Shown here: piece by piece, positions 1 through 64,000 of the stretch
Layout of the letters: each line of letters opens with the position of its first letter
Numbering within the stretch: position 1 is the first letter of the stretch
Assembly: GCA_023213315.1 (NCBI GenBank)
Contig: JAKCPI010001876.1
Coordinates: 5,001-69,000, forward strand
From: Euborellia annulipes
Taxonomy: Eukaryota > Arthropoda > Insecta > Dermaptera > Anisolabididae
DNA: 64,000 bases
Reading direction: 5' to 3'
Translations under genes and position numbers: made by a program
Notes under the pieces: generated by a model
What the model saw: only the letters and a program-made list of their open reading frames with translations
The model's database searches: none
What the model was told of the DNA's origin: nothing

Positions 1-437
1 TTGGAGAAATAAGTATCAGGTATTTAAGTAAAAGTTAATCAAGTCTTTTCGGTCCATTAAAAAAACAAAATACAAAAATAGATATTTTATTTGTGAGATA
101 AAAATCAAAATAAAATATAGCCCTATATTTTTGTATTTTGTTTTTTTTTTCTTTGAACTGAAAAGGAAACCTGATTATACTTTTCCTTATAATTCTACAG
201 TCCTGGGTAAGTGCATCTCTTATCAAGTATTTATATCAATACCAAAAATATTGAAAGATATCACCTAGTATTTTTAATTGATCTTATTCATTTTTAATTA
301 CTTCCTTAATTACTAGAGCCTACTGTTACCAGTTTATATTTAATAAGAGAATACACTTCCTCTACAATAAAATAAATTTGTAAACAAAAAAAAAAATAAC
401 TGACTCATAATTATGCTTAATTATGTTATTATAATAA
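1..437. other. AT-rich sequence without recognisable gene
   Basis: No open frame with coding character, no splice-flanked exon and no repeat shared with the rest of the window was seen. It is the left flank of the first TGCCCAATTG-ended element. Confidence 0.5.
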
Positions 438-2425
438 TGCCCAATTGCACCGTATGAGTTAAGCATTATTTAACGCTAAATAATACTTAACTTTCCAAAT
501 TTCGTTGTACCGCTTGCAAAATCAAGGTTAAATGTCTAAATTTTAACTTAAATCTAAGCTCTTGATTTCGGGGGCTTAGCGTATGCTTAACCTAGAAAAC
601 AATTTTCTGTTAAATAAATGACATCTATTCCAGATTATATTGATAATATAATATTAATTATCTAATAATAATACATTTTTTTATTTGATCTAGATTTTTT
701 TTTATAAAAAACATGAACAATATGAACTCTATTTTCGAAGATGATCTAAATATTATGAAAATAAAGGATTTTGGAATTTTTTGGAAATAATAAAATATGT
801 AATATAAAATATATAGGTGCCCCGTATATATAAATTTTTTTATATTTGGCCAAGATATGCAGTTGAACTTGCATGTCTCTCGCAAGAGAATTTAAAATAA
901 AACTTCTTACTTGTCACACAGTTTAATATAAGACAAAACGATATTCTGTAGGCTATACATGTTTAATTTATTTAAAAAAAAAATTTTACACGACCAACAG
1001 GACTCACCAATGGACTAATTATTATTAACATTCCGATTTTCTATTATATTACTTTCTCTTACCTATGTATATATGTAATATATATATAGAGAGAAAGTAT
1101 TGGTTTCATGTCAAAAATTCGATGTCGAGATTTTGATGGATCTTCACGTTTTGAGGTCCCCTGAATCCAAAAAAGTGGTTTTCGCGACATGGTCTGTCTG
1201 TCTGTCTGTGTGTGTGTCTGTGTGTGTGTGTTCAATTTTAAGCATGAAGGAATTGAGCTAGGAGGCTGAAATTTTATATTTAAGTTAAACACCCCCCGGG
1301 ACCGACAAAATAAGCTTTTAATCAAAATCGGCCAAAAAGTACTAGTACTTTACTGATGTACTTTTTCAGTTTTTTTCGATTTTCTCAAAATTCGCTCTAA
1401 CGATTTTGATTAAAATTCAAAAATCAATTATTTTTTAGATGTATATTCAAATGTATATTCTCGTTTTGCCCTCAAAATTGTTTGAAGCACACTTTACTCT
1501 TGTGCTTCATAGGAAAGATAGGAGAAATAAATGGTTGCCATGGTAACCGAATTTAAATCTTTTTCTTTTTATTAGATTAAAAATCAATTATTATTTAAAC
1601 GCCCATTTTTTTTTCGGAGAAAACATATCTCTCTCTCTCTCACAAAACTATCTTCTCTCTTTCTACGCGTTTTAAATTTTTCTACCTTATCTTCGCATTT
1701 GGCCAATGTTAATTTCCTATAGGGATTTGTATGTTAATTTCGATTCGAAAGGGGGTCCCCTTTGGAACTTTTTTACGCATTAAAATTTTTTTTCCAATTC
1801 TTATGAAATTTTGTATTTATTTACGAATCTATATTGTGTATAAAATGTCCAAATATGAGATTAAAATTTTGAAAAATAACCATAGTTTATTTGAAGCAGT
1901 CAACATTTAAAATGCAAGTTTGAAACTAAGGTGCTATCGGAAACTAAATATATCTCGACAAAAAAAATCTGGTGTGACCAGCACAGTGCGCAACTTTCTC
2001 TTACCGAAGGGTAACCTTAAATATAATTTAATATATAATTTTCTAAAGAGGTATAATTTGGTGTTCAATTTCTTTCCTTATTTATTTAAATAAAAAAATT
2101 ATAATCATGAAAATCAATATTTTGTTTTCTATTTTCTGATTTTTCTGAAATTAATTAATATTTATAAACAATATGTAATTAATTTAATTTAAGAATATTC
2201 AAATAATAAACAACATTATTATTATTAACATCTGTCATTTTTATCAAAAATCACCAGAATATCACTAAAATTTACAACGTTGCCATGTTGCACATTTATA
2301 AAATTCTTCTTTACTATTCCATGATTAAAATATTGCGGTTCAAAATAACAAGTTATTTAAGAGAAACTTTAGTTTAAGCACACTTAGTAAAGAGAGGCAT
2401 AAATGTAAAACGGTGCAATTGGGCA
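438..2425 (+). mobile_element. Harbinger-like TIR element, copy 1 (interrupted)
   Basis: The element begins TGCCCAATTGCACCGT and ends with the reverse complement of that 16-mer. It is flanked by TAA on both sides, a 3-bp target duplication. An inverted second copy lies at 2533-3572 and matches along almost its whole length. Copy 1 is longer only because an unrelated repeat sits inside it at 1051-2016. A 3-bp TWA duplication is typical of PIF/Harbinger elements, so that assignment is inferred. No transposase frame is visible, so it is non-autonomous. Confidence 0.75.
1051..2016 (+). mobile_element. ACTTTCTCTTACC-ended repeat inserted in copy 1
   Basis: Comparison with copy 2 (2533-3572) shows this block is an insertion. 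ACTTTCTCTTACC occurs at its left end and again near its right end, next to a half copy of the CTGGTGTGAC hairpin repeat. Internally it has a TG-rich microsatellite and a 'GAGGTCCCCTGAATCC' segment. Related sequence recurs near 9.4, 17.9, 26.5-27.4, 43.6-44.6, 44.9 and 55.1-55.5 kb. No coding capacity is visible and the class is unknown. Confidence 0.65.
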
Positions 2426-2532
2426 TAAATCTTATAAAACATCCCTTTTTTTCGAAACACCACAAATTACAGTAAAACAGAAATTTTCTTTTTTAATATT
2501 TTAAGTTCAGGTTAGTTTGACAATTTCTATTA

Positions 2533-3572
2533 TGCCCAATTGCACCGTTTGACATTTATGCCTCTCTTTACTAAGTCTGCTTAAACTAAAGCGTCTCTTA
2601 AATAAATTGTTTGTTTGAACCGCAAGATTTTAATCATGGAATAGTAAAGAAGAATTTTATAAATGTTCAACATGGCAACGTTGTAAATTTTAGTGATATT
2701 CTGGTGATTTTTGATAAAATTGACAGATGTTAATAATAATAATTTTGTTTATTATTTGAATATTCTTAAATTAAATTAACTACATATTGTTTATAAATAT
2801 TAATTAATTTCAGAAAAATATGAAAATAGAAAACAAAATATTGATTTTCATGATTATAATTTTTTTATTTAAATTAATAAGGAAAGAATTGAACATCAAA
2901 TTATACCTCTTTAGAAAATTATCTATTAAATTATATTTAAATATAAAAATATAATAGAAAAATTGCAATGTTAATAATAATTAGTTCATTGGTGAGTCCT
3001 GTTGTTAGTGTAAAAAATTTTTTTAAATAAATTAAACCTGTAGAGCCTACAAAATATCGTTTTGTCCTATATTAAACTATGTGACAAATAAGAAGTTTTA
3101 TTTTATATTCTCTTACTAGAGACATGCAAGTTCAACTGCATATCTAGGCCAAATATAAAAAAAAATATATATATATGTATATATACGGGGTACCTATATA
3201 TTTTATAATACATATTTTACTATTTCCAAAAAATTCCAAAATCCTTTATTTCCATAATATTTAGATCATCTTCGAAAATAGAGTTCATATTGTTCATGTT
3301 TTTTATAAAAAAAAATCTAGATCGAATAAAAAAATTTATTATTATTAGATAATTAATATTACATTATCAATATAATTTGGAATAGATGTCATTTATTTAA
3401 CAGAAAATTGTTTTTTAGGTTAAGCATACGCTAAGCCCCCGAAATCGAGAGCTTAGATTTAAGTTAAAATTTAGACATTTAAGCTTGACTTTGCAAGCGA
3501 TACAACGAAATTTGGAAAGTTAAGTATTATTTAGCGTTAAATAATGCTTAACTCGTACGGTGCAATTGGGCA
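2533..3572 (-). mobile_element. Harbinger-like TIR element, copy 2 (uninterrupted)
   Basis: The same 16-bp inverted ends as copy 1 are present, flanked by TTA on both sides. The sequence is the reverse complement of copy 1 without the 1051-2016 insert, giving a unit of about 1.04 kb. The TTA duplication here and TAA in copy 1 fit the opposite orientations of one TWA target preference. No open frame of useful length; non-autonomous. Confidence 0.75.
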
Positions 3573-4377
3573 TTAATATTAAAGAAGGTGACATTAGCAA
3601 ACTAACCTGAACTTAAAATATTAAAAAAAGAAAATTTCTGTTTTACTGTGATTTGTGGTGTTTCGAAAAAAAGGGATGTTTTATAAGATTTATTATAATA
3701 ACTCGTATTATTAAAATTTATGTCCCTTGGGGGCCCGAAAATTTTTTTAAAAGCTACCGAATCACTTCCTTTTGTTTGGTATTTTCAAAAATTAATTTGA
3801 CGTTAAGGAAAACAAAAAAATATTAATAAATTGTCTAAAATATAAATATATACTCAAACCCCTGACTCAAACACACTTAATAATTACTTTATGCCAGATA
3901 TAAAAAAACATTTTGATCATTTTCTTTTAGTTAAGTTTCTTTTTGTTCAGTCAAAACACAATTGTTCACTTTGGGCAGTACAGAATGGTGAATTGCACTA
4001 ATCAATGTCTTCTTTCACTCGTTTATTCCCTGTTTTACTATAAAAAAGAGTTTGTCACAAATTCTATATTGAAAAAGAGGACTTTAGATAATAACACAAT
4101 AAATAAAAACTGAAAAAATCAGATGAAATCTGCTTGAAATAAAAAAAAACTCACTTATTATTTATATTTTTTAAACCGTTACAGAATATTGTAAGGATGT
4201 AAAAAATAGATATATAATTTCGTTTAAAAACATATGTAGTTCAGGGAGTTGGCAGGGCAGTCGCGCCAGTAGCGCCGCCCGCGGAAGGGAACGTAACTAA
4301 AAAATGAAGGCAGCCTACCCCATAGGAGTTTCCGGGGCCTGTTGTAAGCAGTGTTGGGCAAATAAGGCATATTTTGA
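3573..4377. other. AT-rich intergenic stretch with repeat fragments
   Basis: The first 120 bases are an inverted copy of the spacer at 2426-2520. At about 3727-3770 there is an inverted fragment of the GGGCCCGAAA-ended repeat that is complete at 5.5-5.8 and 8.9-9.4 kb. Nothing else recognisable; no gene seen. Confidence 0.5.
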
Positions 4378-4403
4378 TTTGTCTACGTCATGACGTAGAC
4401 AAA
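4378..4403. repeat. Perfect 26-bp palindrome
   Basis: TTTGTCTACGTCA is followed immediately by its exact reverse complement with no spacer. The centre contains back-to-back TGACGT-like half sites. It may be the relic of a transposon end or a dimeric protein-binding site; the sequence does not decide. Confidence 0.6.
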
Positions 4404-4706
4404 TGCGTAGACAATGTAGATAAATGGCTCAGCGCTTGTTTTCATTGGCTCTCATCTAAGATCAGAGATCTGTCTAAACGCGGAAGATCAATAAACAGAC
4501 ATTTTAATGAATTAAAATTTGAATTAGGGAAACAAAATGAAAAATATGTTGCAGTGTGTCTTTTTTGCTAAAAAAAACCCTGCATAATACACCTTCTAAT
4601 ATCTAATTCAAATAAAAATGATTTAAAATTAAGAATACCGCCATTATCAACGCTGGCTGATGTTTCTTTTTCACCCAATATCTCCCTATATTTGATATTC
4701 CCCTTT

Positions 4707-4794
4707 AAGCGAGAATATTGGAGTAACGAACAGTAAAATTTATATCAATATATATACAATTTATTTAGTGTTCGTTACTCCAATATTCTCGCTT
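4707..4794. repeat. Short hairpin MITE with 26-bp perfect arms
   Basis: The 26 bases at 4707-4732 (AAGCGAGAATATTGG...) are repeated as an exact reverse complement at 4769-4794. A 36-bp AT-rich loop separates them. Such an exact hairpin suggests a recent, very small foldback element. Confidence 0.7.
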
Positions 4795-5010
4795 ACCAAT
4801 TGGAATAGAAAAATTGTAAAATAACTCTTTACCTATTGATTTCGTGTATATTAGTTTCAAAAAATTATATTTATGACGAAATAAAAAAAATTATTAAAAA
4901 TTAGGAGAAAATGTTGCCTTGGTAACAAAATAGAAATATTTTCCCATACTAATAAATTTTATTTTATTGAATTCTAATATATCAGCGGAAACTAAATATA
5001 TGTCGACAGA

Positions 5011-5100
5011 AAAATCTGGTGTGAAAAGCACAGAACACAACTCTCGATTACCGAAGTTAAGAGAAAGTTGTGTGCTGTGCGACAGTCACACCAGATTTTT
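5011..5100. repeat. CTGGTGTGAC hairpin repeat, copy
   Basis: The repeat opens AAAATCTGGTGTGA and closes TCACACCAGATTTT. An inner pair of AAGTTGTGT/ACACAACT arms flanks a TTACCGAAG centre. This is the clearest copy in the left part of the window of a hairpin family present more than ten times. Confidence 0.7.
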
Positions 5101-6167
5101 AAAATAGTTACGGGTTAATCTTTAGAATAAAGTGCCAGCCCTCGCACTGACTGACTAGTTCACTCTTTTGACATTAGCTCAACATTCATGATTCTTTCGT
5201 TCTTCAATATATATTTTTACTTACTTTTTTGGGTTTTTTCTTTCTCCATTGTAATTTAGATGACAAAAACCTTGCGTCTGACCTATCCTGATTGAGATAA
5301 GTAAAGAAATTTATTAAATGGAGTTGAAAATATAAAAAATAATTTTATCGAAAATTGTTTAATTTTTTTTTTTTTTAATAAACAATGATAAAGGGGCTAA
5401 CTTCAGATGATAATTGAAAAAAAAAAAACAAGGAATAATTTTTTCGGTTAATCTTCAGAATAAAGTGGCCTTCGCACTGGCTGACTAGTTTACACTTTTG
5501 ACCACTTTTGACATTAGCTCAACATTCATGAATCTTTCGTTTTTTTTCATTTAGGCATGCTATTTGTTTTGTCACTAAGGCCGAGAATTCCCTAGTTTTT
5601 TTAAATTTTCTTTAATCGAAGGAAACCGAACTGCAACCGAAGGACCGAAACATTTAGGTCGTGTCCCCTGAAGTTGTTTTGTCACTAGTGTCGACTTCGG
5701 TTCGGTTCGGTTTGGTTCGGCTCGGCTCAGTTCGGTTCAAAACCATCCAGTTAGAAGCGATTCGGTAGCTTTTAAAAATAAATTTTCGGGCCCGAAGGGT
5801 TTTTCATTTAGGCATGCTATTTGTTTTGTCACTAAGGTCGAGAATTCCCTAGTTTTTTTAAATTTTCTTTAATCGAAGGAAACCGAACTGCAACCGAAGG
5901 ACCGAAACAATTAGGTCGTGTCCCCTGAAGTTGTTTTGTCACTAGTGTCGACTTCGGTTCGGTTTCGGATCGGTTCGGCTCGTCTCACAAGGGGAGGGCA
6001 CGACCTTGGGATTTCATTTTGGGATGAAACTTCGGGTGATGATTGTAGACCGTTAGGGGGTTCACCCCTTGAAATATTAACGCGCAACGCTCAATAGTTT
6101 CGGAGAAAATGGCGTTTAAAAAATTCAAAGTCCGCTTATATACTAGTTAGGCTTTTTATTTGACAAT

Positions 6168-6240
6168 GGCGACAATAGTCTAGTAGGTAGCCTGTCTACT
6201 TACCAAATGGGCGCGTGGGGTTCGAATCCCGCCTCGACTT
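6168..6240 (+). tRNA. tRNA-like (SINE-head) sequence, pseudogene
   Basis: A-box TAGTCTAGTAG fits the TRGYNNARNNG consensus and B-box GGTTCGAATCC is perfect, with spacing like a tRNA gene. The 5' and 3' acceptor strands do not pair, so this is not a functional tRNA gene. It is more likely a tRNA-derived promoter relic carried in the left arm of the foldback transposon. Confidence 0.55.
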
Positions 6241-6807
6241 ATTTTTTTTTATTAAATTATTTATTTTATTGTTTTACAATTGAATAAATTTATTATTTAA
6301 TATTAAAGATTATTTATTAATAGAGAAATTTTTGTGAACGTAAATGATGTTTGTTTGTTTTCCAACTGATCTTTTAAAAAATAATTCATTGTTCTTGTAA
6401 AAATTATTCGGCTTTCATTAATTGTGCTAGATGCCGAAAAAATTTTTTGTTTTAAATGTTTTTATGATGATTATCATTCAGTCTCATGTTTGTAATAAAA
6501 AAGTATAATGTATAAATGCTTATAATGTAAAATCAAAAAATAAGATTGAAACTTTTTACTTATTAATAGCCTAAAATTATAGTATTTTGAATAATAGTTT
6601 ATTAAATAATAGTGTATTTATTTGGTAGTTATTTAAAATATTACTATTGAATATAATTAAATTATGATTTAAAATTTAGTCTTTTTTTTGTTAGTAAAAT
6701 AACACTATAGTTATTTATAAATAAATAAATAATCTTTAATATTAAATAATAAATTTATTTAATTGTAAAAACAATAAAATAAATAATTTAATAAAAAAAA
6801 AAAATAA

Positions 6808-6876
6808 GTCGAGGCGGGATTCGAACCCCAAGCGCCCATTTGGTAGGTAGACACGCTACCTACTAGACTATTGTCG
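6808..6876 (-). tRNA. tRNA-like (SINE-head) sequence, inverted partner
   Basis: Reverse complement of the sequence at 6168-6240 in the other arm of the same transposon, with the same intact A- and B-boxes. A few differences within the anticodon-arm region show the arms are not freshly copied. Not a functional tRNA, for the same reason. Confidence 0.55.
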
Positions 6877-7233
6877 CCATTGTCATATAAAAAGCCTAAC
6901 TAGTATATAAGAGGACTATGAATTTTTTAAACGTCATTTTCTCCGAAACTATTGAGCGTTGCGCGTTACTATTTCAAGGGGTGAACCCCCTAACGGTATA
7001 CAATCATCACCCGAAGTTTCATCCCAAAATGAAATGCCAAGGTCGTGCCCTCCCCTTGTCAGTTCGGTTCGAAACCATCCAGTTAGAAGCGATTCGGTAG
7101 CTTTTAAAAATAAATTTTCGGGCCCGAAGGGTACATTGACACAAGAGTTCATTGAGTCATGATACAGGAAATCTTTAAAAAAAATCCGATAAGTCATACC
7201 CCCCCCCCCTTATATACTGTTTTATTTAAGTTA

Positions 7234-7330
7234 TTGGATGAAAGGTTCCCACCTGTATTATTTATTTTTTGTTGGATGAAAGGTTCCCACCTATATTATT
7301 TATTTTTTGTTGGATGTAAGGTTCCCACCT
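7234..7330 (+). repeat. Short minisatellite, 38-bp period
   Basis: TTGGATG(A/T)AAGGTTCCCACC starts at 7234, 7272 and 7310, giving about 2.6 copies of a 38-bp unit that runs into a (TA)n tract. Confidence 0.7.
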
Positions 7331-7352
7331 ATATATATATATATATATATAT

Positions 7353-7402
7353 ACCGACCGTTTACACCGACGACATACTTATATATATAAATATATATAA
7401 GC

Positions 7403-7448
<46 letters not shown>

Positions 7449-8332
7449 TTATATATATAAGCTTGTCTTCGGTGTAAACAATGTTTTTTACTTAAACGGT
7501 ACTATTTTCCTTCCCAGTAATTTATTTCTAAAAAATTTTTATAAAACTAATTATCGTTATATCAAAAAATATTTTTATTAAATTTTAAGTAAAAATATTT
7601 CTTAATTGACTATTTAAAAAATAATATTTTATTAATTTAAAAAAATTTATAATCTCTTTGTTTTGAATTAATATATATTTCCTGCTATTTTTAATAAAAA
7701 ATAATAGAAGTTATCTCATTATTATTATTTATTTGTAATATTATTATTAATTAAATAAAGCCTTATATTGCCAAAAATGTCTTTATTAAGGAACCGATCA
7801 AACAGCTGATTGAGGCAGCCGGAGCTACGTCACGATACCGGCTCTGGAGCCAACCAATTTTGATGGATCTTGACGTAGCTCCGGCTGCCTCAATCAGCTG
7901 TTTGATCGGTTCCTTAATAAAGACATTTTTGGCAATATAAGGCTTTATTTAAGTAATAATAATATTACAAATAAATAATAATAATGAGATAACTTCTATT
8001 ATTTTTTATTAAAAATAGCAGGAAATATATATTAATTCAAAACAAAGAGATTATAAATTTTTTTAAATTAATAAAATATTATTTTTTAAATAGTCAATTA
8101 AGAAAATATTTTTACTTAAAATTTAATAAAAATATTTTTTGATATAACGATAATTAGTTTTATAAAAATTTTTTAGAAATAAATTACTGGGAAGGAAAAT
8201 AGTATCGTTTAAGTAAAAACATTGTTTATACCGACGACAAGCTTATATATATAAATTTATATATATATATATATGTATATATGCCTATATATATTTATAT
8301 ATATAAGTATGTCGTCGGTATAAACGGTCGGT
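7353..8332. mobile_element. 980-bp near-perfect palindrome (foldback element)
   Basis: The arms 7353-7832 and 7871-8332 are reverse complements with few differences, separated by only 38 bp. The outer ends are ACCGACCGTTTA and the inverse, and (TA)n lies on both sides, fitting insertion at TA. The inner arm ends read GGAGCTACGTCA and the inverse. It has no coding capacity. A transcript would fold into a duplex of some 460 bp. Confidence 0.85.
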
Positions 8333-8523
8333 ATATATATATATGGCGTGATCCTATATGACGGTAAGTAAATTTTTATTAAAATTAGGAAGTTTTCAGG
8401 GAGAATTCACCCTCCCTTCCCATTATTATTCTAAAAGAGGTGGCGGTAAGCCAATTTGATCGAGATATATGCCAAAATAAGGAAAATTTTGAAGAAATAC
8501 AAGGACCACATTAACCATTAAAA

Positions 8524-9380
8524 ATATATATTTTTACTTACTTTTTTGGGTTTTTTCTTTCTCCATTGTAATTTAGATGACAAAAACCTTGCGTCTGACC
8601 TATCCTGATTGAGATAAGTAAAGAAATTTATTAAATGGAGTTGAAAATATAAAAAATAATTTTATCGAAAATTGTTTAATTTTTTTTTTTTTAATAAACA
8701 ATGATAAAGGGGCTAACTTCAGATGATAATTGAAAAAAAAAAAACAAGGAATAATTTTTTCGGTTAATCTTCAGAATAAAGTGGCAAGCCTTCGCACTGG
8801 CTGACTAGTTTACACTTTTGACCACTTTTGACATTAGCTCAACATTCATGAATCTTTCGTTTTTTTTTCATTTAGGCATGCTATTTGTTTTGTCACTAAG
8901 GCCGAGAATTCCCTAGTTTTTTTAAATTTTCTTTAATCGAAGGAAACCGAACTGCAACCGAAGGACCGAAACAATTAGGTCGTGTCCCCTGAAGTTGTTT
9001 TGTCACTAGTGTCGACTTCGGTTCGGTTCGGTTTGGTTCGGCTCGGCTCAGTTCGGTTCAAAACCATCCAGTTAGAAGCGATTCGGTAGCTTTTAAAAAT
9101 AAATTTTCGGGCCCGAAGGGTTTTTCATTTAGGCATGCTATTTGTTTTGTCACTAAGGTCGAGAATTCCCTAGTTTTTTTAAATTTTCTTTAATCGAAGG
9201 AAACCGAACTGCAACCGAAGGACCGAAACAATTAGGTCGTGTCCCCTGAAGTTGTTTTGTCACTAGTGTCGACTTCGGTTCGGTTTCGGATCGGTTCGGC
9301 TCGTCTCAGTTCGGTTCGAAACCATCCAGTTAGAAGCGATTCGGTAGCTTTTAAAAATAAATTTTCGGGCCCGAAGGGTT
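8524..9380 (+). repeat. Duplicated segment, copy 2 (uninterrupted)
   Basis: Matches 5207-7132 minus the transposon and so preserves the empty insertion site at 9306-9308. It contains both tandem GGCATGC...GGGCCCGAAGGG units. The flank at 9381-9450 continues as an inverted fragment of the ACTTTCTCTTACC-ended repeat. Confidence 0.8.
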
Positions 9381-9450
9381 CGAATTTTTGACATGAATCC
9401 AATACTTTCTCTCTATATATATGTATATTAACTTATACATATGGGTAAGA

Positions 9451-10082
9451 GAAAGTAAAAATTCAAATCTGAATTGAGATTAGTTCTATATACAAAAAGA
9501 TGCGGTAACTCACCCCAGCAAAATTCTAAGTGGACTAATCATATCTTACTTTTCTTCCCAATGAAAAAAATCCTTACAAAATTCTGCAAAGGATTCGATG
9601 GGTTCCTAAGTTACCCAGTGTTATTATTATCTGTTTATGAGAGTTTCGAAATCTTCAAAAATTAATTCCGCCCCAGTAATAAGAAATTTTAGAATGACAT
9701 GTTTCTATTCTACTATCCTATTTGCTAAATATTGAATATAAATTTTAACTCAAACGGAATGCACTTATTTTTTAGTAAAAGTATTAAAAAACATTAATAT
9801 CTTTGTGCATTATAGGGGATGGGGCATTAAACCCCCTGGTTAATGCCTTCATACCCCCCCCCCCCTCCTTTAAGGAAATGCGAGCCTTCACGGCGAAGTT
9901 ACTCTCAAAATAATTTGGATACATTTATAAATAATTATTTTAATTTTTATTTTTATTTTGAAATTATTTTATTTTAATTTTCAACCACCCCTGTGTAAAA
10001 GTATATTAAGGAAATTTGATTAACAAAAATATAGGCCATATAGAAAGAATATAATGGTGACTTAAGAAAAAATTAAAAAAAA
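9451..10082. other. AT-rich intergenic stretch
   Basis: No exon or repeat recognised apart from C-rich runs near 9857. Confidence 0.4.
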
Positions 10083-10245
10083 AAAATGCCCTAGAAATGC
10101 CTGGACCCCCAATATGTATATTATTAATTAATAACGGTTATCGTATAAAGTCTTATATGGCCTGAGTTGCCGGAAAGACTGTGAATGTGTGTGTGAGTGT
10201 TGAGTGTGAATGAGAAAAAAGTGTGAGTATTAAAAAAAAAATAAA
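10083..10245 (+). mobile_element. SINE fragment (3' part)
   Basis: Contains AATGCCTGGACCC, a GGTTATCGTATAAAGTC segment, GCCGGAAAGACTGTG and the TG-rich tail ending in a poly-A run. This is the 3' half of the SINE that is complete at 52.4-53.0 kb. Confidence 0.7.
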
Positions 10246-10877
10246 AAACTAATTTTGTTTTCAATGACACCTACACTCCCCCTCCCCTTTCAACAGCTTA
10301 TATTCTCCCTCTACCCTTAGTGAAATACAAAATATTTAATTTCATATTCAAAAGAATCGTTTTTCGCAGTCATTTGTTTCTATCATTTTTTTTTCATCGA
10401 TAAAATGCATAATAATTACCTTTAATAAGACTCTCAAGAGGGTGTGTTGGTCTGACGGTGAGGTCAGGGTGGGTTACACTATATTAATTATTCACTTTGA
10501 TTCACTTTAAACACAAAAAAGATAGCAGCGCCTGCCAGCAGGCCACGCTCTCGACTGAACGAGATAAACTTGTCTCTTCTCTCTTATTATAGGAATAAAA
10601 TTGATGAAAATAACAATTCCCTTTTTATTAAAAGTAAAAAAAATATCTTTTGCTCTAATCTAACTATATTTAAAGATGGAAAAGAATGTCAACAAGTGAT
10701 TTGGAATATTCCAAGGCCTTTCTTAAATAATCAACCCTTCATCTCATCCCTTAATATTATAAAATAATAATCAACGCTATTTTTTGAATGTTTAATATTT
10801 ATTTGGCTTCGATTTAGCTAAAAAAAAATTTTAAAATCATTTTTTTCAATTTTTTAACCCTTAATCCAATTTTTTTT

Positions 10878-11000
10878 TTTTTTTTTTTTTAACAACTCTC
10901 ACATTAACACACACATTCACACAGTCTTTTCGGCAACTTAGGCCTTATATGACTTTTTACCATAACCGTTATTAATAATATATATATTATTAATATTGTT
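10878..11000 (-). mobile_element. SINE fragment, inverted
   Basis: Starts with a T run and CACACACATTCACACAGTC, then CGGCAACTTAGGCC. Its continuation (GGGGTCCAGGCATTC, TTAAGCCATTTG) lies at 11350-11385, so the SINE was probably split by the MITE at 11018-11273 and adjacent sequence. Confidence 0.65.
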
Positions 11001-11017
11001 TTGTTTATATTATTTTG

Positions 11018-11273
11018 ATATATCGTCGCCTGCAACACGTAGTGGCGTATCTCAATTTCTATCATTTTTCAGGAGAGCTGTTTATAGTTTGTGTTGTTAT
11101 AGGTATATTAAATAGATACGCAAAACCAAAAAATCTAAATAATACGAAAAAACATGGAAATACAGATTCGTCACTTTGTGATAATGTAAAGAACGCCAGG
11201 ACACGGCCATACCCGTGTATCTCAATTTTTAATTTTTTTGAGATACGTCACTACGTGATGCAAGCGACGATAT
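11018..11273. mobile_element. MITE of about 255 bp with imperfect 35-bp inverted ends
   Basis: ATATCGTCGCCTGCAACACG at the left end is matched by an inverted copy with a few changes at 11239-11273. The open frame across it contains both ends and is not a gene. Confidence 0.65.
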
Positions 11274-11506
11274 GTATATTTTGTAAAAATTTTAGCCCAA
11301 TGGCAGTTGGCTAGACGGGCAGATGAAAAAAAAAAGATTATTTATATGTTGGGGTCCAGGCATTCTTATTTAAGCCATTTGAAATCCAATCGTAATAAAT
11401 AAAATAATTAACAATGTTATCGCCTTCGGCGAGCTTGAAACATCCCTGAATCCGCCTTTGGGTTTTACACATAGGATAATTTTCTAGAATGAGTCTTACT
11501 TTAGGC

Positions 11507-11823
11507 CAGTGGTTTCCAAACTTTGTTACAACGCCTCCTTTAAAAATATTTAATCGTATGACGCCCCCTACCCCACACATTTAATAAAATAATACAAAAA
11601 CAAAAATTTTTAATACTAAAAAATATAAATTTATATAAATTTTATTTATTCATATTTTTTAATTAAGGAAAACCTCCGTCCCAGAATCTTCTAAATTTAA
11701 TTATTTTATTTATAAAACTAGCAATCATTTGGAAAATTGATCTTGGTGGCCAATATTCGCGCCTCCCCTTAGACTAGTCCGCGCCTCCCTGGGGAGGCGC
11801 GCCTCACAGTTTGGAAAACTCTG
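11507..11823. mobile_element. Non-autonomous hAT-like element
   Basis: The ends are CAGTGGTTTCCAAAC and, at the right, GTTTGGAAAACTCTG. The flanking octamers CTTTAGGC and CTCTAGGT agree at 6 of 8 positions. CAGNGGTT-type ends and 8-bp duplications are characteristic of hAT transposons. No transposase. Confidence 0.65.
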
Positions 11824-11831
11824 CTCTAGGT

Positions 11832-14540
11832 AGTAAGGCTAATTTTCGGTGTCTAAAACTTTTCCGGGAATCCGTTCATCGGGGGAGGGGAGGGAAATAT
11901 GACCTCTGATCGGAAAATGACCCGACTTTAGTCTACTAATCGACCTTACAAATCATAAAATAACTGAAAAACTAATTATTTCTTGAATATATTAAAAAAC
12001 TCGAATAATGAATGAAAAATCCTTGTTTGAAAACTCAAGAGAGGGGGGAACAAATTTGCCAAGGTGACAACGATGACTAATACTTAATGAATTATGCAAA
12101 CATGAATGAGGAGGAGGCGAAGGAACCTGAGTTGCCAGTTTCGAAATCTTCTTCAGCCCAAAAGATTCATTAATTCATCATGCCTGATCAAATAATTTAT
12201 TGATGAACGATATAAATAAATGAAAAAACTCCAAACATCCTGGAAGAGGGAGAGGGAGTTAGTTCAACGTCCTGAAATTTAATTTTTTACTGAATTGGAC
12301 AAACACTATATTTTATCTAGCATTTTTTTCAAAAAAATTTAAAAAATTCATTTCTTCAGGAAAAAAGAGAATATTTTTCTCGTAATAATCAAGGTGTCCA
12401 GTAAAGCCTCAATTTTTTTCGGCTTGGAAAGCAAGAATTAATAATGAGTGACGTCGATTGACCATTTGACATTTAGTGGCAATCGACAGAACAAATAATC
12501 AATCAAATATTGATAGTGATATATATTCATTAGTATATACCAGTATGTATTTGCTAGCCTTTCTGAGAGCTCATTCATTTTTTCAAATGTCATATGAAAT
12601 TTCAAGATATTTAAAAAAATTAGGTCATCTTTGTTTATCTTATTAATTCAGTTAATTTAAATATGTCTGTTAAAAGAATTTTCAACTTTTTTACTTTGAT
12701 TATTAGAATAAGATTCGACCATGTTGGGACCCCAAAAAGACTATTTTGTGAATTACCAATAAGTGATGTTTTCTTACTATAAAAAATACAAGACCAGATT
12801 GACTGACTATATGGGTCAATCAAAAATTAAGTAAGATTTCCTACTAGATTGACTATTCTAGTGAAGTGTTTTAACCAAGACGGAGAAGGGGACGCCAGGA
12901 AAAATGTTCTAAAATTTGTAATCAGTGGAAGAATTGAAAATTAATTTTTTTTAATTAAAAAAAAATTAGTTTTTCGCACAAACAAATAAGTCCCCAAAGA
13001 AAGAAGCTCATTCCAATTTATAAGCGTTATTCTAACGGATTGGAGTCGAATTTGATTCATAACGAGTTGCAGGATGGATCATGAACTTGCGAAAAAATGG
13101 AAAAAAGTGTATTTCGAAAAATCATGGATTGAGCCGTTTTTGGAACTACACGTCTCAAATATTTGAAATTTGAATTAGGATGATTTATAAATAAAATGAA
13201 AATAATTCCTAATTAAATAAAGTAAATTATTAATATATAATATATTATAATCTATTGTATTTAAGGTACGCGTTTCGAAAAACCGTTAGAAGACGATTCA
13301 GTACCGAGTTACTCTAGGCGGCAAGAGATGGCGTTAGTTTTTCCCATAGGAAAACAAGGGATTTATTCCATTTTATTTGAAAGATTTCAGCTAATTAATT
13401 AAGGATAAAAAATTAATTATTTTATAACACAATGATTACTAGTTTAATTATCTATAAGATATAGAGCGAATTTTTTAAAAATATCTTTTATTTAATGCGA
13501 TTAATCTAAAAAAAATTTTATTTTTTCGAAAATCAAAAAAAGGGCTTCTATAAGCTGTAGATAATTTAAATAGCTTTAATTTAAAAAAAGATTTGAGGTC
13601 GATAGCTTCAAAATTGTGGCCGCTGGAATCTACCAAAATTAGGAAGAAACACACAGTCATTTGGGTTGCCTATCTTGCAGCAAACATTCAGAAACGAAAT
13701 CATTCGCCTCACGGCATATATTTTACAAGACACCCTTCAAATGACGAGTCTTTCTAAAACAATTGGATCAAAACATAATCCGAAGACAATTTAACGCAAC
13801 CTTTTATGTTAATGACCCCCATTTTACATAAATAGAATGGTGACCTCGGCCGTGTCACTCACTAACCAGAATCAAGGTTAAAACCTCGGATAGGTGACCT
13901 CTTGCTCGCATTTGGATGAAGAATAAAAAAATATATTGGACAGCAAAACACTCAAGGAAATGAAATTTTTTTCCAACCATAAAAGGTAAATTCATGAAAA
14001 TAGTAGTAAAAAGATATTTTAGAACTATGAATAAAACAGGTAAATAAATGATTCATCTACGAGAGCTGCATCGATTGACTATGACCTTGACAGAGAGAAT
14101 TTCTTTTAAATGAATTAATTATAAATAAAATCCTATCTGATTGAGATTGCTTTTAAACTAATTTAAATATTATTATAGATCAAATAAATTTATATGAATA
14201 TGTATTTTATTAGTATAATATTTTAATCATTCCTTTATAACCGGATGAGGAATTATTTTAACCTTTTGTCAGCCTTGATAAAAAATTTTTCTTCTTCCTG
14301 GTTCATCTTTTAAAAAACTTGAGCTTAGGCAACCAAAATGATTAGCTGTCGGAAGTGTTGTCTTAAAAGTAGCTTTCCCCCTTCAATTACATTAAAAAAA
14401 GATTATTTATTTATTTTAAAAATATTGGTTTGGTCGATTAAGCTCAAGGCTCAATTTTCCAGTAAACCAGGCGAGTTTAATAAAAAATCTTTTATTAGAT
14501 TTAGACTGGCAACCGTAGGCACTAGTTGAAACATTGTAAT
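11832..14540. other. Intergenic stretch, nothing recognised
   Basis: About 2.7 kb with no splice-flanked exon and no repeat shared with the rest of the window. The longest open frames (such as 13475-13660, minus) show no domain. Confidence 0.4.
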
Positions 14541-14542
14541 AT

Positions 14543-14712
14543 TTTAATAGGTAAAATTTTAAAAACACTTGGTAATTGTGTCAAGTTAAATTTATTTATA
14601 TAAATACTAAATACTTAATAAGTTAAGGGTCTAAAGAAGTATTAAGTATTTATATAAATAAATTTAACTTGAAAAAATTATCAAGTATTTTTATAATTTT
14701 ACCTATTAAAAT
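14543..14712. repeat. 170-bp palindrome
   Basis: ATTTTAATAGGTAAAATT on the left is the inverse of the right end. The inner arms (AAGTTAAATTTATTTATATA) are also complementary around 14627. It directly abuts the hammerhead-bearing element. Confidence 0.65.
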
Positions 14713-14890
14713 AAAAAAAAAAATTATTTTATTTTTATTTACGGACGTTTTGCCAATCACGACCTTCATCGGGTAAAATATTGTTAATTAGGAGATTGTT
14801 AATTAAGATCGTGTATAATTAACAATATTTGCCCTGATGAAGGTAGACCGAAACGTCGGCGAATAAAAATAAAATAAAATATTTTTTTAT
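14713..14890. mobile_element. Foldback element with hammerhead-like ends
   Basis: The left side carries an inverted, decayed hammerhead-like motif at about 14741-14780. The right side carries a good one at 14827-14864. TATTGTTAATTA and its inverse lie between them. It belongs with the elements at 41.9, 43.8, 47.5, 60.2 and 62.3 kb. Confidence 0.6.
14827..14864 (+). ncRNA. Hammerhead ribozyme-like motif
   Basis: Stem I strands ATTTGCC and GGCGAAT pair over 7 bp with one G-U. Between them lie CTGATGA, a minimal stem II AGGTAGACC, GAAAC and the cleavage triplet GTC. Stem III would be only AC/GT, as in the minimal type I hammerheads known from Penelope-like elements. One extra A lies between CTGATGA and stem II, so activity is uncertain. 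Confidence 0.6.
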
Positions 14891-14963
14891 TTAATCTTTT
14901 ATTTAATTCATTCGGATTCTGACTAACAAGTGAAATTTTTTCTAATCATGTAAATTAAATTAA

Positions 14964-15042
14964 AAATCTGGTGTGAGTGGTCGCACCACTTTCTTTTACT
15001 TTCGGTAATTGAAAGTTGTTTTCTGTGCTTTTCACACTAGTT
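14964..15042. repeat. CTGGTGTGAC hairpin repeat, copy
   Basis: AAATCTGGTGTGAG at the left and TTTTCACACTAG at the right, with the TTCGGTAATT centre of the family. It is followed by GTGTCGACATATATTTAG, which often flanks copies. Confidence 0.65.
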
Positions 15043-15049
15043 TGTGTCG

Positions 15050-16560
15050 ACATATATTTAGTTTCCACCACCAGTGTAAAATTTATAAACATAGAAAAAT
15101 ATTTATATTTTGTTACCATGGTAACTATTTGAGAAATCTAAAGTCAAAATCATCGTTTCAATTAAAGCTAATCTTTGGGAAAATTTTCAATTTCAAATAA
15201 AAAACCTTCTCAAATTTTTGTATATATTGGAATTATTAATTAGAATTATTGAAATTTATTATTTATCAATAAGTGAAGAAGCAGGCTGCCTGCTAAAATA
15301 CAACAGCCACTTTACAAATTGTCATTTATTTGTTTGACGAGAATGATAATTATGAGGATCTTTTTAAATTATTATTATTTATTTAAATCCAAATCCTAGA
15401 TCGGATTTAGGGATTTAAATCCAAAATGATCCCGATCCTGGGCGTAAATCACTTTTTAATATTCTTTTGTAGCTTTTTTAAGACCAGAAAATTTTATTAT
15501 AATATTAAAATACTCTTCTGTTTGTTAGTCAAGTTGGAATAGGTCAGGAATAGTATATTCGTGACATGTAAAATAAATATTTATCTTCAATTATCCTTAT
15601 TGATTACAAAAAAAAAAAAAAATTGAAAAATTTAAATTTCATTTTAATAAAACAAATCGTAATCAAAATATAATCATTTCCTCTTAAATAATATTATTAT
15701 ACGATCTAAATCTAAATAATCCTGGAATGGCAAATTTTAATACCAAGATAAGATAAAAATTTTTTTGTATGTTTGTAGAAAATTTTCAACATTTTTTTAA
15801 GTATTTAGAACTAGTCCCACGTTAGAGAATTAATTATTTAATACCTCATCAAAAATTATTAATACCGTAAAAAAACAATTTTTGGTGAGACATCAAATAA
15901 TTCTTTCTCTAACGGGGACTATTACTTTCTCTTACGCTATTTTTGGATACTGTTTAGTTGTAATTTTTTCAATAATCCTTTGATACTGATTGTATATTGA
16001 TTACTTATAAATATGATATTTATGGAATAGAAATTTAGGTTGTTTTTTTTGCCGACTAGGATCAATAAGGACATTGAATTGATCTCGTATGGAATCGACT
16101 CATGTGTGTCGGCGTCCGGTCAGAATTGTCAAGGGACTTTCGAGGCTTTCCTTAAAAAATAATCATATCCTTTTTACAGAAGACAACAATTTATATAAAA
16201 TAATATTAAAGAGCAATTCGCTAAGTAGTTGAATGAATATTTAAATTAAGTGTAAAGTATTTATTACAAACATATTAATATTTATTAGCTCATAAATTCG
16301 AGAAAAATTGCTAAAGGAGGCATTGATAGTCTGTGAAGGTCACACACATACTAGTATACGGTAACACCAAGGGCATCTGTGATTATGTTCGGTTTGCCCA
16401 GAACTTACCCATTTAAAGCCCTAAAAAGGCGCAAAATTAAATATATATCGAATTAATATAATAAATATATGTTGAGTATTTCTTTCCCATAAGGAAACCC
16501 CAGAATCAGAAATAAATTGAAAATTAACAAGAAACGTAAGAACTGGGGGAACCCCCGAGC
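15050..16560. other. Intergenic stretch, nothing recognised
   Basis: AT-rich sequence with a short inverted pair near 15826 and 15895 (TTAGAGAATTAATTATTTAAT and its approximate inverse). No exon was found. Confidence 0.4.
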
Positions 16561-16589
16561 AGTCGGCCGAACCCCGACTTGTTCTTTTT

Positions 16590-17275
16590 ACTTTCTCGTT
16601 TACGAAGAATATAAAGAGAAAGTTTTGTAATCGTAAAAAAATTGGGCCTGGAGGTTTTGATGATTCTCGATGTTTTACAATCCAAAAAAAAAAAAACATT
16701 TTTGGAATTATGTTTGTGTGTTTGATCTTAAAAACGCTAGCAGCAGTTCAATAAAATTTGGTGTATAGCCTACTTCTTACACTAAAATTGTAGATCTGTA
16801 TTAATTTTTGAATCACGAGGAAACAGTACTTCAAGTTTTTTTCAAAAATTTTGAATTTTTCAATTTTTTTTCTCATATTTTAAAAGGTTTTTATTCTTTT
16901 ACGTTTTTTTCGAAAACTGAATAGTTTTTGAAATAATTAACAAATAAAAAGACATTGTTTTGATGTTTTGTCAAAATTAGCAAAAAATAATGTCTTTTTC
17001 ATCGTTGAATATTTTAAAAACAAAATCTATTGAGTTTCCTAAAAAACGTAAAAGAATAAAAACCTTTTAAAATAGACTAATTTATCATATGACAAAAAAA
17101 ATTGAAAATTTCAATATTTTTGAAAAAACTCATCCAGGTGACGAATATACTCCAAAAAGTTGATAGAGATCTACCCAATTTCATCGATCTGGCAGCTTGC
17201 GTTTTAAAGCAATCGTGTTCACACACACACACACGCACACAGACGAAATTCCAAAAGAATATATGAGAAAGTTAT
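16590..17275. mobile_element. Diverged relative of the ACTTTCTC-ended repeat, with internal palindrome
   Basis: TTTTTACTTTCTCGTTTACG at the left, a segment resembling 'GAGGTTTTGATGATTC', and an internal inverted pair of AAAAGGTTTTTATTC arms (about 16878-16910 and 17044-17075). It ends near a CA microsatellite and ACAGACGAAATTCC. A relic without genes. Confidence 0.5.
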
Positions 17276-17904
17276 GGAATAGAAAAATCACTTTAGTATT
17301 TTATAAATAATCCCAAATAAAATTATTAAAATACCATATATATCTTAATTATTTTCTATAAAGAAGATTTGGATGATATAAATTACTAAGGTAATTTTTC
17401 CATAAATAGGTCAGCTGATAACCATTAAAATAGATAAGAAAAAAATCAATAAAATATGTATTAATCTATTAAAAGAAATTGAAGAGACATTTTCTGAATT
17501 ATTAGGTTGTTGTTAAGATATGAATTATTTTATAGAGGATTCAATTCGCTGGCTTTGAATGTTATTCATCTGCCATCGAGAGATTTTGTAATGAACCCCA
17601 TATCTGAAATTTGTGCGCCTAGGGAATATGCAACACTTCGTTATTACCTATAGAGATGCGGATATTTCTCTAACAAAACTGCCACCCATTTAAAATGACA
17701 TAAAAAATTAATTATTTTAATTTTGATAAATTTTTTAATCAAAATAATTGAATGTTCTTAATTATAATAGAATATCACAGTTTAGTTTATGAACGAAATG
17801 TTTATATTTAATCAGAGTTTTTAAAAATTTTATGCTCTTAAAAAGTTTTTAAACACAAAAATTTCGTCCGAAAACTAAACTGTGATGTTTTTTAAAAATT
17901 AAAA

Positions 17905-18500
17905 TATAGAGAGAAGTATTGGATTAATGTCAAAAATTCTGTTTTGAGGTTTTTGAGTCCAAAAAAGTGTGTCTGTGAGAAATATGAAGGAAATGAGTTA
18001 CGAAGTTGAAATTTTATATTTAAGTCAGGTACCCCTCTGGGACGTGACACGAAGCTTTTGAACAAAATCGGCACGAAAGTACTAGTACTTCACTGAAGTA
18101 CTTTTCCAGTTTTTTTTTCTCAAAATTCGTACTATCGATTAAAATTCATAAATCAATTATTTTTTTAAATCTATAATCTTGTTGTTTGAATTGTTTGAAG
18201 CAACTCTTGTATTTCATTGGAAAGATAGGAGAAATAGCGAAATATAAATATTTTTCAATGTTTATCTTTTATATAAAATTCTTCTGTACGTGTGTATGTG
18301 ACTGAACTCCTCCTAAACGACTGAACCAATTATGATGAAATTTTCTGTGTATGTTTGTGACAATCCCGGACAGGTTTTGTTTCACAAATAACAATAAGTT
18401 AATGAGTAATTAACCGTTAAAATAAGAAAAAATAAAAATTAGGAGAAATAGTTGCCATGGTAACAAAATATAAATATTTACCCATGTTTACATTTTTTTT
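17905..18500 (+). mobile_element. ACTTTCTC-family fragment followed by Helitron-like fragment
   Basis: 17905-18200 resembles the repeat at 1090-1500 (AGAGAAGTATTGGATTA, GTCAAAAATTC, AGTACTAGTACTTCACTG). At about 18266 a TATATAAAATTCTTCTG segment follows with 'CTCCTCCTAAACGACTG', wording I associate with the 5' region of arthropod Helitrons. That last assignment is from memory and tentative. Confidence 0.4.
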
Positions 18501-18792
18501 ATTTATTTACATTTTGAATTCTAAAATATCGGCGTAAATTTTTTGTCTGTGTACCGGGAGAGTCCCGGAAAGGATATTATTCACAAAAAATCTTAAGTTC
18601 ATGAATGATTAACCGTTAAAATATACTCTATATATAAAAATGAAAAGGGAAAATGTTTGTATGTACCGGTATGTATATAAGCGAAGGCGAGCATGGGGGT
18701 CCAGGGGGCGCAGCCCCTGTAGGGGAAGCCCCGCGAAGGGGTGCGTCTAGTAAATTATATATTTTGAATTCTTAAAATACACATCGACACAA

Positions 18793-18881
18793 AAAATCTG
18801 GTGTGACAATCCCAGAACTGAACTTTCAATTACCAAAGGTAAGAAAAAGTTGTGTGCTGTGCGACTACTCACACCAGATTT
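18793..18881. repeat. CTGGTGTGAC hairpin repeat, copy
   Basis: AAATCTGGTGTGACAA and CTCACACCAGATTT enclose the conserved CAATTACC...GTAAG centre and the GTTGTGTGCTGTGCGAC arm. Confidence 0.7.
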
Positions 18882-19140
18882 GTTTTCTGGTGAATATCTT
18901 TTGCATATTAGATTACTTTTTTCCGGTAATCATATATATTTAAAGGACAACAAAAAAAAATCTAAAGGACAGACAGACATTCTTGAAAAATGGATTGTCT
19001 TTTATAATAAAGGACGAACGGTCATCGCACTTATATGCCAATTTTTAAATAAATTAATTTAGTTACGGGAGAGAATTTCTCTAAGGAAATATGGTGTATT
19101 GTTTTAATATAATTTGTAATGCAAAATTTTTTTGAAAAAT

Positions 19141-19200
19141 AGCGGAGGAGGGAAAGAGAAAGAAAGAGAGGACCTTGGTCTGTCTGTGAATGAGTCAGAG
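19141..19200 (+). other. Possible noncoding first exon (weak)
   Basis: Purine-rich sequence ends GAGTCAGAG just before a good donor GTGAGC at 19201. Its GC content exceeds its surroundings, as at the 55.7-kb first exon. It could be a 5' UTR exon for the microexons at 20694 and 24667, but nothing proves the connection. Confidence 0.2.
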
Positions 19201-19464
19201 GTGAGCAAGGCAAAAAGCAAAAGAGAAGGCAAGAGGACAAGTTGGCTGAAGCTGGCTTCCATCGTCATCGCCATGTAAGGAAGAGGTGCAGAGACCAGGG
19301 ACCAGGGACCTAAACTGCCTATCTCTCGAGGACCTTGCTCCAACGAATCTATTTCATTCACCTGAATCTGTCCCCCACTTCTCGGACTCCCCCTCTCTCA
19401 TAAAAGTTGTTCTATAAAACTTGAGGTTTGTTATAATTCTTAATGTGTGAATTCAAAAAAACAT

Positions 19465-20385
19465 GAAATAAATACTTTCGGATAATTGGAATATGAAAAT
19501 TTTTTGAATTTTCTTTTTTCTAAATGCACCAAATCCAAGGGCGGATCCAAAGGAGTTTTTTTTTTTTTTGGGGGGGGAGGTAATCTGGTGTGACTGGTCG
19601 CATGGCACCCAACTTTCTCTTACTTTCAGTAATTTAAAGTTGAATTCTGTACTTGTTTACCAGAATTTTTGTGTCGAAATAGATTTGTACACACACCCCT
19701 ACCCAGTGGCGTACCGAGGGGGGCCCCCGCGGAGGGGGCGGTCCGCCCCAGGCCCCGAGCCGGCATAGGCCCCCAAATATTCATTAAAAAAAAATTTAAT
19801 GAAAATTTCTCTTTGAGAGGTCCCGGAGCCCTCAGGGCTCAAATGAAAACGGAAATATTTAAATAAAAAAAAAATAAAAAATTTAATGAAATTTTCTCTT
19901 TGAGAGGCTCTGACCCCTTGGGCTTCAGGGATAATCGGTATTTTAAAAATATTTTTGTGTATGGAGGAGAGGAATATTTAAAGATGAGCACCCCCGCTCC
20001 CAAAAAAAAATTCAATATAAGGCCCCCACTTCTAGTGCCGCCCCAGGCCCCCAACTGCCTCGGTACGCCTCTGCCCCTACCGACCATTTTGAGGGACCAA
20101 CTTTTTTGGAATCAGGATTCTAAAAAAGTGGGTCCCTCAAAATGGTGTGTAGAGGTGTGTGATCAAATATATTTCGGCACAAAAAATAGAATATAGAATG
20201 CGACTTTAAATTACCGAAAGTAAGAGAAAGTTGTGTGCTGTGCGACCAGTCACACTAGATTACCCCCGCCCCCCCCCAAAAAAAATCCTTTAGATTCACC
20301 CTTGGATTAGGTGAATTTATAGAATAATAAAGAAAATTTAAAAAATTTTCATATTCCAAATATCCGAAAGTCTCGAAATAAATAT
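19465..20385. repeat. Nested inverted repeat with GGGCGGATCC ends
   Basis: An outer inverted pair (CTTTCGGATAATTGGAATAT at the left) surrounds a CCAAGGGCGGATCC...-ended element at 19533-20306. That element carries the two halves of the CTGGTGTGAC hairpin family at 19581-19672 and 20179-20262. It is further interrupted by a hAT-like element at 19704-20073 and a hairpin of CCATTTTGAGGGACC arms at about 20083-20145. No gene. Confidence 0.7.
19704..20073. mobile_element. hAT-like element with exact 8-bp duplication
   Basis: Ends CAGTGGCGTACCGAGG and inverse (CCTCGGTACGCCTCTG). CCCCTACC occurs immediately on both sides (19696-19703 and 20074-20081). The body is G/C-tract rich and has no transposase, so it is non-autonomous. 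Confidence 0.85.
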
Positions 20386-20693
20386 AGAGAAATGTCTCTG
20401 CGATGTTTAAAAAAATCCTACATGGTAGAGAGGTTCTAGAAAAAACTGTTAAAAAAAAGATTGACCTCCATTTCGAAGACGATCCAAAATTACGATTTTA
20501 GTTTCAAGAAATGACTTTTCGATTTTGTTTTCCAGTTGAAGTTTATTTTTCAATAAGGTCAGAAATTTAAATTCTATAGGAATATATTAGTTAAAGATCA
20601 AAAATAATTATAGAGAAGAAATAGAAGAGGTTCTCTCTTTTGCAAGTAAATGAGTCATTGGATTCATTGTTATCTAATAATTTTCCTTTTCAG

Positions 20694-20705
20694 ATGCAAA
20701 TGAAG
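20694..20705 (+). CDS. Candidate 12-nt microexon (M-Q-M-K)
   Basis: TTTTCCTTTTCAG, a good acceptor, is followed by ATGCAAATGAAG and then GTGAGA, a good donor. The exon would be phase 0 at both ends and would start with a methionine codon. A chance pairing of acceptor and donor is possible. Confidence 0.25.
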
Positions 20706-20822
20706 GTGAGAATGAATTCTCTTTTTTTAGTTTGAGTGTGCGTTTAGAGACCTCCAAGGGAAATAGTAGGCCTACCTACTTCTAAATACAGACAATGCCT
20801 CGAAATTACAAAATAAAAACTG

Positions 20823-20858
20823 GTGGCATCTTCCCCGTATATATGGGGAAGATGCCAC
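20823..20858. repeat. Perfect 14-bp-stem hairpin
   Basis: GTGGCATCTTCCCC and its exact inverse surround the 8-nt loop GTATATAT. The stem is GC-richer than the surrounding DNA. It is too short for a normal miRNA precursor and is more likely a tiny foldback relic. Confidence 0.6.
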
Positions 20859-20859
20859 A

Positions 20860-21700
20860 ATAGAATGACTTTCTTTAACATACTTGGAAGAGCATTAACT
20901 TGCCTAAATAACCAATTAGATATTGGACAATAAAGGGTATTTTTTTTTCAAGATCTTGTTATTTCCAATTTCAATGTACTAATGGAAAAATCCTTAAATA
21001 TGGCAACTTCCACCGATTTACCTTATACAAATTTTTTTAATTATCAAAATCATTACTATATAAAAGCGCTAGCGGCTGACTTCCTGTCCCTGTTTGTATG
21101 TGGCTATCAGGGCGCTAATTGGCCAGAATAAAAGGAAGTTGAGTCAAAAAAGGAAATTTAAAACTAAGCCAGAGATGGAAATTTAAAACCTTAAAATTTC
21201 CTAACAGGTGAGCAAGAATAAATTTGAAGCATTTGCTCGCCGAAGTCGCTGTTTAATCCGGCACTGACTAGGGGAGAAATATTTTCATTTCATATTTATC
21301 CTAAATTACCCTTGTATATTTATTTATAATAAATGTCTATAAAAAAGTAGGTTAATTTAATAGCTAATATGCAGAATGTTCACTTAATCTCTTTATTTTT
21401 GATGAAATTCCAGGCCCTTAATTTAATTAAATGCAGGGGTGTGGTCTTCGGCGAAGGGATCTTTTACTAATTAGAATTGCAAGGGAATGAGGAGGGCATA
21501 TATTATTAGCCAAGATAGCAAGAATCATGGCACCCTCAGGAAAAATATAAAACCGGATGTCAATGAATGAATATTTGATTCATTTGATGCGGGTACAACT
21601 CGTAAGCAATAAAAAAGGAAGATAAATAACAAAAAAAATAATTAGTAAGTAATCAGCTCATTTTTTTGAGTCATTAAAAATGTGTTGTAAGCAAGACGTT
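20860..21700. other. Intergenic stretch with Helitron-like fragment
   Basis: CTATATAAAAGCGCTAGCGG at about 21056 and the following 200 bases resemble 22970-23150, suggesting a shared mobile element. The family assignment is tentative. Nothing else recognised. Confidence 0.35.
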
Positions 21701-21708
21701 GAATTTAC

Positions 21709-21850
21709 CTTCATTGCGAGAAGCCGTGAGGGCTGTGTAGCACTGGGAATCGTCGGCGACGTTGTTATCGTCGCCGGTAATGAAGGTTCCGCTAGTGCCA
21801 TGTCGCCTCTTGCTCCGCTGACGTCGTTCACGCCTCTCGGCAGAGACGCC
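21709..21850 (-). CDS. Orphan exon of unknown gene
   Basis: On the minus strand a good acceptor (TTGTTTCAG) precedes, and a good donor (GAAG|GTAAAT) follows, a 142-nt GC-rich block inside AT-rich DNA. Two of three frames are open. One contains an internal ATG and reads MALAEPSLPATITTSPTIP..., a Ser/Thr/Pro/Ala-rich stretch as in disordered N-termini, ending in phase 0. The other reads a basic RRERRQRSKRR stretch. I do not recognise the protein and found no downstream exon. GC-rich exon-like blocks with minus-strand donors at 23572 and 27759 could be alternative first exons. Confidence 0.5.
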
Positions 21851-21949
21851 CTGAAACAATATTAGTATTTTAAAAAAAATGACTAGCATCCCCATCCACT
21901 GTAAATAAGATAAATTTTTTAGAAAGTCAGTAAATTTAAACTTCAAAAT

Positions 21950-23330
21950 CTGGTGTGCAGGGCAAGCGCCCCTTTAGCCCCCACCTGGGTACGCTACTGT
22001 ACACACAGCAAGTTTACAGAACATCTAAGAATTGATGCGATGGTGGAATACATCAATCGTACCCTTCAATTAAAATTGACAATTGCATTTGTCAGTTTCA
22101 ATTGATCGTCTCCGGGCCACATAATCAACCCCTATCAATGGGATAGAGAAAAAAGTAAAATTTAGTAGTCTTGAAATTTAAATATTTTTTTTTTTGGGAA
22201 GGAGGTATCTTGCAGATTCCTAAATTTATATTCACGAAACTTTTTATATATAAATATAAAAAAAATATATTTGAATCATTTCTCAAATGATGCCATTAAA
22301 ATTTTTTTTTTAAGAACAATGATATAAATAAAAATTTCTATATATTTTGATTGTCAATGACAAGTATTGTATTTTATAAATTATTTTAATGATTGAAAAT
22401 ATATGTTAATTTTTATATCCATTCCTGTATTAATACTGATAATAATAACTATTAAAAATAATAATAAACATAATTTTAAATATATAAAAATCACTCTTAT
22501 TTTTCATTGACAATAAAAGTTTTTAAGTTCATGTAAAAAAATAATAATAAATACAAATTCACTTACATAATCGTTTCTATTCTCTTAATGGGAGAAAGTT
22601 CAAATTTCCTAATTCATTATTTTTTTCTTAATTCATTTTCAAAAATTAATTAACCTTCAAATAATATATATAATAAAATTTATATTACGATAGTTTCTTC
22701 ATAAGGAAAACAATAATATGAATGAAACTTTATTAGTCAAATTAAAAATTAAATTGAATTTTTATAATGAAATTAATTAATTTAAAATTTTTGTTATGTT
22801 ACCTAAAAAAAGTTTTCCCTATTTAAGATTTTTTTAAAAATGTTTTTCTTATTTTTTTACATTTTGTTTTATTAATTAAATGAATCAAAAAGGCTGAGAA
22901 GCAGAGAGTCAAGAATTAAGATTATAAACATATGAAACAAATTTTTAATTATCATACTAATATATAAAGCGCTAGCCAATGACTTCCGTTTTATGTTCCT
23001 GTTTGCCACCCTCTCTTGCTGATTGGTTAGAGTAAGAGGAAACGGAGTCAGAGAGGGAAATTTATAACTTTAACATTGATCAAGAATGCATTTGATCACC
23101 GAAGAAGCAAGGGGGTCCAGGGGGCGCAATCCCGAAGGCGGGCTTTACCACTTGTTCATTAATAGAACAGAATAACTAAAAAATTCTTATAGTAAATCTA
23201 GACAAAAGTGTAGCTAAGGAATTCTGCCCAGGTGGTTAAATGGCGAAAAAATAATTTCTCAAGAAGTTGTTTTGGATAGGTGGTTTAGGTAGATATTTTT
23301 ATGGTTTTTCCGACAATTTTGGCCTTTTAC
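21950..23330. other. AT-rich intergenic stretch with Helitron-like fragment
   Basis: 22970-23150 (TATATAAAGCGCTAGCC ... GGGGGTCCAGGGGGCGCAA) parallels 21056-21250 and 18640-18750. The rest is AT-rich and empty. Confidence 0.35.
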
Positions 23331-23571
23331 ACTTTAAACGATACTTATTATATTAATGACGATATATTTGATCCAGGCTATATCAATGGGGAGGGAGAAA
23401 TTAAAACTCTTTCTCTTTATAATAAAGAGAATAAAAAGAACACAAAATAGGTACCTCAAATAAAAGATGTTGGAACAAAGGAACAAAGAGAGAACAACAT
23501 CGGGGCAAGGGGAGGTCTTGAAGACGCCGACATTGAACAATGAGTTATTGGATGGACGCCATGACACTCAC

Positions 23572-23690
23572 TGAGGCGGTGAGTCAGAGGGTTCAACAGA
23601 GACAAGATGGCACCCCGACGAATAAATCCGAAGAAAACCGAACATTCACGAACGAGTGATTGTTGAATTTTAGAGAGGGGCAAACATTTT
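23572..23690 (-). other. Possible noncoding first exon, minus strand
   Basis: A GC-richer block ends in CGCCTCA followed by a strong donor, GTGAGT, on the minus strand. The plus strand also has GTGAGT a few bases away because the motif is palindromic. It may feed the exon at 21709-21850. Confidence 0.25.
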
Positions 23691-24666
23691 TTTTTTAATG
23701 AACTTTTTCGTCATAACAGACCATTATTTTTTTAGAAAGTCATAATAATTACAACAAGCACAATTTTAAAAAAATGACTGAACACCAGAGTTGGGTTTTA
23801 TACATGATTTTGTAGTTTTATATTAAAATCGCGGATAAAACTATAAAAAGTATAAAACTATGGCGGTTGTATACGCATGCGCGAACCCGACGGGAAAGGA
23901 AATTCAAATAAAATTAATTTATCTTTTTTCAGGGAGTGGGTTTTTTACAGTTTTTTACATCTGTCTAGTTTTATCCATTTATAAAACCGTGTTATACTTG
24001 GCGGGATAAAACTTGCCAACTTTGCTGACAATACAGCACACACCTTTCTATTAACGAAGATAAGGGGAGAGGGGAGGGCGACCCGAGTCTCTGCCTCCCC
24101 CTCCTTCCTCGCTACTGGCTAAAGAATAGAAGAAATAATAGTTATTTTAAAAGGAATAAGATTATTTTGAATTAGGAGACAATTTTTTTTTATCTTTGAA
24201 TGTTTAAAATTTTGGGTTAATTAAATGATTTGCTTTTACTTTAATTACTTTATCAGATCTAAAATAATGATTTTACTAAAAGCATTTGAATGTCATATCG
24301 TAAATCAGGGGAATGAAAAAATCCCTTCAAATAATACGTATTATAACATTTATAAATAATTTTATGAAATAGTTTAATAAATACAAAAAATAAATTGAGA
24401 AAATATTGAAAACAGGTAAAAAGAATCAAACATGGATGTCCTCTCTCTAGGAGTAGGTATCAACAATTGAATCTCTTCACCTATTCACTTGAGCAACAAA
24501 AATTGACTAAGATGATAATAAACTATGTTTAAGTTAATATTTGAAGGGATTTTTTGTCGATTATAGCCCGGAGTTGGTGTTGTGTTTGATTTTGTATAAA
24601 TTTTATTGCATTCCTTTTGTCTTTTTCGAGATAAGAATGTCAAATATTTTTTGTTCCTCTCGACAG

Positions 24667-24699
24667 GGTGCTAGAACGCCAGACATCAGACAGTTAAAG
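24667..24699 (+). CDS. Candidate 33-nt microexon (GARTPDIRQLK)
   Basis: A pyrimidine-rich acceptor (TTGTTCCTCTCGACAG) precedes, and AAAG|GTAACA follows, an 11-codon block. Only one of its three frames is open, in phase 0 at both ends. It could follow the microexon at 20694-20705, also phase 0. I cannot link it to a known protein. Confidence 0.3.
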
Positions 24700-24759
24700 G
24701 TAACATACAGGTAGCTGATGATTTGGCGAGGTAGAAAGTATGTTTACGATAAATGCGCC

Positions 24760-24960
24760 GTGGGGAGGGAGGGGGTGACTGGTCGCAAAGCACACAATTT
24801 TTTCTTAATTTCGGGAATTTTAGGATGAACGCACACCGAACGAACAAAAACGTTTCGATCAAAATGTTTTGTCCGCGAGGAAAAAGTTGTGCGTTTGGAT
24901 AAAGGGGGTAATTGCCCCCTTTACCCCTCCCCCTCCCCTCCTTGTATCCGCCCTTGTTAA
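24760..24960. mobile_element. Decayed TGACTGGTCGC / CGCCCTTG-ended repeat
   Basis: A G-run and TGACTGGTCGCAAAGCACAC at the left and CCTTGTATCCGCCCTTG at the right match the elements at 54.8 and 57.9 kb. A GAACGCACACC insertion related to the 35.6- and 40.3-kb foldbacks lies inside. Confidence 0.5.
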
Positions 24961-26060
24961 GGAATGAAATAAAGTCTAATAAAGAGGGCTAAAAAGAGAA
25001 AATGTAGGACTTGCTCATCCTGAAAGTTGTTCCTTATTTAAATATCTGTCGTTTACAATTTTTTTAAAAGAAAAAATCATATACAATTCATGTAACGATG
25101 TACAAATCTGGACCTGATCTCATTTACTAGATATTTAAAAAAATGCTTATGAAATAAATATAATATCATAGGAGAAGAAGAAAGTTTAATAGTAAAAATT
25201 ATGATGATAATATAAAAAAATAAAGTTGAAAGAAACTAATTGAATGGAACCATGGACATTAATTTATTAACCTAAAATTAAAAAAAAAAAAAAAAAAAAC
25301 GAATTTGATTTGCAAGGGATATAACGATTGTAATAAAAATAGTGCAAAATGAGGAGAAAAAAAATTAAATTTCTTCTGGATCCAAAGGCAACAATTTTTG
25401 GGGGTTCGGAAAGCTTTTGGGGAGCCTCTGGTTTTCCATCCGAAATACAGGATAAAGTCGAACTATGCAATTTTCTATTTTCTGGGCCAAATAATAAATT
25501 ATTTTTCTAAAAAGAATAGCAAAAAATTAATTCCTTACAATTAGGTCGAGGCTACTCTATATTACAAGAGATATATTAAAAAAAAATAAAAAAACTTCAA
25601 AGATGGTTGGTTCAATGGTTAAACTGTCGTCTAATCACCCCCCCCCCCTGTTTTGAATGCTTTGCGTTTAAACATTAGCTAATTTGTGATTTACCATGAA
25701 TTTTCGTGATTACTCATATTTGACATTTTCTTAATTATACAATAATTTTCCTTCCGTTGTGCATCGAATTGATGTAGCAGTATGAGTCAGGGAGAGAGAG
25801 AAGAGATGACTTGATAAATAGTAAAAAGAAAAGAGAGCCAGTCAAAAAGTAAAGATTTGTATGACTTTTTAGAATTCATTGGATCACTTAAAGATTAAAC
25901 AAATAATCTTCGGAGTAAAATTAAATGCACGAAGTTAGTCGTTTACAGATTGTGTAAATTTGTATAGTGAATTGCATTAATGAGTCATATAAGGAATATC
26001 CGAAGAATAATACACCAGTCTTGATGGGTCTCACAATTTGATTTGGCCAATATTTCAACT
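24961..26060. other. AT-rich intergenic stretch
   Basis: No exon or repeat recognised. There is a homopolymer A run near 25280 and a C run near 25640. Confidence 0.4.
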
Positions 26061-26085
26061 GTCTCCATCGAATCATATTTTTGCA

Positions 26086-26120
26086 CTGAAGATGACCAGG
26101 CCTGGTTGGTCAGAAATATT
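26086..26120 (+). ncRNA. Decayed hammerhead-like motif
   Basis: CTGAAGA followed by TGACCA / TGGTCA arms that pair over 6 bp and then GAAA. The GTC cleavage triplet and stem I pairing are missing, so it is a relic at most. Confidence 0.3.
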
Positions 26121-26295
26121 TATAAAATAAAAATTATTCCCTGGATATTCCTTAATTTAAGTATTTCGTTGAGTGATAATTTTCCATAGAGACATTATTT
26201 TAACATAAAATATTTGCAAATTTTTTTTAAAATATAGAAAAGAAAAAAAAAGGTCGAGTTTATAAATCAGCTCAATGCATACCGAGTTAAAAAAA

Positions 26296-26380
26296 AATCT
26301 GGTGTGACTGTTCGCAGGGCACACAACTCTACATTCGTTAATAGAAAGTTGTGTTCTGTGCTTGTCACGCCGGATTTTTT
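26296..26380. repeat. CTGGTGTGAC hairpin repeat, copy
   Basis: AATCTGGTGTGACTG and the closing TTGTCACGCCGGATT with conserved inner CACACAACT / AAAGTTGTGT arms. Confidence 0.7.
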
Positions 26381-26459
26381 GTGTCGATATAATTGAACAG
26401 ACACCACACAGCCCCCCCCCCCCACACACAGACAGACAGAAAGACTATGTTGTAAAAAC

Positions 26460-27412
26460 CTCTTTTTCAGACCCAGGGGACCTCAAAACGCAAACATTTT
26501 TGACATAAAACTACTACTTTCTCTCTATATATTTACAAATATATATAGGTAAGAGAACGTAAAAAGCCAACTGTAAATTATTTAGGTTCATATTTTCATA
26601 AGTTGTATTGCCATGGTAACCAAAACTTATTCAAGTGGAAATATTTGTTCGATTTGTGATCAAGAAGAGGTCAAAGCAGATGAAATATTATAATAAAATA
26701 AATTACAAAAGATAAAAGGCTTCATTCTTAAAGATATTATAACGAATTCATTCATTTTTTTTATGACGTTATCCATTCATATTATATCATTTAACAAAAG
26801 GTACTGATTGAATGAGATCGGATAATAAAAGATCTATGATTTATGGGGGATCCCATAAATCCATCCAAATTTTTACTTAAATCTATACAATCAAAAATGC
26901 CAATTTTAGGTAAAAATAAACAAGAAAGGAGACAGAATTGTAGAAGTGATTCAAAGGATGGAAGAAGATCATTTACAAAAAACAACTTTCTCATACCCTT
27001 CGGTAAGAGAAAGTTGTGCACCATGCTGTAACACCAGATTTTTCGTGTCGAGATATATTAAGTTTCCCATAGCACCTTAGTTTCAAACTTGCATTTTAAA
27101 TGTTGACTGCTTGTAATAAATAAACTATGGTTATTTTTCAAAATTTTCATCTCATATTGTATTTGGATATTTTTTACACAATAGAGAATCCTAAATAAAT
27201 ACAAAATTTAATAAGAATTGGATAAATTTTATTAAATGTGTGAATCGATTTTGAATCGAAATTTACATGCAAATCCCCATAGGGATTTAACATTGGATCT
27301 ACGGAAGGAAGAGCCGGAAAATGAATTTGAAAATCTGAAATACTTGTACATCAGTAAAGTATACTTTTTTCACAAATAATAAAATTTAGAGAAAGTAATG
27401 CATTTAAACATT
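26460..27412 (-). mobile_element. ACTTTCTC-family repeat, inverted
   Basis: Inverted homology to 1051-2016: GACCCAGGGGACCTCAAAA and ATATAGGTAAGAGAA at the left, then a half CTGGTGTGAC hairpin (about 26990-27045), then ATATTAAGTTTCCCATAGC. The region 26600-26980 between them is unique-looking AT-rich sequence. Confidence 0.5.
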
Positions 27413-27758
27413 ATTTGATAAATTTTGACAAGTGTAACAACAATCAAACTAACAAATCCATTTGTTGTTGTTCTTTTTATTCAGAATTTTATTTTGAATT
27501 ATATATAATGTCAAAAATTATCAAAAGTCCCAAGTCGGGAGAGATCATTTGCAAAATATTATACACAGCAAAACCTCCTTTCGGTATTAGAACAAAGAGA
27601 GCAACAACAATCAAACCCACAAATCCATTTGTTCGTTAATTATTTCTAATCGTAAAGTATCTTGGGTGTTTTTAAAAGTTTGACGCGGAAAACAATATAA
27701 GGAGAAGAGAATAGTTTTCTAATTTCACTGAAAACCGGCTAGCGCCAAATTAACATAC

Positions 27759-27930
27759 CTTGGTGGTGGTTGGGTGTCTGTAATGCCGGTAGGTCGGTAC
27801 CCGTAGCCGTAGGTTGTTCGTTGATCGGTGTTCGTCGATGTGTGTGGGCGTGCGGCCGTTTCAACGTCTCGCGCTCAGGGCGGACGGAGGGGAGACGCTC
27901 GTCGCCGCCCATCATATCCCCCACTCTTTT
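27759..27930 (-). other. GC-rich exon-like block, minus strand
   Basis: A GC-rich island ends CACCAAG before the strong donor GTATGT on the minus strand. An open frame beginning MGDMMGGDERLPSV... spans it. Spliced in phase to 21709-21850, this frame would stop after about seven codons, so it is more likely a 5' UTR exon with an upstream ORF than coding sequence. Confidence 0.3.
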
Positions 27931-28286
27931 TTCTCTCTCCTTTAACTTTACTTGTTCATTTCATTATAAACACTAGAAAAGAAAATTAATGAATTAGAAA
28001 ATTGAAAAAATAAATTTTGAGAAAATGTATAGAAAAGAGAAAGTGTATTGTTAATATCTCAACTAACTTATAAATTAGTGTTTGTATTAAGAAGGAAGGA
28101 GTCGCTATCAATATTACTACAAAAATTATTCTTTTGAATTAACTATGCGCTGACAGAGGGTGTTCAAAATATGGATTGAATCGGTCTGCAGAGGGTGGTT
28201 AATTTGTCCCTGCCCGATTTTCTCAGCATCTTCTGGACCAAATCCCTTGAGTTAGCATTAATAATTGCTAAGATTCAAACCTCTTG

Positions 28287-28826
28287 TACAGTAGGATGGC
28301 CCTTATTTAAAAAAAATGTGGAATTTTATCGACCTCCAGCCGGAAATTGGTTTAGAATGTCAAAAAAATCAGCTATAGACTTTCGAACGTTACTTTTCAA
28401 AATTTAAAATTTTTTAACAGCAAATTTCATTTTTGATACCAGCAACAATCAAATTGACATTTAGACATCAAATTTGAATTCAGTGACTTAAAAAACCTAT
28501 GAAACGACAACACAATAATATTTTTAAAAAATTGTTATATTGGTTTAATTTGATGACATTTTTGACAGCTAGGACTGTCAAAAATTCATTTTTGACAGTT
28601 AATTCGAACTCACCGACCCTCTAAAAACGTAAATATACCAAGTTTCATAATTTTACAAAGAAATTTTTAAAACTAATATTTTTAAAGTCTATTATTGCCA
28701 TAAAAAGCCCATATACTAGGGTAAAACCTGTGTTAAAAATCTGAAAAAATTCAGGGCATTTATTTTTCTTTGACTTTCTAAACCAATTTCCGAGTTTTTT
28801 TTCACAATAAGGGCCACCCTATTGTA
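28287..28826. mobile_element. MITE of about 540 bp with TACAGTAGGRTGGCCC ends
   Basis: TACAGTAGGATGGCCCTTAT at the left is matched by the inverse of GGGCCACCCTATTGTA at the right. A second inverted pair (GAAATTGGTTTAGAAWGTCAAA) lies further in. It has no coding potential. Confidence 0.7.
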
Positions 28827-29165
28827 CAGTCCAAACAAAAAAACAAAATTGATTTAAAAATATATCTTATTTATTTATTCTCCTCAGAACCCAGGCTTCG
28901 ACCAGTGTTCCACGGGTCTTCCTCAGTGAGAAGAGAGCCTGGAACATGCCCACATATGTTATCATGATAATTATGTCTCAACCCTACCAATTGCTAAATC
29001 TATAATCCTGGGCGGGAGCAAAATGTTAATAATTGAGATGGACTAAATTTCAAATCAGTTAGGGGGTAGGGCTGGAATTAAACAAGCCCTCGGTACTTAC
29101 ATTATAAATTTCTGGTTTAGCCTATTTCAACATAATAGGCCTATATTCTTAAATAGGGAATACAG

Positions 29166-31352
29166 GGGTTAGACAAAATAAACATCGCTTTGTCCCGCGA
29201 TGCGGGGTCGGCGGACCCCCTCTTTCCCTCCAACCCTTCCGGGCCGCAGACAGGGGGGGAGGGGGGTCCCCGGGGCCCGGGCCTCCGAGGGGGCCCGGGC
29301 CCATTGCGCCCCACCTTAAAATTCGAATGAAAATTAAGTTTCATGGTTAAAATTTCAATTCAAAAAATCATTTTCATGAAATTTTTTTCCTCAAGGGGCC
29401 CGGGCCCTTTAAGCTCAAATCTTAATATTTCAATTAAAAAATATCATTTTCTTGAAATTTTTTTCCTCAAGGGGCCCGGGCCCTTTAAGCTCAAATTAAA
29501 ATTTCAATTTAAAAAAATATCATTTTCTTGAAATTTTTTTCTTCTGGGGGCGCCCTTTAACCTCAAATCTTAAAATTAGGAACCGACCGAATATTCGGTT
29601 TCGGTTACGGTTTCGGCCAGTTTCGGCCAAAAATCATGGTTTCGGCCGTAGTTTCGGTTTCGGCCAAAAAGTGGCCGAACCTTTCGGCCGCGAAACCAGA
29701 GTCTGAAAAAATGGGATGAGACTCGCATGCAAAAAAAAAAAGGTCAAATAATTTGCACTTGAGGGAGAAAAATTTAGTCTCCCTAAAAAAAAGGTAAAAT
29801 GATTTTCACGGGAGGGAAAAAAATTCAAAAAAAAAAGGTAAAATGAAAAAAATTTTTATAGGAAATTCAAGTTTCGGTTTCGGTTACGGTTTCGGCCGAA
29901 ACTAAGGTTGAGGCCGAATATTCGGTTTCGGTTGAAAATCTTGTTTCGGTCGGACCCTACTAAAATTTCAATTTAAAAAAATATCATTTTCTTGAAATTT
30001 TTTTCTTCAGGGGGCCCGGGCCTTTTATCCTGAAATCAAGTTTGATCTTTTTCACGACTCAGGATAGCTAAAAACGCAATTTCAGTGGCTAATTTTCAAA
30101 AACTTTCCATCCCCCCAGATTTCCCGAATTTATCTGTCCGGATCTGGCCTCAATAAATTATTGTAACTCTTTGGTTAGGAAATTTTGAAAAAATTTTAAA
30201 TAACTTTATTTAAATAAATATTTTAAGCTAGGTATAACTATTTCAAAAGTTGTCTCAAAAACTGTGTAAAAAATTGTTGGCATGAAGGCCATAATAGCCT
30301 TTATATACTAAAAAAAAAACTTTAAGTTTTTTTTTGGGGGGGGGCCCGTATTAGAAGTAGCCCCGGGGCCCGTCAAGTCGTCGCGGCCCTGACCCTATCA
30401 TACGTTTTACCGACCGGAATAAATAGGACAGGCCGGCCCGTCGCACGGTCTGACGCCTGTTGAAATGAGGAAGAAGGAGGCAGACATTTAAAGAACTGAA
30501 GGACTGCCTGTCCCAGCTCGGGCAGCTCGTGGTCGCCATCCACGTACCCACAAGATATGGGCCCCTGAGCAAAAATATAGTAATATTTATTTATTAAAAA
30601 TGTGTTGAGGTACCATTTGCTTGTAGAAATTTGGGGTTACTTTGGGGGTACTCTAGGATGTCTATCCTAAGTTTTAGACCTCGAGGTCTTTGTGCTAACT
30701 TGTGGGCCCCACGGGGGTGTGCAAAAACCTCAAAATTTTTTAACTTTTTTTCAGTTTTTCGCTTATACTGTATCTCAAAAACTAAGGATATTTTGTGCTC
30801 CAAAGTCCTATGCAAAGCTGTAGAGGATTGTATTTTCTAAAATTTGGTTGATAAAACGAATTTGTAGACCCAATATTAACCGAGATACAGCCGATCAAAG
30901 TTCCTATTTTTTTTTTTTTACATTTCGAGAAACTTTGAATTTTTTTCAGTTTTTCGCTTATATCTCGTAAGCATATTTTGTGGACCATAGTACAATCCAA
31001 AGTTGTAGACCTAATATTAACCAAGATACGGCCTATCAAAGTATCTATTTCGAGAAACTTTGTCTAACTTTGGTCAGCCGTATCTCGGTTAATATCGGCT
31101 CTACAAAATACTAAAAAAAAAACAAAATATGCTTAGTTTACAAGATGAAAGGGAAAAATGAAAAAAGTTCAAAGTTTTAGGTTCCCCCCCCTAGCTAGCA
31201 CATGGCCTTCGAGGCGGAAAACTTAGGATAGACATCCTAGAGTACCCACAAATAACCTGTAAAAATTTCTACAAGCAAATAAATGGTGGCTCAACACATT
31301 ATTAATAATAAATATTGTCTATTTGTCCGCTGTTCATATTATTTTGTCTAAC
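29166..31352. mobile_element. Tc1-like element ends enclosing repeats (tentative)
   Basis: GGTTAGACAAAATAA at the left and its inverse at the right are Tc1/mariner-style ends. The interior does not encode a transposase. It holds three tandem GGGGCCCGGGCCCTTTAAGC segments (29390-29560), a TTTCGGTTTCGGCC-rich block (29580-29960) and a separate inverted-repeat element (30595-31305). The outer pairing could be coincidental. Confidence 0.4.
30595..31305. mobile_element. 710-bp inverted-repeat element
   Basis: AATGTGTTGAGGTACCATTT...CTTGTAGAAAT on the left is matched inverted at 31260-31305. A second inverted pair around GGATGTCTATCCTAAG (30656 and 31215) lies further in. Internally, 'TATCTCGGTTAATATCGG'-like phrases occur in inverted copies. 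No gene. Confidence 0.65.
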
Positions 31353-32703
31353 CTCTTATTCTCTTTCCATAGGAGAAAAATTAACCTGCTGGGTATACTA
31401 GCATAAGTAGACATGACAGTAAGTTTAATTAAGAGGCTATCATATTTTCAAGTAATTGTCTTGTGACACTGAATTTATCAACACTGGGCTAATATAGGAG
31501 AAGGTACTATTTGTTCATTCCTGTCACCCTTTGGTTTTTAATTGAAAATTTAATACCGAAGTCAAATTATGCTTCCTCGTATATTTAACTTGAATTACAT
31601 ACTCAATTTGAATGTTTGTGAAATGAGTAATCGACTTTTAGTTATAATAGGTAAGTGAAGCTATAAGAAAATAAAAGTTACAAATATTTACCAATTTAAG
31701 TAAATTCATTGTAGCTAAATCTCAAGGAAGTGGAATTTCTCTGATTGGGAAATAGGCTGTAGATCTCAGCAAGTTTTTGACAGAAAGGAAGGAGTTTCAT
31801 TGTTGCGGTATATGAAGACAAAGGCAGTGAGCTGTAAACATATGGAAAAATTTTAATAAAAATACGTCCATTAAATTGTAATTAAGAAAAAATTAATTAA
31901 AAAGATGGAGGATAAAGAATAAAATTTGGGATATATGGAGGGAAACGATTATTGGATCATTTATAAAGCGATTTTTGGTTCATTTATTTCATAAAGCACA
32001 AAAATTCTGGAAATTAATTTAAAGATGTAGAATTTATCTTAAAAATATAAGGTTAAAGAAGAGTTTATAAAAACCTAATGAAATGAAAAATTCTAGTCAA
32101 TTTTATACGGCTTTTTTTATGTTCAGATTTGTTTGCTACTTTCAAATGATAAATGGTGTATTATTTCTATTTGATTCATATGTAGGATCACATAAAATAA
32201 TACTGAATCAAGTGAGAATCGGATTAAAATAATTTTTAGAAAAAAATTATAATTCTATAATTACATTTTTCATCAGTTCTCAAATCTTTTCAAAGGTTTT
32301 AGTATTTTCATTTAAAGATGGCTTCCACCCCACCACAGAAGATTCAAATGCCAACACTAGCACTATCTAGCGAATAGAAGAGAAACTAAATGATCAGCAG
32401 AAATACCAACTTATGGATTATAATAATTTATTAAACAAATAATTTATATTCTAATAAAAATCCAAACTAATATAATAATTAATAAATTAAAATAAGATAA
32501 AAAATTATGAATACGCCAAAATAAATATTTTTATATTTAACGTGAGACGCGCCACAGATAGTCTGCGAAATTTGAAAAAATTGGGGTAGAAAAATTTTTC
32601 AATCGTTGATAAATTCAAAATTATAAACTACAAAAAAAATTTAATAAAGTACATTGTAATATTTATCAAATAATGGGAGAGACTAGGGTTTTCAAAAATT
32701 ATC
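31353..32703. other. Intergenic stretch, nothing recognised
   Basis: AT-rich. A 19-codon frame starting ATGGCTTCCACCCCACC at 32319 is too short to call. Confidence 0.4.
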
Positions 32704-32711
32704 ATTAGAAG

Positions 32712-33003
32712 CATGGGCGTACCCAGGACCAAATCTAGGGGGGAGGGGGCATGGTCAGATCATGGTCGTCCAGGGGGGGGGGGGCAGATCATGGTCGTCC
32801 AGATTGTGACATAGCTATTTTTTATATAGAGGGGAAAAGCCTTCGAATTAAAGGCCTAAAAACCCTCGAGTCCTAACAAAAAAAATCATTCCCCGTCGCC
32901 ATCCCCCAATTTTGTTTTGTTTCATCACTTTATAAACATTTAATTTTATTTTTTTGCTTCTAGGGGGGGGGGGGGCAGCTGCCCCTCGCTGGGTACGCCC
33001 ATG
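32712..33003. mobile_element. hAT-like MITE with exact 8-bp duplication
   Basis: Ends CATGGGCGTACCCAG and exact inverse. ATTAGAAG occurs on both sides (32704-32711 and 33004-33011). The body is dominated by G runs and an internal direct repeat of CAGATCATGGTCGTCCAG. Non-autonomous. Confidence 0.85.
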
Positions 33004-33607
33004 ATTAGAAGGTGTAATCCGCGAATATCAACCTTCTTCACAAAATGATAGAACAGAGGCGAAAAAATTAAGTCCATCCATTTCTTTTAATGGAACATAG
33101 TGCACTACATCTTAATAAAATAATATATATTGTATGATATATTTTTTTTTAAATATATGTAATTTATTTATATCTTTTGTATATATAATTTATTTATAAA
33201 TAAAAGGTTTAAATATTTTTTTCAACTAATTATATAAATTTATTTAATGGAAATTTGTTTAAATTTCCATATATATTTTTTACTTTTTTTTTTTTGCATT
33301 TATTCACCTACATCTAAAAAAATTATTTTCTCAATTTATTGCACTGTGTACCACACGACTGGTATATGAAAAAATCAGGATTGAGCAAATTATTTTTTTA
33401 GGTGTATGTATATATAAATAATTGTAATGTAAATAATATAATAACTATTGAGCAAAAGACAAGAGAGCTTCTACAAAATTCGTTGCTTGCAATCAAGACA
33501 AAACATCTTATGAAGATGTTGGATAAATTGAATTACATAAAAACAAAGGTAAAATACCCAATGCCTTTGCTTTATAAATAATAAATAAATTTTTCTTCTT
33601 TATATTC

Positions 33608-36600
33608 TTATAAATAAGTCCTAGGATGGGTTTTGATATGAACTTTAAGGTCACCCATTAGTGAAAACGTCTCTTCACAAATATTGCATTTATAAGGTTT
33701 TTCGCCAGGATGAGTTCTAATGTGAATATTAAGGTCCCCTATAAGCGAGAAGAGTTTACCACAAATGTCACATTTATAAGGTTTCTCCCCTGAATGGCTT
33801 CGTATAACGTGCTTTTTAAGATTTCCTTCTAAAGAAAACTCCTTTTTACAAACTTCACATTTGTAAGGTTTTTCAACGGTATGAGTTAATAAATGACGTT
33901 TAAGATGCTGTAATTTAGTAAATTGTTTGTCACAAATAGTACACCTATTTAAATCTTCCGTAGAGTGAGTGAGCTGATGTCGTTTGAGATGAGCTAGGAG
34001 AGTAAATTTTCTATTACACACATCACACTTAAAAGGTTTCTCGCCGGTGTGAGTTCTAATATGTGGTTTAAGAGCAGATAATTGGGCAAATTTCTTTCCA
34101 CAAAGTTCACATCTAAATGGCTTTTCGCCAGTGTGTATTCGAAGGTGAGATTGTAATTTTGAAGGGTAAACAAACTTTTTGTTACAATATTTGCAAACAT
34201 TTCTTTGTATATCTGAATTCGTCTTCTTTAAAAATGTCTCTAAAAAAAAAAAATTTAATTATTTTAATAAATGAGTTTTGAAAATAAATAAATTGATTTA
34301 ATTACCAGTATTTGCCTGGAAAAATAAAATATATTTATGTAAAGAATCTATTCCCTTTGCTATACATTTTGTATAGTGTTTATTCAAATAAAACAAATTA
34401 ATAAAATTTGTTTTACATAATAAACAAGGAAAAACTGGACCTGGAAAAAATTATTTTTATTAATTATAATTAATCTAAAGCAAAATAGATCGGAAGCTTT
34501 GTTATATATATATAGTAATAGTCTGATGAGATAAAATTGCTTGGATTTTGTACTGAAGGGGGTTTCTTTATTTAGAAGGCTAAGTCACTTGACCAATGGC
34601 TATGAATGAAGAAACCAGTTTTTTTTTTAAACACTCACACTTCTTTCTCACTCACACTTACATTCACACAGTCTTTTCGGCAACTTAGGCCATTTACACT
34701 TTTACGATATCCTTTATAGAGATTAATATACATATTAGGGGTCCAGGCATTCTTATTTAAGCCATTTGGTATCCAAATGGTTTAAATAAAATCATCGGAC
34801 TGCCTGGGGTCCGAACCCGCGACTTTTGGTATAAGTGGTTAGCACGCTAACCCCTACACCAAGCCCTGAGGGCAAACCAGTTCTTACTATCACAAAATAA
34901 GAGAATATTTTTACTTAAGATTCTAAAGGGGAAGGAAAAATCTGGCATGATTGGACGACAGCATTCTGTGCTTGTCACACCAGATTTTTTTGTGTCTAAA
35001 TATTTGGAAATTTGATTTATAATATACCTAAAAAAAAAAAATTAAAGAGCATTAACTTAAGACAAAAAAATTTAATAAAATGTCCTTCTGATGTAAAAAA
35101 AAAAGTTGACCTCACAAAAATTTATTAGTTTAAATAATTCTTTTCTGAGATTATTTATCCAAAATCTTCCGAAGTGGTTATCTAGGTGACGCTGAGCGAA
35201 AGATCCTTTGGGGTTTTGAAGGTCCACTAATATTCACAAAAGATGCACTTCCTATGGAACATAAAGTTAAAAATTAAGTGAGTCTGGCATGTATTAAAAA
35301 TTTTTAACAAAGAGATGATTCGAATATTATATTTTAATACTGTATTAACTAATTAAAGAAACTATTGGATTTTTCATGTTATCAATCTACCAAAATAAAA
35401 GCATAAATCTATTAGTTATTTAGTTAAATCATTTTGTTTTTTAGACGACCATAGGTAATATTTTTCCACCCATATCTCTATCAAGTCAGAATTTCAGTCG
35501 GCAGGATGGTCATTTAATAAATAGGATTGAATTAATATAATCCAAAGAATTCACCGTTGGCACCAGTTGAATCATTCTTAAATTTCATCATCTAATCATA
35601 GATAAATAAATAACTCAAGGTTAAGTTTCAAAAGGATTTTATTTTAGCTTAGGCTGAACGCACACCAATTGAGCAAAAACGTTTTTAGACAAAACGTTTT
35701 GTCCAAGAGCGTTTTGCTCAATTGGTGTGAAACTGCTCATATAAACTAAAATAAAAACCTTTTTGAAACTTAAGCTTGTGTTTTTTTATTCATCTATAAT
35801 TAGATGATAATTTAATTAAATACGAATAATTATCTTGGCTGGAATGTATGTGACTCAAATGAATTAGATTGGTCCAAAATTAACGATGATTTTGTTTTCT
35901 TTTACTTTCATTAAATTCACTGTACAAACACATCGTTCTCTGTTTATAGATAAAATCGCATGTGGAAAATCTTATTAATGTCTAGTATTGTATATATATT
36001 ATATATTATGTTCTTCCACTTTGAAAAGGATGTAAAGTCATTCCGAGATCTGAATAAATCTGTAAATAACAAGTTGATTGAGGTTTAAAAAGTTAAAATC
36101 GAGGGGCACAAGAAGAGGTTGTAAAAGGGCGGCCTACAGATTTTAATGATGATCGTCTTCTGGCAGCCTTGGAAAAGGAGCAGAGTTTGGCAGGCCGAAC
36201 ATTTCAATGTCGATCATTCCAGGATTGTCTCAAAAAATTATACAACTCTCCGACAAAATGAAAGCAGATCGTGTTTACATTTTCAGAGAATTATTGTTTT
36301 TAAGGCAATGGACCATAGTTCGATGTTCAGTCACCATTCGGGTTGTCAAATTCTTGTCCTTTTCCATGGCAGTCAAAGATTTTGGATCATCAAAATTTTA
36401 TCGCGCTCCTATTCTTGAGGTTTGAGTCGCTCGATTTTAAACAATCTTTTAACTTCGTTGTTTGTGAAATGACTTTGAAACTTTCCATCCTTTTTCAAAA
36501 AGTGATAGATCTTAAAATGTCAAACTGAATATGTATATGTGCATTTTTATCTATAAACAGAGAAAGATGTTTATTAATTAAAAACAGTGCAATGAAAGTA

Positions 36601-37440
36601 AAAGTATAAACAGTAAAAGATAAAACAAATCCTCGTTAATTTTGCACCAACCTAATATAATAAATAAATTCATGGTCACTCATCTTTTCCTTTAAATGAA
36701 GAATTATATCTCCATATATATATATATATAACCAAAGGCGATAATCCCATAAATGGTAGCAAAAATTGAAAATATCTCCAACTATTAATTTAATAACTAG
36801 TGAGGGCGATATTTTAAATTTGATGAAATATGACATTCAGATATTTTAATTTTTGACATTTCGTTTGATAATTTTTTAAGGAAAACAATTAGTTTGAGGG
36901 ATTAAAGACGCAGGTAATTCGTGACATACTTTTTTTTTCCCTAATATCGATCTTAGCCGGGAGAGGATTGAGACTTTGATGAATTGTAAGATAAATTTCT
37001 CAGAGAAGAAAAAATGTTTCTAATTTGGGTCAGAAGGACAAATATACATGGGATGATTTAAAAAATAGACTAAAGTGAGTAAGAAGCGAGTCAAAGCATC
37101 AAATTTTATTTTTTTTTTTTTAGTTAAACATCTCTATATTTAGAAAATAGCTATTATTTGAAAAAATTATATTTTCTTAGAAAATATATATATAATATAT
37201 ACATGTATTGGAAAATATTCTAGTGCTTATCATTAATCCCCATTCAAAGTCATTTTTCAGACAATAGAAAATAAATATTTGTCAAAAAAATTAAAATGAA
37301 AAAAAGATAATTAGGAGAGGAATGAACATGGCTTCAGGATAATTCTCATTAGTAAAAAAAGGATTGATTAAAAATAACATTTTTATATTACCTATGTGAA
37401 TAGGATATTTAAGATGCATCGAGTCCTGGGTGTTGGACAT
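33608..37440 (-). CDS. C2H2 zinc-finger protein, 271 aa, 3 exons
   Basis: Exons are 37440-37392, 34440-34306 and 34239-33608, joined by GT-AG introns in phases 1 and 1 with no stop. The last exon encodes seven classical C2H2 fingers (Cys pairs starting at residues 77, 105, 133, 161, 189, 218 and 246). They are linked by TGEKPF/Y or variants, so it is probably a nuclear DNA-binding protein. Exon 2 adds a degenerate C-x2-C-x12-H-x3-C finger at residues 22-42. Exon 1 contributes only 16 residues (MSNTQDSM...) plus one base; it is the least certain part, chosen because its ATG, its donor (G|GTAATA) and phase fit. Finger 5 has H-x4-H spacing. Targets are unknown. The 3-kb first intron contains a SINE and a mariner remnant. 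Confidence 0.8.
34621..34873 (-). mobile_element. SINE, nearly full length, in zinc-finger intron 1
   Basis: Flanked by the 9-bp duplication AAACCAGTT (34612-34620 and 34874-34882). It starts, on the plus strand, with a T run and contains CTTTTCGGCAACTTAGGCC, GGGGTCCAGGCATTC and the inverted tRNA-like head with GGGTTCGGACCCC-type B-box. Confidence 0.8.
34937..34991. repeat. CTGGTGTGAC hairpin repeat, shortened copy
   Basis: AAAATCTGGCATGATTGG and CTTGTCACACCAGATTTT with a deleted centre. Confidence 0.6.
35586..35808. mobile_element. Foldback element with GCACACCAATTGAGC core
   Basis: Outer arms TCATCTAATCATAGATAAAT and inverse, then TTTCAAAAGG and inverse. In the centre a second hairpin of CACACCAATTGAGCAAAA arms surrounds AACGTTTTGTCC. 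The core phrase recurs at 24.83 and 40.24-40.35 kb, so it is a small family. Confidence 0.7.
35864..36655 (+). mobile_element. Mariner element, internally deleted
   Basis: Ends TTAGATTGGTCCAAAATTAA and, inverted at the right, TTAGGTTGGTGCAAAATTAA, the terminal repeat style of mariner elements. TA follows the right end. Its length of about 790 bp is well short of the roughly 1.3 kb of intact mariners, so the catalytic part is missing. Confidence 0.8.
36138..36290 (+). pseudogene. Mariner transposase N-terminal remnant
   Basis: A GRP...DDRLLAAL-type segment is followed, after a frameshift, by AEHFNVDHSRIV. This matches the helix-turn-helix of mariner transposases, which usually read '...L.VDHSTI'. 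The DDD catalytic domain is not present. Confidence 0.6.
36656..37391. other. Intron 1 of the zinc-finger gene, empty part
   Basis: AT-rich intron sequence with a short TA tract near 36715 and no recognised repeat. Confidence 0.4.
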
Positions 37441-38340
37441 ATCCACTTTATAACAAGAATAAATAATTAACAAATAATTAGAACAATTAAAATATATTTA
37501 TTATCTGTGATTTCGTGTGCACTGTTTATTAGTTTAAGAAACCAGGTTGTACCAATATTGCAGACAAAATTTTTTTTTTCTTTTTATTATGGATTTAAAT
37601 TTTTTCTTTCTTTTTAAATGTAGTTATAATTGATTATTATGATTATTTTTATTTTTGTTGGCTTCGAAATTAAATTCGTATGACGTTAAATGAAGCGCCT
37701 TGATTTAAAAGTTATATAAAATTGTCTTCGCGGAGGATCATTAGCGTTCTACAACCTAAACCACTGAACTAAAATATATTTAAATAAGGATATAATTTGT
37801 TGAAAAAGGAGACTGGCATATATATCTCCTGTGTTATTACAAATTTCTATATAAATCCGATTATTCGGAATACTTGGGGGGTTTCGGAATAGAGTAAATG
37901 CATTGGTAACTCGTGGTCACCATCCTAATAATCAAAATATATGTTTTAGAGTAATTTATTACTTGAAATTAAGGACTTAAGAAGTTTTTATTTTAATGTT
38001 TAAGATGTGTTTTCATTGAGCCAACACCGATGACATGTAACATTGACGCATGCTACAAACGCACCAGGCATCAAAAAATTCAAGTTATTAAATTTCATGG
38101 GGCCTAAGACTTTTTGTCTGGAATTGGCAAAACAAACTTCCTGGTGTTGGCTTAATGGAAAAGCGCCTTTTAAAAATTTAAAAAATTCAATACACATGTA
38201 AGATAAAATTTAATATCTTGAATTTTTTTTAAATTATATAAATTTAAATGATTATAATCGAAATGAAAGCGGATAAGTCTATGAAAAAGAATTTTAATTC
38301 AACAATTCTCCTCTCCAAAATACTTGTCATATCTAAGAGA
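37441..38340. other. Upstream region of the zinc-finger gene
   Basis: An inverted pair CATTGAGCCAACACC / GGTGTTGGCTTAATG (about 38015-38030 and 38142-38158) marks a small MITE. No promoter motif can be assigned. Confidence 0.4.
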
Positions 38341-38378
38341 CCGTGCTGCGCAAGGGTAATAAACGTAGTAGAAAACGC

Positions 38379-38596
38379 GTCGCGGGTTCGGACCCAGGCA
38401 GTCGATGATTTTATTTAAGCCATTTGGATACCAGATGGCTTAAATAGAAATGCCTGACCCCACAATAGATATATTCTCTACAACGGTTATCGTCTAAAGT
38501 CTTAAATGGCCTAAGTTGCCGAAAAGACTGTATGAATGTGTGTGTGAATGTGAGTGCGAATGAGAAAAAAGTGTGAATGTTTTTTATTATAATAAA
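38379..38596 (+). mobile_element. 5'-truncated SINE inserted in a LINE
   Basis: Bounded by the 13-bp duplication TAGTAGAAAACGC (38366-38378 and 38597-38609). It begins inside the tRNA-like head (GTCGCGGGTTCGGACCC) and ends in the TG-rich tail. Long duplications with 5' truncation indicate target-primed reverse transcription. Confidence 0.85.
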
Positions 38597-38609
38597 TAGT
38601 AGAAAACGC

Positions 38610-39066
38610 CAGGTCCTATAAATATCTGGGCACCTGGCTCAACGCAGAGGGGCAGCAGTCACAAAGTGATATTGGCCAAAAATAAGCTTTTGGAAAAATG
38701 CGTACCTTGATTACATCCTGGTACTTAAGATTAGAGCTAAGGATGAGATTGCTCCGTTGCTACGCTCTGCATACTCTATTTTATGGCATTGAAGCTTGGA
38801 CCCTGACTGAAGAAACAACAAAAAAGAATGCACTTCGAGTCTCCTGGGTTGATAAAGTGACAAATGAAGAAATCCTCAGGAGAAGGAACAAAAGAAAGGA
38901 GGTTCTTGACTATATAAAAAGAAAAGAACTGCAATACTTGGGTCATGTCTGTCGGAGGACCAGATACCATCTTCTTCAGTTAATAATGCAGGGAAAGATA
39001 CAAGGAAGAAGAGGGCCTGGGAGAAGAAGAATCTCTTGGCTTAGAAAATTGAGCGAGTGGTTCCGA
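38610..39066 (+). pseudogene. Non-LTR retrotransposon pol, C-terminal fragment
   Basis: Conceptual translation gives YKYLGTWLNAEG, then LRCYALHTLFYGIEAWTL and VSWVDKVTNEEILRR, then GKIQGRRGPGRRRISWL. This series is typical of the region after the reverse-transcriptase domain in jockey/RTE-like LINEs (YLG..., YG.EAWTL, W.DKVTNEE, GKI.G.RGPGRRR). A stop or frameshift near 38680 and loss of the linker before VSW show it is dead. Its upstream end is interrupted by the SINE. Confidence 0.8.
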
Positions 39067-39164
39067 GCTGCAAATTCAAGAGTGACTTTCTATTGGTGTT
39101 TTGTTTGTTTTCAAAAGTTTAAAATGGAAATATCTCAGAACTATATTATATTTGTGGGTTAGCA

Positions 39165-39358
39165 CTATCTCAACCCCTTCAATTGATCCCTCAAAATTCA
39201 TGACAGAAAAACACAATAATAAGAATGTTAATAAAACATTTATAGTCAAGACTGAAGAAAATGCTTTACTTCTTAAGAAGGGATATCCTTATCAACGAAT
39301 ATTTTTTTCATCAGGACAAGATGATTTTAGGAATGTGTATATAAAGGAATTAAATTGA
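39165..39358 (+). CDS. Possible terminal exon, unknown protein
   Basis: An AG at 39160-39163 (GGGTTAG) is followed by an open frame reading TPSIDPSKFMTEKHNN... to KELN and a stop at 39358. The composition is more protein-like (K, E, N, hydrophobic mix) than other short frames here, and it would converge on the protease gene. No upstream exon was found. It may equally be a chance frame. Confidence 0.2.
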
Positions 39359-39691
39359 AAGGCTAAAGAAAAATAATTCCTGGTTTAAACAAGAAGTTTC
39401 AGAAGATTTTATTTTAATCCTCTTTTATCAGTCAAGTGCTATAACACAATTAGTCAAAATAATATAATAATATCACAATTAAAATTTGAACTTATTATCT
39501 AATTTAAATATTTTATGAAATGATAGTGATCGAGAGGATTCAGATGGGCAAGAAAAATGGCATCTAGGAAGGCTTGGCTATTAGACAGGGGCAAGGAAAT
39601 CCGGAAAATGTTTATTATAATTATTATATAATAATAAATATTGACCTAGTATTAATAACAATTTAAATATAAATAAAATAAATAATAATAA

Positions 39692-42600
39692 TTAAGGTTT
39701 GATCGAATCGAGGATCCAATCCATATAATATCCCACCCTGGTATAAACACCAGGTTGGTTGTACGTGGCACAGACCTTCGGGCCAAACGACACGATCCCA
39801 TATTGTACATACCGGGCTATCTGGTTAATGTAACCGATGTGAATAAGAGGACCGCCGCTATCGCCATTGCAGGAGTCAGCGCCTTCGGTAGAGCCTCCAG
39901 CGCAGTATTGTCGCCCCGTTATCTGGATACAATACAGATAAAAAGGCCTTCAAATGTTACTACATTTTTTATATTTAATTAGAGAAAAATGATGAAGAAA
40001 TGTGAACAAGGGCGGAGTCCAAATAGAAAAAAAATTTGATCCAGGATGGGCAGAACTCGAGTAGGAGAAAAATCTGGTGTGACTGGTCGCACAGCACGCA
40101 ACTTTTTTTTATTTTCGGTAATTTAAAGTTGTATTTTATGCTTGTCACAGAAATTTGCAGTAGTACATTAGAATTCAAGATGTAAAATTTATAAACATAC
40201 ACCGATTTTATTTGAAAACTTATTTAAAACGGCCTGTGATCATTGAACAAAACGTTTTGTTCTTGGACAAAACATTTTTGATCAATCAGTGTGCATTAGC
40301 ATAGAGCAAAACGTTTTGCTCTTGAACGGTGTGCGTTGGTATTGAGCAAAACTCTTACTTATTAAGTGAAAATAAAATTAACCCGAAACGGTTCATTGGA
40401 TTGTGAAAAATCGGAGGGTTTTTATTTTTGACTGCCCTGTGCTCCAGGAGGCGTAATAGCCTCAGAGCAAATAAACGTCTATCTAAACCCAAATTTTTTT
40501 GGATCACTTTCATTTTCTAAAAATTGAAATCTTTTTTTTATCTATGTAAAAATATAAATGTACCAAAATAATATAACATCGTGTCCTTTTAGGGTAAGCC
40601 CATGTTAGTTATCGGTAAATCCGTATTCCGCGGCATGGGTCAAAAGAACTATTTTCAGTTTACTTGAGTCGGAGCAAGTGCACAGGACTTGAAAACGACT
40701 GCAGAATTCATAGTTGAATACAGTATTTGTTTTTAATAAATAATACAAAATGTGGTCTACAAAACGAACTCTCATAAAAATAGCAATTTTTCAATCTACT
40801 TCTTCCTCCCAAATTGAAAAAAAAAAAACATTAAATTAAAAAATAACTTACATTAATTGTTTGTCTATATACCTCCGCACATCGTTGTAGAGGAAAAATT
40901 GGAACGTCTGCTTTTAATAAATCATCACTCGAACTATTTCCTGAAAATATGGAGATAAATTAATTATTTTTATTCAAAAAAATATAATATTTTTAAATTA
41001 CCATTTTCTGTAGCGCCCCAACCAGAAACTGTAGGACGTTGACCTTCAAGGTTATTATTTTGAAGTTCATCACCAACAGGCAAACAAATTGGACGAATAA
41101 ATTCTAAAAAATAAAAAAATTTTTATTCCTATGCATCTAAAAACAATAGATACGGTAAATAAATTTTTACCACGTTGAAAATAGCCTTTTAAAAAATACA
41201 CATTGATACTTACTATTAAAATCGGTACGACCAGCAAGTCTAATAAGACCTATATCATTTTCCAATCTAGATTTAGAGAACCCCGGAAAAGGGATTAATT
41301 CTTCGATATTGAAATCTCGTGGCGATGGAGCACATAATTCTTCTCCGTCGTCGTCAAATTCACAATCTGGATCTTTCGAAGTATCATGTTCGCCAATTCT
41401 AACTCCAACCCTAAGGACAAAAAGTGCATCGTGAAAAAAAATATCCTATAAATGAAATTTCAAGAGGTTCGTTTTCATTATTTAATATACAATGTCAATT
41501 AATTTTAGGAACGATTTTCAAGCCCAAAGTATGCTGTTTTTTTATGGTTTAAATTCGTGAGCATTTTACATAACAGAATGCTTTTTTTTTAATTACGATT
41601 AATTAAAAAGTATATTTTTTATATTTATAGAAAATGCAAAAAACGTTCTATTATGAAAATTTTAATGTTTTTTTTAAACCTAAAAATGTAAAAATCATTA
41701 AGGGGTCGTTCGCATATTACGTAACGCCTTTTTTAAAAATTTTCTAGCCCCCCCCCCATGTCACAGTTAGTCACATACAAACAAACCCCCCTACAAATTT
41801 AGTATTGGAAGTTTTTTATATAGCTGGTTAAATGATATAGTAGAAGGAGAATAAAAAGAGAGAGCAGCTAATTATATTTTCTTTTATTATTCTCTCAGTG
41901 CTGACGTTTTGGTCCTGTTTAGGGCAATAATGACAACCCTAATGACCTGTTTAGGGCCATCCTCAGAGCATTAGGGTTGTCATCATTGCCCTAAACAGGA
42001 CCAAAACGTCAGCACTGAGGGAATAATAAAAGAAAATATAATTATTAGCTGCTCTCTCTTTTTATTCTCCTTCTACTACCCCCTACAAATGTTACCTCAC
42101 AACATAGAACTACCCCCCCCCCCCCCCCCCGAATAAATGTATTTCTTATACAAGATTCATATCATTTTTTTTTAAATTTCATAAATTCAACTTTGAATTG
42201 TTAAGTCACACTTAGAAAAACCCCTGGACCCCCCCATGTCACAATTAGTAGAGTTTTGTCCAACCCCCCCCCCCCCCCTAACGGGTTTCGTAATATGTGG
42301 ACGAACCCTAATATCCAACCTATAATAATTAAATGGTGACGAAGTGAAAAATAAATTTCTTATTTATTTAAAAATTTACGGCCAAATAGTTCAGCACTCT
42401 TGCAAAAGACGGCAGCCTTGTGTAACAGCCGTCATTATCAAATCACTTATAAGCCTAAATATATATTTTTTTTAACACTCACACTCACACACACATTCAC
42501 AGTCTTTTAATTTAAGACTTTGACGATAACCGTTAATTATTAATATATCTATTGGGGGTCCAGGCATTTCTATTTAAGCCATTTGGTATCCAAAGTTGCA

Positions 42601-45600
42601 AAACTCTCCCACTCTTAATAGCGTGAAAGATTTGCAACTTAATCGCCTGTTGTTGATTTTTTCTTTATTTAAAATTAAATTGCCTAATAATTAATTTATC
42701 TAAATGGAAGGAGTTTACAAATTGTTAGATTCCAATTCTATTGAAAATCTAATCTTTAATTAATTTTGACCTAGTTAAAAAAAATACCTTCATAAGGTTA
42801 TACTGACACAGAGAACCCATTCAGATTCTGAATACAATGCGCTGCCGTTAAGACGTAACGAGTGTTGATGACAGAGCCTCCACATCGGAAACTGGTGGTC
42901 GAGCCTATATTAGAAACCAAATTAAGAGTGATTAGCAGAACAAATCAAAACGTTGAGTCAAGTAGGTCGCTTGTTTACCTTGTCTATAGGCGATGAGAGC
43001 CATCCATGGGAATTCAAACACGCTCGTTTTGTTGCCATTAAATACCCGAATTGTGTTGGATCGGCCACAAGTTGGTCCATTAATCAGAGCTAAATTTGGA
43101 TGTTCGTTAATTATCCTTGGTAAGGATATTATTGCTGTTGCCGGGACTGCGGTAGCGGGTGCAGGTCTTTGTTGATTAGAACAACAAATAAGAGGAGTTT
43201 TCCCCTGGAAAATGGAAAAAAAATAAATAACAATATTTCCGGTTTCAAAGGGAATTCCAGTATTTATATCATTTTAAAAAAGTGTGACAAATATGTAAAT
43301 CCTTCTTCACGCTTCGTTTAATTTTTATTAGTAAATTAATAATGCAAGAGAAACAAAATATTTTGAAAAAATAATCCTTGTATTTTACTATTACTTTTTC
43401 TAATTGTGAGAGAGGTATCCTTTCCTAAATTTTGTTTAAAAAAAGGAAATAGATAAATTGATAAAATTTAAAAAAAAAACTTTTTTAGTAGAGTTGGAGA
43501 ATAACAACCCAGCAATTTTATAAAGGATTTTTTTTTTTAATTTGTTTAAGGTCTTTTTCGTAATAGGGGCTATTTCAAATGAAATAAATTTTTACTTTCT
43601 CTTACCTCTATATATATTAATATATAGAAAGAGAAAGAAAGTGATTCATGTCAAAAATTCAATTTAAGGTTCAGAAAATCCCAAATGAGCAACGCAGCTA
43701 GTCGTTTTTCCAATTTTTATTTAACATAAAGTGAAAATGCCTGGACCCTAATATATATAAATTCATAAATAACGGTTATCGTAAATGTCTTATATGGCCT
43801 GAGCTGCCGAAAAGACAGTGTGAATTGTGTGTGTGAGTGTGAGTGTGAATGAGAAAAAAGTGTGAATGTTTTTTAAAACAAAAAAAAAAAAACATAAAGT
43901 GCCAGGGCCAACGTTTCGGTCACATATAGGAGCATCATCATGTGTCTGGCACTTTATGTTAAATAAAAATTTAAAAAACGACTAGCTGCCTTGCTCATTT
44001 GGGATTTCCGGAACCTTAAATTCTATTATCAGGTGTATAACCTCGATTAAAAAAAAAATTCAATGTCGAGATTTTGATGGATATTCAGGTTTTGAGGTCC
44101 CCTGAATCAAAAAAGTGGTTTTTCACAATATGGGGTCTATTTATGAGTGTGTCTGTCTGTGAACAAAATATCACAAGAACAAAAAGAACTAAGAGATTGA
44201 AATTTTATATTTAAGTTAGGTAACCCCCTAGGAAGTAACAAGAAGCTTTTGAACAAAATCGAGTAAAAAGTACTAGTACTTTACAGATGTACTTTTTCAG
44301 CTTTTTTTGAATTTCTCAAAATTCGCTTTAACGATTTTGATTAAAATTCAAAAATCATTCATTTTTTAGATGTTCTTTCAAATGTATATTCTCATTTTGC
44401 TCTCAAATTGTTTGAAGGACACTTTACTATTGTACTTCATAGGAAAGTTAGGAGAAATGGATCCCTTAGTAACAAAATATAAATATTTTCCCATGTTTAT
44501 AAATGTTACATCTTGAATTTTAATATTAAATATATCTCCACACAAAAATCTGGTGTGAAAGCATCAGAACACAAGTTTCAATTTCCGAAGGTAAGAGAAA
44601 GTTGTGTGTTGTGCGACCAGTCACCCCAGATTTTTCTCGCTTGGGACGGGAAGCGAACCTGGGGCCCTAGGTACTGTAAGCTAATGTCTTCTCTCTGAGC
44701 CACCGGTCAGGGGCTTACAGGAACGTTAATTTATACAATTTGTCGGCGATTGTCTCATAACATTCATTTAAATAATTATCTAATCAATTTATATGTAAAT
44801 TTGAAATTTTTTTACTGGCATAAAAAAGACCATGATGCGAAAAACACTTTTTTGGACTCAGGGGAACTCAAAACGTGTATATCCACCAAAATAAATATTT
44901 GTCATGAAACCAATACTTTCTCTATATGTTAACATATATAGGTAAGAGAAAGGTGAAATATTGACACCATCTGTGAGAAGATAAAAACTACGAGTGACGC
45001 CATCCCCTTTTTCCAGCTAGGTTGTGGCATTTAATAAAATAAAATAATGGATATTAGAAAAGTTGCCTCCAGTTTTGAGCAGGATACGTCCATGACATGA
45101 AAGATCTATACCGGTATATCAGGATCGGATAGTTATTTTTTGAAGAGACAATTCAGTCCAGATGCAAAAACCAAAATCGTTAGTGATACCTGGAAACCGC
45201 AATGAGCTTTTTTCAATTCGTCAATCATATTTTGAGGTAAGGGGCGACCAGCTGCCTGAAGTCTCCGATCTATTTCCGTACATTGTTTTATGGGTACACA
45301 GACGCCTTGGGTTCTTGAAGCTTCAATCGTGCAATCTTCACCAATGGATTGGCCTCCTGAAAAAAAAACAAGAGGTAGTGATGTTGTAGATACTAGGAAA
45401 TATAAAGAATTGAATATGGATGATGTAAAAAACGATTAATCTATTTCTCAAATGATCTCGCGGTTTCTTTGATACCTCAATTAATTTTTTTTTTTTTTGT
45501 TGGAAAGGGGGAATTTTATTTAATTTCTTGGAACTTTTCTAACGCCTACGATTTATATTTATGAATTTTTTTCCTTAATTTTTTTTTTGCATTTTTAAAA

Positions 45601-48234
45601 TAATATCTCTTTTTTCTTTTTCTCATATCCAGGCCGGGAAAAAAATTACAATAATCAATATTTAATTAAAAAGAGATTACTTTAAAAAAAATATGCTGAA
45701 ATTATATATATTATAGGTGAAATTCTCCAAAATAAGGAATTATTTTTTAGAAATTTTCTTAAAGATATCTTCAAATGAGTCGACTCGATATTAATTATGT
45801 GAGCTGGAAACTTACTAATAGTGAAAACTTTGAAAAAAATTAATAAATTTAATAATCTGGCAAGTTCGGGTTGAAAAAAGCTCGGATTTATGAAAAAAAA
45901 AATGGTAAGATAAGTATAGTCAGGAGTAAGGGATAACTTATTTGGGTATTAGAAGGGGCCAGGGCAAGTCCGGTCCCCTGGGGCGATACCGCCCCCCCCC
46001 TTACACCCCTATGAAAACGGTAATACTATAAGAGCCTGATTGAAATCTTGCAGCCAACGCTAGATTAATCATTCCAAGTTGATAATAATATCTATGCGAC
46101 AATTTTATTAACTTGTAAGTTAAAAAAGTTGTTTTTGGTAAATTTGATCTAACTCTTTAATTTTGCTCTAATTTGTTGAGAATAAAATGAAATTGGTCCT
46201 TAAGAAATCTTTAAGATTTTTATCGGAATATGAGACATTTATGCAAATCCTTTGGTATTCAATATAATACTAAATAAAATTTTGTCTCTCAGTACGAGAG
46301 TCGAACTCCAAAAAAAAAGCCATAATGGGCAGTTTGTGGAGCATATATATCAAATGAATTGTGAAACAGAATTTTTATTCTGTGTTAAATGGGCTCATGG
46401 AATGAATAGTTATTTTCTACCTTTATAGCATTGTTTTTAAAAGGGATAGTGTTATTACCCTCATTCAGAGAGAAGATATTCGCGCTTCCCATCCCAATCT
46501 AGAAAAATTTATTTCAAATGAATTGGCTAACAATCATTTAAAATAAATAGGGAGATGGGGTCTAAATGGTCTAAACCTTAAAGTGCAGTCAATAATATTT
46601 TTTTTGTAGACCTGCTTCAGATAAAAATAAACATTATTATTATCCAATTCCTCAGAATTATAGGAAATAATTTTAAGAAGACATGTGGAGCCAATTTTTA
46701 TTTAGCCGTGATGGCGTTAAGAAGAAAAAATTAGCTGAGCAAATCTTTCTTCTGAAAGCCAACATTTTATGTTGTGATCTATCACTTGCTATCGAATCGC
46801 TCAGTTGGATGCATGTTTCTCCCCTCGCTTCTCCAAATGTTTTATTTGAATCGGTGGCAGATCTACAAAAATATCATATTGTTGGCTGTTAGAAAAACCT
46901 AAATGATTAGATGAAAAAATTCAATTGTGAGACTCTAGATATTTTTTGTCTAGTCTAAATTTTTCCCAAAGTTTTGTCTGATATTTTTTTTGGGTACAAA
47001 TGATCTTGAATTGGATACCCTTTGAACTTAAGCTTCTCAGTATAAAATATTATAAATTAAAATTTAAAAGACATTTGGTCACTGATTATAAATAAATATT
47101 AGTAATGATTGATTTCTTGTATATTGTTTTTTTTTTATATAAGGTAAAGAACGAGCAGCCAGGTGTAAGTACAGTCTGTCATAGGATCGTAGACCTGACA
47201 GAGAAATCAAGTTTTCAGTAAATATATTAAATTTCAAGGTAGTTTATAGCATTTTCAAGATTCCGGGACGGAGGTTTTCCTTAATTAGTAATTAATTCAC
47301 TGTGGCTCTTCGAATTTTAAGTAGTTTATAGCTGTGTGTTTAATTATAATGATAATAAATGAAGCGAAATGCAGATATGTTTTTTTCTTTTTTATTAATC
47401 TCAGCACTCACGGTGTCGTTTCAATCCCGGTAGGGATCATCTTCAGAGCTGGTAATATTGTATTTGTAGGATTTTTCATATATTCAAATCTCATGACAAT
47501 ATTCATAATATACAAAGCGGCGAATACAATTTATTTAAACAACAATATATACAGCGTGTATATTATGTATATTGTCATGAGATTTGAAAATATGAAAAAT
47601 CGTACACATACACATTACGCTCTGAAGATGATCCCTAGCCGGGATCGAAACGTCAGCGTGTGCTGAGATTAATATAAAAGAAAAAAAGCATTTATCTTCA
47701 TTAATTATTACCATTATAAATATATTAATTTATTTCTATTTTTTATTTTTAATAAATAGATCGGTTATTAGCGAATCAACATCGACGATAAAAGATAAAA
47801 TTATTATTATTTATGCCTGGTTGAAATCTACCTTTAAATTAAATATATTTAAAATATTCATTTTAGTGTTTATTAATTGAAAAAAATTCCAAAAAATTTT
47901 TCGTAAATATATTAATTTATTTTTATTTTTTCCTAGTTATTAATATTTTATAACTATAAATAGCTGCTATTTAAATGTTCGAAATCGATAAATAAATCAA
48001 ATGTCATTCACTCTGCATCCTGTTTCCTATAGTAAGATAATGTTAAAAAATAAAATTGCTCATTCTTTTTCTGAAAAGTGAGATCATTCTATGTATTTAC
48101 TGTTTACTACAGAATAATAAACAAAGATATCACCCTGAATTTACAAATTGAGTTTATAGGGAACAAGAAAACTCACGACTGAATGGCGCAGTGCCGACGA
48201 TGTTAAGGAGTAGGAGTAGCCAGTACGTAGCCAT
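39692..48234 (-). CDS. Clip-domain trypsin-like serine protease, 388 aa, 8 exons
   Basis: Exons: 48234-48177, 45356-45190, 43204-42979, 42904-42808, 41410-41214, 41103-41002, 40940-40852, 39922-39692. All join in frame (1167 nt). Residues 1-19 ([10 protein letters not shown]...) form a signal peptide, so the protein is secreted. A clip domain follows with six Cys (28, 39, 45, 72, 82, 83), then a Pro/Ala-rich linker. Cys121 precedes the activation site Arg128|Val129-Phe-Asn-Gly. The catalytic domain has TAAHC (His173), ENDIGLIRL (Asp235) and GDSGGPL (Ser334). Asp328, six residues before Ser334, predicts trypsin-like cleavage after Arg/Lys. Such arthropod zymogens act in haemolymph cascades (melanisation, Toll activation, clotting); which one is not determined. 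The VFNG new N-terminus replaces the usual IVGG. The exon 4 donor (GT|GTCAGT) was chosen by phase. A possible AATAAA lies at 39616-39611. Confidence 0.9.
40069..40156. repeat. CTGGTGTGAC hairpin repeat in the last protease intron
   Basis: AAATCTGGTGTGACTGGTCG opens and CTTGTCACAG closes. TTTCGGTAATTTAAAG is at the centre. At 40240-40350 a GAACAAAACGTTTTGTTC-rich foldback of the 35.6-kb family follows. Confidence 0.65.
41842..42080. mobile_element. Foldback element with hammerhead-like motif, protease intron 4
   Basis: The arms (ATATAGTAGAAGGAGAATAA and inverse) pair over roughly 100 bp. On the minus strand CTGAGGA at 41966-41960, an extended stem II made of two copies of CCCTAAACAGG, and AAAACGTC at about 41900 outline a hammerhead in which GAAA has become AAAA. 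The opposite arm repeats the ACCAAAACGTCAGCAC part. Confidence 0.6.
42468..42600 (-). mobile_element. SINE fragment in protease intron 4
   Basis: T run, CACACACACATTCACAGTC, GACGATAACCGTTAATTA and GGGGTCCAGGCATTTC in inverted SINE order. The head is missing. Confidence 0.65.
43664..44053 (-). mobile_element. Foldback retroelement-like insertion with hammerhead relic
   Basis: Flanked by the 11-bp duplication AAAAATTCAAT (43653-43663 and 44054-44064). The arms GAGCAACGCAGCTAGTCG and inverse pair. On the minus strand ATGATGA, a long stem II, ACCGAAAC and GTT resemble a hammerhead with a changed first core base. A SINE is nested in the left arm. Confidence 0.65.
43734..43890 (+). mobile_element. 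5'-truncated SINE nested in a foldback element
   Basis: Bounded by the duplication AACATAAAGTG (43723-43733 and 43891-43901). It starts AAAATGCCTGGACCC and ends in a poly-A tail. The nesting shows the foldback element is the older insertion. Confidence 0.85.
44636..44712 (-). tRNA. tRNA-like sequence, pseudogene
   Basis: On the minus strand TGGCTCAGAGA resembles an A-box and GGTTCGCTTCC a B-box with one mismatch each, at tRNA-like spacing. The acceptor stem is not convincing. It directly abuts the CTGGTGTGAC hairpin and differs from the SINE head. Confidence 0.4.
45480..47340. other. Protease intron 1, mostly empty
   Basis: AT-rich intron. Plus-strand frames near 46320-46520 and 46683-46892 look faintly protein-like but have no recognisable domain or splice support. 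Confidence 0.35.
47343..47718. mobile_element. Foldback element with hammerhead motif, protease intron 1
   Basis: The arms begin AATTATAATGATAATAAATG and pair with the right end. Both arms carry the hammerhead-like region. The right one (47617-47659) is intact; the left, on the minus strand (about 47451-47406), has GAC in place of GTC. A TATACAAAGCGGCG... core lies between them. Confidence 0.7.
47617..47659 (+). ncRNA. Hammerhead ribozyme-like motif
   Basis: Stem I ACGCT / AGCGT (5 bp), core CTGAAGA, one extra T, stem II GATCCC / GGGATC (6 bp, loop TAGCC), GAAAC and GTC before AGCGT. Predicted cleavage follows C47654. Stem III would be 2 bp. Confidence 0.7.
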
Positions 48235-48470
48235 GGCATGCAAGCACCTGAATGCCCAAGTGTGTGCACTAGATCAGTGTAGATCAGCGCAAAATCAACT
48301 GGCGAGAGGCACCTCCTCCTCCTCCTCCAGGCAAAAAACCCGTCGGCCTTTCCTCTCCCAACAAATACAGGAAAAATTGGACTTCTTTTACTCGAAAGAG
48401 AGAAAGAGAGAGAGAGAGAAACCTGGACTGCATTTTTTGAGGATTTACTAATATATATTAACAGTCCCAT
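48235..48470 (-). promoter_or_regulatory. 5' region of the protease gene
   Basis: GC-richer than the introns, with a GGAGGAGGAGGAGGTG run (48310) and an AG/TC-rich microsatellite (48398-48420). This probably includes the 5' UTR and core promoter. No TATA box can be assigned with confidence. Confidence 0.4.
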
Positions 48471-48479
48471 TTGCGATGG

Positions 48480-49940
48480 GCCTCTCATGTATAAAATTTT
48501 ATTTTATAAGAAGCGTAAGTTCAAAGGGTACATCCAAAATCCAAGAGCTTACGTTTTATTAAAGATAGAATGGAGAAGGGGGAGAAACTTGAGTCAGGAA
48601 TAGATACAAAAAAAGATCATGATAAAATCATCTCAAAGAAAGGAAAATTATTAGAAAACATACCTAAAAAAAGACCAGTCAAATTTCATGCCGTCCCATG
48701 TGTGTATAGTTTTAGAGTTCTGCTTTTTTTCCGAAATTTCCGAAAAAACATCGCATTCAAATCTCCTAAAAAAAAAAAATAAAAGATTGAATTATTAGTA
48801 TGAAAAAACATAAGTAAAAGAAAACTACACAAAAGGAAAAAAGTTAAATAGCAACTTTGAAGAAAAATATATAAAATCTTTAAGACAAGAAAAACATTTG
48901 TTTATTAAAGCTTTTGAGATTTGTATTATAAAGCGAAAAATGATAACGCGGCTTGTTTTTATAAAAGAAAATGAAAATCTTTATTGGAAATTTTCTAGGT
49001 TTGAACCATGAAAGTTTCCATTAAAAAAATATATATTATTTTTTTAAAAACAATGAAATAATCACACGAAGAAAACGCATGGATGGGACTTAATATTGAC
49101 CCTCACTGTACTAGACATGTACAAAGGCAAACATAGCGGTTTCAACCATAGATAAATAGATATGCAAGCCCATCAAATGTTGACCAATGTTGACATATGA
49201 CACAAAAATTAAACTGCATGCAGAAGGGCGCTCTGTTGCTTTTTCTGCAGTCATTTTCAAGTATTGTGCACAGAAAAATATTTGAACTACTGGCTAGATT
49301 CAAATTACTAGTTCGCAATGTTTGAAATAATCGGAATGAAGATGTGACAAACCTTGAAACTGGTAGAATATTACTTGAACGAAACGAAATTCGGCCCAAA
49401 AATAATGTAATGAAAGTCAGGAAGAGCGAAGGGAGTTTCGGTTCAATATTTAGAATGGAACCTTTTATTTTTATTTGTCTGCTTGTGAATACACGTGCGC
49501 CTTGTGAGGTTGGCCACCCGTAAAACTAGCTTTCTTAACTCAATTTTATTGAAAGTTTTTTTTATAAAATTTTTCAATACAATAGTTTCAAGTTCATGCC
49601 GTTTTAAAGAAAGAGCCAAGGTAACGAGAAAAATTCTTATTTCTAGAATAATAATAACATAGTCGACAAAAATGAATTTTTTTTTTCACAAGAATGAAGA
49701 TATGAAATTCTAGAAGTATTTTTCATGAATTCAGATATGTAGTTAGAATTTTTCATCAGGCACAGAGAGAATAGAGCAAAATAGATTTTGGTCGAAAATG
49801 GGTTAAAATGGTTATTTAGAATAAATATTTTAGACCGTCAAATTAGAATAGTAGAAACATATAAATTAAGAAACGGAGGTCATTAGACGTGTGAAACGTT
49901 AAAGTTTCAAAAAATCGAAATTTTCAAGATTTTTTGTTTG
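48480..49940. other. Intergenic stretch, nothing recognised
   Basis: AT-rich. The open frames at 48570 and 49142 lack domain signals and splice support. Confidence 0.4.
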
Positions 49941-49943
49941 GTC

Positions 49944-50427
49944 ACCCCTAATACAATTTTAGATACTGAATGCAAAACACATATATGTACGATATTCTAT
50001 AGTTCTTGGCTTTCTAAAAATCATTCATTCATAAAATCTGCTAATTATTAACGAAATTATGAACAAAAACGGAGAAAGAAAAAACACAAACATTCACTGG
50101 ACGAAAAAATGGATCTTGTTCTTTTAGAAGATAAAGAAAGATATGAGATTCAAAAAATATTTTTTATTAATATATAATAAAGTAGTGGTGACTCGATGTA
50201 GAGAGGATACATTAGCTTCTCGTGGATAGGGTTCGCTTTTTAATTCAATTGAAGTCCATTTTTTTCGACCAGTGAGGTACTTGTGTTTTTCTTTGCTCAC
50301 GTTTTTGTTCATAATTCGTTAATAATTAGAGATTTTTATGAATGAATGATTTTTAGAAAGCAAAGAACATAGAATATCAATATATATGTGTTTTGCGTTC
50401 AGGGTATCTAAAATTGTATTAGGGGAG
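49944..50427. mobile_element. 485-bp foldback element
   Basis: CCCCTAATACAATTTTAGAT at the left matches the inverse at the right. The arms of about 170 bp (including TAATTATTAACGAA and GCAAAACACATATATG) pair around a 139-bp unrelated centre. No gene. Confidence 0.75.
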
Positions 50428-50429
50428 GG

Positions 50430-51400
50430 AGGGGAACGAATTTGAATCAGGGGGGAAAAAATTTTTTTAGAAAATTAAAATAATTTAATATGTTTAAATA
50501 GTATAAAACAAAAACAAATCTACTATAAAACTTTAAAAATTTTAAATAAAATCACAATTTAATAAAATTAAAATTTTAAAAAATTTGGTAGTGATTTTCA
50601 AAAATTTTTGGAAAAAATTTGGAAAAAATGAATTTCTTACTCTTTTAATTTAGAAGATTTTATTTTTCAAAAGTAAAAATATATAATTTTTAATAAAAAG
50701 AAAAAAAGAAGAAAGGGGAGGGGGGAAGCAGTGGGATGATTGGGGGAAAAAAAAAAATGAAAATTTCGATTTTGAAATTAAGAGTTGAGGTTAAATGAGA
50801 TTGGAATGAAACTTAAAATTTATATGATTCTAATATCTGATAATTTGAGGGGTGGGGTAAAAAAATTTGAACATTCTAAAAAAAGGTTTAGAGATTGAAA
50901 AATCAATTGTCTATATTCTAAAAAGTGGATGGAAAAAAACATATCTGAATTAGGGGAGAAAATGACTAGGCACAATAGATATCTGGAAAAAATTGTCGAC
51001 TAGTGTAATCATTGATAGGTGAATTATTATGATATAATATGAAAATAAAGAAAATAATGATGTTATTTATGTATATCCAGAGGATTCAAGAAGAACGCAC
51101 CCCTAAAATTGAAAAATTAAAATAATTAAGAATAAATAATAATATTTAGGCAAATGGGCAACCCTTCAAGATTGTCCCAAGCCCCAAAGTCAGAAAATTT
51201 TTTCGTGGAAGGAAATAGGTTAAAATTCTGATTCCAAAGGCAATGAATCACTCCGAGAATAAAGCTCTATGTGATTCGATGCAATGATTTGATATCAAAT
51301 GAGAACGCTTAGCTTAGACAAAATTAATGCATCTATTCAAATTTTTGACACTTTACTAAAAATCACAACAATTAAAAATTGTATTGTATTCAATAAAACT
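50430..51400. other. Intergenic stretch, nothing recognised
   Basis: A/T-rich with purine-rich runs; no exon or repeat found. Confidence 0.4.
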
Positions 51401-51403
51401 CAC

Positions 51404-51503
51404 AATTTTGTTTCGAATTTTCCAGTGACCGCAGGACTCGTCTTCAAGTACTTTTTTCAAGCCTTCATATCCGAGCGGGGACTTCTCACAGATCATCTCG
51501 AAT
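51404..51503 (-). CDS. Orphan internal exon, unknown protein
   Basis: On the minus strand TTTCTAG precedes, and a strong donor GTGAGT follows, a 100-nt block. In one frame (one leading base) it is open with protein-like content: FEMICEKSPLGYEGL, then KKVLEDESCGHWKIRNKI. The other frames have stops. The family is unrecognised and neighbouring exons were not found. It could be one exon of a large gene or of a decayed one. Confidence 0.5.
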
Positions 51504-51789
51504 CTAGAAATCAAGGCCAAAATAATGTCATATTACTTAAAACAAAAATATATAACGATTTAATTTTCTAAATTGAACAAGATAGTATTGTTAAATTTTG
51601 TCTAACGTTCTCAACCCCTGTTCCTACAAAAAAAATATTGTTATACCCCTGGTGAATCTGGATCTTTCTTAGCCAGAACTTGTCAAAAGTGGCAATGGAT
51701 TTTGCATAATTTAATTTTTTAAAAATTGGAAAAAATAAGATTCAAGATGTATGACAAAATAACGATGAAATGACCGGGGCTTGTTGGCT

Positions 51790-53285
51790 ATAGGGATAAG
51801 TTGACACACCTGCGGTAAATTTTATCCCGTAAGGTTGATAGCGTCATGCTCCCACCTGGATTTCCATCTATACATGACTCAATAATGAGTGAGTTATGGA
51901 AGTCTAGGGAAATACTTTGCCTCTTTAAAAACGATTTGTTTGTTTTCTCATTGAATAAGTAAATTTTAACTTTCATACTAAATGTTTTTTTACTTACTTA
52001 CGTATGTGACTCAATAATCATACAATTTCCCATCTTAATTGTCATTCCCTGCCCTACAACCCTTCATATTGTTTATGCATAGACTCGGTTCCCTCTTCTA
52101 ATTAGAACAAACATTCAAAAAGGTGTCTCGGGGTAAGTTGTCACACAAAACATGGGGCTAGTTGAAACACATAAAATACTCATCTACAACTATTATCCAG
52201 CTAAATGGTAAATATACTTTTTTCTACACATTTAAAATATTTTTGTCCTCAAGCGCTTTTCTTTGACGTTAAATTTAAACATGATGTTGAGTTATTAATT
52301 GACGTTCAAATAACTAATTATTATTATTTGAAGCAAAACGTCGCCAGAAACAACGCTACAAGCAGCAAGAATGATAAAGTTGAAGCAACAATGTCTCAAC
52401 ATACAAATTTAAGAATATACAAGTTTATATAGCCCTCGGGCCCCCGGCTGTGGCGTAGAGGTTAGCGTGCCTACCTCGTATACCAAACGTCGCGGGTTCG
52501 GACCCCAGGCAGTCCGATGATTTTATTTAAGCCATTTGGATACCAAATGGCTTAAATAAGAATGCCTGAACCCCAAATAGATAATATATATTACAATACG
52601 GGTATCGTCAAAGTCTTAAATGGCCTGAGTTGCCGAAAAGACTGTGTGAATGTGTGTGTAGAGTGTGAGTGTGAATGAGAAAAAAGTGTGAATGTTTTTA
52701 TAAAAAAAAATATATAGCCCTCAGGGCGGTGTAGAGGTTAGCGTGCTAACCTCGTATACCAAACGTCGCGGGTTCGGACCCCAGGCAGTCCGATGATTTT
52801 ATTTAAGCCACTTGGATACTAAATGGCTTAAATAAGAATGCCTGAACCCCAAATAAATATATATTATAATACGAGTATCGTTTAAAGTCTTAAATGGCCT
52901 AAGTTGCCGAAAAGACTGTGTGAATATGTGTGAGAATGCGAGTGTGAATGAGAAAAAGTGTGAATGTTTTTTGTAAAAAAAAAAAAAAAAACAAGTTTAT
53001 AAACAAACGGGTGTTTTGAATTAGTCTATGTGCTGTTTTCCTCATATAATCATATAGAGTCAACTTACCCCGTAATAGGGGCAAGTTGACACACGTTCAA
53101 AAATTGACAAAAAAAAAAAATGTACTAACTAAACTTAATAAAATAACGTAAAATAAAAAAAATACAAAGGTACATAAGACTTCAAACTTTATGGTATATT
53201 TACTTAAGAAAAATCTTGATTCACTCCCCAAAAAATAAATCATCAGTAAAAAGAGTGTCAACTAGTCCAGTCACCCCTTATTCTT
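51790..53285. mobile_element. Region with repeated AAGTTGACAC motifs (possible transposon)
   Basis: TAAGTTGACACACC (51797), GGGTAAGTTGTCACAC (52133), GGGGCTAGTTGAAACAC (52150), inverted CAACTTACCCC (53061), GGGGCAAGTTGACACAC (53077) and GTGTCAACTAGTCC (53256) occur in both orientations. This suggests one or more degraded elements. Their boundaries are unclear, and a SINE dimer sits inside. Confidence 0.4.
52430..52990 (+). mobile_element. Tandem dimer of full-length tRNA-derived SINE
   Basis: Two head-to-tail copies, each with a tRNA-like head (first copy A-box TGGCGTAGAGG; B-box-like GGTTCGGACCC), a TTAAGCCATTTGGATACCAA palindrome, GTTGCCGAAAAGACTGTG and a TG-rich, A-ending tail. One 11-bp duplication, ACAAGTTTATA (52419-52429 and 52991-53001), flanks the pair as a whole. 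Confidence 0.85.
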
Positions 53286-53459
53286 ACTGGCTGACTTCTC
53301 CTATCACTTTTTCTGATCTGCGTATAGCCACCTAACTCTTTGTCATCCATCATTTATAATCAAATTTTAAAATAGAAAAAAAATATATATATTTTTGAAG
53401 TAAATTTGTAAAATAACAATTGATAATTATGCATTTCCAAATCAAGAAAGAGTACACAA

Positions 53460-53675
53460 ATTAATTGTTGAGACTCAAACAAATTCGGGGTTTTGGTATA
53501 TTTCAGCGTTAACAATATGCTGCGAAAAAATTCATGGCATTCATGTCTTAAGATAATTCTATCTGACAGGTGAGGTGCTCTGCTTGTCCACTGACATATG
53601 GATGCTTTAATTAAGTAAGAGGCGAGGTTCTCGACCCAGGAGGTCAGCCCACGCAGTTCTCAACTTTCTCTCCAC
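53460..53675 (-). other. Open minus-strand frame, unclear
   Basis: A frame of roughly 95 codons without ATG reads ELRGLTSWVENLASYLIKA... and later LRHECHEFF. It is more protein-like than its surroundings but carries no domain I recognise. It may be an exon or a transposon relic. Confidence 0.2.
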
Positions 53676-53689
53676 AGATTTATAGCCAT

Positions 53690-54265
53690 TGCAGAATTAA
53701 ATTCTCTGACAAACAAGAAAATTAAGAATTTATTTAAAAAAAAGACCCACGACCTGTGTTACGAATTCCATTAATGGACCAGTGTTAATATATTCATTAG
53801 ATTAGCCGAAAATTATGAATTTTGTTGATTTAGCGCCCTCTTTATGGTCCTAAATCTATTAGCTATAGGTTGTTTTAAAAGGTATAAAAATGTTATTATA
53901 CCGCATTCTTATTTCCTTATTTAATTTTGATTGAATATTTCTAATATTTTACAAATAATCTAATAAGGAAAATTAAAAAAGTCAAAAATTTTTATTAAAT
54001 TTTTCCGTTCATCCCATTTGTTTATATTCATTTTTTGACCACAGTATCCTGGCCATAAACGGATTTCCCGTTTAATGATTATTTTATCTTTTTTTTCCTT
54101 ATCCATTTATCATTTTACAAAAGAATAAAATTCAATTGATATTCTATCAGATCGAATATAACATTATGACCAGTACCATATTTTTTTTTTGGGGGGGGGG
54201 TTTAGACGGTCCGAATAATCCCTCCCTAATGACATAACGCCAAAAATTCAGATTCTACTTATTTT
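53690..54265. other. Intergenic stretch, nothing recognised
   Basis: AT-rich, with a G run near 54190. Confidence 0.4.
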
Positions 54266-54269
54266 CCAA

Positions 54270-54460
54270 AATACCGAACGTCGCGCCATTTGAATACCAA
54301 ATGGCTTAAATAGAAATTCCTGGACCCCAATAGATATTAGAAATAACATCGGTTATCTTATAAAGTCTTATATGGCCTGAGTTGCCGAAAAGACTGAGTG
54401 AATGTGGGTGTGGTGAGTGTGAATGAGAAAAAAGTGTGAGTGTTTAAAAGAAAAAAAAAC
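54270..54460 (+). mobile_element. SINE, 5'-truncated
   Basis: ATTTGAATACCAAATGGC, TTCCTGGACCCC, GAGTTGCCGAAAAGACTG and the GAATGAGAAAAAAGTGTG tail of the family. Confidence 0.7.
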
Positions 54461-54796
54461 ATCTATCACATCCTTGCCCTCCGTTCCCTTTTTTTATTTT
54501 TATAGCAAAAATGGAAGATGTCAGAGTATTATGTAGGCCGCAAAATCTATAACAAAAGTCCTATAATAACGTAAAACATATAAATACAACTGGAAAACTC
54601 GAAAAATGTGGTCCAAATTAATATATGAAAAAACAATATTTGGATGAAGGAGGACCTTGACATAGCCTGAATTCAGGGATTCCCAAATTTTCCAGTTCAA
54701 GAACATTGAAATTTTTTCAATTTCGTTGACATAAACAAATATTTGATTAATAAACTAAATCTATTGTCATATGACCAATTATCACTGTACTGCTTC

Positions 54797-55067
54797 CAGG
54801 GGCGGATACAAGGGGGAGGGGGGGTAAAGGGAGTAATCCCCCCCCCCCCCCGAGATTTAAAAAAAAATACTTTTTTTCGAAAAAAAATTTATTTTTAATG
54901 TAAAATTTTAAAAATTAATACTAAAAATTTGATTTGTATTTATATTCTGGGAAACAAGTACAGAATGCGCCTTTAAATTACCGAAATTAAGAAAAAATAG
55001 TGTGCTGTGCGACGAGTCACACCAGATTACCCCCCCCCCCCGAGAAACACCTCTGGATCCGCCCTTG
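54797..55067. mobile_element. GGGCGGATAC...GGATCCGCCCTTG-ended element
   Basis: The ends are imperfectly inverted. CTGTGCGACGAGTCACACCA, from the hairpin family, lies near the right end. Long G and C runs lie near the respective ends. The same element occurs at 57884-58138 and, decayed, at 24760-24960. Confidence 0.7.
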
Positions 55068-55084
55068 TGCCATGGCAAAAATTT

Positions 55085-55475
55085 TTTCTATCTTTCCTAT
55101 GAAGTACAAGATTAAAGTGTGCTTCAAAAAGATTTCAAGGGCAAAATGAAAATATACATTTTAAAGAGCATCTAAAAAATAATTGATTTTTGAATTTTAA
55201 TCAAAATCGTTCGAGCGAATTTTGAGAAAATCGAAGTAATTTATATATTAAACATATTTATTAAAATAATACAAAAGATTTTTTTAATAATTGCAACAAA
55301 ATTAAGTACCAAGTGAAGTAATTTAAAATTTAATAATATTTGGTTCTCGGACAGACGCTCATGTTGCAAAAACCACTTTTTTTGACTCGGGGACCTCAAA
55401 ATGTATATCCATAAAATCTCGACATGAATCTATATATATATATATATTACATATATACATTGGTAAGAGAAAGTA
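55085..55475 (-). mobile_element. ACTTTCTC-family repeat, inverted
   Basis: CTTTCCTATGAAGTACAAG, TGATTTTTGAATTTTAATCA, GGGGACCTCAAAATG and GGTAAGAGAAAGT match 1051-2016 in inverted order. Confidence 0.6.
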
Positions 55476-55599
55476 ATTAATAAATTCTGATAAACTTCAA
55501 TTTTCATTTAATGCCTAACAATAAGAATGCTCTTTATATACGAAAATAAGGAAGAGAAATAAATGATAATGTATTGAAAATTATCAACTACTGTTTTTT

Positions 55600-55888
55600 T
55601 CCCTTTCTATTGGAGTGTGCAAATAAGCAAAAGCAAAGGCGGAATGAATGTAGGTCTCGGGTGGTTCTGTTTCTGCAAGAGGCAAGCAAAACAAGAAGAC
55701 AAGACAAGACAAAACAAGACAAGAGAACGCAAGCCAAAGTAAGTTGGCCTGGCTGGACTGATGCCAGTTGCCTGACTGCTCTCCTCGCTCGCTCTCTCCT
55801 CGCTTTTTTTTTCGCTCTCCTATCCCTCATCATTCAATCATCATGTGTTGATGCCGATTAGAACTTCACTACGATTGCAATTCAATAA
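55600..55888 (+). promoter_or_regulatory. Probable promoter and noncoding first exon of the 151-aa gene
   Basis: A GC-richer island with AAGACAAGACAAGAC repeats ends AATTCAATAA before a perfect donor, GTAAGT, at 55889. An acceptor (TTTCTAG) lies 163 bases downstream at 56051, directly before the start codon. The transcription start cannot be placed. Confidence 0.45.
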
Positions 55889-56063
55889 GTAAGTAATTCA
55901 AATAATATATTAAAACAAAAAAAAAATAATTAACAAATGCAAAAAAAAAAATTGTATTTTTTAAATTTTTTGTTGAAATAATAATAAATAAAAACATATG
56001 GACATTTAGAAAGTGTATTTTTTTAATTCAAAAAATTTTTGTTATTTCTAGATTCAACAAATT

Positions 56064-59000
56064 ATGTCAAGTAAGAATGAAGAGACACATCGAATTGAAC
56101 ATTTGAAAATTATAAACTCACAAATTGATAAATTAAAAAAGGAGGTAAGAATCTTTTATTTATTTTTATCAGTGGCGATCATGGGATTTATTTTATTTAG
56201 GGGGGGGGGGATCAATCTACTTTTTCTATTTATTTTTTTTGCTTAAACATATTAAGAAAATTCCAATTGTGTATAAATTTTCCCTTTTCACTATTTTTTT
56301 TGACTCCTAGAAATTATGTATTACTTTTCGCTTAATTTAATTTTAGCATATTTATTTTAATTAAAATATTTTGTCGAAGATCGGATATGAAAAAAATTTT
56401 TGAATTTTTTTGGAGACTCCCTCTTTGCAAAAAAAAATCTTTTATGCTCTGTAAATATTCTGGTAATTGTAAATTAACGCGCTTTCAATTAAGACCTATT
56501 TATCGTGGCATGATTTATTAATTTAAAAAAATTAGAATTTTTATTCTACGCATAATTTGAGGATCTCGTGGGCGCAGTATGAAATAATGACTATTTTTGT
56601 GATTTTGGAATTCCCTTGTAATTAGATGAGTAGAGTTTTTTGTGTGTGTAGATGTTTAATATAATGGGTCTGTTAAAGAGAGGGGGGAGAGAGAAGTGCG
56701 TCTGTGGAGCTTTGAAGGGAGAATAAAATAATTTATAATAGAAATGTATCAAATATCGGCAAAGCGGACTTCCTGGTGCCAGAGAGGTCATAGGAAGTTG
56801 TATTTCTCTTCAAAATATTTTATTTAATTCTTAATCACCTAATTGTTTGAGCCCATGATCAATATATTTTGAGCAAAGAAGTTACTAGTATTCTCAAAAA
56901 CATATTGGTACTTCGAAAACTTTTTTGAAGCAGGGAAGGAAGAACCTATTCTGATTAAAACTATCAAAACCTGTGCCAAGCACCTTCTCTCTACCTAAAT
57001 ATCCCAAACGCTTTCTGCCATAAAAATCTCTATAGAAAAGAGGCCCTGTGTCCATGGGCATAACTAGAGGGTGCCGGGGGGGGCGGCGGCCCCCACCCCA
57101 GAAAGCTCTCTGCCCCAAGGAAATTTGAGAAAATATGGGGCTTTCCAGGCCCCCCGGAGGATAGCTGGTCCCATGCCCCCCCCCCCCAGCGAGAATGGCT
57201 GGTCCCATGGCCCCCCCCCCAGCCAAATTCTCTAGTTACGCCCATGCCTGTGTCATATTAGGTGAGTAGAGTTGTGAACCCGACATTTTTGTTCATGAAA
57301 TTATAATAACAAAAAAACATAGATAATATGAATATTATTTTTTATAGTCATGTTTAGATATTTAGTAATGCTAGATTTAAATGGAGTATTTAAAAAAGTT
57401 TATAAGTTTTCTGAAATGTTAAAGTTACAAGGACGTCCGTGAGAGCGGGAAAAAAGTCGCCTTTAAAGTCTATTCTTTTTTAGCCAAATAGTTTGTAAAA
57501 AGTCTGTTTTTGGCAAAAAAAGTCGCTGTCAATTTTAACATGAGAAAGTAAAAGAAATAGAGAGCTTATCCACAAGCGTAACGTTTTTTAGCTGGGCCCC
57601 CCGCAAATTTTATTTCGGGCTCTATTATTAGACCATACAAAAAATATTTTTAAAATACCTGAACCCTGAGGGTCCCGGGCCCTCTCAAAGAGAAATTTTC
57701 ATTATTTTTTTTTTTATCTAAATTTTTCCGTTTTTATCGGAGCTACAGTTTTTTAGCCCGGCCCGGCCCGAGGGCCCCCAAGGTCCAGGGCCCGCATCGC
57801 GGGGTCTGCGGCGGCGTACGTTACGCCACTGAGCTTATCTCTTGATAACCGAAATATAGATAGATAGATAGAAGTTTTTTCGGCAAGGGTGGATACAAGG
57901 GGGGGGTAAAGGGGGTGATTACCCCCGAGATTCGAAAAAAATACCTTTTTTTCGCAAAAAAATTTATTTTTAATGTAAAATTTTTAAAATTAATACTTAA
58001 AAATTTGATGTGTATTTATATTCTGGCAAACAAATACAGAATGCGCTTTTAAATTACCGAAATTTAAAAAAAAATAGTGTGCTGTGCGACGAGTCACACC
58101 AGATTACCCCCCGAGAAACACCTCTGGATCCGCCCTTGTACGCCACTGAGCTTATCTCTTGATAACCGAAATATAGATAGATAGATAGATAAGTTTATTT
58201 CTGGTCTGGGACTGATATATGATCTCTTTGAGCATTCTTAAAGAATTACAAAATTTTTTTCAATTCTCTCACAACAGTGTGCATATACAATGAGACAATA
58301 TAAAGTAATAATAAAAAGGAAAAAAAAGTAAAAAATAACAAAAAAAGTAGAAAGTAAAATAATAAAAAATAAAAATAAAAACAAAAATGAGACAAAATGA
58401 AGTAAAAATTTAAAAAAAAGAGACAGAAGAATATGGACAAGAGAATGCGAAAATTAATGAAGCTTTTGATACTTTAATCAAACCCGACGGCCCATCAGGT
58501 GGCTAAAGAGGCGTCCCCTGAACGAGCCCAACGATCCCAACGCCCGCAAATTGGCAGAGTTATTTAGAATTTTTTTTTTTAACACTCACTCTTTTTTTCT
58601 CATTCACGCTCACACTTACACACACATTCACACAGTCTTTTCGGCAACTAAGGGCATATACGACTTTGACGATAACCGTTATTAATTAATATACATATTG
58701 GGGGTCGTTTTTAAAAATCTCAAAAAACGTTTCTTTTTGTGAGATCAATCTAAGAAAATCAGGAAAAGTCTCAAAAGTTGAAACTTTTTTTCCGCTCTCT
58801 AGTGATAACATAAATTAAATGAAAAATGGTCGGTTGTCGCTTCGGCGGTATTAAGGTGAATGATTAGTACAATGGGTCCTTGGTTTTCTAGTTCTAAATT
58901 CATGTACCTGCCCAATTTTAATCACATAGGCTGGGTGAACTTCGTACCCATTGAGAAAAATTCTCTTGTAATTATTACATTTAACATTTATTGCAATACA

Positions 59001-62000
59001 TGTGTATTTATGCAACTAATCAACATACAATAAAAAAGATAAATATCTTAATTATGTACTAACAACGAAAAATAAATGTTAATATTTTATTAAAATAAAA
59101 GAAAGTGAAATCTCGTCATCTTCAGTTTAGAAGTCTATTCAAGACCCTAGTAATAGAATTATACTGGCTGTTTCATATATGTTATAGCTACCTGGAATTG
59201 TTAATTTTTTTAACGATCCATAATCAATTCGCCGTTTTTCCCATCTGAAATTTTCTTTAACGCAGTTCTCATTTTCCCAATTTGAATTTTGTTTTACATT
59301 TGTTTAGAAAGAAATCCATCCATTCTTTTTTCTGAAATAAGAGAATATATTAATTTATTTGTATAAATAATTATATTTAGAATTTTGCTATAGGACAAGA
59401 AGAATTGTTGCCTAATTAATACTTGAATATGATTAGGCCTATAATGAACAAATGATGATTATTTTTCGAAACTAAATTGTTCAATTGGTTTGCCATAAAA
59501 AGCACATACGATTAAAGCTGTCTTATTAATTCCCATCGAACACCTGTGAAAATGTTGACGAAGAGGTTGAAAAAAATTAAATTAATCATCCGAAGGAATT
59601 AAAATTTCCTCCGACTAAAATATTATTTAATAGGCTCAAGAGACTTTTGGTAAGAGAAGTTTGCTTGAATGTCGCATTTCTTTATTAAATTATATGCAAG
59701 ATATAGGCCTATATCAGAGGTGTCCAAACTTCGGCCTGCGGGCCAAACCCGGCCCGATAGAGAATTTTATCCGGCCCGCGGATGTTTTTGATTTTTCAAG
59801 TCGAAAATTTAAAAAAAATTGAAAAATTATGTATAATAAATAAAGGCTTTTTAAATTTATTAAAAAAAATAAAAATGGGGGAACATAGGCCCACATACAA
59901 TTTTTTAATTATAAAGATTTAAAACAAGAATTTCAAAAGCGATTTTCTGATCTTGACATAAATTAATTTTTGAGGTTGTGGCTGTGATGTGATTATAATG
60001 GAGAATTGGAGATATCAGCCAAATTGGAATTATCTAGGTTCAATAAAACTCCCAGAATAAGACGTTTCGGTCTGAAAGTGCACATGAGATTGGATCATTT
60101 TATTTTGTCAATTTTAAAATTTATTTGTTCAGAGATAATTATCTCTGAGCTTTGGCACAGGAGCCATATAATTTTGTATGAAGCAAATAAATTTTAAAAT
60201 TGACAAATCCTGGTTTGATCACATGTGCACTTGCATTATGTGTATAATTCTCAATAACTGAAGATGGCCAAATAAATTCAGACCGAAACGTCTTATTCTG
60301 GGAGTTTTGTTGAACCTAGATAATTCCAATTTGGCTGATATCTCCAATTCTCCATTATAATTGACATAAATTCTAAGGAAATTCATCTCTTTCAAAATCC
60401 ATTTGATTACAATGTTAGAGAAATTACAAGTCAGTTTCAAATGGAAATTATTGATCTTCAAGCTAACGATCAAATCAAGAAATACAAGGAAGTAAACTTG
60501 GTCGATTTTTATAAATATTTGGATGCAAAAGAGTTTCCAAATTTAAAACAATTTGCATGTAAATTTATTTCTATGTTTGGGACTACCTATATGTGCGAAC
60601 AAACATTTTCTAGGTATTTTCCAAGTATTTGAAAAAAAGTAGGCCTACAGGGTAAATTTATCCGATGATAATCTCAAATCACTGCTTGTAATTGGTGTGA
60701 CAGATTTTAATCTTAACTACAAAGAAATACTTCAAAAAGAAAGCACAGTTCTATCATCATAAAAACTTATTTCTATTGATAAATTGTTGAGTTTGGTGGC
60801 TGTAGATATTTAAATTAGGAGGGGACGGGAGCCTTCCCGGGGAGACAGCAGCAAGGTAAAATAAAAAACGTTATGATCTGTCGCCGACGTTTCGAGCGAT
60901 AACGTTTTTTATTTTACCTGGCTGCTGTCTCCCGGGAAGGCTCCCGTCCCCTTCTAACTTATTTCTATTTTTTATAATTTAGCCATATTTGTTTAGTGTA
61001 TTAAATGTAAAAAACAAATGTCAATGATATCTTAATCATAATGCGTTTTTTAATTCTCATGTTCACTAGGCTCGTTTCAAATAGATTTAAATTCTAATTT
61101 GGCCCTTGAGTTTGGACACCTCTGGCCTACATCCTTGAGGAAGTAAAAAAGAAAATAAAGAATTTAATTGAACCTGAGTAAACTGGGCTTAATGGAACCT
61201 ATCAGTTTCCCAATAACAAATATTGAACTAACTAAAAGAATAATAGAATGATGATGAAGTTTTTTTAAATTTCCTCTTATGGGAGTGAGTAGTAAAAAAT
61301 AGTAGTACTTAATGAGATTACAAAGTCAACTTGTGAACTTACTAAAATTTAAAAAATCCTTCAATTTTTTTCAATTAGAACCAAGCCGCCCAAAAGATAT
61401 ATTTAAATTGATGATATTTCCACTTTTTCAAAAGGTTTGAATGCTATTTAAGTAATGTAAACTTACCTTTAGATCAATGAAAAATTATAAAAGAAAATGG
61501 CTTCATCAGAATTGAGGAAACTCGAGATAAATATCCAGAATCATATAAATATCTTCTGATCAAAATAAAACTAGAAATGTCAAAACATTCAGTTATAATA
61601 TCAACATCCTCTTGACGATTATAAACACTTTTTTTTTACTTTTTCAATTAATAATTAAAATCAAAGGTTAAATATGAAGGATGAAAGAACGCCATTCAAT
61701 GAATATATAAAAATTCAAATAGAGAAGCAAAGCCAACCTGGAAGGAAAAGAGTATAGAAGAATGAATCGGTAAAAGAAATTGCAAAAATAATTTTCTCAA
61801 ACTTTCTGAATTATATTATTATCATTATAAATTCTTATGATTGTTATTTAAAATAGATTTAATTATTTAAATTACAGTACTTTATAATATTAATAAATAA
61901 TTAATATATTTTAAAACAAGCACCCCTAGCGGATTTCATTGGAAGTACCGTTTACCTTATATAAATAAACTTTTGTCTCAGTGAAAATGTTTTGAAAATA

Positions 62001-63558
62001 AAAAGATGAATTAAGTAGAAGAAATTTCGATGGTTGAGTGGTAATTATTACGAGTAGGAAGATGTATGGCAACCAGCAAGTGATTGATTATCGTCGACGT
62101 TTCGGGATCACGTCGATCCCATCTTCAGGGCGATAAACTGTTGTTGCTTAGATGGATGCAATTTTGGTTCATACAAAATAAATAATTAAATTTGCATATA
62201 CCATATATAGATGTATATGAGAATTGCCGTAGGCATTTGGGCTATATTTTTAATTTGTGGCAAATGGGCCCGAAACGATAGTACCTACTGCCCAAGATTG
62301 AAAGACTGAGTCTTGGGCAGTACTATCGTTTCGGGCCCATTTGCCACAAATTAAAAATTTAGCCCAAATGCCTACGGCAATTCTCATATACATCTATATA
62401 TGGTATATGCAAATTTAATTATTTATTTTGTATGAACCAAAATTGCATCCATCTAAGCAACAACAACAACAGTTTATCGTCCTGAAGATGGGATCGACGT
62501 GATCCCGAAACGTCGACGATAATCAATCACTTGCTGGCTGCATATATCTTCCTACTCCTAATAAAAGATGAATTTTTTTTTTTTTTTAATACTTCATTAA
62601 GTACATATTAAGGATATATTTTATTACAGGAAAGAGAGGCAGTGGCGTCATTTCAATTTTTTCTTGGGGGGGGCAAACATTTTTTTTTTTCTTAAAATTT
62701 ATTTACAAATGGGTACTCAAATTTGGCCAAAACATATTTAATTTAATTAATTGTTTAATTTTGTACAGTTTGTATACTCGTAGATGTATTTTGGAGTATT
62801 TTATTTAGAATAATATAAAATTTTATAAAAATCAGAGCCCTTGGGGGGGGCAAATGCCCCCCTGCCCCCCAAATGACGCCACTGACGGAGTTTGAAATCT
62901 CCATGGATCTCGCGTGTATAAGATATATAGATCATACTAAAGACACATCGTCTTTTGTAAGGCCCCCTCGAACCTGGGCTTTTATCCATGAGATTTTTCT
63001 CTTCTCCTGAATGTTCATATCCAAAATTACTTATCTTGCAAGTTTTTTATCATCCACACATCCTGATTTATCTAGATTCCTATTTATTTATGGAGCTACA
63101 ATATCGTACCCAATGAAGTTTATCTGAGGTGCGATTATTGCTTGTGAAAAATTTAATATTTTTTCCTTTTTCATTATGTTAAGGAAGAAGAAGAGCAGTG
63201 GATATCGGGAGAAGAACTCTTCACTGATGGAAGCAGCGATGAGGAGATGTCTTCTGCAAGAGCTGCTGGCTCGGTGACAGATCATGTCGATGCTATTCGG
63301 CCACCAAAGCTCCGTCCTAAATTAGGTGGATGTACCAAGCGAACTGGGAAACTGAGAAAGACAAGACCTCATTCCATTGCTACAACCACTCCTGTATTAT
63401 CCGAACAAGCTAAGGCTGATTGTTCAATAGAAAATAAAAATGAACCCGAGGGAATTTCGTGGAGGCCCAAACGAGGAAGTATTAAACTAGCATCTCTTTC
63501 CCAGCAAGGCAAGAAAGAAATTTTCTCAAAATATAATTTACAAAAAATTATAGAGTGA
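56064..63558 (+). CDS. Unknown 151-aa protein, 2 coding exons
   Basis: Coding exon 1 (56064-56144) begins MSSKNEETHRIEHLKIINSQ and ends KKE before a strong donor, GTAAGA. Coding exon 2 (63184-63558) starts after TTCATTATGTTAAG. Both are phase 0, and the acidic run KKE|EEEEQW continues smoothly across the junction. Residues 9-30 look helical and could form a short coiled coil. Residues 30-50 are acidic (GEELFTDGSSDEE). The remaining part is basic and Pro/Ser/Thr-rich (RPPKLRPKLGG, RTGKLRKTRPHS), ending FSKYNLQKIIE. The charge layout fits a small nuclear or adaptor protein, but I do not recognise the family. Possible AATAAA signals lie at 63843 and 63881, after a SINE in the 3' region. The intron exceeds 7 kb. 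Confidence 0.75.
57053..57246. mobile_element. hAT-like MITE with exact 8-bp duplication
   Basis: Ends CATGGGCATAACTAGAG and CTCTAGTTACGCCCATG. CCTGTGTC occurs on both sides (57045-57052 and 57247-57254). The interior consists of G- and C-runs. The CATGGGC ends resemble those of the element at 32712-33003. Confidence 0.85.
57571..57831. mobile_element. hAT-like MITE with exact 8-bp duplication
   Basis: The right end GTTACGCCACTG is matched by CACAAGCGTAAC at the left. AGCTTATC occurs on both sides (57563-57570 and 57832-57839). The body contains GGGTCCCGGGCCCTCTCAAA, shared with the hAT-like element at 19704-20073. Confidence 0.8.
57822..58189 (+). repeat. 51-bp direct duplication around an inserted element
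   Basis: 57822-57872 (TACGCCACTGAGCTTATC... through GATAGATAGATAG) is repeated at 58139-58189. Between them lies the CAAGGGTGGATAC...GGATCCGCCCTTG element (57884-58138). The repeat contains the end of the hAT-like element, so the duplication is younger than that insertion. Confidence 0.8.
57884..58138. mobile_element. GGGTGGATAC...GGATCCGCCCTTG-ended element
   Basis: Close relative of 54797-55067, including the GCTGTGCGACGAGTCACACC segment, but with shorter G/C runs. No coding capacity. Confidence 0.7.
58565..58705 (-). mobile_element. SINE fragment, inverted
   Basis: T run, CACACACATTCACACAGTC, TTTTCGGCAACTAAGGG and GACGATAACCGTTATTAAT in inverted SINE order. The tRNA-like head is absent. 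Confidence 0.7.
58710..59706. other. Intron sequence, nothing recognised
   Basis: AT-rich stretch inside the large intron of the 151-aa gene. Confidence 0.4.
59965..60360 (+). mobile_element. Foldback retroelement-like insertion with hammerhead motif
   Basis: Bounded by the exact 12-bp duplication TTGACATAAATT (59953-59964 and 60361-60372) inside the hAT transposase relic, whose reading frame confirms the insertion. The arms ATAATGGAGAATTGGAGATA and inverse pair over roughly 85 bp. The right arm carries the hammerhead motif. Confidence 0.8.
60253..60297 (+). ncRNA. Hammerhead ribozyme-like motif
   Basis: Stem I AATAA / TTATT (5 bp), core CTGAAGA, a weak stem II (TGGCC ... GACC with one mismatch), GAAAC and GTC. 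Predicted cleavage follows C60292. The weak stem II makes activity doubtful. Confidence 0.55.
60816..60957. repeat. 142-bp palindrome with CGAAACGTCGGC
   Basis: GAAGGGGACGGGAGCC-type arms and AAAATAAAAAACGTTAT arms pair. The centre holds GCCGACGTTTCGAGCG, whose inverse contains the CGAAACGTC half of the hammerhead core. CTGANGA is missing. Confidence 0.6.
61140..62000. other. Intron sequence, nothing recognised
   Basis: AT-rich; no exon or repeat seen. Confidence 0.4.
62088..62136 (-). ncRNA. Hammerhead ribozyme-like motif (left arm)
   Basis: Minus strand: stem I TTATCGCC / GACGATAA (7 of 8 pairs), CTGAAGA, extra T, stem II GGGATC / GATCCC (loop GACGT), GAAAC and GTC. Mirror image of the motif at 62474-62522. 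Confidence 0.7.
62474..62522 (+). ncRNA. Hammerhead ribozyme-like motif (best copy)
   Basis: Stem I TTATCGTC / GACGATAA pairs perfectly over 8 bp. The core CTGAAGA fits CUGANGA. Stem II GGGATC / GATCCC has 6 perfect pairs around the loop GACGT. GAAAC and GTC follow, with predicted cleavage after C62514. The only deviation from the standard motif is one T between CTGAAGA and stem II. Stem III would be AC/GT, which in known minimal hammerheads needs dimerisation. Confidence 0.75.
62640..62884. mobile_element. CAGTGGCGTCATTT-ended MITE
   Basis: Perfect 14-bp inverted ends (CAGTGGCGTCATTT). The body is rich in G and C runs. The flanking octamers do not match, so the hAT assignment rests on the CAGTGGCG end sequence only. 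Confidence 0.65.
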
Positions 63559-63694
63559 TATTATATGTTTGTTTGTTTCACTTGCCATTGTAGAAAGTTC
63601 AAAGCTACTATGGCATCTAGGTCAAAAGGTACCAAAATGCTTAGAACAAAAAGTGTAACTTTTGTTATCTGTTCGAGTGAAGTCATGAACTTGC

Positions 63695-63812
63695 AAAATT
63701 TTGGTATCCAAATGGCTTAAATAAAATCATCTGACTGCCTGGGATCCGAACCCTCGACCCCTGGTATACAAGGCAGGCGCGTTACCAATTACGCTCAGCC
63801 CGAGGGCAATTA
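63695..63812 (-). mobile_element. SINE head fragment in the 3' region of the 151-aa gene
   Basis: Inverted TTTGGTATCCAAATGGC, GACTGCCTGGGATCCGAACC and the tRNA-like head ending GCTCAGCCCGAGGGC. The tail half is missing. Confidence 0.65.
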
Positions 63813-63880
63813 TAACGTTGATTCTTAAATAAAAATAATAATAATAAAGAAACCAATCAATATGCTCCTTCCTTGTGAAT

Positions 63881-63886
63881 AATAAA
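63881..63886 (+). terminator. Possible polyadenylation signal
   Basis: AATAAA about 320 bases after the stop of the 151-aa protein; a second AATAAA lies at 63843-63848. The motif is frequent in AT-rich DNA, so the assignment is weak. Confidence 0.25.
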
Positions 63887-64000
63887 GAAAATTAAAAAAA
63901 AAATTGAAATAAAGCCTAAAACTTACTTATCTTATTTATTGTTAATATTTTAATCGAAATGGTTTAAGAGAAAATGGCGACAAAAGGTGGTCATATCCTC

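Follow-up and report, generated by a model that had tools for sequence, protein, structure and literature searches.

Penelope-like elements (PLEs) and metazoan retrozymes are the closest described systems to the DNA element analysed here. The minimal hammerhead ribozymes of PLEs are described, in the passages cited, as type I cores without a usable stem III that occur in many dispersed copies and are thought to act as tandem dimers (PMC7761336, PMC6155905). For PAc, a Penelope/Poseidon PLE of Anolis, the hammerhead cut is reported to lie 26 bp past the start codon of an open reading frame (ORF) that starts at the base of stem II. Reverse transcription is reported to start at an AC-rich stem-loop, 111-118 bp into the ORF, with a second reverse transcription start site defining an optional tail; hammerhead cleavage was seen only with the protein, and ribozyme mutants were still inserted in vitro (PMC11167929). 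In the Adineta vaga PLEs typical copies are completed by an inverted pseudo-LTR (pLTR), mostly in head-to-head arrangement; several copies have target duplications of 8-10 bp and some have none, one of the inverted pLTRs may bear a tail of 31 bp, and the junctions contain palindromes (PMC3846280). Inverted pLTRs and 3' extensions are also a topic of a curation guide (PMC8969392). Metazoan retrozymes are described as carrying canonical hammerheads in tandem direct repeats of 150-450 bp (PMC7229834). The integration mode of PLEs and the frequent inversion of their copies are an unsettled question in the field: the passages on Adineta favour self-priming on an antisense template (PMC3846280), and the PAc protein was found to cut and extend both target strands in vitro, with a preference for ATT (PMC11167929).

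The window (the whole stretch of 64,000 nt that was analysed) is eukaryotic DNA with many mobile elements and a G+C content of 23-36% in 2-kb steps. The element under study, foldback G, has the following parts:

62001..62012 (no strand assigned): left copy of the target duplication, AAAAGATGAATT, exact; the sequence occurs twice on the window + strand
62013..62562 (no strand assigned): foldback element G, two head-to-head pseudo-LTR-like arms, defined by inverted repeats and arm alignment
62013..62044 (- strand): one-sided tail of 32 nt without an inverted counterpart, with 10 C and 1 G on the RNA strand
62088..62136 (- strand): left-arm hammerhead, C3 at 62128, predicted cut after C62096, stem I with 7 of 8 pairs, stem II the same as in the right arm
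62285..62319 (no strand assigned): foldback centre, a 35-nt spacer that separates the main arms and has a 12-bp inverted repeat inside it
62474..62522 (+ strand): right-arm hammerhead, C3 at 62482, predicted cut after C62514, stem I with 8 of 8 pairs
62488..62490 (+ strand): ATG overlapping core position A9, its frame shut after 4 codons
62563..62574 (no strand assigned): right copy of the target duplication, AAAAGATGAATT, exact 12-bp repeat

The initial annotation had described an exact 12-bp duplication around nearly complete inverted arms, each with a hammerhead-like core and a stem I of 8/8 pairs on the right and 7/8 on the left, and this description is correct. Complementarity of the arms rises from outside to inside, from 92% (62045-62068 with 62541-62564) through 97% (62069-62146 with 62464-62541) to 99% (62139-62284 with 62320-62465). 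Facing outward, both arms read CTGAAGA-T-GGGATC...GATCCC-GAAAC-GTC, and the core CTGAAGA...GAAACGTC occupies 62482-62514 on the + strand and 62128-62096 on the - strand. To the description we can add the 32-nt tail, the single T between CTGAAGA and stem II, which makes the ATG, and the form of stem III, a self-complementary ACGT without a loop, so that closure within one molecule is impossible; the predicted fold of the isolated right-arm ribozyme consists of exactly two stems. Just downstream of G, at 62640-62884, lies a small element with 14-bp inverted ends (CAGTGGCGTCATTT) that looks like a miniature inverted-repeat transposon.

Element G is one of seven foldbacks (A to G) in the window, roughly one every 9 kb, which are unrelated to one another in sequence and carry hammerhead cores or remnants of them. 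The other six, with their duplications, are:

14709..14892 (no strand assigned): foldback A, full core in the right arm, degenerate core in the left arm, no target duplication found
41799..42078 (no strand assigned): foldback B, core CTGAGGA/AAAACGTC, left tail of 39 nt
41787-41798 and 42079-42090: duplication of foldback B, CCCCCTACAAAT
43664..44053 (no strand assigned): foldback C, with one degenerate core (ATGATGA/GAAACGTT) in the centre, a tail on the right and a dispersed repeat that interrupts the left arm
43653-43663 and 44054-44064: 11-bp duplication of foldback C, an 11-mer present 5 times in the window
47339..47712 (no strand assigned): foldback D, full core in the right arm, GAC mutated in the left arm, no established target duplication
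59965..60360 (no strand assigned): foldback E, within a hAT relic, full core in the right arm only, left tail
59953-59964 and 60361-60372: duplication of foldback E, TTGACATAAATT
60778..60957 (no strand assigned): foldback F, in the same hAT relic as E, one GAAACGTC in the centre without the 5' half of the core, left tail
Copies ending at 60777 and 60969: duplication of foldback F, 12 bp (14 bp with a 2-bp overlap)

Core-like sequence is present in both arms of A, D and G, the left arms of A and D being decayed, and the right arm of B is truncated inside the ribozyme. In blastn comparisons among the seven at an E value of 0.01, no matches were found besides A/T runs and the dispersed repeat in C, and judged by their sequences A to G look like seven families of one common design. 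The repeat in the left arm of C (43734-43891) is SINE-like, with an A-run at one end and duplications of about 10 bp (ACATAAAGTG) at 43724 and 43892; nine further sites in the window are similar to it, e.g. 10095, 38448, 52561, 54314 and 58703. Another A/T-rich foldback (14540-14713) abuts A, and the two are possibly nested insertions. At 2017-2940 and 7341-8344 lie long, nearly perfect inverted repeats that have neither a ribozyme core nor a target duplication of at least 11 bp.

The exact core CTGANGA N5-30 GAAACGTC was found 5 times in the window, where 100 shuffles gave an expectation of 0.00, and all five matches lie in foldbacks. A scored scan with a relaxed core returned seven window matches of at least 7, where 40 shuffles averaged 0.00 such matches and never scored above 6.5; six are in ribozyme foldbacks, the core of C is at background, and the seventh match (39431, - strand) was rejected for two core mismatches, a 3-pair stem I and a position outside the listed foldbacks. 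As a further background, cores were scanned in viral contigs, and among the matches listed (at least 120) none had both stems; at the stem thresholds of that scan three of the five exact window cores would pass (both arms of G and the right arm of D), and the right arms of A and E fail, stem II being short in A and E.

Covariation was assessed in an alignment of seven of the nine arms, drawn from six families and including both arms of G, in which 85.5% of the stem cells are paired, against at most 46.4% when the partners are slid, with changes on both sides in 9 of 10 pairs. In a permutation test with one arm per family (six of the nine arms; the left arms of G and of the decayed A and D were omitted), the native pairing of stem I was the best of all 720 matchings of 5' and 3' strands, and for stem II the native value was reached by 24, 24 and 8 of 720 permutations with 3, 4 and 6 pairs, respectively, the support for stem II being weaker than that for stem I. 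To judge from these alignments, a conserved putative hammerhead core with stems I and II is present across the families. Of the checks proposed in the initial annotation, the search for covariance support in other copies, run across the six families, was positive, and the search with the Rfam hammerhead models found nothing in the whole window at gathering scores, nor in 61900-62700 at E values up to 10. The set shows a covarying hammerhead variant that the Rfam models miss in this window. An Rfam match to MIR7994 (45 bits, gathering score 100) was discarded as reflecting only the long hairpin.

Evidence of insertion comes from the flanks. Direct repeats of 11-12 bp flank five of the seven foldbacks (B, C, E, F and G); for A and D a target duplication was looked for and none was established, and an AT-only 12-mer noticed by eye at D was rejected for low complexity. 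Repeats with fewer than three letters were filtered out of the flanking-repeat tests. In 1500 random window intervals of similar size, a flanking repeat of at least 12 bp was found in 0.9% and one of at least 11 bp in 1.1%. None of 13 control foldbacks without a ribozyme (11 independent ones, as two overlapping pairs are included) has an 11-bp flanking repeat; the best of them, an inverted-repeat element at 19474-20371 without a ribozyme core, has a 10-bp direct repeat (GAAATAAATA) at its flanks. The duplication of C is weak because its AT-rich 11-mer occurs five times on the window + strand; the other four repeats occur twice each. The hAT-type DNA transposon relic that is host to E and F spans 59715-61124 and has perfect 16-bp terminal repeats (CAGAGGTGTCCAAACT) at 59715-59730 and 61109-61124. 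When the flanks of E are joined with one copy of the repeat, the hAT frame is open across the junction, whereas the occupied site breaks it, and the right flank of E matches Pfam Dimer_Tnp_hAT (E 6.6e-05). The same join at the empty site of F gave no long frame.

All five elements with duplications have 27-39 nt outside the inverted repeat at exactly one end, on the left in B, E, F and G and on the right in C. Read on the RNA strand, the tails are rich in C and poor in G (43 C to 8 G, versus 71 to 50 in the adjoining arm; Fisher p = 0.0013). The untailed ends are similar to one another (ACTCCTAAT, CTCCATTATAA, TCCCCTTCTAA, CCTTCTACTA and CTGAACCTTAA). When the window was scanned with a one-tail rule, B, C, E and G passed, F fell outside the tolerance with its repeat overlapping the arm, and the remaining matches lay in an AT microsatellite (7328-8300). 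The target ends give a hint, in a post hoc comparison with n=5: the end that would serve as primer on the tail side is ATT in three elements (G, E and F), AAT in B and TTT in C, and the ends on the other side are TTT, CAA, AAG, GGG and AAT, ATT making up 4.5% of 3-mers. Differences between the arms of one element are unevenly placed: E has 1 in 83 outer versus 8 in 49 inner positions (p = 0.0016) and G has 4 in 26 outer versus 4 in 225 (p = 0.005), both on stretches chosen post hoc. Since these clusters lie oppositely, outer in G and inner in E, two templates, gene conversion and later change fit them alike.

The published passages on PLEs and retrozymes allow a close comparison. In G the ATG at 62488 lies 26 nt from the predicted cut after C62514, and the ATG of the left arm lies 110 nt from the tailed end, next to 26 bp and 111-118 bp in PAc (PMC11167929). 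PAc, as far as it is described there, resembles the foldbacks in its minimal hammerhead at the ORF start, its two reverse transcription start sites with a tail and its AC-rich start region, and it differs from them in having a full ORF and tandem copies. The Adineta PLEs share with the foldbacks inverted head-to-head pLTRs, target duplications, a one-sided tail and junction palindromes (PMC3846280); according to the same passages, however, their copies mostly carry an RT-GIY-YIG ORF and a few hold captured sequence between solo pLTRs, whereas the foldbacks of the window have no ORF, arms that meet directly, and duplications of 11-12 bp. The minimal PLE hammerheads (Cervera 2014, Lunse 2017) likewise lack a usable stem III and are, as cited, suggested to act as tandem dimers; those of the foldbacks stand head to head with one sense copy per strand. 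Metazoan retrozymes, in the passages cited, are likewise small and non-autonomous, with type I hammerheads and, when present, duplications (PMC7229834), and the foldbacks differ from them in being inverted, not tandem, and in the loopless stem III of their hammerheads.

Of the cis features of PLEs, the foldbacks have the minimal type I hammerhead in a pLTR near an ORF start, the one-sided tail (27-39 nt in all five with duplications, versus about 30-40 bp) and a duplication of variable length (five of seven). Regular expressions applied to all six frames of the window returned no RT or GIY-YIG motif. Read from the core ATG, the frame stays open for 4 codons in each arm of G, for 3 in E and 13 in B, and for 12 and 10 in the two arms of D. 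The arms of G extend 75-110 nt past the ATG, and the frames close short of this, so the foldbacks are not simply truncated PLE genes; the same stop in both arms suggests that the template was already without an ORF. On these sequence features the foldbacks can be regarded as PLE-type in most cis features tested, and as lacking the enzyme. Because they have no ORF and the window has no RT or GIY-YIG motif, we file them as PLE-like and non-autonomous and not as PLEs, and the enzyme would have to come from elsewhere. The initial proposal of a non-autonomous Penelope-type retroelement with minimal hammerheads stands, the geometry and the tail matching the published passages (PMC11167929, PMC3846280) and the ribozyme covarying. 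Its claim that the layout was undescribed does not, as inverted head-to-head pLTRs with a 31-bp tail and duplications have been published, in passages that are silent on ribozymes (PMC3846280). In the literature no account was found of inverted pLTR pairs that lack an ORF, bear ribozymes and form a multi-family class, which is weak evidence of absence as the search did not extend to the likeliest sources (Cervera 2014, Lunse 2017, Craig 2021); the ORF-less form, the density and the one-tail pattern seem to be new here.

We propose, with reasonable though limited confidence, that G is an ORF-less Penelope-type pLTR pair, head to head, inserted in trans by a PLE reverse transcriptase-endonuclease. 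Each arm would be a cDNA, with the RNA 3' end at the target junction and the 5' end at the centre. To judge from the duplication, the PLE enzyme would cut both target strands about 12 bp apart, and the 3' end exposed on each strand would prime reverse transcription inside the pLTR RNA; priming probably took place on both cut strands, from a distal start site on one, which would leave the tail, and from a proximal start site on the other, which would leave none. Both cDNAs would run back through the hammerhead, as both arms of G do, and then be joined at the centre. This reading is favoured by the shared design in seven foldbacks that share no sequence, the flanking repeats of five of them, their one-sided C-rich tails, the covariation of stem I, the distances from ATG to cut and to tailed end as in PAc (PMC11167929), the inverted pLTRs with a one-sided tail in Adineta (PMC3846280), and the hAT frame restored at the empty site of E. 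Against it stand the lack of an RT or GIY-YIG motif in the window, of an established duplication in A and D and of a long frame across the join at F, the five occurrences of the C duplication and the background score of the C core, arm differences that give no clean two-template signal, and the passage that describes some Adineta PLE copies without target duplications (PMC3846280).

The role of the ribozyme bears on the initial suggestion that the element was mobilised through ribozyme-processed RNA, which the present results do not support. Both arms of G cross the cleavage site, so the template must have been intact (or rejoined) at this point; in the predicted fold of the full-length G transcript the right ribozyme is paired with the left arm over its whole length of 49 nt; each strand has one sense and one antisense ribozyme, so that no tandem dimer is available in cis; and the ribozyme mutants of PAc insert in vitro in the experiments cited (PMC11167929). 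A retrozyme-like element, processed by its ribozyme, perhaps through circular RNA, and only secondarily inverted, would agree with the small size, the non-autonomous nature and the type I hammerheads, and metazoan retrozymes and PLEs have been suggested to share machinery (PMC7761336); the lack of a tandem unit, arms that do not start at the ribozyme cut, the loopless stem III and the burial of the ribozyme in the full transcript make such an origin very doubtful. The ribozyme is best seen as an inherited, conserved part of the source RNA and not as the motor of the foldback; it would probably be active in that RNA as a dimer or with the help of protein, and it may be dispensable for the inverted insertion itself.

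How the second arm arose is the point on which self-priming differs from priming at both target strands. In the proposal made for Adineta PLEs from palindromes at inverted junctions (PMC3846280, as cited), a palindrome lets the first cDNA, or an antisense transcript, turn back and serve as its own template, so that the second arm is made from the first, and this would suit the 12-bp inverted repeat in the centre of G, a 10-bp one in the centre of B, and the fact that the arms within each foldback are of one family. An arm copied in this way should repeat the tail, yet the second arm is untailed in 5/5, and the uneven arm differences in E and G also weigh against it, although gene conversion or later deletions could explain them; we regard self-priming as an unlikely but serious competitor. 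A DNA transposon of the foldback or miniature inverted-repeat kind, dependent on a transposase and with an incidental ribozyme, would account for inverted repeats with target duplications, and the window has many ribozyme-less inverted repeats. In 5/5 with duplications one extreme end is a tail beyond the inverted repeat, which is evidence against a DNA transposon whose terminal inverted repeats reach both ends, the families have no common terminal repeat, and the ribozyme covaries, all of which renders a transposon highly improbable. Inversion of a LINE by twin priming was rejected by reasoning, whole arms being duplicated in inverse. An accidental hammerhead-like string in palindromic AT-rich DNA might be invoked for the weak members A, C and E, with their short or degenerate stems and the background score of C, but next to nothing is left of chance in view of the seven matches of at least 7 (six in foldbacks) when shuffles reached at most 6.5 (mean 0.00), the lack of any viral-contig match with both stems among those listed (at least 120), and the covariation; chance is refuted for the set, and a single weak member could still be accidental.

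Beyond the preferred reading of G, insertion by a PLE enzyme acting in trans, we venture a more general proposal that is tentative and which we would not yet call likely: that ORF-less pLTR foldbacks are abundant, multi-family, PLE-dependent parasites which record asymmetric dual-primed integration, the nick at ATT priming cDNA from the distal tail site, a nick about 12 bp away on the opposite strand priming a second cDNA from the proximal site, and the two being joined at the centre. If so, each insertion should have one tail, on the ATT side. Small foldbacks with a duplication on both sides and a single tail are compact records of integration, and should a single tail on the ATT side prove to be the rule across the genome, a count would be enough to tell dual priming from self-priming. 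Elsewhere in the window, a LINE fragment lies at 38686-39162 with 25 protein relatives, the few named ones being from insects and a mollusc, so that an invertebrate is the probable host, and the most gene-like frame seen is an open frame of 216 codons at 33608-34258 (- strand), which by eye contains repeated units of the C2H2 zinc-finger type.
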